A model generated the notes under the pieces. It saw only the letters and a program-made list of their open reading frames with translations, did not search any database and was not told where the DNA came from. The translations under genes and the position numbers were made by a program. From Chthoniobacteraceae bacterium (lineage in GTDB: Bacteria; Verrucomicrobiota; Verrucomicrobiia; Chthoniobacterales; Chthoniobacteraceae): a stretch of 38,897 nt of DNA. The stretch spans positions 1 through 38,897 of the forward strand of contig JAQGOL010000041.1 in NCBI GenBank assembly GCA_028293625.1. The letters run 5' to 3'. Below are positions 1 to 38,897 of the stretch, one piece after another; positions within the stretch are counted from its first letter, which is position 1; each line of letters opens with the position of its first letter.

Positions 1-103
1 CGTTGCGTGCCGCCGGTATGGCGTTCACGCCGAAGGGATCCCACTGCTCCCAAAGAATCAGGTCCACAGCCTCGGATAGTGCCTGCTTGGCTTTCGTTTT
101 CAC
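1..103 (-). CDS. 5' end of a small cassette-like hypothetical protein (runs off the window)
   Basis: An open minus-strand frame starts at a GTG at 103 and runs off the left edge, giving about 34 residues. It begins (M)KTKAKQALSEAV and contains the pattern WEQWDPFGVN followed by IPAARN. I recall this W-DP-GV pattern from small uncharacterised proteins of roughly 80-110 residues that often occur as integron gene cassettes; that is memory, not a search. Its position supports the idea: a GTTAGGC core (attC R' type) sits 18 bp upstream of the GTG, and an integron integrase relic lies further upstream on the same strand. Function unknown. No Shine-Dalgarno sequence is seen. Confidence 0.5.
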   Translation of the reverse strand, partial: MKTKAKQALSEAVDLILWEQWDPFGVNAIPAARN

Positions 104-120
104 GGGACGTGTGCAAACGC

Positions 121-261
121 GCCTAACATATAGTCGGCAGCAGCTGTACTTTTCGGAGGTTTACAGGCATGGGAGCTTAAATGGGCAGCGGCTGCATTTT
201 GTAGGCAAAGGCAGCAGCCTGATTTTTTTACAGCTGCTGTGTTTTGCGGTGCTTGTTTAAA
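121..261. other. attC/attI-like recombination site of an integron
   Basis: The plus strand has GCCTAAC at 121-127, which is GTTAGGC on the minus strand and fits the attC core GTTRRRY exactly. Inside it, CAGCAGCTGTA (138-148) pairs perfectly with TACAGCTGCTG (229-239), giving an 11-bp imperfect-hairpin arm, with further GCAGC/GCTGC palindromes in the loop. The far end (255-261, GTTTAAA) keeps only the GTT of the core. The total of about 140 bp is in the attC size range. The site lies between the integrase relic and the cassette-like gene, as expected for an array with a reverse-oriented integrase. It could be attI, a worn attC, or a coincidental hairpin. Confidence 0.4.
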
Positions 262-431
262 TTTTTATAGGGAGCTGCTTGGGAGAGCCAGCCGTAAAAA
301 ACGAAATCGTTTTTCATGATGGGCTTTCCCTTGGCCGGGGGAAACGGTGTGCCGGGCTTGCGCTTCACGGTGTGCCCGCGGGGATTGCGATGCGCGCAAT
401 CCAGCCGCGTGGTGCGGACTGTAGCCCTCCT

Positions 432-1237
432 TCAAGAGGTGTCGGCGGGACTTCGGATGCTCATGCCGGGTCGGTTCAGGTGGTGGGTGTAAATCATTGT
501 GGTGAAGAGATCGTGATGGCCGAGCGATTCCTGCACGGAGCGGATGTCGCAGCCGTTTCCAGCAAATCGGTGGCAAAACAATGGCGCAGGGTACGGGGTG
601 GCTTATAAATGCCCGCTTTTTTGACCGTTGCTTCGATGGCCCGCTGGAGAAGCGTCTCATGAAGATGATGCCGGTGCACAATGCCCGAGCGGGGATCGAC
701 CGAAAGGCCTGGAGCAGGAAAGCCCCAGAACCGGTCCAAGGTAATGGCGGCATTGGAATATTTGCAGCCGAGCGCATAGGGCACGCCAAGAGCATGATTG
801 TGGAGATCCCTCTCAAAGAGGCGGCGGCTCTCGGAGAGCTGGGTTTTAAGGGAATCGATGGCCGAGTTGTGGGTGATGCGATTCTTGGCGCCTTTGCCAT
901 CGCGCACAAATCTGGCGGCAGCCAAAATCGATCTCCTTGACCCGGAGCCGCAGGCATTCCATGAGCCGGCAAGCCCGCGCCGGAAAGAAGGAGCGCCATC
1001 AGGCGCCAGGGAGGCGGGAGGGCGTCAATTAAAGCGCTGGCTTCGAGGCGGGTGAGCACGATGGGCAGGTGCCGGGCAAAATCCCCGAAATGGCCCGGGC
1101 CCGGCTCGGAAAACCTGTTTGTAAAGGAAAACCAACGCGTTAAACGCCTGGTTTTGGGTGGCCGGATCCACCTTAACCGCCAGATGGGGCACCTCATCGT
1201 GGCGCTTACGACTCTCATATCCCTGCCTCTCCCTCAT
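432..1237 (-). pseudogene. intI: Integron integrase (IntI-type tyrosine recombinase), frameshifted and N-terminally truncated
   Basis: Four consecutive minus-strand pieces in three frames together read as an integron integrase. They are TQNQAFNALVFLYKQVF near 1150, LPIVLTRLEASALIDALP and RLMALLLSGAGL near 1000, VRDGKGAKNRIT through DPRSGIVHRHHLHE and [12 protein letters not shown] at about 560-905, and [24 protein letters not shown] ending in a stop at 432. Box I and box II residues (the R of LRHCFAT, the HH of LGHHD, the Y of MIYTH) are still visible. The DPRSG-RHHL segment is the extra region typical of IntI rather than XerC/D. At least three frameshifts break it, and the roughly 40-residue N-terminal segment before the TQNQ block is missing. 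It points in the same direction as the cassette-like gene downstream, so it would be a reverse-type integrase. Non-functional as it stands. Confidence 0.85.
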
Positions 1238-1248
1238 TAAGCAATATA

Positions 1249-1262
1249 TGTTCGAATGAACA
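1249..1262. promoter_or_regulatory. LexA-type operator at the start of the integrase relic
   Basis: Perfect palindrome TGTTC-GAAT-GAACA lying 11 bp upstream of the ATG at 1237. As I recall, the LexA motif described for Verrucomicrobia is TGTTC-N4-GAACA, and integron integrases are commonly under SOS control. With ten fixed bases and equal base frequencies about 0.04 such sites are expected in a window of this size, so its location at the intI start is unlikely to be chance. Confidence 0.6.
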
Positions 1263-1366
1263 GAGGGTCAAATCCGGTGAGAACGAGGTGCCGGAGGAGC
1301 TTTCCTGCCCGTGCATTCGGCGGGCTGCCTCAGCAACCGGATCATTTGCCTGGGTAACCACCGGCT

Positions 1367-1702
1367 TTAGCCGCGGCGCCTGGCCAAATGGCCGCGTGTC
1401 GGATTGAAACAGCCACGCGTCTGCTGGCATTGGCCGCGTGTCGGATTAGACCGGCCGCGTGTCTGCTCGCATTGGCCGCGCGTCGGATCGGAGCGGCCAC
1501 GCGTCTGCTCGCATTGGCCGCGGGCCGGATCGAACCTGACATGCGTCTGCTCGCATTGGCCGCGGGTCGGATCAGACCAGCCGTGTGTCTGCTGGCATTG
1601 GCCGCATGCGGGATCGGACCAGACTCGCGGCTGTTCAAATCAGCCGCGTGGCCGGTTGCATTAGCCGCGTGTCGGTTCGAACAGGGGTCGCGGCTTCTGG
1701 AA
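1367..1702. repeat. Tandem array of about sixteen 21-bp units paired into 42-bp repeats
   Basis: Units begin at 1367, 1388, 1409, 1430, 1451 and every 21 bp up to 1682. Two half-unit types alternate strictly. Type A reads close to TTGGCCGCGTGTCGGAT plus four variable bases; type B reads close to CCGGCCGCGTGTCTGCTCG plus two. Both share the core GGCCGCGTGTC-G. The ends are more diverged than the middle. 42 is a multiple of three and the units lack stops, so open frames run through the array on both strands; I regard these as by-products. 21 bp equals two helical turns, so each core would face the same side of the helix. There are no unique spacers, so this is not a CRISPR array. Function unknown. 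Apart from the LexA-type box, nothing else is seen in 1238-1863. Confidence 0.85.
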
Positions 1703-1863
1703 AGTAACATCGTTGGTTTACCACTTTCCGACACGATTAGTGACACCGATGCATCGACCGGACTTCATTCGCAGCGTCACAAGTACGGAACAAATAATAC
1801 GGGACAGGTAAATAGTTGGTGTTGTTGGCGGAGTATGCGGAGCGGTTTCGGAAACAGGTCATC

Positions 1864-2190
1864 CTATTGGCGAGACAGGACGGCCTGTTGCCCGAAGAGG
1901 ATTTTCGCCATTTCACTGACCGGCGTTAAGCCGTTGCCCTTCTTCGAACCGTTGATCTTGGACGAAATCCGAGGCTTCAGCGCTCTGCGGATGCCGATGC
2001 CATTGTCGGCCAAAGCCAAGCGGACGAGCCCGTCTTTTCGGTTTACTTAAGCCGCCGCAAAGCCAGGACCGCTGCCGTGCTGGCGGATATTGTTGCCCAC
2101 TTCTGTAAGGAGATACCATACAGCCCGCTGCTCGAAAGTTCGTAATCTTCGCCGCCAGATGCGAAATATCGCGTCCCAAATCTTCCACTG
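1864..2190 (-). pseudogene. Decayed HATPase_c / histidine-kinase-like ATP-binding protein
   Basis: On the minus strand one frame reads an N-box-like segment (LLTEVGNNIRQHG), then LVRLALADNGIGI, the classic G1 box of GHKL ATPases, then KKGNGL followed by VSEMAKILFGQ, a G2-like block, before a TAG at 1864-1866. A TAA at 2047-2049 interrupts the frame between the N box and the G1 box. The region before the N box continues only in another frame (EDLGRDISHLAAKI). It therefore carries at least one nonsense mutation and one frameshift. No sensor or dimerisation domain is left. It may once have been a serine-kinase-type or histidine-kinase-type regulator, but the partner cannot be told. Confidence 0.65.
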
Positions 2191-2289
2191 GAAACTTAAG
2201 AAATCAGGCCGCTGGCATCAATCCGTGCGGGAATAAGAATGTGCGCATTAGACCCGGATGGCCGGTTTTTCAGCTGCCGCCCGATTGCT

Positions 2290-3198
2290 TTACGCGCAGA
2301 GCCAGCCGAGGCGCATCCAGGTCGCAAACCAGCTCTGGACGTTTTGAATCGCGTTTTCGGGGAGCTGGGTGGAATTGCGGAACGCTTCCTCGCACGCTGC
2401 CTCAAGGGATTGACCGTTTTTAAGGGCGATCAAAAGCCGGTATGCCTCCGGATCAAGCCGTTTGAAATAGACCGAATAATCGGCGCGATGCACGGCAAGA
2501 TGAATCCGTGTCGAGCCGGGCTTCGCCACGAGGCGGCGGCTGCGCTGGGGGCGATCGTTGGAGACCGCGTTGCTGAGCGATTCCGTGTCGCGTTTCTTAA
2601 GTTTCCCCAGGAGATCGTCGATGGGATATTCAAGCTCAAGGAGCGTGATGTAAGGCTGAAGCGAGAGCCGGAGCCGGTCCGGTGGAGTCCGCGCGATTTT
2701 TTGCGGGTCGACAGCCGGCTTCTCGGTTCCGTCGAAGGCTTCGACACGCGCCCATTCGACTTGCACCATTTCAACGGCAAGCCGCGCGTCAGGGGCGGTC
2801 AGAGCCGTGTTCTCGCGCACAAACTTCTCCAGGTGCTGCCCCAGGTCGCGCAGATTCCAGGAAGTCGATCCGTATTCTTTAAGATAGGCGATGGCGAGCT
2901 TGTCGAATTTACGCTGGCCAAGCACTCCTCGAAGACCGCGGAAATCCTCACCAAATGCGCCCAGCAGCCGCCACCAGTATTGCTGATTATAAATCTGAAG
3001 CCGCTCAAAGGAGGTGAGGCGGTCGTTTGGGGTGACAAGGGCCGCGGCTTCGGCGGCGGAATCGGGAGTCATCCCGTCAGCTCGCGTGAGCGGACGGGAG
3101 AGCACCTGAAGCATGGAGCGCTGAATTGCCGCAAGCTTGGGCGGCCATGTCGGAAAAGGGATGACGGTCGCTTGGGACGCCGTGACACGCGGCTTCAT
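2290..3198 (-). CDS. bufC: DUF2063 peptide-modification partner protein (BufC/HvfC family)
   Basis: 302 residues. The N-terminal part (about 20-130) has the DUF2063 pattern: an amphipathic start, then RLTSFERLQIYNQQYWWRLL, a run around FGEDFRGLRGVLG, then STSWNLRDLG. The rest is a winged-helix-like C-terminal domain with a Leu/Arg-rich end. In the family such proteins bind the precursor peptide and work with a DUF692 (MNIO) enzyme that modifies cysteines. Its ATG overlaps the stop of the DUF692 gene by 4 bp (ATGA), so the two are almost certainly co-translated. It has no signal peptide and acts in the cytoplasm. It is the last gene of the cluster; no clear terminator is seen after it. Confidence 0.9.
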   Translation of the reverse strand: MKPRVTASQATVIPFPTWPPKLAAIQRSMLQVLSRPLTRADGMTPDSAAEAAALVTPNDRLTSFERLQIYNQQYWWRLLGAFGEDFRGLRGVLGQRKFDKLAIAYLKEYGSTSWNLRDLGQHLEKFVRENTALTAPDARLAVEMVQVEWARVEAFDGTEKPAVDPQKIARTPPDRLRLSLQPYITLLELEYPIDDLLGKLKKRDTESLSNAVSNDRPQRSRRLVAKPGSTRIHLAVHRADYSVYFKRLDPEAYRLLIALKNGQSLEAACEEAFRNSTQLPENAIQNVQSWFATWMRLGWLCA

Positions 3199-4055
3199 GC
3201 GAGCTTTGTGTTTTTGAGAATGGGAACGCGAGGCTGAAAGTTTTTCGCTTTTAAAGCCTCGTTGTGAACCTCATCAAAGGAAGGGATTTTGTCATCCCAT
3301 TCAAGCAGGGTCGCTGTGGGGCCGGAACGAAGGAGGGCGGCGTTGTAGAGTTCCCAGACCGGATCGAGCACGGGATGATCATGGGTATCGAGAATGTATT
3401 TCTCGTACTTGGTATGACCGGCGATATGGATCTGGGCGACGCGGTTATGCGGCACGTTTTCCACATAATCGAGCGGGTTAAACGAATGATTGCGGGAGGA
3501 AACGTAAATATTGTTCACATCGAGGAGGATGCCGCAATCCGCGCGCTCAACCACTTCGCTTAAGAACTCCCATTCGCTCATTTCCGAGGCGTGAAACTCG
3601 GCGTAACTGCTGACATTTTCCACCGCGATTGGGAGTTCGAGAAAGTCCTGTACCTCGCAGATATTGCGGGCGGTTTTTTCGATCGCTTCCCATGTGTAAG
3701 GGACAGGGAGGAGATCGTGGGTGTAGCGGCCGTCGATACTGCCCCAGCAAAGATGATCCGAAAGCCAGGGCGTTTTGGTGCGCCGGGTCAGCGCCTTGAG
3801 CTTTTTAAGGTGATCGCGGTTGGGCCGGTCCGCGTTGCAGAAATACATGGAAACGCCGTGCTGGACGACCCGGTATTGCTCAAGGATCTGATCGAGGATT
3901 TGAAGCGGGCGTCCGCTCTCGACCATGTAATTTTCCGAGATGATTTCGAACCAGTCGACCACCGGTTTTTTCTCAAGAATGTGTTGGTAATGCGGCAGCC
4001 GCAAACCAATGCCGATGCCGTATTCGGTGAATGCGTTGAAGCGGGAAGCTGGCAT
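3195..4055 (-). CDS. bufB: DUF692 multinuclear non-heme iron oxidase (MNIO), RiPP maturase (BufB/HvfB family)
   Basis: 286 residues, normal length for a DUF692 TIM-barrel enzyme. MNIOs use two or three iron ions to oxidise cysteine residues of a precursor peptide, for example to thiooxazoles or oxazolone/thioamide groups. Expected metal-ligand stretches are present in order: GIGLRLPHY near 16-23, EN at 41-42, QHGVSMYF around H66, SDHLCWG around D100-H101, AVENVSSY around E146-N147, DVNNIY around D179, IHIAGH around H210 and H214, DTHDHPV around H225-H227, and LLEWDD around E252. It follows the precursor gene by 96 bp, with a strong hairpin between them, and overlaps the DUF2063 gene by 4 bp. 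Which chemistry it performs cannot be read from the sequence. Confidence 0.93.
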   Translation of the reverse strand: MPASRFNAFTEYGIGIGLRLPHYQHILEKKPVVDWFEIISENYMVESGRPLQILDQILEQYRVVQHGVSMYFCNADRPNRDHLKKLKALTRRTKTPWLSDHLCWGSIDGRYTHDLLPVPYTWEAIEKTARNICEVQDFLELPIAVENVSSYAEFHASEMSEWEFLSEVVERADCGILLDVNNIYVSSRNHSFNPLDYVENVPHNRVAQIHIAGHTKYEKYILDTHDHPVLDPVWELYNAALLRSGPTATLLEWDDKIPSFDEVHNEALKAKNFQPRVPILKNTKLA

Positions 4056-4096
4056 ATCTGAAAACGACTTTTGACTCGTGGACTCGGCAAAGCCAA

Positions 4097-4132
4097 GCCG
4101 GAGTCGCGAAGATTTCTCTCCGCGGCTCCGGC
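4097..4132 (-). promoter_or_regulatory. Strong hairpin between RiPP precursor and maturase genes
   Basis: GCCGGAGTCGCG (4097-4108) pairs with CGCGGCTCCGGC (4121-4132): twelve positions with one mismatch and a 12-nt loop. No U-run follows on the minus strand, so it is not a typical complete terminator. A role as a partial attenuator or 3' stabiliser that raises precursor mRNA above enzyme mRNA is my inference. Confidence 0.5.
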
Positions 4133-4151
4133 GGGAATCTTTCGCTACTGA

Positions 4152-4442
4152 TTACTTGTGAGCAGGCTTGCCGTCTTTGGTCGCGCAGCCGCCCTTGCCT
4201 TTGCAGGAGTTCTTGCCAGCGCAGCCTTTGTCGCCGGTCTTGCAACCGCCCTTGCCTTTGCAGGAGTTTTTGCCAGCGCAGCCGTGGGTATCGCCTTTTT
4301 CTTTTTCGTCAGCGAGAACGCCGGCGGAAGCGCCATTGCTCTGGGTCTTGGTGGAGGTCGCCGCTTGGACGAATCCGCCGCTGAGGATGCCAGCGAGTGC
4401 GGCGCCGGCGAGGAGGGTCTTGGTCGTGGAATTGCGTTTCAT
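4152..4442 (-). CDS. bufA: Cysteine-rich secreted RiPP precursor, bufferin/HvfA type, with duplicated core
   Basis: 96 residues. The N-terminus MKRNSTTKTLLAGAALAGIL with a cut after FVQA is a Sec signal peptide. A linker (about 28-53) leads to two nearly identical 19-residue modules. Each holds GCAGKNSCKGKGGC, that is C-x5-C-x5-C, at C55/C61/C67 and C74/C80/C86, and the tail is KDGKPAHK. All six cysteines lie in the modules. Secreted precursors of this kind, encoded with DUF692 and DUF2063 proteins, are modified in the cytoplasm and exported; characterised bufferins bind copper. Here metal binding is inferred from family and context. An alternative ATG lies 6 bp upstream (4448), with AGAAAG in front of both. 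The gene has about 200 bp of upstream space and probably its own promoter. Confidence 0.88.
   Translation of the reverse strand: MKRNSTTKTLLAGAALAGILSGGFVQAATSTKTQSNGASAGVLADEKEKGDTHGCAGKNSCKGKGGCKTGDKGCAGKNSCKGKGGCATKDGKPAHK
4185..4283. repeat. 57-bp tandem duplication inside the RiPP precursor core
   Basis: A 42-bp block starting at 4185 recurs at 4242 with only two mismatches (40/42), giving a 57-bp period that encodes the two GCAGKNSCKGKGGC modules. Near-identity at the nucleotide level, including synonymous positions, suggests a recent duplication or ongoing homogenisation. Confidence 0.9.
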
Positions 4443-4480
4443 ATGCATTAACTTTCTGTTGTCTGCGTTTTTGGTTTCTT

Positions 4481-4521
4481 GAATGCACCCGCCCCAAAAT
4501 TTTTGGAGCAAGGGGGCATTC
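4481..4521. repeat. Large inverted repeat upstream of the RiPP precursor gene
   Basis: GAATGCACCC (4481-4490) pairs with GGGGGCATTC (4512-4521) with one mismatch. An inner CCAAAA (4494-4499) faces TTTTGG (4501-4506). It lies 33 bp upstream of the first possible precursor start and 122 bp after the dsbD stop. It could terminate dsbD transcription or serve as an operator or leader structure for bufA. No U-run follows it on the minus strand. Confidence 0.45.
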
Positions 4522-4642
4522 AAAAGTGAAGAAAGGCTTTTAAAGCAAGTAGCTGGGGGCAACTTTGACGCGATACCTGCTCAAATATTCCCGAAAACTT
4601 TCAGGAGCGAGCTGAAAAGTGATTTCAAGTAAAATTGAAACA

Positions 4643-6763
4643 CTACGGCTTTGTTTGTGAGAGCGTATGCAGCAGGCTGGTCTGAGTGAGAATCTCCGGC
4701 AACACCACCGGGCTTTCGCTGCCGTTGCCCGGATAATAGAGATAGGCGGGAACGCCAACCCGGCCAAAACGCTTCAACATTTCGGTGATTTTCTTGTCGC
4801 CGTTGGTCCAGTCGGCTTTGAGCGCCACGATTTTTTTCTCTTTAAACGCTGCGCGCACCGGCTCGGTTTCAATCACGACACGTTCGTTGTATTTGCAATT
4901 GAGGCACCAGTCGGCGGTAAAATCGATAAACACAGGCTCGCCGCGCTGAACCGCGGCCATCAGCTTTTCATCTGAAAACGACTGCCAGGGAATGCCGCCT
5001 TCCACGTTTTGTGCCTGCCCATTGTTTTGCACCGGTTTGGAATCGAGCTGGCCTTTTAAAATGAAAAACCATCCGGCGATCACCAATGCCAACACGATGA
5101 TTTTGGCCACGATTCCCCGCGCAAATCCGTAGATCCAGCAGGCTACGCCCAGAACGAGAAGAAACGCCGTCGTCGCCACGATGGCGTTGGTGCCGCCGGT
5201 GGCCCCGAGCACGCTTAACAGCCAGAGCGCCACTCCGAGGAGGACGAATCCCATGAATTGTTTCATGCGCTCCATCCACGCGCCGGGCTTGGGGAGGAAG
5301 CGCATCCAGGCCGGTTGCCAGGTAAGGAGAAAATACGGGAGACTCATCCCGGCGGCGACCACAGCAAAGATCAGGATGACGACGTGGGCCGGCTGGACAA
5401 AGGCGTATCCAAGCACGCCCCCCAGAAATGGAGCGGTACACGAAGTGCCGAGGAGGGTGGTGAACATCCCGTGAGCGAACGCGCCGGAATAACCGTCCTT
5501 GCGGGAAAGGGAATCGAGGGCGGTGGCCGTATCGCTGCCAAGGATGATCTCGAACACCCCAAACATCGAAAGCGCGAAGACAAACACCACGCCAATGAGC
5601 GCCGCGAGAATGTAGGGGTTTTGAAATTGAAATCCCCAGGTTAAGCCGTGTCCAGCGGCCTGGAAGCCAACAACAAGTGCTGCGAGGCAAAGGAAAAATG
5701 TAAATACGCCAGCCACAAACGCGAGACCGAGCCGGAAGACGCGGCGCGGCTCTTCGCCGGCCTGCTGCACAAAGCCAAAGATCTTAAGTGCGATGACAGG
5801 CAGCACGCATGGCATCAGATTAAGGATCAATCCGCCTAAAAACGCGGCCCACAAAATCCCAAGAAGACCGGGTGTTGCTGCGCGCGTGGCGATGGCGCTT
5901 TGAGTCGACGAAGGAACGGCAACTGCCGCAGGGGCGGCGGCGGCAGGTGCTACGACGGCGCTGTCGGTCCGTGAAACCGCCCAGCTTTCGCGGGGAGCTC
6001 CGTCTTTTTGAGTGGCCAGGACGCCTTTGAATCCCTTGGTGTCGCCCTCCACGGGTATGGTGATGACCCGCGATCCATCGGCGGCTGGTTCACTGATGGC
6101 GGGTTGCCCCACCTGCGCTTCGCCCGGCAACGGAAAAAACTCCGCTTTGAACTCTTTTGGCAATCCGCTTAAACGCGCTTTGATTTCTTTCGCGCCGGTT
6201 TCCCATTGAAGTGCAAAAGGGAACGGAGTGGATTTTGGAAGTTGCGCGCGCCATTGAGCAAAAAGCTCCGCGTTGGCGGGCGCGGCTTCCGCTGCAACCG
6301 GCAGGTCGAGGGAAACGTCGCCTTCGCCCGGCACGCAAAGTTTTTCGCAAACCAGCCAGTGGAGATTGGCTTTTAAGGAAATTGAACCCGTTGAGGGCAA
6401 CTGTGCCGGGGGCGTGATTTCCACCAGAAGCAGCACGTCGTTTTCGTAGATGTAAGTCAGTTCGCCTTCATCAACGCGTGCCGTTGGAAGCGGCCATTGG
6501 ATGGGACTGGCTTTGAATCCTTCGGGCAACTGCCAGCTTATCCTGGTAGGCGCGCCCGAGCTGCCGCCAAACTGCCAGTAAGTATGCCAGCCGGACTTCA
6601 TCTTCAGCCGCACCCCCGCCGTGAACGGTTTGCCGGCTACAACCGCCGTGGTGTCCGCGATGAGGCTCGGTGTTACTTTCTCCTCGCCGGAGAAAAGCTG
6701 GGCGCGCGCCGGCAGGCAAAGAGCAAGAAAGCTGAAGAGAACAATCAGGACAGGGCGAAGCAT
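4643..6763 (-). CDS. dsbD: Thiol:disulfide interchange protein, DsbD/ScsB family
   Basis: 706 residues from the ATG at 6763. I chose this start because it begins a clean signal peptide (MLRPVLIVLFSFLALCLPARA); a TTG 42 bp upstream is possible. The layout is a periplasmic N-terminal domain with a Cys pair (C139-EKL-C143), a multi-helix membrane domain carrying LNLMPCVLPVIALK and LLGTSCTAPFLGG, whose cysteines match the DsbD membrane pair, and a C-terminal thioredoxin domain with the active site WCLNC (C620/C623). The protein passes electrons from cytoplasmic thioredoxin to periplasmic thiols. The large N-terminal domain resembles ScsB, a copper-tolerance relative. It lies upstream of the RiPP cluster on the same strand with a 200-bp gap. 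A role in keeping the peptide cysteines reduced is inference. Confidence 0.92.
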   Translation of the reverse strand: MLRPVLIVLFSFLALCLPARAQLFSGEEKVTPSLIADTTAVVAGKPFTAGVRLKMKSGWHTYWQFGGSSGAPTRISWQLPEGFKASPIQWPLPTARVDEGELTYIYENDVLLLVEITPPAQLPSTGSISLKANLHWLVCEKLCVPGEGDVSLDLPVAAEAAPANAELFAQWRAQLPKSTPFPFALQWETGAKEIKARLSGLPKEFKAEFFPLPGEAQVGQPAISEPAADGSRVITIPVEGDTKGFKGVLATQKDGAPRESWAVSRTDSAVVAPAAAAPAAVAVPSSTQSAIATRAATPGLLGILWAAFLGGLILNLMPCVLPVIALKIFGFVQQAGEEPRRVFRLGLAFVAGVFTFFLCLAALVVGFQAAGHGLTWGFQFQNPYILAALIGVVFVFALSMFGVFEIILGSDTATALDSLSRKDGYSGAFAHGMFTTLLGTSCTAPFLGGVLGYAFVQPAHVVILIFAVVAAGMSLPYFLLTWQPAWMRFLPKPGAWMERMKQFMGFVLLGVALWLLSVLGATGGTNAIVATTAFLLVLGVACWIYGFARGIVAKIIVLALVIAGWFFILKGQLDSKPVQNNGQAQNVEGGIPWQSFSDEKLMAAVQRGEPVFIDFTADWCLNCKYNERVVIETEPVRAAFKEKKIVALKADWTNGDKKITEMLKRFGRVGVPAYLYYPGNGSESPVVLPEILTQTSLLHTLSQTKP

Positions 6764-6886
6764 GGGAATGCGGGGTTGGACATTAAGGAACCGTGCAAAT
6801 CGCAAGGTTCGTGGCAGAAATTTTACAACGAATGCGCCAATCAGAGAAGGAATTCGCCGGTTTATTCAATTCGACGGATTCACCGC

Positions 6887-8047
6887 TCAAAGATTCGCGA
6901 AAAGCGCTGCGGAGGCAGTGTAACCGTGGACGAAATTTTTTCCGCCAACAGGTCCGATCTCACCATTGCAGAAAAAGCCGGCACTGGGATGCGAACCGAA
7001 CGTTTCCCGCAAAACTTCCGCATCATGGTTGGCGGTGCCAAACAGATGTTTTCCACGGCCGCTGCATGGGAAGAGCAGAGAGGCAAACGGACGGATCTCC
7101 TTCTGCGCAGCGAGATGTCGCAGCTCCGTGTCGGCGCTGCGCCGGTCGCGGAGTTGAAACTGGAGCGTCTGTCCGACTCGTGGATACGCTCCAAGCGCCA
7201 AAACACCGTGCTCCGGATCGGCTCCAAGGAGGTTGCGCACGAGAAAATCGCCGGTCTTAAATTCATCGACGTATTCAGACACGGCCAGTCCGGCGAAGAT
7301 ATTGCCTTGGGCAAGTTCTTTGTCGCTATCAGGAAGCGCTTCGAAGGTCTCCTGCAAAATCTCGTAAGCAGGCCGGGATCCGAGCGAAAGAACGAAATTT
7401 TGTTCCGCCCCGGTGATGGTGAACGGTTCACCGATCGGCCGGCAACCCTGGCTGACCAATGTCTCCACACGGACCCCGCCTTTATAACCGATTGCCACGG
7501 CGCCCTCAATAATGTGCCGGTCGCGCATCAGAAAAATGTCGTCGCCGCGTTTCCCTCCGCTTGAGATCCCGCCGATACTGGCGACGCCGGGATAAGCGGC
7601 ATTCCACTCGTTCAGCCAGGGTTCAACTGGAAACGCGGTGGGATCGGCTAAAACCGTCCAGGCGTCGACGCCGCGCACGCCGGTGGTCCGATGCCAATAA
7701 TCGGGGGTGGCTGTAGAGTTTTCCGTATCCGCTGCCGTGAGTTCAACCGTGTGAAGCTCTGTTTCGGGGAGGTCGAGTAAAAGAAGCGAAAAACCGGTCG
7801 CGCCCTCGGCTTCGGCGCCGGTGCCAACCAAACCGACGCCACTGCATCCCGCCAGAATCGGGACATGGCCGTGCAACTGGATCAACTCAAGAAAATCGGC
7901 CAGATGCGGCCGGTAATCCGCCGAGGCAAATACAAAGCCACAACTGACGTGGCCGCCGGCCGCGCGCAAAGTCTCGCGAGCCGTATCGATGACGACCTGC
8001 TCAGAATAATGACCAAGGACAAGGCGGGAAGCTGCGGAATTTGGCAT
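6887..8047 (-). CDS. FIST N- and C-domain sensory protein
   Basis: 386 residues with no signal peptide or membrane segment. The N-terminal half has the FIST_N pattern: alternating strands, GCSGVGLVGTGAE near 90, ASIGGISSGG near 180, and the following strand GAVAIGYKG. The C-terminal half matches FIST_C, with AYEILQE, FLVRNLLG, and a Cys-containing end FPCSGRGKHLFG followed by HPSAGFFCNGEIGPVGG. FIST proteins are thought to sense small ligands such as amino acids, often beside chemotaxis or two-component genes. Here no such gene is adjacent, so it is an orphan between a sialate esterase and dsbD. No Shine-Dalgarno sequence precedes the ATG. Confidence 0.9.
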   Translation of the reverse strand: MPNSAASRLVLGHYSEQVVIDTARETLRAAGGHVSCGFVFASADYRPHLADFLELIQLHGHVPILAGCSGVGLVGTGAEAEGATGFSLLLLDLPETELHTVELTAADTENSTATPDYWHRTTGVRGVDAWTVLADPTAFPVEPWLNEWNAAYPGVASIGGISSGGKRGDDIFLMRDRHIIEGAVAIGYKGGVRVETLVSQGCRPIGEPFTITGAEQNFVLSLGSRPAYEILQETFEALPDSDKELAQGNIFAGLAVSEYVDEFKTGDFLVRNLLGADPEHGVLALGAYPRVGQTLQFQLRDRRSADTELRHLAAQKEIRPFASLLFPCSGRGKHLFGTANHDAEVLRETFGSHPSAGFFCNGEIGPVGGKNFVHGYTASAALFANL

Positions 8048-8202
8048 TGGATATTCTGAAATGGTCGACGCGCGTCATGACACCCAACATTGAAAAAGTA
8101 CGCGCCTGCAAGCGCAGCTTTCTGACTTTCACAGAGAATTGTCAATTATTGCCCTTCCCGCGGCCGAACGAGCTCACTTCCGTGTCTATTGAGGCCGGGC
8201 GG

Positions 8203-8224
8203 AAGGCGGATGGACCGCCGCCTT
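8203..8224 (-). terminator. Possible weak terminator after the sialate esterase gene
   Basis: AAGGCGG (8203-8209) pairs with CCGCCTT (8218-8224) around an 8-nt loop, starting 3 bp past the stop of the gene ending at 8228. There is no U-run, so it may only protect the mRNA end. Confidence 0.35.
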
Positions 8225-8227
8225 CAA

Positions 8228-9784
8228 TTACTTTCTTGCCGGGGCAGCCTGCGGCCACGCATCGGTGCGGAACGGCGACGCCGGCAGGCTGGCCGCATTG
8301 ACCAAATTGCACTCAGGATTATCGGCCCACCCGTAACGGACAGCGACGGGATTGGCGATCTCGGGGCTGGAGACCACAATGTGATCGCCCTCAATCGTCA
8401 CGTCCGCCCAGACAAACCTTTTGTCTTCACCGGCAATTGCAAATCCTTTGAGCTTGCCGCCATCGCTCGCTTTCATCCCTTCAGCATTGCTGAAGCTGAG
8501 GCGGATCTTGCCTTCTTCCTGCTGACTGCCTGCCAAAAGCGGACCCGAATAAGCGACTTCCCGATAATAGACCGACGCTTCGGCCGACAATGCGAGGCGG
8601 CGGCCGACTTCCTGTTTGTTTTTGGGATGAATATCGCCGCCTTCACCAACATCGATCGCCACGGCCATGCCCGTATGGGGAAGCTCAAGGGTCATGAGCT
8701 GGGCTTCGCGTAGTTCGGCCCATTGGCTCTCTTCCGGCTGACCGGTCTGCTCGACACCCCGGGCATTGTAGTTGGCCAGCTGAACGAAAAGAAACGGGAA
8801 CTCGACGCCCCAATGCTGCCGCCAGCACTGAATCATCGTTGGGAAAAGCTTTCGATATTGCCTCGCCCGGCTGGCGTTGGATTCGCCCTGATACCAAGTG
8901 GCGCCTTGGATTGTATAAGGCTCGATCGGCGCGATCATTCCGTTGTAAAGGCAGCCCGGACCGCCGAATGCGTTTCCGCCTTTTGGCTCCGCCGGTCTTT
9001 TGGGAGCCGCCGTTCCATTTGCCTTGGCCAGGGCCGCCGCATCTTTCCACTCGGCCAGCGCTTTCTCGTAATCTTCCTTTGCCTTGGGATAGGCGGCTTT
9101 GAGTTGTTCCCACGACTCCGCCAGGGATTTGAAGTCCGGTTCGGCCTCAATGATCTCCTTGGGTGTCCAGTATTCGGCCGGTGTTCCGCCCCAGGAGGTG
9201 TGGATGAGTCCAACCGGGATCTTCATGTCCTCGTGCAGTTTACGGCCGAAAAAATATCCAACCGCGGTAAATCCAAAAACGGTTTCCGGAGTGCAAACCT
9301 CCCATTTGCCGACGCAGTCGGTCTGCGGCTCGTTTTTGGCCGCTTTTTGAACCGTAAACACCCGGATCAAGGGGAAATTGGCGGCCGCTTTTTCTTCCGC
9401 AGCGTTTTTGCCGCCACTGACCTGGAATTCCATGTTGGATTGGCCCGAGCAAACCCATACCTCGCCGACCGCCACATTTTTTACCGTGATGGAATTGTTC
9501 GCGGCAATGGTCAGGTCGCCGATGATGCCCGCTTTTAAATCCGCCAGTTTGACATTCCAGCGGCCATCGGGACCGGCAACGGTCTGCATGTTCCGATTGG
9601 CAAATTGGACGGCCACCTTTTCTCCGGCATCGGCCCAACCCCATACGTTCGCTTTGCTCTCCTGTTGCAGGACCATGTTATCGCTGATCACCGCCGGTAG
9701 TTTTACGTCAGCCCAAAGCGGGCAGGTCAGAAGCGTGGAAACAATGGCAAACGGGACGACGCGGGAGGAGAGGGGAAAGTCCAT
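8228..9784 (-). CDS. Secreted sialate O-acetylesterase (SGNH/GDSL family)
   Basis: 518 residues with a signal peptide (cleavage near WA-DVKLP at about 25). An N-terminal beta domain starts LPAVISDNMVLQQ. The SGNH hydrolase domain follows, with block I VCSGQSNMEF (nucleophile S116), then SWGGTPAEYW, the WYQGESNAS block, and DVGEGGDIHPKNK, which supplies the catalytic Asp-x-x-His-type end. A charged helical insertion (about 235-285, KAKEDYEKALAEW and a Pro/Lys-rich turn) splits the domain, as is usual in this family. The enzyme removes acetyl groups from sialic acids or other acetylated glycans. It is divergently transcribed from the DUF4038 glycosidase across 174 bp that must hold both promoters. 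Confidence 0.93.
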   Translation of the reverse strand: MDFPLSSRVVPFAIVSTLLTCPLWADVKLPAVISDNMVLQQESKANVWGWADAGEKVAVQFANRNMQTVAGPDGRWNVKLADLKAGIIGDLTIAANNSITVKNVAVGEVWVCSGQSNMEFQVSGGKNAAEEKAAANFPLIRVFTVQKAAKNEPQTDCVGKWEVCTPETVFGFTAVGYFFGRKLHEDMKIPVGLIHTSWGGTPAEYWTPKEIIEAEPDFKSLAESWEQLKAAYPKAKEDYEKALAEWKDAAALAKANGTAAPKRPAEPKGGNAFGGPGCLYNGMIAPIEPYTIQGATWYQGESNASRARQYRKLFPTMIQCWRQHWGVEFPFLFVQLANYNARGVEQTGQPEESQWAELREAQLMTLELPHTGMAVAIDVGEGGDIHPKNKQEVGRRLALSAEASVYYREVAYSGPLLAGSQQEEGKIRLSFSNAEGMKASDGGKLKGFAIAGEDKRFVWADVTIEGDHIVVSSPEIANPVAVRYGWADNPECNLVNAASLPASPFRTDAWPQAAPARK

Positions 9785-9958
9785 GGGAAGGGGATTTGAT
9801 GCTTAGTGCTTGCGCATGGTTTCGGCGAGGCAATTTAAGGAGCTGATTGCCAATCGGCGCAATCATCGGGTTCCAAACACATTGTCTCTAAGCACGCATG
9901 TTGATGATGGGTGATATGAGAACCCTTTGCGTCGAAAACTTGAGGGGAAAATGATGCC

Positions 9959-12181
9959 ATGACCTCTCTTTTACCCAGTTCATTTTGGCGCGGAATTTTC
10001 GTTCTGCTTGGATTTACCCTGAGCGCCGCAAACGCCGGGACGGTCCGCACGCAGGCAAATGTGATGGTCGAAATCCCGTTTACGGCAAGCCGCGTTTACC
10101 ACGATCCCTCGAACGAAGTCACTCTCGACGTGACGTTTACCGATCCGGCCGGACACGAATTGTGTGTCCCGGCATTTTGGGCGGGAAAAAATATTTGGAA
10201 AGTGCGGTATGCATCGCCGGTGACGGGATTGCACACGTTTAAAACCGAGTATGCGGACGCGAGCGAAACGGGGCTCCACCACATTGCCGGCAATGTTCAG
10301 GTTGAAGCATACACCGGACTTAATCCGCTTTATCTCCACGGGCCGCTGCGAGTGGCGGCGAGTCGGCGTTACCTCGAGCATCTTGATGGGAAACCGTTCT
10401 TCTGGCTGGGCGATACCTGGTGGATGGGGCTCTGTCAGCGCCTTCAGTGGCCCGCGGAGTTTAAGACGCTGGCCGCCGACCGGAAGGAGAAGGGATTTAC
10501 GGTTGTTCAGATTGTTGCCGGGCTTTACCCGGACATGCCACCCTTTGATCCGCGTGGCGCCAACGAAGCCGGATTTCCCTGGGAAAAAGATTACGCCCGG
10601 ATTCGACCTGAATATTTCGATGCCGCTGATCAACGTCTTGCCCATCTGGTCGAGTCCGGACTGACGCCGTGCATCGTGGGTGCATGGGGTTATTTTCTGC
10701 CGATGATGGGGGTGGAAAAAGCAACGCTTCACTGGCGCAATCTGGTGGCGCGATACGGTGCCATGCCGGTGGTTTGGTGCGTTGCCGGCGAGGCAAATCT
10801 TCCTTATTACCAGGCAAAAGGATTTCCTTACGATGACCGCGTCCAGGTCAAGGGATGGACCGAGGTGACCCGCTCGCTGCGTGCGATGGACCCTTTCAAG
10901 CGGCCCATTACCATTCATCCGACCGGCATCGGACGGCTGAGCGCGCGCAACGCAATCGACGATATTAACCTGATCGACATTGACATGCTTCAAACCCCGC
11001 ATGGCGAGGCGGAAGCGGTTCCGCCTACAGTACAGACTGTCCGCCAATCCTATGCCGATCATCCCGTTTTGCCCGTGATCAACGGCGAGGCCAGTTACGA
11101 GATGCTCAATGGGAAGATCCCTGCACAATGGCCCCGCGCGATGTTCTGGGTCTGCATGTTGAACGGCGCCGGCGGCCATACCTACGGCGCAAACGGGATC
11201 TGGCAATGCAACCGCAAAGACCAGCCGCATGGGCCGTCGCCAACCGCCGGCAGCCCGCCCACTGGTTATGGAACCATTCCATGGGATGAGGCGATGAATC
11301 TCCCGGGCTCAAAACAGATCGCTCTTGGTAAAAGATTGCTGGAACAGTTCCCGTGGCATCAGTTTACGCCGCACCCGGAATGGGCTGGATTTGCCCAGGC
11401 CGCGCAAGTGAACTTCGATGGCGCCCAATGGATTTGGTTCCCGGAAGGAAAACCGCCCCAGGATGCGCCGGTTGAAAAGCGGTTTTTTCGAAAAACGTTC
11501 GTGGTGGATCGAGGAAGTAAAATGCTTGAAGCCCGGCTGCGTCTTTCTGCCGACGATCGTTTTACCGTAAGTCTTAATGGCCATTCACTCGGTGGCGCCG
11601 CCGACTGGCATGGCGGCAAACAATTTAGTGTCGCCTCACTCCTGGCCCCCGGCTCGAATGTCCTTACCGTCGTTGCTGAAAATCTGCCCGCTCCGGTTCC
11701 CGCCAATCCCGCCGGCTTGATTGCGTCCCTGGAAATTCGCTTTGCCAGCGGTGAATTGCTCAAGCTGTCTTCAGACACCACGTGGCGTTGCGCCAAGAGC
11801 GGGGCCGCCGACTGGGAATCATTGGCGTTTGATGACGCAAAGTGGAGCGCAGCCATGTCGGTTGGGGCTTACGGCGATGCGCCGTGGGGACGGTTCGATC
11901 AACCAGCCGCAAACGATCTGGCAGGACCGCAATCTGCGGGAATTCCGGGCGGTGTCCGGGTCATTTATTTGCCTCGCGGCGAACCAGTGACTGTCCGTGG
12001 TCTGGAAGCAAACGGGAAGTGGGACGCATTCTGGTTCAATCCGGTAAGCGGCGAGCGCACGGATTTGCCAACGGTGGGAGCCGATGCCGCCGGAACATGG
12101 AGCTGCCAGCCGCCGGTTGAACACGATTGGGTCTTGATTCTTAATCCCGCGAAACCGGACGCCTCAAAAAAAGCCGGTTGA
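9959..12181 (+). CDS. Secreted DUF5060-DUF4038 glycoside hydrolase (apiosidase-like) with a sugar-binding beta-sandwich insert
   Basis: 740 residues with a signal peptide ending near SAANA. Domains in order: DUF5060 Ig-like (about 30-115); DUF4038 TIM barrel (about 120-465) with PFFWLGDTWWMGL, WCVAGEAN, and INGEASYE, whose Glu residues are the likely catalytic pair; then a module starting AQWIWFPEGKPPQDAP (about 480-640) that resembles the lectin-like N-domain of alpha-L-rhamnosidases; and finally a C-terminal DUF5605/collagen-bind_2-type domain (AGIPGGVRVIYLPRG, WDAFWFNPVSGER). GAGGHTYGANGIWQ is a family hallmark. GAGGGG precedes the ATG by 11 bp. Likely targets are plant or microbial side-chain glycans. 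The middle module between the barrel and the C-terminal domain is less usual. Confidence 0.88.
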   Translation: MTSLLPSSFWRGIFVLLGFTLSAANAGTVRTQANVMVEIPFTASRVYHDPSNEVTLDVTFTDPAGHELCVPAFWAGKNIWKVRYASPVTGLHTFKTEYADASETGLHHIAGNVQVEAYTGLNPLYLHGPLRVAASRRYLEHLDGKPFFWLGDTWWMGLCQRLQWPAEFKTLAADRKEKGFTVVQIVAGLYPDMPPFDPRGANEAGFPWEKDYARIRPEYFDAADQRLAHLVESGLTPCIVGAWGYFLPMMGVEKATLHWRNLVARYGAMPVVWCVAGEANLPYYQAKGFPYDDRVQVKGWTEVTRSLRAMDPFKRPITIHPTGIGRLSARNAIDDINLIDIDMLQTPHGEAEAVPPTVQTVRQSYADHPVLPVINGEASYEMLNGKIPAQWPRAMFWVCMLNGAGGHTYGANGIWQCNRKDQPHGPSPTAGSPPTGYGTIPWDEAMNLPGSKQIALGKRLLEQFPWHQFTPHPEWAGFAQAAQVNFDGAQWIWFPEGKPPQDAPVEKRFFRKTFVVDRGSKMLEARLRLSADDRFTVSLNGHSLGGAADWHGGKQFSVASLLAPGSNVLTVVAENLPAPVPANPAGLIASLEIRFASGELLKLSSDTTWRCAKSGAADWESLAFDDAKWSAAMSVGAYGDAPWGRFDQPAANDLAGPQSAGIPGGVRVIYLPRGEPVTVRGLEANGKWDAFWFNPVSGERTDLPTVGADAAGTWSCQPPVEHDWVLILNPAKPDASKKAG

Positions 12182-12194
12182 AAAAATCCGCATT

Positions 12195-13448
12195 GTGAAT
12201 CGGCGGACGTTTTTAAAATTGGCGCTGGCGGCTGGTGGATTGCCTGGATGGCGCGGTTTTGCAGCTCCGAGCGATCGAAAGTGGATCCTGAGCGCTCCGG
12301 TTACCCATTCAGATTGGATGCTCAAAGAGGGGGTTGCCTGGGGTGTGGAAGGGGTTCGCCAGATGCTCGACAAGTGCAAGGAATGCGGGTGGAGCCGGGT
12401 CTATTGGCGCGTGCTTGATGGCGGGCGTGCACTTTATAAGAGCAATCTGCTGCAACCCATGGGGGCTTGGGATGCGGATAGTTTTTGGACTCCGCAGTCA
12501 GATGCGGATAAAGCGTTGCTGTTCCGTTTCACTCCAAATCTAAGCGAGCCCCAACGTGCGGCGTTGGTTAAGAAATTTACCGCGCTCGATTACGCGCATT
12601 TTGATCCGTTTGCTGAAGCGGTCCGTTATGGACATGAGATCGGGCTGCAGGTTCACGCTTGGGTGACGATCAACGAAGACGATCACGGCTGGGGTTTGCA
12701 AAGCGCTTTCTCAAAACTGCATCCGCAGTTTCGCTGGCGACGCCGCAACGGCAGAACTTACCGCTCCCAACTGAGTTTTTCTTTCCCGGAAGTTCGCCGA
12801 TACAAGTTGGCAATCCTTGAAGAGCTTCTTTCCGGCTACAATCTGGATGGAATATTCCTCGATTGGATTCGCACCGGTGATGTGCGGGATAATCCACAAA
12901 ATGATACAGCCGGCATCGCCGATTACGGATATGAGAATCCATTATTGGAAACAGGAGCCGTTCCTGACAATTCCAATGAGCCTTGGATTCGCCGGCGCGC
13001 CGAGCCGCAAACCGAATTTATGCGGGCAGTTCGCGAGCTGGTACATAAACAAAAGCGGCTGGTCCCAATCGCCACGCTGGTGGGCCATCCGTGGCATTAC
13101 CGTGGTGAGTTGAACACGATTGATGGAAACCTGCGCGGCCTTTTACTCGATGTCGCTGCCTGGGCGGACGAGGGTTTGGTCGATGCCGTCGTGGCGGCCG
13201 GATACTACCGGGATGGTGGAAATGCCGAGCTTGCGTGGCGGGCGTTACGGGAGGAAACCGGAGGCAAAGTGGACGTTTGGACTTATGCGTGGGTGCCTGG
13301 AAGCGTTGCGGATCTTGAACAGAGCGTGGGTGTTGCGGACAACGTGGCGGCGCGGCAGATTCTATTTTGGGAGGCCGATTACATTGACGATCGCGTTAAT
13401 GCGGTTGAGTTAAAAGAGGCAATGAGAAAGCGGGCAGCGGAGCGCTGA
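12195..13448 (+). CDS. Tat-exported glycosidase of the GHL10/DUF187 (family 10-like) type
   Basis: 417 residues from a GTG start 13 bp after the DUF4038 gene, so probably co-transcribed. The N-terminus MNRRTFLKLALAAGG is a Tat signal with the twin-arginine motif. The body is a TIM barrel with hallmarks of the GHL10 group: GWSRVYWRVLDGG, HEIGLQVHAWVTIN, LSFSFPEVRRYKLAILEELL, then YNLDGIFLDWIRTGD with acidic residues at the expected barrel ends, and late strands VDAVVAAGYYRDGG and VDVWTYAWVPG. Such enzymes are thought to cleave polysaccharides, but few have been tested. Together with the neighbouring glycosidase and esterase it forms a small polysaccharide-degrading locus. Substrate unknown. 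Confidence 0.83.
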   Translation: MNRRTFLKLALAAGGLPGWRGFAAPSDRKWILSAPVTHSDWMLKEGVAWGVEGVRQMLDKCKECGWSRVYWRVLDGGRALYKSNLLQPMGAWDADSFWTPQSDADKALLFRFTPNLSEPQRAALVKKFTALDYAHFDPFAEAVRYGHEIGLQVHAWVTINEDDHGWGLQSAFSKLHPQFRWRRRNGRTYRSQLSFSFPEVRRYKLAILEELLSGYNLDGIFLDWIRTGDVRDNPQNDTAGIADYGYENPLLETGAVPDNSNEPWIRRRAEPQTEFMRAVRELVHKQKRLVPIATLVGHPWHYRGELNTIDGNLRGLLLDVAAWADEGLVDAVVAAGYYRDGGNAELAWRALREETGGKVDVWTYAWVPGSVADLEQSVGVADNVAARQILFWEADYIDDRVNAVELKEAMRKRAAER

Positions 13449-13493
13449 GCGGATCAAAAAATCGCACGTATAAAGTAAAGTTTTGCCATTTAG

Positions 13494-13577
13494 GATAGAG
13501 AGGCGATTGAAGTCTCAAACATCGGGTGCGAGATTGGCTATGCCAGTGGCAACTCGGCTTTCACTTCGGTGAAAGGA
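13494..13577 (+). pseudogene. Relic of an AraC-family helix-turn-helix
   Basis: A short plus-strand frame after a TAG at 13491-13493 reads DREAIEVSNIGCEIGYASGN followed by SAFTS. This is the second helix-turn-helix of AraC-type regulators (typically VSEVAxEVGYAS-SAFSRAF). There is no matching upstream domain or complete downstream part. It may be what remains of a regulator of the adjacent glycosidase genes. Confidence 0.5.
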
Positions 13578-13611
13578 TCGGTTATGAGAATTTTGCGCGC
13601 AAGCTTGACTG

Positions 13612-13625
13612 AACCTTCGAAGGTT
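13612..13625. repeat. 14-bp perfect palindrome in the intergenic region
   Basis: AACCTTCGAAGGTT reads the same on both strands and lies 107 bp upstream of the ribbon-helix-helix gene start. It could be an operator for that small DNA-binding protein. No other strong signal is seen in 13578-13732. Confidence 0.35.
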
Positions 13626-13732
13626 TTCGGCAACTCTTGTTTTATTGTACGTGAATCTCACGGCACGATATTTGCGTTAAGCAAAAACCGAGTCCTATAA
13701 AAACGAGTGTTGTTTTTAAAGACGCCAAAACT

Positions 13733-13975
13733 ATGAAACAGAAAACTGCAACAAAGACAGAACCCAAAATCAAACTGAGTCCCGTAAGGCGGGGCAGGGC
13801 GCCAGCGCCTGATGGGGAAACCAAGTCACGTTACACAGCGTTCCGCTGCCCGCTTGATATTCTTGAGCTTGCGAAAGTTAAAGCCAAAAAACAACGGCGT
13901 TCGCTCAGCAACTATATCATCACGCTGATCGAGCGCGAGGCACAGGTCCCTGAGGAATCGGTCGACGAGTCATAA
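13733..13975 (+). CDS. Small ribbon-helix-helix-like DNA-binding protein
   Basis: 80 residues. A basic, flexible N-terminus (1-36) precedes a compact domain with SRYTAFRCPLDILELAKVKA as strand and first helix and RRSLSNYIITLIEREAQ as second helix. This is the layout of Arc/CopG-type proteins, in which S-x-S-N-Y-I-x-x-L-I-E is a typical second helix. Such dimers usually bind operator DNA, often as antitoxins. No toxin-like frame is found on either side: the left neighbour region is a relic and the right gene is an oxidoreductase on the opposite strand. It is therefore listed as an orphan regulator. No Shine-Dalgarno sequence. The region 13976-14133 holds nothing recognisable. Confidence 0.65.
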   Translation: MKQKTATKTEPKIKLSPVRRGRAPAPDGETKSRYTAFRCPLDILELAKVKAKKQRRSLSNYIITLIEREAQVPEESVDES

Positions 13976-14133
13976 GCCTATTCCAGTAAAGATTCCGGCT
14001 ATTGGGCGTACGGCCGCAGCTTTGTGGTTCGTAATAAAAAGCCGTAACAGCGCGGTAATTCTGCCAATAGAGGTAGCCCGCCTTTCATTACAAAGCGCCT
14101 GGTAAACTCCAATGCGCTCAGGCTGTGTTTATC

Positions 14134-14832
14134 CTATCGTGGGCGTACGAGCATTTCCTCGATGACAACGCGCGATGGAAGATTGATGGCCAGCAATACA
14201 CAGGCGGCAATGTCTTCTGATTGCATCATCCGGGCGCGGGCGGCCGCGTTCGGTGGATTGGGCCGCTGATCGAGCAGAGGGGTGTCAATGTCGCCAGGAA
14301 AGATGGCGCAGGCGCGGATGCCGTGCTCGCGCTCCTCGGCGTTGATTGCCTGGGTAAGTCCCGCAAGTGCGAATTTCGAGACGACATAGCCTGGGCCGGC
14401 TTTGGAGCTCGCTTGTTTGCCCGCTTCCGAGACGATGTTCACAATCGTGCCGGAACCGCGGGCTCGCATTCCCGGCAGAAACGCCTGGGTGCAATAGTAG
14501 GCGCCGTTCACATTGGTCTGGAGCATGGCGTGGTAATCTTCCATTGAAAGGAGCTCAAAGGTGCGCCGTGGAATATTGGTTCCCGCCGCGTTGACGAGCA
14601 CCTCGACGTGGTTGAATTGAGCAACGATTTCTCTGCCGAGTTGTGCCACGGCCTTTGCGTCTCCGATATCGAGGGGACAGACCAGGGCGGAATTTAGCTG
14701 CGCTGCCACCGCTTCAAGCGGTTCCCGGCGGCGACCAATCAAGATCACGCGCCACCCTTCTTTTCCAAGGGCAAGGGCGGTCGCGGCCCCGACTCCGGTG
14801 CCGGCTCCTGTGATGACGGCTGTTTTATTCAT
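14134..14832 (-). CDS. Short-chain dehydrogenase/reductase (SDR)
   Basis: 232 residues from the ATG at 14832, chosen because ATG overlaps the stop of the preceding gene (ATGA) and places the Rossmann motif at residue 8. Motifs: TGAGTGVG (cofactor loop), GRRREP after strand 2 (suggesting NADP preference), CPLDIGD, NAAGTN, the catalytic Ser in NIVSEAG, and YVVSK with the Tyr-x3-Lys pair, then FPGDIDTPL. A classical SDR of normal length. As the last gene of a permease-dehydrogenase-SDR operon it probably oxidises or reduces a sugar acid or polyol. The exact substrate cannot be read. Confidence 0.9.
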   Translation of the reverse strand: MNKTAVITGAGTGVGAATALALGKEGWRVILIGRRREPLEAVAAQLNSALVCPLDIGDAKAVAQLGREIVAQFNHVEVLVNAAGTNIPRRTFELLSMEDYHAMLQTNVNGAYYCTQAFLPGMRARGSGTIVNIVSEAGKQASSKAGPGYVVSKFALAGLTQAINAEEREHGIRACAIFPGDIDTPLLDQRPNPPNAAARARMMQSEDIAACVLLAINLPSRVVIEEMLVRPR

Positions 14833-15905
14833 TCGAGCTCGATCCATGTTCCTTGAGCGGCCGAAAGCTTGGCCGCTTCCATTACCGCCTGAGCCTGAAC
14901 TCCATCGTGGAAACTCGGGACACACGACCGCTCGTTGCGGATCGCGTCGATAAATTCAAATGCCTGATCGTATCGGAACGCGACAAGCGGATCGCCAATC
15001 GCCGGATCACGCGGGCTGCCTGGCCAAACCCAGAATTCACGCGGCACTGCAAGCGGTGCAAGGCCCGGGCCGCCCGCCTTTCCGTATTGTAATTCGTTCC
15101 AAGTGCCGGTGGTAAATTCAAAGGTCCCCTCACTGCCGTTGAGTTCGACGTAATCGCGGCTGCGCCACCCTTCGTTTCGGCCCCGCGCTAGTTTGGAACT
15201 TTCCAAAACACCGGTTGCGCCATTTTTGAACTCCGCCATCACGGCGACCCAATCCTCCAGATCGCTTGGCGCGCCTTCCCGTTCCGGTACCAGGATTTTG
15301 GTTTGCGCCACGAGCCGTCGCATCGGTCCGATAAGGTGATGGGCAAAGTCGATGCGGTGGGAAAGCATGTCACCGAGTTCGCCGCTGCCCGCGAGCGCAT
15401 TGATTTGCCTCCATCCGAGGTTGCGTGTCCCCCAATCCTGCAGCCGGCACGAACGGTAGTGATACGGCTTTCCAAGTCCCCCCTCCGCGATCAGGTGCGC
15501 CAGGTAACGCATTGCTGGAACAAAGCGGTAAGTAAACGCCGTCATATGCCGCACACCGGCGGCTTCCGCCGCATCGGCCATGGCACGTGCATCGGCCAGG
15601 TTGATGGCAAGCGGCTTTTCGCACATCACGTGCTTGCCATTGGCAATGGCCGCAAGCGCGATCGGCGGATGAAAGAGATTCGGAGTGGCGATGACGACGG
15701 CGTCGACGTCATCTCGGGCGATTACTTCTTCATAGCGGGTGGAGATGACCGTGATCCCGGTGGCCTGGCGCGCCTGTTCGAGGATGGCAGGATTGTTATC
15801 GCATAATGCAACAACACTTGTTTCGTGGCAGAGAGCAAATCCGGGTAGATGGTTTTGCAGCGTGATTCCGCCGCACCCAACAATGGCAATACCGAGTTTT
15901 TTCAT
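14829..15905 (-). CDS. Gfo/Idh/MocA-family oxidoreductase
   Basis: 358 residues. The N-terminal Rossmann fold has GIAIVGCGGITLQNH, then VVIATPNLFHPPIAL, and the family hallmark CEKPLAINLADA with its catalytic Lys. The C-terminal alpha/beta domain carries GELGDMLSHRIDFAHHLIG, the usual Asp/His active-site segment (ShriDxxxH), and ends VMEAAKLSAAQGTW. These enzymes oxidise or reduce sugars, inositols or sugar acids with NAD(P). It sits 25 bp after the GntP permease gene and overlaps the SDR by 4 bp, so the three genes form one operon. Confidence 0.92.
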   Translation of the reverse strand: MKKLGIAIVGCGGITLQNHLPGFALCHETSVVALCDNNPAILEQARQATGITVISTRYEEVIARDDVDAVVIATPNLFHPPIALAAIANGKHVMCEKPLAINLADARAMADAAEAAGVRHMTAFTYRFVPAMRYLAHLIAEGGLGKPYHYRSCRLQDWGTRNLGWRQINALAGSGELGDMLSHRIDFAHHLIGPMRRLVAQTKILVPEREGAPSDLEDWVAVMAEFKNGATGVLESSKLARGRNEGWRSRDYVELNGSEGTFEFTTGTWNELQYGKAGGPGLAPLAVPREFWVWPGSPRDPAIGDPLVAFRYDQAFEFIDAIRNERSCVPSFHDGVQAQAVMEAAKLSAAQGTWIELE

Positions 15906-15930
15906 AGTTAGATAAGGAACATTAAGGCGA

Positions 15931-17283
15931 TTAACCGTGGATCATTCGCCAGAGAAGGTCTGCAGCCAGAGTAAACAGAAGCCCCGCGACGCCGATAAGC
16001 GTGGCGGTGACGGTCCAGGTGCGAAGGGTTTGCCCCACGCTCAGCCCGAAACATTCTTTCACAATCCAGAAGCCGCCATCGTTTAAATGAGAGAAAAAAA
16101 GTGATCCGCAACCCATTGAAATCACCAGCAGTTCACGATTGATCCCAGGAGTCTCCACCACTAGCGGCGCCAAAACCCCCGAGGCGGCTGTTATGGCCAC
16201 CGTTGCCGATCCGGTTGCAACCCGAATAAATGCGGCTACCAGCCACGCGTATAAAAGCGGCGGCATGTGCAGCAGGCAGGCAAGCCGGCCGAGCGATTCT
16301 GCGACGCCTGCGTCGCGCAAAACCCGGGCAAATCCACCGCCTCCCCCTACGATGAGGAGAGTCATTCCAATGCCAGCGACACTTTCCTCGGTGAATCGAA
16401 GCAGGCTTGAAGAATCATGTCCGGCGCGAAGCCCCAGCGACCAGAGTGCGAAGATCACCGAGATCAGCATGGCGATGGTTGGATTCCCGATGAATTCGAG
16501 CGTTGAACGGGCTCCATCTGTTTTGGGAAGCAGAAGCTCCGCCGCCGTGCCAAGGAGCATGAGCGCCACGGGCAATAGCATGGTAAAAAGGGTCAGATCA
16601 AAACGCGGCGCCTTTGGCGGGACGGGCGCCGCACTCGCGGTAATCGAAGGGGGCTGCGCGATGTCGTGATCCATTGCCCAACGGGCAAAAAGCGGACCTG
16701 CGACGGCTGCCGTCGGGAGCCCGATGATGACTCCCCATACAAGCACAAGGCCGGTGTTTGCTTTTAACGCTTCAATGGCGATTACAGGCCCGGGATGGGG
16801 CGGCATTAATCCGTGCATGACTCCAAGGCAGGAAATGAGGGGGAGCGCGAGCACCCAAAATGGGCGTCCGGATTCTCGTGCAAGGGTGATGAGCACCGGT
16901 AACAAAAGGACGAGTCCGACGGCAAACCACGTCGTCAGGCCGATTGCGAGCGCCAGCGCCATGATACACCAGACGGCCCGCTCTGATCCGAAAAACCGGT
17001 TGAAGCGACGGGCAAGAACCTCGGCGCCACCCGATTCAGCCAGCAATCGGCCGAGCATCACTCCAAGTGCGATAACGCCGGCGATGCCACCAAGGGTAGC
17101 GCCGAGGCCATCCTGAAACGACTTCAGGACCTTTGTCATTCCCAAATCAGTGCCGCTGCCAAGGAGAAGCGCCGCGACGAGCAAGCCAATAAACGCGTTG
17201 CTCTTAAAGCGGGCGACCAAAACGACCAGAACGCCGACGGCTCCAAGGGCGAGAAAGATAAGAGTCCAGTCGTGCGAGGTCAT
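15931..17283 (-). CDS. GntP-family gluconate/sugar-acid:H+ symporter
   Basis: 450 residues, hydrophobic throughout, with about 12-14 membrane segments and family length. GntP features visible are KSNAFIGLLVAALLLG, FQDGLGATLGGIAGVIALGVMLG near 60-80, the conserved HGLMPPHPGPVIAI near 155-168, RVATGSATVAITAASG, and SHLNDGGFWIVKECFGLS near 395-412. It moves gluconate or a related aldonate, uronate or hydroxy acid across the inner membrane with a proton. As first gene of the operon with two oxidoreductases it brings in the likely substrate, perhaps a product released by the nearby secreted glycosidases. It diverges from the beta-barrel gene. Confidence 0.92.
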   Translation of the reverse strand: MTSHDWTLIFLALGAVGVLVVLVARFKSNAFIGLLVAALLLGSGTDLGMTKVLKSFQDGLGATLGGIAGVIALGVMLGRLLAESGGAEVLARRFNRFFGSERAVWCIMALALAIGLTTWFAVGLVLLLPVLITLARESGRPFWVLALPLISCLGVMHGLMPPHPGPVIAIEALKANTGLVLVWGVIIGLPTAAVAGPLFARWAMDHDIAQPPSITASAAPVPPKAPRFDLTLFTMLLPVALMLLGTAAELLLPKTDGARSTLEFIGNPTIAMLISVIFALWSLGLRAGHDSSSLLRFTEESVAGIGMTLLIVGGGGGFARVLRDAGVAESLGRLACLLHMPPLLYAWLVAAFIRVATGSATVAITAASGVLAPLVVETPGINRELLVISMGCGSLFFSHLNDGGFWIVKECFGLSVGQTLRTWTVTATLIGVAGLLFTLAADLLWRMIHG

Positions 17284-17385
17284 GAGGGGATCGACAGAAC
17301 AAAGGACAGTTGATGGCAGGGCAATGAAAAAGAGGACCTAACAGTAAGAGAAACACTTAGGAGCGCTTCAGCCAACGCACGGCGC

Positions 17386-17509
17386 CCATTAATGGCCTTC
17401 ACGGATGCCCCAACGATCCACCCGCCCGATTGTGGCCATTCAACTGAATCGGAATGATCGGCTTTGTTCCCACCTGGTTTTCCCCCCTTGCGGCCATTCA
17501 GTGGGCCGC
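17386..17509. promoter_or_regulatory. Cluster of short palindromes and a GC hairpin in a divergent promoter region
   Basis: The 275-bp gap between the permease and beta-barrel genes holds CCATTAATGG (17386-17395), ATTCA-AC-TGAAT (17438-17449), two direct copies of GGCCATTCA (17434-17442 and 17492-17500), and a hairpin GCGGCC (17490-17495) / GGCCGC (17504-17509). These may be operator half-sites for either gene. No gene is seen in the gap. Confidence 0.4.
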
Positions 17510-17547
17510 ATGCTGAGGAGGGAAAAAACAACACTAACCGCCACCGC

Positions 17548-17552
17548 AAGGA
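17548..17552 (+). promoter_or_regulatory. Shine-Dalgarno sequence of the beta-barrel gene
   Basis: AAGGA with a 6-nt gap to the ATG at 17559. This is one of the few clear ribosome sites in the window, and it fixes the start. Confidence 0.7.
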
Positions 17553-17558
17553 TCCTAT

Positions 17559-18779
17559 ATGCTTTGTTATCCAATTCTGCCCGCGAAAGCCAGCCACCCA
17601 GTCCGTTTTGGAATGATCGGTTATGCCGCAGGGATGCTTGCATTGGGCGGGATCGCTCCAGCCGAAGCGCAGGCGCAAGGCTCCATTTTTAGTAGCTCGG
17701 TGCCGGAGCCGCGTGGTTTCTTTAATCAAAGTAAATTCGCGCAAACCGAAGTTGGTCTGGAGGCTGATTTTACAGATGACGCCAATGCGTTCGGGCTTCG
17801 GATTGATCAACCTTATCTTATCAATCCCAGGACGGTGATCATCGGGGAACTTTACGGGGCGAAAGGGGACCAGGGCTTCGGAATACTAAGCGGCGGAATC
17901 GCGGTTCGCCGCATATTAACCGATTCGGGTCTCTATATCGGTGGGAATCTTTTTTATGATGCTCTTCAGGATTCGGACGGCTTTTCGTACTCCCAGATTG
18001 GAGTCGGAGCGGAGGTCTCCAAAGACTGGCTGACATTGCGCGCCAACGCCTACCTGCCAGTTGGAGATAGCGATGATGTCAGAACCGAACGGCGTCACTT
18101 TACTCGAACACGCAGAGGAACGGTGACTGATGCCTCCGGACTAATTCTTCCCTCGGTGACGACAGTGAGATGGACGGATACCTCCACCACGCGCCGGAGT
18201 GCCGCCTGGTCCTGGGACGCGGAACTTGAAGCTGCGATTCCACATTCCCCTGTTTTTTTCGATCCGAGGATTGCGGTCGGTTTTTATCAGGTTCACGGCA
18301 ATCATGGGTTCGGAGACTATGCGGGGGTAAAAGTACGCGGAGAAGTCCGCTTCGGTTCGCACGTCGTCACGGAAGTTGAATGGCGCCAGGACTCGGAGGA
18401 GATCGGCCAGGAATGGCGTGGCAGGATCCGATTCGAGTTTCTGCTTGGCAGGGCTTCCCCGAGTGAAATTGCCGTCGCCAGAACATCGAGCGGCTCTGGC
18501 GGAAACGGAAAGAGCGTGCGTGCCTTGGACTACAAGCAGGTTGAAACCAAAGAGCTGGTCCCTCCTGAGACATACCCGCGGGGCTTCTTCGAGCGGGTAA
18601 GGCGGACTCCCTGGCCTCAGGTCGTTCGCACAAACGATCGTCATCGCAATCCGGGCGATCCGAAAGTCAGAGTATTTCCCCCGCCTCCGGTAGTCCGGCC
18701 ACCGGTGCCGCCAAGACACGGAGGCAACGATTGCGGCGGAACTGGCACCAACGGCGGTTGTCCGCCGGGAACCAACTAG
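17559..18779 (+). CDS. Inverse-autotransporter-like outer-membrane beta-barrel protein with Pro-rich tail
   Basis: 406 residues. A signal peptide of about 38 residues ends near AEAQAQ. The barrel (about 40-295) shows the inverse-autotransporter (intimin/invasin) repeat style: LRIDQPYL, GIAVRRILTDSGLYIGGNLF followed by YDA, YSQIGVGAEVSKDWLTLRAN with AYLPVGD, AWSWDAELEAAIP, and alternating aromatic/polar strands up to RIRFEFLLG. In intimin an exported passenger follows the barrel. Here only about 105 residues follow, basic then Pro-rich (FPPPPVV, PPVPP) with two Cys in a Gly-rich end. So it lacks the usual Ig-like passenger and could be a stand-alone porin-like barrel. It converges with nuoN, 13 bp away. 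Confidence 0.75.
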   Translation: MLCYPILPAKASHPVRFGMIGYAAGMLALGGIAPAEAQAQGSIFSSSVPEPRGFFNQSKFAQTEVGLEADFTDDANAFGLRIDQPYLINPRTVIIGELYGAKGDQGFGILSGGIAVRRILTDSGLYIGGNLFYDALQDSDGFSYSQIGVGAEVSKDWLTLRANAYLPVGDSDDVRTERRHFTRTRRGTVTDASGLILPSVTTVRWTDTSTTRRSAAWSWDAELEAAIPHSPVFFDPRIAVGFYQVHGNHGFGDYAGVKVRGEVRFGSHVVTEVEWRQDSEEIGQEWRGRIRFEFLLGRASPSEIAVARTSSGSGGNGKSVRALDYKQVETKELVPPETYPRGFFERVRRTPWPQVVRTNDRHRNPGDPKVRVFPPPPVVRPPVPPRHGGNDCGGTGTNGGCPPGTN

Positions 18780-18792
18780 CCTGTGGCGATCC

Positions 18793-20325
18793 TTACTTCA
18801 GACTGGTCTGAAGCGCAATCGGAGTATTCTGCACCGGAGCGCTGTTTAACATCTCGAGGATGGTTGCCGGGAAAATACCAAAGAAGATAATTCCCAAAAT
18901 CAGCGCGCCGATGGTGAACCGGGTCAGCGGCCGAATGGTGACAGGTGTTTCGTCCGTCGGTTCCTGCCAATACATGGCGCTTATTACACGCAGGTAGTAA
19001 TAGAAACCGGCGGCCACCGTGACGACGCCAATGCCGATGAGCACAAAATGGTGTTCCCGTACAGCCGCGGCAAACACGAGGAATTTTCCATAGAATCCTG
19101 CCGTGAACGGGATGCCGGCCAGGGAGAGCATCGAAATGAGCATTCCAAAAGCTAAAAACGGTGAGCGTTTGGCCAAGCCGTTGAAGTGAATGATATCGTC
19201 GCCCCGGGAATGATTGGCAACCACGGTCATCACAAGGAAACTTAGCAACGTCATCAGCAAGTAGCCGGCAAGGTAGAAGGAAACCGCTACGTTGCTTTGC
19301 CCCAGGGTGCTCAGGCTCGGTCCGGTGCTGGCCACGGCAACCAGGAGGTAACCTGCATGGCCGATGCTGGAGTAGGCCAGCATCCGTTTGAGATTATCCT
19401 GCGGCATTGCGGCAAGGTTTCCGTAGAGCAAGCTAAGCCCGGCGAGCACAGCCAGGGCACCCATGACCTTCGGGCCAATCTCAGGCAATCCGATGAACGG
19501 TTGGATGACGCGAATAAGGACGATAAACCCCGCGGCCTTTGAGCCTACTGACAGGAATGCCGTAATAGGGGTGGGAGCGCCTTGATAAACATCGGGCACC
19601 CAGATCTGAAATGGTGCGGCAGCAATCTTAAATCCAAGCGACACAAGCACCAGAATAATTCCGAAGAGCAAGGGTGTCTGCGAATCGTGGAGGCGGCCTC
19701 CTTCGGCAAGCATGCCCGGCAAGACTTGAGCAATTCGGAACAGGTTGGTTTCGCCAGTGAGCCCGAATATCCAGGTAATGCCATAGACAAGAAATCCGGT
19801 GCTCAGCGCTCCAAGAATAAGGTATTTGACACCCGCTTCAAGCGAGGTGCTTTGCTTGCGCATATATGCTACCAGAATATAAAAGCTGATAGTGACCAAC
19901 TCAAGAGAGACAAAGATTAGCAGGAAATCAACCGCCGATGCCATGAACATGAGACCCGCGCAGGTCAATACAGGCAGAGCATAGAACTCGCCGGTCCCGG
20001 CGCCCGTCTTCGAGCTTGGAATAAATCGGGCTAGTACACCGCCGTATTCAATCGCCATTACTTGCACGATCATTGTAGTCAGCAGCGCGAGCCGCTTGAA
20101 AAAGAGCGCGGTTTCATCGGCTGAGTAGAAAGCCTTTGAAAGATCGATGCCGGCGTTGCCCGACGTGTGGAACGACCAGGCAAAAACGACTCCGAGAACC
20201 ACGATGGAGAGACGCGCCATCCAGCTCTTGTCTTCGCTGCGCGAAAAAGATTCGGCGAGAAGTAGAAATATCCCGAGTGACAGGACAATAACTTCGAGGG
20301 TGATGGGTGAAAGCGGAGCAGGCAT
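18793..20325 (-). CDS. nuoN: NADH-quinone oxidoreductase subunit N
   Basis: 510 residues from the ATG at 20325 (MPAPLSPITLEVIVLSLG); a TTG 27 bp upstream is possible but unneeded. Hydrophobic throughout, one of the three antiporter-like proton-pumping subunits of Complex I. Family marks are FYALPVLTCAGLMFMASAVD, SLELVTISFYILVAYMR with the essential Glu, AAPFQIWVPDVYQGAPTPIT, LKRMLAYSSIGHAGYLLV with key Lys and His, and FLVFAAAV near the end. Last gene of the operon. Normal length. Confidence 0.96.
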   Translation of the reverse strand: MPAPLSPITLEVIVLSLGIFLLLAESFSRSEDKSWMARLSIVVLGVVFAWSFHTSGNAGIDLSKAFYSADETALFFKRLALLTTMIVQVMAIEYGGVLARFIPSSKTGAGTGEFYALPVLTCAGLMFMASAVDFLLIFVSLELVTISFYILVAYMRKQSTSLEAGVKYLILGALSTGFLVYGITWIFGLTGETNLFRIAQVLPGMLAEGGRLHDSQTPLLFGIILVLVSLGFKIAAAPFQIWVPDVYQGAPTPITAFLSVGSKAAGFIVLIRVIQPFIGLPEIGPKVMGALAVLAGLSLLYGNLAAMPQDNLKRMLAYSSIGHAGYLLVAVASTGPSLSTLGQSNVAVSFYLAGYLLMTLLSFLVMTVVANHSRGDDIIHFNGLAKRSPFLAFGMLISMLSLAGIPFTAGFYGKFLVFAAAVREHHFVLIGIGVVTVAAGFYYYLRVISAMYWQEPTDETPVTIRPLTRFTIGALILGIIFFGIFPATILEMLNSAPVQNTPIALQTSLK

Positions 20326-20409
20326 GGCGTTTAAAAGAGGAGTCGCGCACAAATCGCGCAGACAGCAGGGCGGGTCATCGGCGTCCTTATGAGAGCTAAA
20401 GACACTGTG

Positions 20410-21879
20410 TTACTTTGGCAGAAGCGCCTCAATGGAAGGCTTTACGAGGTTCACGATTCCGCCTGGGAAGAAGCCGGTAATCATGAGCGTGGCTAAAAGC
20501 AGAATCACCGGGAGGCGTAGTGAGAAGATCGGGTCTACCCAGTCGGTTGAATCTTTGCGGACGCCACCGAGGAAAATCGCCCGGTAGGCGCGCAGCATAT
20601 AGACGGCTGAAATCACTACGCCCCAAAGTGCGAACGCGGTGGCAAGCTGATAGCTTCCGGCCTCCGGGGTAAATGCCGGTTTAAATGCGCCGAAAAACAC
20701 CAGAATTTCACTTGAGAAATTGGCGAACCCAGGAAGGCCGATTGAGGCGAAAGCCGCCATGCCAAATGCCGCGCCAAGGAACGGCATCGGTTTGCCCAGA
20801 CCGCCCATGGTCTCGTAGGCCAATGAGGGGCTGAATTTGCGAAGATGCCCGGCCATCGCAAAGAGCGCGGCGATGGAAAGGCCGTGCGCGAACATGAGCA
20901 CGGCGGCGCCGGTAACGCCAACGAGGTTAAATGCGGCAATTCCAAGAAAGATATAACCCATGTGCATGACGCTTGAGTAACCAAGTGTCATGTCGAGTTT
21001 CTTTTGAGCGATGGTAGCCAGGCCTACATAGATGACGTTGCCAACCAAAAGGGTCAGCAGAAGCCACGACCAATGCTGGGCGCCCGCGGGCAGCAGCGGC
21101 ACGGCCAGACGGATCAGGCCGTAGAGACCGAATTTTTTCAATACACCTGCATGCAGCATGGCGGCTGGTGTAGGGGCCGAGGCATAAGCGGTCGGTGCCC
21201 ACGAGTGGAATGGAAAGAGCGAGATCAGGATGCCAAACCCGACAAGAAGTAAAAGATATGGCCGAGTCTGGCTCGCCTCCGGGATAACGTGAGCGGATGC
21301 AAGCTGTTGAAGCTTGATCATGTCGAACGTGCGTACCCCGGCAGGAAGCGCGTTGTAAAGGTCAACCAGGCCGATCAGAAGTATGAAGCTGCCGAGCGCC
21401 AGGTAAATAGTAATCTTCCACGCGGCCGCATGCCGCTGGCCGCTGCCCCATAATCCAATAAGAAGGAAAGTAGGGATGAGAGCCAGTTCATGGAACGCAT
21501 AGAAGAAGAAGAGATCCTGTGAAGCAAATGCGCCGGCGGCTCCAGCCGTAATAAAGAGAAGGCATGCGTAGAAGATGTTTTCGCGTTTCTCAACAAGCGG
21601 GGTGATCCAGACGGCGGCCAGCGTCACCAGATTGGTTAGCAGCAGCATCACCAGGCTTAGTCCGTCAGCCGCGAGCAGAAACTTCAAATCCCATTCGGGG
21701 ACAACAGGAGTGGAGGAGGCAAACTGGAAACCAGCCTTTGACGCGTCGTAGGAGAAGAGCGCGAACAGGGAGATGACCAGGCCTGCGGCGGCGGCTGCCA
21801 GTGCGCTCTTACGCGCGGGTGCGCCGAGCAATACGGCGAAGGCAGCCAGGAGTGGAATGAAAATAATGAGATTCAGCAT
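20410..21879 (-). CDS. nuoM: NADH-quinone oxidoreductase subunit M
   Basis: 489 residues, polytopic antiporter-like subunit. Recognisable blocks: FYAFHELALIPTFLLIGLWG with the conserved Glu of helix 5, PFHSWAPTAYASAPTPAAML with the HTWLPDAH-like motif, LDMTLGYSSVMHMGYIFLG with the pump Lys/His set, and FANFSSEILVFFGAF. It lies 84 bp before nuoN and 47 bp after nuoL in the usual L-M-N order. Confidence 0.96.
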   Translation of the reverse strand: MLNLIIFIPLLAAFAVLLGAPARKSALAAAAAGLVISLFALFSYDASKAGFQFASSTPVVPEWDLKFLLAADGLSLVMLLLTNLVTLAAVWITPLVEKRENIFYACLLFITAGAAGAFASQDLFFFYAFHELALIPTFLLIGLWGSGQRHAAAWKITIYLALGSFILLIGLVDLYNALPAGVRTFDMIKLQQLASAHVIPEASQTRPYLLLLVGFGILISLFPFHSWAPTAYASAPTPAAMLHAGVLKKFGLYGLIRLAVPLLPAGAQHWSWLLLTLLVGNVIYVGLATIAQKKLDMTLGYSSVMHMGYIFLGIAAFNLVGVTGAAVLMFAHGLSIAALFAMAGHLRKFSPSLAYETMGGLGKPMPFLGAAFGMAAFASIGLPGFANFSSEILVFFGAFKPAFTPEAGSYQLATAFALWGVVISAVYMLRAYRAIFLGGVRKDSTDWVDPIFSLRLPVILLLATLMITGFFPGGIVNLVKPSIEALLPK

Positions 21880-21926
21880 GAGCCTGCGTCAGTTAACACT
21901 AAGTCTGGAGAGCGTGTTCATGGCGG

Positions 21927-23738
21927 TTATTTTACGAGCACGACAAAGTAGATCAGCGCCACGGCGCCGATTCCAAAGAGGAAAGAATAAGCCTGAAGGT
22001 TGCCGACCTGAAGGAAGCGCAGCATGAAGCCTGCTCCCCAAGCTGAACCACTCAGGCCACGGACGATAATTCCGTCGAGCACCCATTTATCAAACCAGCT
22101 GGAAATCTGGGCCAGCAAATCGTGGGTGCCGGCGATAAGCGCCGCGTAGAGTTCATCGAAGTAGAACTTGTTTTTGAAGAGCCTGATAACGATCGGGTCT
22201 TTGGCTCTCCCCTGATAAATGACAAACGAAAGGGCGGATCCAAGGAGGAAGGCCCCAATAGCAAGCCAGGGTACCACGCCGGCGTGCTCGTGTGCGGGCA
22301 GGCCTTGAAAAGCATGCTCAAAATAGCTCTCCGTTCCGTAGCCGGCAACAACGGAAAGCGCCGCAAGGATCACCAAGGGAAGGCTCATGGCGCCCGGACC
22401 ATCGTGTCCGTGACTTGCTTCATTGCTGCGTGCCTGTCCAAGGAAAACCACCACGACAAGGCGGGTCATGTAGAAAGCGGTCAGAAATGCTGTGAAAAGC
22501 GCGAGAACAAATACCAGGCCGTTTTGATGCCATGCCGCCATCAGGATAAGGTCCTTGGAATAAAATCCGCTAAAGAATGGACAGCCGATCAAGGCAAGAT
22601 AGCCAGCTAGAAACGTCCAGAAGGTAACCTTCATCCGTCCGCTCAATCCGCCCATCTTCCATATATTCTGTTCGTGATGGAGGTGATGAATAATTGCCCC
22701 GGCTCCCAGAAAGAGCAGTGCCTTAAAGAATGCGTGCGTGAAAAGGTGAAACATTGCGGCGTTCGGCGCTGCCAGGCCGACTGCGCAGACCATGTATCCG
22801 AGCTGGGAAAGTGTGGAATAGGCAAGGATGCGTTTGATGTCATCCTGTTGAGTGGCCATCAGCGCGGCGAAGACCGCCGTGATCACTCCAATCCATTGAA
22901 TCACAAGCTGAGCATCCAGGGACGCGCCGATCAGGAAGTAAACCCTTGCCAGCATATAGACACCGGCCGCCACCATCGTTGCAGCATGAATAAGGGCCGA
23001 AACCGGTGTCGGACCTTCCATCGCGTCGGGAAGCCAGACGTGGAGGGGCATTTGAGCCGACTTCCCAACCGCCCCGCAGAAAACAAGGAGAGCCGCGGCA
23101 GTTACCCAGCCGGTTCCAAGCCCCGTCAGCGCGCCCAGGTTTGCGGCGATCTCTGAGAAGATCAATGAGCCGGTGGCATTCCACACAATCAGGATTCCAA
23201 GCATGAAGCCAAAGTCACCGATGCGATTGGTGATAAAGGCTTTGTTGGCGGCGGCTGCTGCGGAGTCACGAGTAAACCAATGACCAATCAGCAGATAGGA
23301 GCTTACCCCAACCAACTCCCAAAAAATGAACATCATCCCGAAGTTGTTCGCCAGTACGATGCCCAGCATCGAGAACATGAACAGGGAAAGGTTACCAAAA
23401 AACCTAGACTTCGCTTCGTCCCTGGCCATGTAGACCGTCGAGTAAATATGGATCAAGGCGCCGATGCCGGTGACCACGAGCAACATCACCTTGCTAAGCG
23501 CATCGATCGTGATCCCGATCGGAAGCCGAAAGGAGGGGCTGAAATCCAGCCAAGGCACTTCAATTGGTTGCGTTGGAAATCCGGAAAACCAGATTCCAAA
23601 GGCCGTCAGCAATCCAACGCATGCGGACGCAGTCGATAGCACCGCGCTCCAACCCGGCGATCGGCGCAATAAGAAATGAATCAGCGCCGCGGTAACGAGC
23701 GGATTTAGAAGAATAAACCAGGGTAGATGCGGATCCAT
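21927..23738 (-). CDS. nuoL: NADH-quinone oxidoreductase subunit L
   Basis: 603 residues, the largest antiporter-like subunit. Blocks seen: MFIFWELVGVSSYLLIGHWF with the conserved Glu, FGFMLGILIVW, SAQMPLHVWLPDAMEGPTPV, LIHAATMVAAGVYM, IKRILAYSTLSQLGYMVCAV, HAFFKALLFLGAGA, and the C-terminal part with the long lateral helix region (KNKFYFDELYAALIAG). Length is normal. A 100-bp gap separates it from nuoK, the widest within the membrane-arm genes; no gene is found in that gap. Confidence 0.97.
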   Translation of the reverse strand: MDPHLPWFILLNPLVTAALIHFLLRRSPGWSAVLSTASACVGLLTAFGIWFSGFPTQPIEVPWLDFSPSFRLPIGITIDALSKVMLLVVTGIGALIHIYSTVYMARDEAKSRFFGNLSLFMFSMLGIVLANNFGMMFIFWELVGVSSYLLIGHWFTRDSAAAAANKAFITNRIGDFGFMLGILIVWNATGSLIFSEIAANLGALTGLGTGWVTAAALLVFCGAVGKSAQMPLHVWLPDAMEGPTPVSALIHAATMVAAGVYMLARVYFLIGASLDAQLVIQWIGVITAVFAALMATQQDDIKRILAYSTLSQLGYMVCAVGLAAPNAAMFHLFTHAFFKALLFLGAGAIIHHLHHEQNIWKMGGLSGRMKVTFWTFLAGYLALIGCPFFSGFYSKDLILMAAWHQNGLVFVLALFTAFLTAFYMTRLVVVVFLGQARSNEASHGHDGPGAMSLPLVILAALSVVAGYGTESYFEHAFQGLPAHEHAGVVPWLAIGAFLLGSALSFVIYQGRAKDPIVIRLFKNKFYFDELYAALIAGTHDLLAQISSWFDKWVLDGIIVRGLSGSAWGAGFMLRFLQVGNLQAYSFLFGIGAVALIYFVVLVK

Positions 23739-23838
23739 GAAAGTATCAAAAAAGCGAGTTAAAGCCAGGACGGCACGGGAGGGACAGAAAGGAGGAATGC
23801 CGTTCTGTTCCGATCGACGATCGTGCGCGATCTCATCA

Positions 23839-24156
23839 TTAGAACTTCAGCGTGCTAATGTCTTCGACGTGCGTCGTCTGACGGGCACGGAAAAGCGCAA
23901 CAATGATGGCAAGACCGACAGCAACTTCAGCGGCAGCCACGGTAATAATGAAAAATACAAGGACCTGCGCGTTGTAGTTGGGCAATCCGCCGGGCGTTAC
24001 ATTAAAGCGACTGAACGCAACAAGGGAAAGATTTGCTGCGTTGAGCATGAGCTCAAGGCACATGAAAATCGTGATGATATTTCGGCGAAGGAGAACGCCG
24101 GCAAACCCGATGGCAAACAGCAGTCCGCTTGCGAGGAGGTAATGATTGAGGGTCAT
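23839..24156 (-). CDS. nuoK: NADH-quinone oxidoreductase subunit K
   Basis: 105 residues with three membrane helices. The two conserved membrane glutamates are present in [14 protein letters not shown] and [18 protein letters not shown]. Starts 1 bp after the nuoJ stop, so coupled to it. Part of the proton-translocating membrane arm. Confidence 0.97.
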
Positions 24157-24157
24157 G

Positions 24158-24661
24158 TTATTTGAGCTCGCGCCGGGACAGGATTACAACGCCGATAGTA
24201 GCAACCAGAATCAGCACGCCGATGACCTGGAAGGGAAGGTTGTGCGTGGTAAAAAGCGTCATGCCGACTTCGCGCACGTCGTCGATTTTTTCAGCGCGTA
24301 AAGCTGGAAAAGGACTTTCTCCAAGTTTGAATCGTCCAAGGACAAGAACGAGTTCCCCGACAAAACCAACCGATACCAGCACACCGCCGCCGACAGCCAG
24401 AAGGTTGAATTTGCGACGGCGTTCCGCTTTTAAATCCATCAGCATGATGATGAAGAGGAAAAGCACCATGACCGCACCAGCGTAAACGAGCACCTGGATG
24501 ACAGCGATGAAATAGGCGTTTAAGCCGACGAAAAGCGCTGCCAGGCTCAAAAATGTAACCACCAGGCTAAGCGCACTGGCAACGGGGTTGCGATTGACCA
24601 CGACGAGCGTGGCAAACGCGAGCATGAGAAAAGTAAAAAACCAGAATAGGACGGGCGACAT
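24158..24661 (-). CDS. nuoJ: NADH-quinone oxidoreductase subunit J
   Basis: 167 residues, five helices. The family marks are [20 protein letters not shown] and the helix-3 pi-bulge segment [20 protein letters not shown], nearly invariant in NuoJ. The end ([20 protein letters not shown]) is the last helix. It sits 48 bp after nuoI and directly before nuoK. Confidence 0.97.
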
Positions 24662-24709
24662 GAGAATCGGTTTGCCTGGAGAGGGCGAGGGTGGTTGCGG
24701 CTTGTCCGG

Positions 24710-25240
24710 TTACTTCTTCGGGTTCCACTTATGGATAAGCCCGTCGAAAACACCGCCCATTTCGTAGAGTTTTTCCTTGTCGTTGACCATCTCGGCACGG
24801 CTGGTGCCGGTGATTGCATAGTCTTTGCGCAAGAAGATCGCCTGTTCCGGGCAGACTTCTTCACACATGCCGCAGTAGATGCAGCGAATCATATCAATCT
24901 TAAACTCGACAGGATACTTCTCGACCTTCGCGAATTTGTTTTCCGCAGGGATTTCTCCGGGACTGATTGTAATGGCCCTTGGAGGACAAATGAATTCACA
25001 AAGCTGGCATGCAACGCAACGCTCCCGGCCGTGATCGTCTTTGACCAAGGTGGGGGCGCCTCGATAATGCTCGGGCATGTTGGAATCCCATTTTTCCTCG
25101 GGATACTGCATGACGACCTTGGTCTCGCCTTTGAGCATCCGTTTGAGATGCTTAAAGGTGATCGCCATACCGGCGACAATGCTCGGGAGATACATTTTCT
25201 CCGCGAAAGTCAATTTGGGGCGTGGTACGATGTAAGCCAT
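24710..25240 (-). CDS. nuoI: NADH-quinone oxidoreductase subunit I (two 4Fe-4S ferredoxin)
   Basis: 176 residues. Two CxxCxxCxxxCP motifs bind clusters N6a and N6b: C75/C78/C81/C85 in RCVACQLCEFICP and C120/C123/C126/C130 in RCIYCGMCEEVCPEQ. The amphipathic N-terminus (IVAGMAITFKHLKRM) lies along the membrane next to NuoH. It passes electrons from NuoG towards NuoB. Its start is 7 bp from the nuoH stop. Confidence 0.97.
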   Translation of the reverse strand: MAYIVPRPKLTFAEKMYLPSIVAGMAITFKHLKRMLKGETKVVMQYPEEKWDSNMPEHYRGAPTLVKDDHGRERCVACQLCEFICPPRAITISPGEIPAENKFAKVEKYPVEFKIDMIRCIYCGMCEEVCPEQAIFLRKDYAITGTSRAEMVNDKEKLYEMGGVFDGLIHKWNPKK

Positions 25241-25247
25241 GCGGCGG

Positions 25248-26438
25248 TTAGGTAAATGCCAGGATGCCGGCGGTGAGAAAGATGTTAGCCAGCGCGATTT
25301 CGAAAAGGTAGAGCCAGCCGAGTTTCATTAGCTGATCGTAGCGGAAGCGGGGGAGAGTCCAGCGCACCCAGATAAAGACCACGAGGAGCATGGCGACCTT
25401 GGCAAAGAACGCCGTGATATTAACGAATCCAAATATCGCGCCCCAGAATCCGCCACGTGAACCGTCGGGAATGAATGGGAGGTGCCAGCCGCCAAAGAAC
25501 AAGACGACGATCAGAGCCGATCCGGCGATCATGGCCGTGTATTCGCCGAGGAAGAAGAGGGCGAACTTCATCGAAGAATATTCGGTGTGATAGCCTGCAA
25601 CCAGTTCGGTTTCGGACTCGGGAAGGTCAAATGGAAGCCGATTGGTTTCTGCGAACATCGAGATGGTGAAGGTCACAAACGCGATGGCAATCGGGATCCA
25701 AAGCAGGATTTCGCGCAAAGTAAGGCTGCCATCGGTGAAGGGAAGCAGGAGCCAGCCATGGGCAACCTGATAATTTACAATCGATGAGAGGCCGCTTGAA
25801 CTGGCGACAAGCAAAACAGGAACCGCGCTGAGACCCATGCAAAGTTCATAGCTGATCATCTGCGACGTGCTTCGGATGCCGCCTAAAAAGGGGTACTTCG
25901 AGTTGGACGACCAGCCAGCCAGCACGATCCCGTATACACTCACGCTGGAGATGGCGAACATGAAAAGAAGCCCGACATTCATGTCGGAAATGATCATCTT
26001 CACTGGGCCATGCCCCCATTCCGCGCCAAAGAGATGGCCAAGAGGAATCAGGAGAAAATCAAGATCGAGGACACTGCCAAACGGGATGGCAGCAAGCGTA
26101 ATCAAGGCCGGCATCATCGCCAGAGCCGGAGCGAGCCAGAAGTAAGGCTTGTTTACATGGCCTGGCGTAAAGTCCTCTTTAAGAAGAAATTTTACAGCGT
26201 CGGCCACAGGCTGTCCCAGACCTCCAAGGAAAGGAGAGAAATCTTTCTTAAATCCAAGAAGCGTCAGCGGGAACCCTGTCCGGTTCGGGCCGACACGATC
26301 CTGAATGAGCGCGCTCACGCGGCGTTCAGCATAAACGGTGTAACTTACCATCGGAAGCACCACCAGGAAGATGATGAAGATGGTCTTCGCCAATGAAGCA
26401 AAGATCAGGAACCAGGGGATGGAGTGAATAAAATCCAT
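25248..26438 (-). CDS. nuoH: NADH-quinone oxidoreductase subunit H
   Basis: 396 residues, a little longer than the roughly 325 of E. coli. The heel subunit lining the quinone channel. Blocks: ALIQDRVGPNRTGFPLTLLG, GLGQPVADAVKFLLKED, ISDMNVGLLFMFAISSVSVY, the acidic funnel AETNRLPFDLPESETELVAG with YHTEYSSMKFALFFLGEY, and RWTLPRFRYDQLMKLGW. Extra residues lie in the loop around IPFGSVLDLDFLLIPLGHLF, between helices 2 and 3. Its start is 15 bp from the nuoG stop. Confidence 0.97.
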   Translation of the reverse strand: MDFIHSIPWFLIFASLAKTIFIIFLVVLPMVSYTVYAERRVSALIQDRVGPNRTGFPLTLLGFKKDFSPFLGGLGQPVADAVKFLLKEDFTPGHVNKPYFWLAPALAMMPALITLAAIPFGSVLDLDFLLIPLGHLFGAEWGHGPVKMIISDMNVGLLFMFAISSVSVYGIVLAGWSSNSKYPFLGGIRSTSQMISYELCMGLSAVPVLLVASSSGLSSIVNYQVAHGWLLLPFTDGSLTLREILLWIPIAIAFVTFTISMFAETNRLPFDLPESETELVAGYHTEYSSMKFALFFLGEYTAMIAGSALIVVLFFGGWHLPFIPDGSRGGFWGAIFGFVNITAFFAKVAMLLVVFIWVRWTLPRFRYDQLMKLGWLYLFEIALANIFLTAGILAFT

Positions 26439-26453
26439 GGAGAGGTGATCGCG

Positions 26454-28127
26454 TTAGTTCGCTGCTTCCTGAAGAGTTGCTGTGGCCGGGGTGAGGGAAA
26501 GCGGTACGCCGAGGTCGCCAATCTTACTGAGGCTTAGTCCCGCAAATTCCGCATGTTCTCCAGCCATCAGCTTGAAGACTTCCTCAATGGAATTTAAGGA
26601 ATTAGTGCCACCCAGGGCAGTAAGCAAATCGCGTAGGATTTCCCAATCGTCGCGCGCCTGATCAGGAGGTTGTACCGCGCGATTAATCCGCTGAAGCCGC
26701 CCATTGATATTAATCAATGATCCGCGTTTTTCCACCCAGGCGCTTGATGGCAAGAGCACGGAGGCGAGCGCACTGGTGGCATTTGGCAGGATGTCGATGA
26801 CGATCAGTGCGATTTTGGAAAGCTCTTCTGCCGTCATCCCGCACTTGGTGGCATCTTCGAAACAAATCAGCACTTTGATTGCTCCACTTCTTACTCCCTG
26901 GGCGATGCCAGGCAAATGAGATCCTGGTTCGCTCGCGCTTACTCCAAGCAGTTTGGCGCCGGTCGTATTTGAGTTGCGATCGGCCGGGATCAAAATGCCA
27001 TCAGGCTCCCCGGTTCGGGGAAGCACATCAAGGCGCTCCGGTGCGATATTAAGCTGATGAGCCAGTAACCGGGCTACGAAAAGCTCCTCATTAGTCATTC
27101 GCGCCGAGGCAATCATTGCGATCGACTCGCTTGAATGCGCTTTGAGGATTTCAGCAGCAACTGCGATGGCTGTGCGCCAATCAACAGGTTGTGCTTTGAT
27201 CTGCGGCAGCTTGAATCGGTTGGAAGCACCAACGTATTTGAAATTAAGCCGGTGGGAATCGGGCAGCCAGACTCCGTTCACGTCGTTGTTTTCGCGCGGA
27301 GTAATCCGGTAGATCACGTTCTCGCGGCTGCCGACGGTAATGTTGGAACCAAGGCCGTCGTTTACATCGATGGTTTTGGTCTCCTTCAAAAACCATACCC
27401 TCATCTTGAAGCGGAAGTCGCTCGAAGTCAGCGCGCCAACCGGACAGATGTCGACCGTGTTAAGGGAGTAGTTGCTGTCAAGGACACGTTCGGGATGACA
27501 GGCAATGGTTGAGAAGCTGCCGCGATCGACAAATCCCAGCACGTCATCGTTTGCAACCTCCTTCATGAAGCGGATGCAGCGCGAACAGAGTACGCAACGC
27601 TCGGCATCGAGAGTAACGCGAGGTCCCAGTTCGATATTTTTCGGCTTCTTAACCTTCCTCTCCAGAAAACGGGAGGAAGAGTTGCCGTATTCGACAGAGA
27701 ACTCCTGCAGACGGCATTCCCCGGCCTGATCGCAGATCGGGCAATCAAGCGGATGGTTGATCAGCAGGAACTCCATGACGCCTTGCCGGCATTCCTGCAC
27801 CATCGGAGAATCCGTGCGGACCGCCATTCCTTCGGCTACATCCTGTGCGCAGGAGATTTGGGGGCGGGGAATCCATCCGATTTCAGGCTTGCCGTCCGGC
27901 CCCACGACTGGCTTTCGATCCGGTCCCATTTTTGGCATGCCGAGTTCAATCAGGCACATACGGCAATTACCCGGCGCGGTAAGCTTCGGATGATAGCAAT
28001 AACGAGGAATGAATTTCTGTGCCTGGGAGCAGGCTTCAATCAAGCGGGTACCCTTTGGGAACTGCAGCCAGACGCCATCGATCTGGACGTTGAGCATTTG
28101 CACAGGGGTGGAAGTTTCGGTGCTCAT
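26454..28127 (-). CDS. nuoG: NADH-quinone oxidoreductase subunit G (short form)
   Basis: 557 residues, much shorter than the roughly 900 of E. coli because the C-terminal molybdopterin-oxidoreductase-like domain is reduced. Cluster ligands are intact: 2Fe-2S N1b at C44/C55/C58/C93, 4Fe-4S N5 at H125/C129/C132/C138 (HPLDCPICDQAGEC), and 4Fe-4S N4 at C178/C181/C184/C228. No N7 CxxCxxxC set is seen. The rest contains recognisable pieces (ALASVLLPSSAWVEKRGSLI). A 105-bp gap without a gene separates it from the nuoEF stop. Confidence 0.94.
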   Translation of the reverse strand: MSTETSTPVQMLNVQIDGVWLQFPKGTRLIEACSQAQKFIPRYCYHPKLTAPGNCRMCLIELGMPKMGPDRKPVVGPDGKPEIGWIPRPQISCAQDVAEGMAVRTDSPMVQECRQGVMEFLLINHPLDCPICDQAGECRLQEFSVEYGNSSSRFLERKVKKPKNIELGPRVTLDAERCVLCSRCIRFMKEVANDDVLGFVDRGSFSTIACHPERVLDSNYSLNTVDICPVGALTSSDFRFKMRVWFLKETKTIDVNDGLGSNITVGSRENVIYRITPRENNDVNGVWLPDSHRLNFKYVGASNRFKLPQIKAQPVDWRTAIAVAAEILKAHSSESIAMIASARMTNEELFVARLLAHQLNIAPERLDVLPRTGEPDGILIPADRNSNTTGAKLLGVSASEPGSHLPGIAQGVRSGAIKVLICFEDATKCGMTAEELSKIALIVIDILPNATSALASVLLPSSAWVEKRGSLININGRLQRINRAVQPPDQARDDWEILRDLLTALGGTNSLNSIEEVFKLMAGEHAEFAGLSLSKIGDLGVPLSLTPATATLQEAAN

Positions 28128-28232
28128 TTAGGAAAGTCGAAGTCCTGCTCGCGAAATCATGGGCGGGGAAGTGATGTGGTGTTGATGCTGGTAACCCTTG
28201 GTTGATTTCGCCCGCGGAATTTTATGGCTTGT

Positions 28233-30251
28233 CTACTTGGTGGCGGCTGGCGCCATCACATCGCGGCCAGTATCGCGAGGTGAAGAAATGGTGGGAATAA
28301 GCGCCTCTTTGGAGAGTTCTTCGGATGTATATTCCGGCGGCATCGGTGGCGGCACCGCTTTGGTGGAACGGGCGTTGAACTCTTCAGGGAATTTGGCGAG
28401 GAAACTTTGAGTCGGCCAGGAGCATGCTTCGCCAAAAGCGCAGATGGTTTTTCCCGCTATATTGTCGGCGACATTTTTAAGCACTGCCGGATCGCGAGCC
28501 ACACCGCCGCCGTCGAGCATGCGATCGGTGATTTTTTTCATCCAAAGCGATCCCTCGCGGCACGGTGTGCACTGTCCGCACGATTCGTGAGCGTAGAACT
28601 CGTTGAGATTATTGAGCGTGGCGACCATGTCGCGCGTGTCGTCCATGACCATCACGCCGCCGGACCCGGCCATCGACCCGCAGGCAGCCAAAGTATCGAA
28701 ATCCATCGGGATATCCTCAAGGGCAAGTTCCTTATCCTTGAGCTTGAACTTCTCACCAGCCCTCAGGACCTTCGCCGAAGAGCCGCCAGGGATGACCGCT
28801 TTCAGGGTGCGTCCTTCCTTAAGGCCTCCGCAGATGTCATAGATGAGTTCGCCCATCGTGACGCTGCCGACTTCAACCTCGTAATAACCAGGCTTTTGCA
28901 CGTCACCACTGACGCAAAGGATCCGGGTGCCCGTGTTGTTAGGTTTGCCTAGCTTGGCGTATTCGGCGCCGCCCATGCGAACGATGTGTTTTACGTCGCA
29001 AAGCGTTTCGACGTTATTAACAATCGTGGGGCACTGGTAGAGGCCGAGCACAGCCGGGAAGTAAGGAGGCTTGATCCGTGGATAGGCGCGTTTGCCCTCC
29101 AGCGACTCAATCAGTCCGGTTTCTTCGCCGCAAATATACGCGCCGGCGCCGCGGTGAATGTAGATCTCGCAATCAAATCCGGAGCCAAGAATGTTTGAAC
29201 CGAGGAAGCCGTGGGCTCGTGCCTCAGCGAGCGCTTTTTCCAGAATCTGCGCGCCTTCAGGGAACTCGCCACGGATATAGATATAGGCAAGCTTCGCGCC
29301 GACGGCGAAGCAGGAGATGATCATTCCCTCAAGGAGTTGATGCGGATCCTGATGGAGGATATAGCGATCCTTGAAGGTGCCGGGCTCGGATTCGTCCGCG
29401 TTACAGATGAGGTAGGTCGGTTTGGGGCCGCCAGGCCGAATGAATCCCCATTTTACACCGCAAGGAAAGCCGGCACCACCGCGTCCGCGCAAGCCGCTTG
29501 CCTTGACTTCATTGACGATTTCCTCGGGCTTCATCCCGAACGCCTTCTTTAGCTCCTCATAACCGCCATCGCGCAAATAACAGTCGATGTCGTTGGTCCA
29601 TCCTTCCGTATCGATGTTCTTAAAAACGATCCGCTTTTCACGCGGATGCGGCGCTTTGACCACGGGCAGCGTGGCATCGGAGCGCTGGAGGTGAAGCAGA
29701 TCGGCTGCGTCGCTGAGCTTGACGTTTTCCTTGAAAAGATCGTCGACCATGGCCACAGGCGCGGAGCCGCAGCTTGCAAGGCATTCGACGAATTCGATCG
29801 AATACTGGCCGTCGGCACTGATCGCAACCGGGCTGCCATGGCCGGGGTTATGAACGTGATGGCCGGTTAGCCCATGTGAGTGTTCGTCGTCGCCTTGCTC
29901 ATCGCCATAGTATCCGGCCTCCCATTTCTTGAGGTCAATACCCCCGGCCTTGGCGATTGCATCGCGCAGTTCGTAACTTCCTGCCATCGAGCACGAAAGC
30001 GTGCGGCAGACCCGGATGTGACGTTTGCCGGCAGGCGCACGCCGGAACATCGGGTAGAAGGTTACCAGCTCAAGGATGTTGATTGGTTGGAGTTCCAGTT
30101 TCCTGGCAATCCAAACGGTCGCCTCGTCTGAAATATATCCAAAGTGTTCCTGCCAGAGATGAAGCAGCGGCAGGGACGCACTGCGTTTGGAAACGGGGTA
30201 ATGGGAAATCGCCTCGTCGATTTTTAGAAGCAGCTCGGAAGGAATCGTCAT
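28233..30251 (-). CDS. nuoEF: Fused NADH-quinone oxidoreductase subunits E and F
   Basis: 672 residues. Residues 1-200 are NuoE: the helical bundle start, then the thioredoxin-like 2Fe-2S (N1a) domain with C82 and C87 (VCRTLSCS) and C157 and C161 (VECLASCG). Between the two pairs lies an unusual acidic then His-rich stretch (about 115-140, six His). Residues from about 205 are NuoF: GRGGAGFP (256-263, NADH/FMN loop), CNADESEPGTFKDR (283-296), GAGAYICGEETGLIESLEG, and the N3 4Fe-4S ligands C558/C561/C564/C604. A Pro-rich tail of about 45 residues ends the protein. No stop or start lies between the two parts, so one polypeptide provides the NADH-oxidising module. ATG overlaps the lipoprotein stop by 4 bp. 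Confidence 0.95.
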   Translation of the reverse strand: MTIPSELLLKIDEAISHYPVSKRSASLPLLHLWQEHFGYISDEATVWIARKLELQPINILELVTFYPMFRRAPAGKRHIRVCRTLSCSMAGSYELRDAIAKAGGIDLKKWEAGYYGDEQGDDEHSHGLTGHHVHNPGHGSPVAISADGQYSIEFVECLASCGSAPVAMVDDLFKENVKLSDAADLLHLQRSDATLPVVKAPHPREKRIVFKNIDTEGWTNDIDCYLRDGGYEELKKAFGMKPEEIVNEVKASGLRGRGGAGFPCGVKWGFIRPGGPKPTYLICNADESEPGTFKDRYILHQDPHQLLEGMIISCFAVGAKLAYIYIRGEFPEGAQILEKALAEARAHGFLGSNILGSGFDCEIYIHRGAGAYICGEETGLIESLEGKRAYPRIKPPYFPAVLGLYQCPTIVNNVETLCDVKHIVRMGGAEYAKLGKPNNTGTRILCVSGDVQKPGYYEVEVGSVTMGELIYDICGGLKEGRTLKAVIPGGSSAKVLRAGEKFKLKDKELALEDIPMDFDTLAACGSMAGSGGVMVMDDTRDMVATLNNLNEFYAHESCGQCTPCREGSLWMKKITDRMLDGGGVARDPAVLKNVADNIAGKTICAFGEACSWPTQSFLAKFPEEFNARSTKAVPPPMPPEYTSEELSKEALIPTISSPRDTGRDVMAPAATK

Positions 30252-30694
30252 TTCGAATGTGGTTTAGCCGGGGCAGGCTTTGAAGCTTCCAGATGAGGAA
30301 CCCGCGCGATGAGTTTGTTGTCCATGAAGTGCATTTCAACAATACGACCGTCTTGCTCGTAGTAATAACGGACTACTTCGACTTCCTTCTTCTGGGTTTC
30401 GAGGGGAATGGTTTTGGTTTCGGCGCGCAACGGCTGGCCTAGGATCGCTTCAACTTCCTTTGGAGTAACTCCGCCGCGGCTCTGCTTTTCAGCGAGTTCA
30501 AATTGCTTGTTCACCACGTCGATGTTCGAATTGGTGAATCGTTGGCCGCAGCCACTTACTGCAAGCACGACGAGTATCGGCGCTGTCTTGGCCAGCTTAA
30601 GGAAATGATTCAGATGCCCAGTGCCATTCCAGGCGGAAACCATCGAATGATTTCCGTTGCGCAATGGGGAGTCTAAATCATTGAGTTGCTTCAT
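30248..30694 (-). CDS. Small putative lipoprotein embedded in the nuo operon
   Basis: 148 residues. A polar N-terminus of about 30 residues precedes a hydrophobic run (TAPILVVLAVSGCGQRF) with a lipobox-like AVSGC, so the mature protein may be a lipoprotein starting at that Cys. The remainder, with VTPKEVEAILGQPLRAET and VRYYYEQDGRIVEMHFMDNK, resembles the SmpA/OmlA (BamE)-like fold of small envelope proteins: a helix-turn followed by strands. An inner in-frame ATG shortly before the hydrophobic run could be the true start, but the 4-bp ATGA overlap with nuoD favours 30694. It also overlaps nuoEF by 4 bp, so it is translated in step with Complex I. Function unknown; an assembly or anchoring role is only a guess. 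Confidence 0.75.
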   Translation of the reverse strand: MKQLNDLDSPLRNGNHSMVSAWNGTGHLNHFLKLAKTAPILVVLAVSGCGQRFTNSNIDVVNKQFELAEKQSRGGVTPKEVEAILGQPLRAETKTIPLETQKKEVEVVRYYYEQDGRIVEMHFMDNKLIARVPHLEASKPAPAKPHSK

Positions 30695-31947
30695 CGGTCA
30701 CACTCTCCCATCACGAAATCAAGCGATCCGAGAATAGCCACGACATCGCTCATCATGTAGCCGGGCAAAAGCTCCGGCAGGATGCTCAAATTAACGAACG
30801 AGGGGGCGCGAATCTTCAGCCGATGCGGAGTGCCGCCTCCACGTGAGTTGATGTAGAAGCCGAGTTCACCCTTTGGATTTTCCGCGCCGAAATAGATTTC
30901 GCCGGGAGGCACGTCGGGGCCTTCCGTATGGATGATGAAGTGATGGATAAGTTCCTCCATCTTCGTAAGCACGGTCGGTTTGGGAGGCGCGAAATTTTTC
31001 GCGTCATCGATGTTGATGGGCCCGCCGGGAAGATTATCAAGCACCTGATGGAGAATGCGCACGGACTGCCGCATCTCTTCCATTCGGACAAGGTATCGAT
31101 CGTAGGAATCGCCAACGCTGCCGATTGGCACGTCGAATTCGTAGTTTTGATAGCCAAGATAGGGATGCTTCTTGCGCAGGTCGTGGTCGACCCCGCTGCC
31201 GCGAAGGTTCGGCCCTGAAAGTCCGTACGTGAGCGCCTGCTCTTTGGTAATGGTGCCGACATCCTTGGTCCGATCGACAAAAATCCGGTTCCGGGAAATC
31301 AGGCTGTCCACTTCGTCAATGACACCGGGGATCTCGCTCAGAAACTTTCGGAGCAGGGGAATAAAAGCGTCCGGAAGATCGCGGGTCTGACCGCCGACAC
31401 GCGTGTAGCTTGTTGTAAAGCGTGCACCGGTAAGCAACTCGCACAGATTGTAAATTTTTTCCCGCTCAGTGAAGGTGTAAAGGAACACCGTCATGGCGCC
31501 GCAATCCATTGCCAGGCAGCCAATGCCCAGGAGGTGGGAGGAAATCCGTGACATCTCACAGCAAATGACTCGAATGGCCTGGCCGCGCGCAGGCAACTCC
31601 CAGCCCATCAGCTTTTCCACTGCCAATGCGTATGCGACGTTATTAGCCAGAGGCGCGAGGTAATCGAGCCGGTCCGTGTAGGGCACAAACTGGTTGTAAT
31701 GCATGTTCTCGGCGATTTTTTCATCGCCGCGATGCAAGTAACCAATGTCGGGAGTGGCTTTGGTGATGATCTCGCCGTCCATTTCCAATACCAGACGCAA
31801 AACGCCATGCGTGGCTGGATGGGAGGGCCCCATGTTCAGGATCAATTTCTCGCCAAGGATGTCGGAGGAAGTGTCCGCTTTTTCGATGCCTGCCTGCGTG
31901 TTGGCAAGCGTGTCGGGGGCTTCGATTTCGTGGGTGGTAAGGGCCAT
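30691..31947 (-). CDS. nuoD: NADH-quinone oxidoreductase subunit D
   Basis: 418 residues from the ATG at 31947; a TTG 12 bp upstream is also in frame. The 49-kDa-type subunit that forms the quinone site with NuoB. Marks are LNMGPSHPATHGVLRLVLEM with the conserved His, GYLHRGDEKIAE, YTDRLDYLAPLANN, RISSHLLGIG, TTSYTRVGGQ with the quinone-site Tyr, YEFDVPIGSVGDSYDR, and the end VAILGSLDFVMGECDR. It is the first gene of the operon visible here. nuoA, nuoB and nuoC do not precede it; an unrelated Ig-domain gene does. Confidence 0.96.
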   Translation of the reverse strand: MALTTHEIEAPDTLANTQAGIEKADTSSDILGEKLILNMGPSHPATHGVLRLVLEMDGEIITKATPDIGYLHRGDEKIAENMHYNQFVPYTDRLDYLAPLANNVAYALAVEKLMGWELPARGQAIRVICCEMSRISSHLLGIGCLAMDCGAMTVFLYTFTEREKIYNLCELLTGARFTTSYTRVGGQTRDLPDAFIPLLRKFLSEIPGVIDEVDSLISRNRIFVDRTKDVGTITKEQALTYGLSGPNLRGSGVDHDLRKKHPYLGYQNYEFDVPIGSVGDSYDRYLVRMEEMRQSVRILHQVLDNLPGGPINIDDAKNFAPPKPTVLTKMEELIHHFIIHTEGPDVPPGEIYFGAENPKGELGFYINSRGGGTPHRLKIRAPSFVNLSILPELLPGYMMSDVVAILGSLDFVMGECDR

Positions 31948-32004
31948 GGGATTACGCAAAAATGCGGTGAAACACGTTAGGTTTCGAGGGAGAAATGGCG
32001 CAAG

Positions 32005-32032
32005 AGCAATTTGTGAAAAAATTCACAAGCTC
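32005..32032. promoter_or_regulatory. Inverted repeat upstream of nuoD
   Basis: TTGTGAA (32011-32017) and TTCACAA (32022-32028) form a perfect 7-bp inverted repeat with an AAAA centre. GAGC (32005) and GCTC (32029-32032) extend it imperfectly. It lies 58-85 bp upstream of the nuoD ATG and about 40 bp past the stop of the preceding minus-strand gene. It could be a repressor operator for the nuo operon or a terminator hairpin for the gene before it. Confidence 0.45.
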
Positions 32033-32073
32033 CGCGATGCGTATTTTTAGCCGATCTTCCGGTTTCTTCAAAA

Positions 32074-33897
32074 TCAGCATCTTGCTGCAGGGCGGCGCCC
32101 GATTTTTTGCCAGATCACGCCGCCCAGAGCCATGACGAGCAAACCCGCCAGGATGCGAAGAGGCGTAAAGAGTGAGGCCAGAAGCGGTTTTTTTGGAGGC
32201 GTCTTGAATTGCGCCTCGCATCGAACGACCGATGATTGATCGGCCTTGATGGCGCGGATTCGAATGGTGTAAAGGGCGCCCGGCTCCAACCGGGTGAGGG
32301 TGCCCTTCATTCGCCCATTTTTGAACTCGGGCACAAATGAACCCATCTCTTTCCAATCAAGCTTCAATTGCCCGCCTTCGAGGGAGAGTTGCCGCACTTC
32401 AATTTTTGAATGGACCGTGCCGGGATTCGGTTCCACCCAATCAAGGATCGCCATGGTTGGAGTCAACTCCACGATTTGCGCGAGTTGGAGAGGAAGCCCT
32501 TCAGTTGAAGCGGAGGCGATTTCTTCATGTCGATTCGCAGCAATGACGCGGGGACGCGATGCGGCGACGAGCACGGGGCGTTCAGTACGAGATGGTGTCG
32601 CAAATCCAACGGCCTGTGCGATTTGCGCAGTGACTGGAATCTCCAGATTCGCAAGGGATCGGGCACGAATTAGAAGCGTGGAGCGGTAACTTCCCGGATT
32701 TGCGGTCAGCAACCCGATTGTCAGCTCTTTTTGTTCGCCAGGGGAGAGCGTGATCGCAGGCTGTTGGAGAAAATAAGGTGCTGCAATTTCCATAGTAACG
32801 GTGGTGCTCGTGCCTCCGCGATTTTTGATTCCGAATTGTTCGCGCGCATTTCCACCAAACGGGATTGCGCCAAAGTTGACGCTCTCGCGTGTGATTTGCA
32901 GGATTGGCGGCACCGCATCGCCGTGTACCGGCACGCTGATTTCGCCGGCAGTCGAATGAAGCCGGATCTCGCCATCAAGCGCGGCAAGGTTCGCCTCAAC
33001 AGTCTCAACATGGATTGACCCCTCGGAGAGCGGTTTGATCGTGGCCGCCGATGAGAAGATAAACCGATCATCCTCAAGAGGGGTGATGGTTTGCTCGCTT
33101 GCCGTATTATTGAAAATTTCCAGTGTGGCGCTTCGGACTCCCTTTTCTCCTTCGCTCTGCTTAAGGAGAAGTTTGGCTGGTAAAATGGAGATTGGAGGGA
33201 GCGATTCCCCAGTCAGTGCGGTAACACACTGGGTCTCCGGTCCGTAACGGAGCAGTCCACGCGCGCTGCCGACACTTTTCGGCGAAAAGATCAGCTTAAT
33301 TGAACTCTTTGTCCCCGCGTTCAGGCGGTAGTGCAATGGGCCATCGATCTGCCATGGCGGTTCGACCTCCAGGTTGCCCTCCGCAATGCCACCACCGCGA
33401 TTGGTGATTTCCACATTCCTGGTGACTTGTTCGCCCGAGAGAGTTCGCCCGAAATCGGTGGTCTCCGGTGCAAAAAGATCAGGGTCCGTATCGAGGATCG
33501 TGATTGCCACTTCCACGGCTGCGGAAACGCCTTCGTTACTGCGAACCGCGTATGAAAATTTATCCCGCTTAACGATGAGATCCTTGGAGGGCGTGTAAGT
33601 GATCGATCCAGCCTCCTGGGCAATGCGTTTGATCTCTGAAAGTTTACCCGTTTGCGGGGGGACTCGAATCAGGAAATCGAGGGTTTGGCTGCGGGTTCCG
33701 TAAATTTTAAGCGGGATTTCGACCGATTCGCCCCGTTTAACACGCACAATCGGGGAGACTGGTTGCGGGGGGGCTTTCGGCAACTCGGGGGGATCGGCTT
33801 TGCGGGCGACGCCGTCGGGCATGGCGAGGAGGCAGGCGGCAAAAAACGGCAGCGCAAATCGGAGGCGGCGAAAAAAAAGAGGAACAATTTTGTCCAC
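32074..33897 (-). CDS. Membrane-anchored multi-domain Ig/Fn3-type surface or periplasmic protein
   Basis: 607 residues from the GTG at 33897, chosen because it opens a signal-like segment (FRRLRFALPFFAACLLAMP); a GTG 66 bp upstream is in frame. After a Pro-rich linker come repeated beta-sandwich domains of the HYDIN/ASPM-SPD-2 or choice-of-anchor type. LFAPETTDFGRTLSGEQVTR and VNFGAIPFGGNAREQFGIKN are two copies of the same opening motif (xFG-xxxxG), followed by a region resembling fibronectin type III (LDWVEPNPG, LEPGALYTIRIRAI). A C-terminal membrane helix (LRILAGLLVMALGGVIW) and a basic end anchor it. No enzyme motif is visible. Such proteins often bind other proteins in the envelope; function unknown. 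Confidence 0.75.
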   Translation of the reverse strand: MDKIVPLFFRRLRFALPFFAACLLAMPDGVARKADPPELPKAPPQPVSPIVRVKRGESVEIPLKIYGTRSQTLDFLIRVPPQTGKLSEIKRIAQEAGSITYTPSKDLIVKRDKFSYAVRSNEGVSAAVEVAITILDTDPDLFAPETTDFGRTLSGEQVTRNVEITNRGGGIAEGNLEVEPPWQIDGPLHYRLNAGTKSSIKLIFSPKSVGSARGLLRYGPETQCVTALTGESLPPISILPAKLLLKQSEGEKGVRSATLEIFNNTASEQTITPLEDDRFIFSSAATIKPLSEGSIHVETVEANLAALDGEIRLHSTAGEISVPVHGDAVPPILQITRESVNFGAIPFGGNAREQFGIKNRGGTSTTVTMEIAAPYFLQQPAITLSPGEQKELTIGLLTANPGSYRSTLLIRARSLANLEIPVTAQIAQAVGFATPSRTERPVLVAASRPRVIAANRHEEIASASTEGLPLQLAQIVELTPTMAILDWVEPNPGTVHSKIEVRQLSLEGGQLKLDWKEMGSFVPEFKNGRMKGTLTRLEPGALYTIRIRAIKADQSSVVRCEAQFKTPPKKPLLASLFTPLRILAGLLVMALGGVIWQKIGRRPAARC

Positions 33898-34018
33898 GAG
33901 GTGCCTACATTGGCTTGGAACGCAGCGCTGGTCCAATGCCAACCTGAGATGTTCCTTCTCCACTATCTGATTGCGGTGTGGTAGAAACCCCGATATGTGT
34001 CACCGGCCTTTTTGCTGC

Positions 34019-34624
34019 ATGAGAATACCCCGCGTCTTTCCGATGCTTGCTTTGACCTTTGCGATCTGGTCGCACGCCCAACCGGCGGCTGCGGGCCTTT
34101 TTGGATCTTCAAATCCACCAATGCGCAAGGCTACCGAGCTCCTGCGGCGTCAGGAGGCGCCCAAGGTTGATAAATCGGTGGAAGCATTGATCGATAGCGA
34201 CAATGCGCGTGTTGTCATTTCCATTTCAGCGCAGCGGCTTCAGCTGCTAGCCGGAGATCAGGTTTATATCGATAGCCCGGTTTCCACAGGAAAACGTGCT
34301 GGAATGACGCCGACAGGCAGCTTCAAGATCCTCGAAAAAGACCTTGATCATCGTTCCAACATTTACGGGTCTTTTTGCGATTCCAGGAACCGGGTGGTTA
34401 GGGAGGGTGTAAGCCTTAAAGTCGATTCAGCCCCCAGTGGAACGCATTACGTGGGCGCGCCGATGCGGTTTTTCTGTCGGCTGACCGACGGCGGGATTGG
34501 GATGCATATCGGCGTGTTGCCCGGTTATCCTGCCTCCCATGGCTGTGTGCGGCTGCCGGCTGAGATCGCGCCTTTGATTTATCAGAAGGTGAAAGTAGGC
34601 ACCTCCGTGGTGATCCTGCCATAG
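34019..34624 (+). CDS. L,D-transpeptidase (YkuD family)
   Basis: 201 residues from the ATG at 34019, which gives a normal signal peptide (PRVFPMLALTFAIWSHAQPA); ATG codons at 33995 and upstream are possible. The YkuD domain (about 60-200) has VVISISAQRLQLLAGDQVYI, STGKRAGMTPTGSFKIL, and the catalytic signature HIGVLPGYPASHGCVRLP with His about 13 residues before the nucleophile C176. It makes 3-3 peptidoglycan crosslinks or links proteins to peptidoglycan in the periplasm. Divergent from the Ig-domain gene; the shared 121-bp gap must hold both promoters. Confidence 0.9.
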   Translation: MRIPRVFPMLALTFAIWSHAQPAAAGLFGSSNPPMRKATELLRRQEAPKVDKSVEALIDSDNARVVISISAQRLQLLAGDQVYIDSPVSTGKRAGMTPTGSFKILEKDLDHRSNIYGSFCDSRNRVVREGVSLKVDSAPSGTHYVGAPMRFFCRLTDGGIGMHIGVLPGYPASHGCVRLPAEIAPLIYQKVKVGTSVVILP

Positions 34625-34655
34625 CCGCCTCGGGGTGCGCGCTTCTTTTGAACGC

Positions 34656-35897
34656 TTATTGAATCTGCTGCCTTAACTGGTCGAGTGCGGCTTGCGTCGT
34701 CAACGTCTTGAAGGTTTCCCGATCGGTGCGGAATGTGAAATGGCGGACCAGTTCCTTGCCTTGCCGGCTGGCGAGCGCGACATAAACCGTGCCGACCGGC
34801 TTGGTTGGCGTTCCTCCTCCAGGACCCGCGATGCCCGTTGTGGCAAGTGCATAATCAACATCCGCAACACGGACGACGCCGCGCGCCATCGCCAGCGCCA
34901 CCTCCGCACTGACTGCGCCGTGTTCAAGAATAAGCTCGGCTGGAACGCCGAGTTCGCGTGTCTTTGAGTCGTTGGCATACGTAACAAAGCCGGCCTGGAA
35001 AACACGCGAGGCGCCCGGCACGTTTGTCAGATGATGGGCAAGAAATCCTCCCGTGCACGATTCCGCAACTCCGAGCGTTTGCGATCGCTCGGTAAGCAAT
35101 TTGATCACCACTTTCTCGAGCGAACTCTCGTCCATTGAAACAATCTGAGTGGCGAAATGCCGGAGAATGATCGTTTCTGCACGATCGAGAATGGCTTTGC
35201 TTCCAATAATGCGCACGTCGACTTCACCTGGACGCGCGCAATAACCAAGTTCAATTCCCAGGGCAAGCAGCTCCGCCCCGATGCGCTCTTCCACGTGGGA
35301 TTCACCGGTTCCTGTGATTCGATAGTTACGCTTGAACTCAGAAGCTCCTGCGGGGACGAGCTTTTGAAGAAGAGGGAGCGCCGCTTCATTAAACATTGGC
35401 TTTAGCTCTCGAGGAGGGCCTGGAAGCAAAAAAATGTGCGGCGAACTTTGCCCGCAATTAGGTAGGGGAAGCGGAGGCAAATAGAGGCCTGGCGCCGTTC
35501 CGTTCTGGTTTGGCAAAACAATCGCCTCACGGGGGCGCAACGCCTGCAGCCGGACGCGTTCACCAAGTGTAAATCCGCGTCGGATAAACCGCTCCTCGAT
35601 CGCTTGCATGACGCCCTCGTCGTGAACCAGTTCAAGATTGAGCAGTTCCGCCACGATATCGCGAGTTATGTCATCAGTCGTGGGGCCGAGCCCTCCGGTT
35701 ATTAAAACGATCTGGGCACGTCCGAAAGTTTCCTGCAATGCGTCGGCAATCGCGCGACCATCGGGAACGGTCACCTGGCGTTCAATTCGAAGCCCGAGCG
35801 GGAAAAGTGCTTCGGCAAGAAATTGAAGGTGGGTATTGATGACACTGCCAAGAAGCAGTTCGGTGCCGGTATTGATGACCTCGAGGCGGGGATTCAT
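34656..35897 (-). CDS. cinA: CinA-family protein (nicotinamide-nucleotide amidohydrolase / competence-damage protein)
   Basis: 413 residues, full two-domain form. The N-terminal COG1058/MoCF-like domain has VINTGTELLLGSVINTHLQF and LITGGLGPTTDDITRDIVAE. The C-terminal amidase domain has TLGVAESCTGGFLAHHLTNV, FQAGFVTYANDSKTRELGVP and TTGIAGPGGGTPTKPVGTVY. The enzyme deamidates NMN in the pyridine-nucleotide salvage cycle, and the N-terminal domain has ADP-ribose pyrophosphatase activity in some species. Same strand as the hypothetical gene upstream (52-bp gap). Length matches the family. Confidence 0.95.
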   Translation of the reverse strand: MNPRLEVINTGTELLLGSVINTHLQFLAEALFPLGLRIERQVTVPDGRAIADALQETFGRAQIVLITGGLGPTTDDITRDIVAELLNLELVHDEGVMQAIEERFIRRGFTLGERVRLQALRPREAIVLPNQNGTAPGLYLPPLPLPNCGQSSPHIFLLPGPPRELKPMFNEAALPLLQKLVPAGASEFKRNYRITGTGESHVEERIGAELLALGIELGYCARPGEVDVRIIGSKAILDRAETIILRHFATQIVSMDESSLEKVVIKLLTERSQTLGVAESCTGGFLAHHLTNVPGASRVFQAGFVTYANDSKTRELGVPAELILEHGAVSAEVALAMARGVVRVADVDYALATTGIAGPGGGTPTKPVGTVYVALASRQGKELVRHFTFRTDRETFKTLTTQAALDQLRQQIQ

Positions 35898-35949
35898 TGC
35901 GCGAATTTGACTGCGATAAACTTGAAGCGCCAGCCTCGGCTCTGAACTC

Positions 35950-36489
35950 TCAATTCAAAGTGCTTTCACGCCAGCAGTAATCAAAAAGCGCTTCAAACTC
36001 CACACGTTGTAATGCGGCCAGTTCGGTCGCGAGTCCTTCGGCTCCAAATCTGACCTGTTCGCACTGCCCGGTTAACAGATACGGGTCCCACGTGTTTTGT
36101 TTGGCCATGTCACGGGACCATTCCTGCGCTGCCTGATGCATTCTGCTGAAGATCGGAAGGACTCCCGCTCTGCGAAACCAATAACGCGCATTATCAAAAT
36201 CGCCCTCCCGCCTGTGCACCATCCCGTGCCAATAAGAACCGACGTCATTCTGCGCGTCCTGAAAAATTGCGTGCGCCTCGGCTAATGCATCCAGCGCGTA
36301 GAGGGCTCCACCGCGAACCAATGTAAAATTTGCAGGGGCACTGATGATTTTTCCACCGCTCAGCACGTCTTCCCCGGCAATTTGAATGCGGCGGCAGAGT
36401 TCGCGATTGAGCGGTTCACTCGGACGAAGGGCTTTTAGAAAGTCGTCTTGCAAAAAGATGCGATCAATCAAATCGGAGTAACGGTTCAT
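35950..36489 (-). CDS. Conserved hypothetical protein (helical, TPR-like)
   Basis: 179 residues from the ATG at 36489 ([17 protein letters not shown]), chosen because the longer open frame upstream is basic and out of character. No signal peptide. The central part has [20 protein letters not shown] followed by FRRAG, a pattern I recall from an unnamed bacterial family with helical, TPR-like folds, and the end has [12 protein letters not shown] and [11 protein letters not shown]. No catalytic motif is recognisable. It may be co-transcribed with cinA, 52 bp downstream, and diverges from the secreted HEAT-like protein. Confidence 0.7.
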
Positions 36490-36570
36490 ACACAGACCGT
36501 CGCAACGTGCTAAATCGTCAACAAGAATTTTCTGGTGCTGGCGTGCGCGCTGCTTTTGATAAGTATCGCT

Positions 36571-37713
36571 ATGAACTCCAAAGCAATCTGCGTGCTGGTC
36601 GCCATCGTTGCCGCGGTGGCTGGGGGCGGCGCGTGGCTTCGCTCTGGAGACGGATTTGTCGCTGAGCCGCCCGCGTCGTCCGCCTCTCACCCCGGAACGC
36701 CCGACCGCGCAAACTCTTTTGAATCGATCTCCCTCTCCGATGCCATTACGCAGGGAAAAGTAAATGCGTCGTTCTCAGGGAACGGCCGGGAGCAACTCGT
36801 TGCGATTCTCACAAATAGCGGTCCGGCTCCCTTGCAAGTGCGAATCGACGTCGGTCAAATGTTTGTAGCGGCTAAGAATGCCGTAATTATAACAGTTGAA
36901 GATGCCGCAGAGGTTCATCCTGGCCAGACGCTCCAAAGAGAGCTTCATACGGTTGCTATTCGCTCCTCAAATAAAATATATCAAGGCGTTTACAATATAA
37001 GTCCAAACACGGTCCCTCAACTGGACGCGCTTCTGGTATACGGACGCAAACATTCCGAATTTTCGGCTTCCGCGATGCAAACGGCGGTTTTGGTTTTGAT
37101 GGAAAATCTCCCGCTCAGTGCGGTTGCGAAATTCACATCAGCCACGGGCGAGTTGAAGAGCCGATTTAATACCGATTCATTCCGTGTCGAATGTGGCGAT
37201 ATCCTTTCCGCGCTCGCTGCTCTCCGGGAAATTGGCGTCCCTGACTCTTCCTTGACGATGACGATTGATCCCCAACTTAAAATTGAGGCTATGATTGATC
37301 CGCTCTCGCGCCCTCAAGCCATGCGCTATTATGGCATTAGTGCCCGAAATGAGTGGGAGTTCTGGCGCGCTGAATTGCTAAGCGGGCCGCCGGCAACACG
37401 ACATTACGCCCTTTATGGAATCGCCCGGTTTTATCCGGAAATTGCGATTGAAATGCTTCCGAAATGGGCTCGGGAATCTCAAACAAGCGCGGTCTATCGT
37501 CTCGCCGCTGTTCAAGCATTGGCGGAAACCCAGCGGGCTGACGCGCTGCGCCTTTTGCGGGAGCTCTCGGAGGATTTGGGGTCTGAAACGGAGCTTGGAC
37601 GTGCTGCAAGCGGCGCAGCGGATTCACTGCAGCAACGATTGGAGCAAGCGCGGGAGAGGCAAACAGCGGGTGCCTCATCGCCTGCTAAGGAGGAAACGCC
37701 TTCGCGCTTTTAG
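36571..37713 (+). CDS. Secreted hypothetical protein with C-terminal HEAT-like repeats
   Basis: 380 residues from the ATG at 36571, where the hydrophobic N-terminus ([20 protein letters not shown]) acts as signal peptide or membrane anchor. A beta-rich middle (about 60-150, [20 protein letters not shown] and later strands) may be an Ig-like fold. The C-terminal third is helical, with [20 protein letters not shown] and [20 protein letters not shown], which fits two to three HEAT-like repeats. The tail is Glu/Arg-rich and ends in a low-complexity segment. No enzyme motif. It converges with the response-regulator gene 5 bp away. Confidence 0.65.
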
Positions 37714-37718
37714 GGCAG

Positions 37719-38531
37719 CTAAAGAGCCCCGCCCTGCATATGGCTCTCGCTGATCCGGTTCACGATGGCATAGCGTGTCAGGCCGGCTGTTTGATGGATG
37801 TTTAGCTTGTCCATGACGCGTTGACGGTGCTTCTCCACTGTTTTAATGCTTATCGTTAATTCCGAGGCAATCTGCTTGTTAGCATACCCCTCGGCAATCA
37901 GCTGAAGCACTTCAAGTTCGCGAGGTGTTAGTTTGATCCTCTCTTTTCCTGGCAGCTGTCCATGCTCGAGTCCGTTGCGGCAGTTATCCTTCAGTCGTCT
38001 CGCCACCGACGGACTAAATACCGCTTTTCCTTTCTGTACCTCCTTCAGCGCGGCGACAAGCTCGTTTGCTGCCGTTTGTTTGATGAGATAACCGGCCGCT
38101 CCCGCTTCCATAACCTGCGTGACGTAAATGTCGTCGCTGTAAGAAGATAACACAACGATTTTAAGTCGTGGAAATTCTTTTATTAGTTGTTTGGTCGACT
38201 CGAGTCCATTCAACAATGGCATCGCAATATCCATTAAAACAATATCTGGATTTAACTCTTTTACCATGTGGATTGCACTACGACCAGTATCCGCTTCACC
38301 AACTACCTTAATCTTCTCATCACACTCAATTAATGCACGTATTCCTTGTCTCACAATTGTGTGATCGTCGGCTATCAATACCGATATCACCCTGTTTGCT
38401 GCAGTGCCAAGACTGCTCCGGGTTGATGTAGGCATTGCCGTCCCGGATAAATTGCCGACGCGAGTCATGCTTGCCCTCCGGGCAGGGAGCTCTGTTTGTA
38501 TCGTTCCCATCTCTAATTTCTCCATAACCAT
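37719..38531 (-). CDS. NarL/FixJ-family response regulator
   Basis: 270 residues. The receiver domain (about 48-170) has D55/D56 in LIADDHTIVRQGIRAL, phospho-acceptor D101 in DIVLMDIAMPLLNG, S129 in IVVLSSYSD, and K151 in GYLIKQT. A LuxR-type HTH (about 200-262) has LTPRELEVLQLIAEGYANKQ and TISIKTVEKHRQRVMDKLNI. A Ser/Thr/Ala-rich extension of about 47 residues precedes the receiver domain, longer than usual; an inner start would remove it. The first ATG has AAGGA 4 nt upstream and follows directly on the TGA of a preceding frame, so I keep it. No histidine kinase is in the window. The target genes are unknown. Confidence 0.92.
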   Translation of the reverse strand: MVMEKLEMGTIQTELPARRASMTRVGNLSGTAMPTSTRSSLGTAANRVISVLIADDHTIVRQGIRALIECDEKIKVVGEADTGRSAIHMVKELNPDIVLMDIAMPLLNGLESTKQLIKEFPRLKIVVLSSYSDDIYVTQVMEAGAAGYLIKQTAANELVAALKEVQKGKAVFSPSVARRLKDNCRNGLEHGQLPGKERIKLTPRELEVLQLIAEGYANKQIASELTISIKTVEKHRQRVMDKLNIHQTAGLTRYAIVNRISESHMQGGAL

Positions 38532-38735
38532 TCATTCCTTTCCATACTGCTGACGAATTAACTCAACCAATCTCAGCGCCATGCTGAGAGCGTCATCTTC
38601 GCTTGAAAATACGGTAAAACCCCTAGGTTGTTCTGCGCCGATGCGAAAAGCCGTCTTTCGAGGTGAAAAGCACAGGGAATCGCTCCGATGCAGTCGGTTA
38701 TGATAATTGAAGTTTTCGAGGAAAAGCGTGCCAGA
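38532..38735 (-). pseudogene. Open frame without a usual start, directly before the response regulator
   Basis: A 67-codon open frame runs from just after a TGA (38736-38738) to a TGA (38532-38534) that touches the ATG of the response regulator. Its text has protein-like composition, with FSPRKTAFRIGAEQPRGFTV followed by FSSEDDALSMALRLVELIRQ. It has no ATG, GTG or TTG in frame. It may be the C-terminal remnant of a truncated gene, or a small gene using a rare start. The region 38739-38897 holds nothing I recognise. Confidence 0.35.
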
Positions 38736-38897
38736 TCAGTTACTACCCAAGGGAAGGTCAAAAAACTACCGAAAGGATGCGATTAGTTCTTGCTCCTTTT
38801 GGCTGGGCGGTTACTTTCCCGACCCCGCTCCAAAAGCAGGGCTGCAAAGCGCCGCGAGGCGAATGCGGTGAACAAAGAAAATCGAAAATTTCGAATT

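Follow-up and report, generated by a model that had tools for sequence, protein, structure and literature searches.

In the characterised relatives of the cluster described here, the RRE of a partner protein presents the precursor to an MNIO enzyme, which makes a 5-thiooxazole (-4 H), and the product binds copper, according to the available text of PMC12668002 and PMC12538549. The latter also reports a Microbulbifer cluster that was not expressed under copper stress, which counts against a simple copper story. A core with six cysteines of the Cys-Lys kind has been published as the Buf2 or 'Cys-Lys' group (available text of PMC12452194 and PMC12668002), and the captophorin Cys-Lys group, as outlined in PMC12668002, includes BufA2. 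The results on Buf2 given in the main text of PMC12452194 are preliminary only, namely, the same mass loss per Cys, absorbance at 305 nm, and a Buf1-like role; for Buf1, the same text reports a disulfide between the outer Cys and preliminary results on the signal peptide as a leader. A six-Cys precursor beside DUF692 and DUF2063 genes was noted in 2021 in Gammaproteobacteria from Antarctic soil, with homologues almost exclusively in Proteobacteria (PMC8692599, in the text available), and was later linked to Buf2 (main text of PMC12452194).

The window, by which we mean the whole analysed stretch of 38,897 nucleotides, comes from a Chthoniobacteraceae genome that is 96.4% complete in 43 contigs. 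The initial annotation had recognized in it a set of a secreted Cys-rich precursor, a DUF692 oxidase, and a DUF2063 partner, and all three were found as ORFs on the minus strand, in the order bufA-bufB-bufC as in Buf2 clusters, with a 4-nt overlap between the end of bufB and the start of bufC (3195-3198). The features are as follows.

4152..4442, minus strand: bufA, 96-aa secreted precursor, very probably a six-Cys Buf2-type variant (translation; BufA2 model NF050166, 32.1 bits, cut-off 60)
4362..4442, minus strand: predicted signal peptide, BufA residues 1-27, cleavage VQA/A (by eye)
4242..4283, minus strand: core module 1, BufA residues 54-67, GCAGKNSCKGKGGC (translation)
4185..4226, minus strand: core module 2, BufA residues 73-86, GCAGKNSCKGKGGC (translation)
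3195..4055, minus strand: bufB, predicted MNIO (DUF692) maturase, 286 aa (PF05114, 351.3 bits; NF050167, 343.7 bits)
2290..3198, minus strand: bufC, predicted PME-type 1 partner, DUF2063 with an RRE-like C-terminal domain, 302 aa (PF09836, 50.8 bits)
2293..2673, minus strand: putative RRE-like domain of BufC, residues 176-302 (TbiB1, 5v1v, Z 8.4)
4643..6805, minus strand: dsbD-like thiol:disulfide interchange gene (DsbD_N, DsbD_TM, and Thioredoxin_7 matches)
4479..4523, minus strand: imperfect inverted repeat or hairpin, candidate regulatory site, 36 nt before the bufA start

We consider it very likely that these genes form a Buf2-type bufferin (captophorin Cys-Lys) cluster of a tail-less lineage, in which Cys6 has moved and the core is composed of two C-x5-C-x5-C modules. 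The earlier bufferin reading agrees with the enzyme and partner, both of which pass their models (BufB against NCBI model NF050167, 343.7 vs 310 bits; BufC against DUF2063, 50.8 vs 27.2 bits), and the cluster is filed as a variant of Buf2 because the precursor stays below the BufA2 cut-off. The cluster shares with Buf2 (Buf_6/12Cys; NF050166, NF050167) the gene order, a signal peptide recognized by eye, six Cys, DUF2063, and a BufB above the cut-off, but differs in a precursor without the C-terminal tail, a clean two-module repeat, a contig without doxX, and a module number that varies within the lineage. With the Cys-Lys captophorins (available text of PMC12668002 and main text of PMC13097082), it has in common the MNIO, an RRE-like partner, a Cys-rich C-K precursor, and Asp at the inferred selectivity site, whereas three of its six Cys precede Ala. 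Buf1 (DUF2282) also combines a signal-peptide precursor with MNIO and DUF2063, but has four conserved Cys instead of six, and no match to DUF2282, by which Buf1 is recognized, was found in BufA up to an E-value of 1. The genes, their order and domain content, the conserved enzyme residues, and the form of the core throughout the lineage are read directly from the sequences.

Bufferin clusters usually contain doxX. None was found on the contig of the window, the six DoxX matches of the genome being on other contigs; doxX followed bufC in at least 8 of the 22 loci listed (nine short downstream ORFs were scanned, giving eight DoxX and one HPPK). No gene for copper or another metal was present among the neighbours scanned, which comprised part of the ORFs of the window. 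The dsbD-like gene shares the strand of bufA and lies 200 bp upstream of it. Of the 12 distinct loci of close kin that offered sufficient room (L033 and L147 were too short and were left out), dsbD was upstream of bufA in five (the window, L032, L035, L037, and L137), being the next gene in three of them (the window, L032, and L035), and was absent from the fetched stretch in the other seven. A gene for a SASA-family esterase was close to dsbD, with one gene between them in the window and none in L144. Since dsbD was found only in close kin, together with this wider synteny, the link may be a matter of shared ancestry; a role as a functional partner that delivers electrons to periplasmic thiols is possible but unproven. 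An alternative built on this gene, in which a Buf2-shaped precursor would serve against gold, mercury, zinc, or thiol/oxidative stress instead of copper and the dsbD-like gene would keep the exported thiols reduced, draws on the same-strand position in the five loci and on the gold-induced operons and MerC fusions mentioned in the main text of PMC12452194; considering the seven loci without dsbD, the possible shared ancestry, and the neighbours scanned without a metal gene, we regard it as unlikely.

The 200-nt region upstream of bufA is single-copy in the genome. A hairpin corresponding to 4479..4523 was not seen by eye in six upstream regions of kin, and Rfam gave no match within positions 1-10000. 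In 39 hand-chosen bufA upstream regions, some 7- to 9-mers exceeded block shuffles (7-mers reached 10 regions, compared with 5.5 for the mean shuffled maximum). Most of these enriched k-mers resemble ribosome sites or A-rich runs, and a few, such as CTGTAACCT in five regions, may be common to kin only.

To return to the Buf2-type reading, its lineage was sampled through the best 80 of at least 562 confirmed BufB relatives in the genome collection, which are 73-83% identical and biased to close kin; their records are labelled Verrucomicrobiota or Acidobacteriota, with one Planctomycetota. Chthoniobacter flavus Ellin428 carries two bufAB loci, L037 and L055. Upstream of bufB, 79 of the 80 show a precursor motif (77 by tblastn of BufA), the one remaining, L092, showing no core motif within the 413 bases available upstream, and bufC follows bufB in 75, with the other five at contig ends. 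The core ends with the spacing 5-5-6-5-5 in 60 loci, 50 with six Cys only and 10 with extra Cys before them. In thirteen loci, the core holds four Cys (5-13-5, 5-15-5, or 5-10-5, with Cys3 and Cys4 both missing), a layout that is unlike Buf1 although the number is the same. Two have a single module (L032 and L109) and four are otherwise built (L033, L040, L081, and L097). L079, L097, and L105, which belong to a group that contains Opitutaceae, have ten or eleven Cys. The repeat of L032 may have been collapsed to a single module during assembly, and L033 is probably a frameshift in a low-coverage assembly. The joint loss of Cys3 and Cys4 was rejected as proof of a Cys3-Cys4 pair, given that one deletion can remove both and that L040 has Cys3 without Cys4.

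Regarding BufA, translation upheld the proposed core of C-x5-C-x5-C exactly twice with six Cys: GCAGKNSCKGKGGC is present in two copies with KTGDK between them, and Cys are at 55, 61, 67, 74, 80, and 86 (spacing 5-5-6-5-5). The two 42-nt module stretches of bufA are identical at 40 of 42 bases, while 300 codon shuffles of bufA reached 31 bases at most. Among 61 two-module precursors (the window and 60 loci), only the window has 14 of 14 residues identical between modules, and it also has the highest inter-module DNA identity; because its kin reach 13 of 14 (four precursors) and 12 of 14 (23 precursors), the window differs from them only by degree and stands at the extreme of the normal range. 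Concerted evolution of the two modules was not supported, the identity within the gene exceeding the best orthologous one in none of the 61 loci. The DNA identity averaged 0.79 for the two modules of one gene; in comparisons of different genes, the averages were 0.75 (module 1), 0.84 (module 2), and 0.76 (across modules). Lys follows C61, C67, and C80, and Ala follows C1, C4, and C6; three of the six Cys are therefore strict Cys-Lys sites. In the 60 six-Cys cores, Lys was the next residue after Cys2 in 59, Cys5 in 58, Cys3 in 56, Cys4 in 52, Cys1 in 49, and Cys6 in only 7, where Ala was the commonest (40). A15 and G18 of the signal peptide were invariant in an alignment of 50 six-Cys precursors, and fit a signal peptide that may double as the leader.

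The six Cys of BufA fall within 32 residues, and its AlphaFold2 model (50 sequences) has no confident fold (mean pLDDT 50.8), features that would also be expected if BufA were an unmodified metallothionein-like Cys-rich protein and the enzymes acted elsewhere. However, MNIO, DUF2063, and BufA2-like proteins each gave a single match in the genome, so that the enzymes have one obvious substrate, and this pairing of precursor motif and bufB recurs in nearly all loci of the sample, as described above, which makes a metallothionein-like BufA very improbable. A Pfam match of BufA to DUF7640 (16.2 bits, cut-off 28.1) was dismissed as compositional chance.

BufC passes DUF2063 (PF09836), as given above, and lies just below the cut-off for NGO1945_C (24.8 vs 27 bits). 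Its AlphaFold2 model (42 sequences; pLDDT 89.8) resembles NGO1945 (3dee; Z 14.3, 193 residues aligned), TglHI chain A (8hci; Z 13.1), and, for residues 176-302, TbiB1 (5v1v; Z 8.4, 85 aligned, rmsd 2.5), although helical models can also produce Z-scores of 8-14. All of the top three Foldseek matches were MNIO partner proteins, 3dee among the matches with E 1.3e-05 and a TM-score of 0.68 by 3dee length and the fourth match following at E 0.31, which speaks for a kinship of BufC with these partners. On the basis of the model, the C-terminal domain appears to be RRE-like; TbiB1 is a leader-peptide-binding protein.

Besides NF050167, BufB was compared with the HvfB model (240.9 bits, cut-off 360) and with the ApyH, ChrH, and MbnB models, all of which remained below their cut-offs, and with PDB 3bww, which it matched at E 6.9e-44. 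All 86 enzyme rows conserve His66, His101, Glu146, Asp179, Asn182, Asp223, His225, Glu252, and Asp254, and all but one (85 of 86) conserve His210; we take this set to be metal and catalytic residues. The motif LLEWDD includes D254, the presumed base, and D255, the presumed substrate-selectivity site. Selectivity sites were mapped by motif and the 3bww alignment, with FonB numbering inferred without the FonB sequence; on this map, Asp255 is at the site of FonB-Phe250 and Leu20, not Arg, at that of FonB-Arg16. The available text of PMC12668002 reports Phe at the selectivity site in EGKCG-type (Lys-Cys) enzymes and Asp in Cys-Lys enzymes. The window has Asp, as do 75 of the best 80 of at least 562 relatives (four Ala and one Ser in the others), and three proteobacterial Buf2 enzymes had one Asp and two Gly. 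The 3bww protein has RDF at this site and an N-terminal Arg pair, the second Arg of which is replaced by Leu20 in the window, which gives 3bww, but not the window, the appearance of a Lys-Cys enzyme.

The 'HvfA-like' label of the initial annotation is withdrawn on this evidence, while its remark that the core is not of the EGKCG type stands, the BufA translation having no EGKCG. A cluster of the oxazolin/HvfA type (EGKCG, Lys-Cys) would have the same genes and, probably, an identical heterocycle, and the HvfB model does match BufB, but with its cut-off not reached, no EGKCG repeat in BufA, Asp255 instead of the Phe reported for Lys-Cys enzymes (PMC12668002, available text), and a window without the RDF and Arg pair of 3bww, this is hardly credible. 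Oxazolin/HvfA, fontiphorin, and bulbicupramide (EGKCG, Lys-Cys) share with the window an MNIO with a DUF2063 partner and a repeat-type core, and differ in motif, spacing, enzyme model, and inferred selectivity residue.

The Buf2-type reading is refined by the BufA2 profile. A comparison of precursor families by HMM, as had been proposed, gave a mixed outcome, in that BufA matches the BufA2 profile but only with 32.1 bits against the cut-off of 60; five kin precursors scored 15-42 bits, whereas three proteobacterial control precursors scored 83-106 bits and covered the whole profile. The alignments of the window and five kin end at profile positions 60-67 of 79, and BufA falls short because its last Cys comes 5 residues after the fifth and the C-terminal tail is gone. 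The Cys spacing of proteobacterial Buf2 was 5-5-6-5-12 in 11 of 11 precursors from plasmid records (three beside BufB matches and eight picked from 25 records that resemble one of these three, thus non-random), a pattern of the peptides examined rather than a published criterion. One of these 11 has a second domain after the core, cut by the fetched stretch. The claim of a new Cys spacing accordingly holds for Cys6, which is at +5 instead of +12, and fails for the remainder: a six-Cys Cys-Lys core has been published, and the Cys1-Cys5 spacing (5-5-6-5) is identical in the window and proteobacterial Buf2. No BufA2 match above the cut-off was found in 288 genomes of the phylum or in 97 relatives, overlapping sets that both include the genome of the window; matches below it were present in 12 genomes of the phylum set (E 0.001) and in 28 of the relatives (E 0.01, own genome included). 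Three of three plasmid records with known BufA2 matched above the cut-off, and 14 control genomes gave one match at E 0.01 (Lactococcus lactis, below the cut-off) and none at E 0.001. The control Caulobacter vibrioides, for which Buf2 is reported in the main text of PMC12452194, had no BufA2 match in the genome-wide search, which indicates that a search of this kind for precursors can miss genes.

The modification, the timing of export, and the metal are proposed by analogy with characterised relatives. The RRE-like domain of BufC would bind the N-terminal part of BufA, probably including the signal peptide, and present BufA to BufB, the iron centre of which would oxidise a core Cys and the carbonyl of the preceding residue to 5-thiooxazole, with -4 H each. 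The modified BufA would then be exported by Sec and chelate or buffer periplasmic copper. As a guess at the order, C2 and C5, which lie in N-x-C-K-G, may be processed first and C3 and C4 next, and C1 and C6 may be modified or else be joined by an outer disulfide like the one described for Buf1. Naturally reduced forms, with four Cys (Cys1, 2, 5, and 6) or with the three Cys of one module, point to N-x-C-K-G as the essential site and to a flanking pair that is kept, as in Buf1. We also put forward, tentatively and with more doubt than confidence, that the bufferin of Acidobacteriota and Verrucomicrobiota is a distinct, modular one, in which C-x5-C-x5-C would be a self-contained copper-binding unit that is duplicated, trimmed (Cys3 and Cys4 lost together), or deleted, metal stoichiometry would be set by the number of modules, and the moved Cys6 would be a modification site and not an outer-disulfide Cys, as it perhaps is in proteobacterial Buf2.

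The window holds no new system but a widespread, under-called form of Buf2. Because the NCBI BufA2 model stays below its cut-off there, such BufA2-like peptides in the sampled Verrucomicrobiota and the tested precursors of the Acidobacteriota type are probably under-annotated. The main texts of PMC12452194 and PMC13097082 mention neither Verrucomicrobiota nor Acidobacteriota, the available text of PMC8692599 and PMC11118758 (DUF692 with Acidobacteriota) holds nothing on a 5-5-6-5-5 core, and literature searches returned only chance matches for the core letters and no work linking MNIO with Verrucomicrobiota. We found no treatment of the tail-less modular core in the main or available texts of the papers cited here, while the Buf2 kind itself is known. 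Precursors with one, two, or many modules and with four, five, or six Cys, beside enzymes 73-83% identical to that of the window, represent a ready natural panel for the questions of which Cys are the targets of an MNIO and how the enzyme travels along a repeat substrate.

Placement of BufB in a DUF692 tree, an earlier suggestion, put the window in an eight-row group of the Chthoniobacter type with 100/99 support (86 enzymes; midpoint root for drawing only). A split with 99/99 support separates the lineage from five proteobacterial enzymes, namely three Buf2 and two Buf1-type ones. The four-Cys form requires three changes on this tree, of which firmly supported branches force only one. A mobile origin was rejected: no precursor relative was confirmed in the viral collection, and the plasmid search with P0001 (low-complexity filter on) gave none. 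The position of the window among rows of the Chthoniobacter type makes vertical descent likely. Its terminal branch, at 0.45, is among the longer ones, with the conserved enzyme residues still intact.

Chthoniobacter flavus Ellin428, which is named in the titles of two contigs holding relatives of the window's BufB (L037 and L055), offers a cultured test organism; each of these loci has the order bufA-bufB-bufC and encodes a precursor with the 5-5-6-5-5 cysteine spacing. A further locus, L096, carries a precursor and a BufB of the window's lineage on a contig titled Phycisphaerales (Planctomycetota), and this label reflects either transfer or mis-binning. In the close-kin locus L137, a 645-aa ORF (3110-5047, minus strand) lies between the thiol:disulfide interchange-like gene dsbD and bufA, on the opposite strand, and contains sigma-70 regions 2 and 4 at its end. 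Sigma factors are reported in Buf1 clusters, not in Buf2 clusters (PMC12452194).

The window itself has several further features:

432-925, minus strand, tyrosine recombinase fragments, approximately 1.4 kb downstream of bufC
1389-1633, 42-bp unit in tandem (5.8 copies, 81% matches)
4479-4523, located 36 nt ahead of the bufA start, an imperfect inverted repeat
18793-30251, several genes of the respiratory complex I type

The recombinase fragments gave two Phage_integrase matches (29.6 and 17.2 bits, against a cut-off of 27.1), which fall in a pair of ORFs that overlap but are read in different frames; the gene is apparently frameshifted or decayed. Their residue pattern resembles that of integron integrases. 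Several frames are open across the tandem array, and two ORFs over it had no Pfam match.

The 200-nt intergenic region upstream of bufA, which includes the inverted repeat, had a folding z of -2.54, with 2 of 200 shuffles equally good, and is present as a single copy in the genome.

Among the complex I-type genes, the domain scan identified Proton_antipo_M twice, NADHdh, and a NuoG-like gene; the ORF at 28233-30251 joins NuoE-like and NuoF-like domains.
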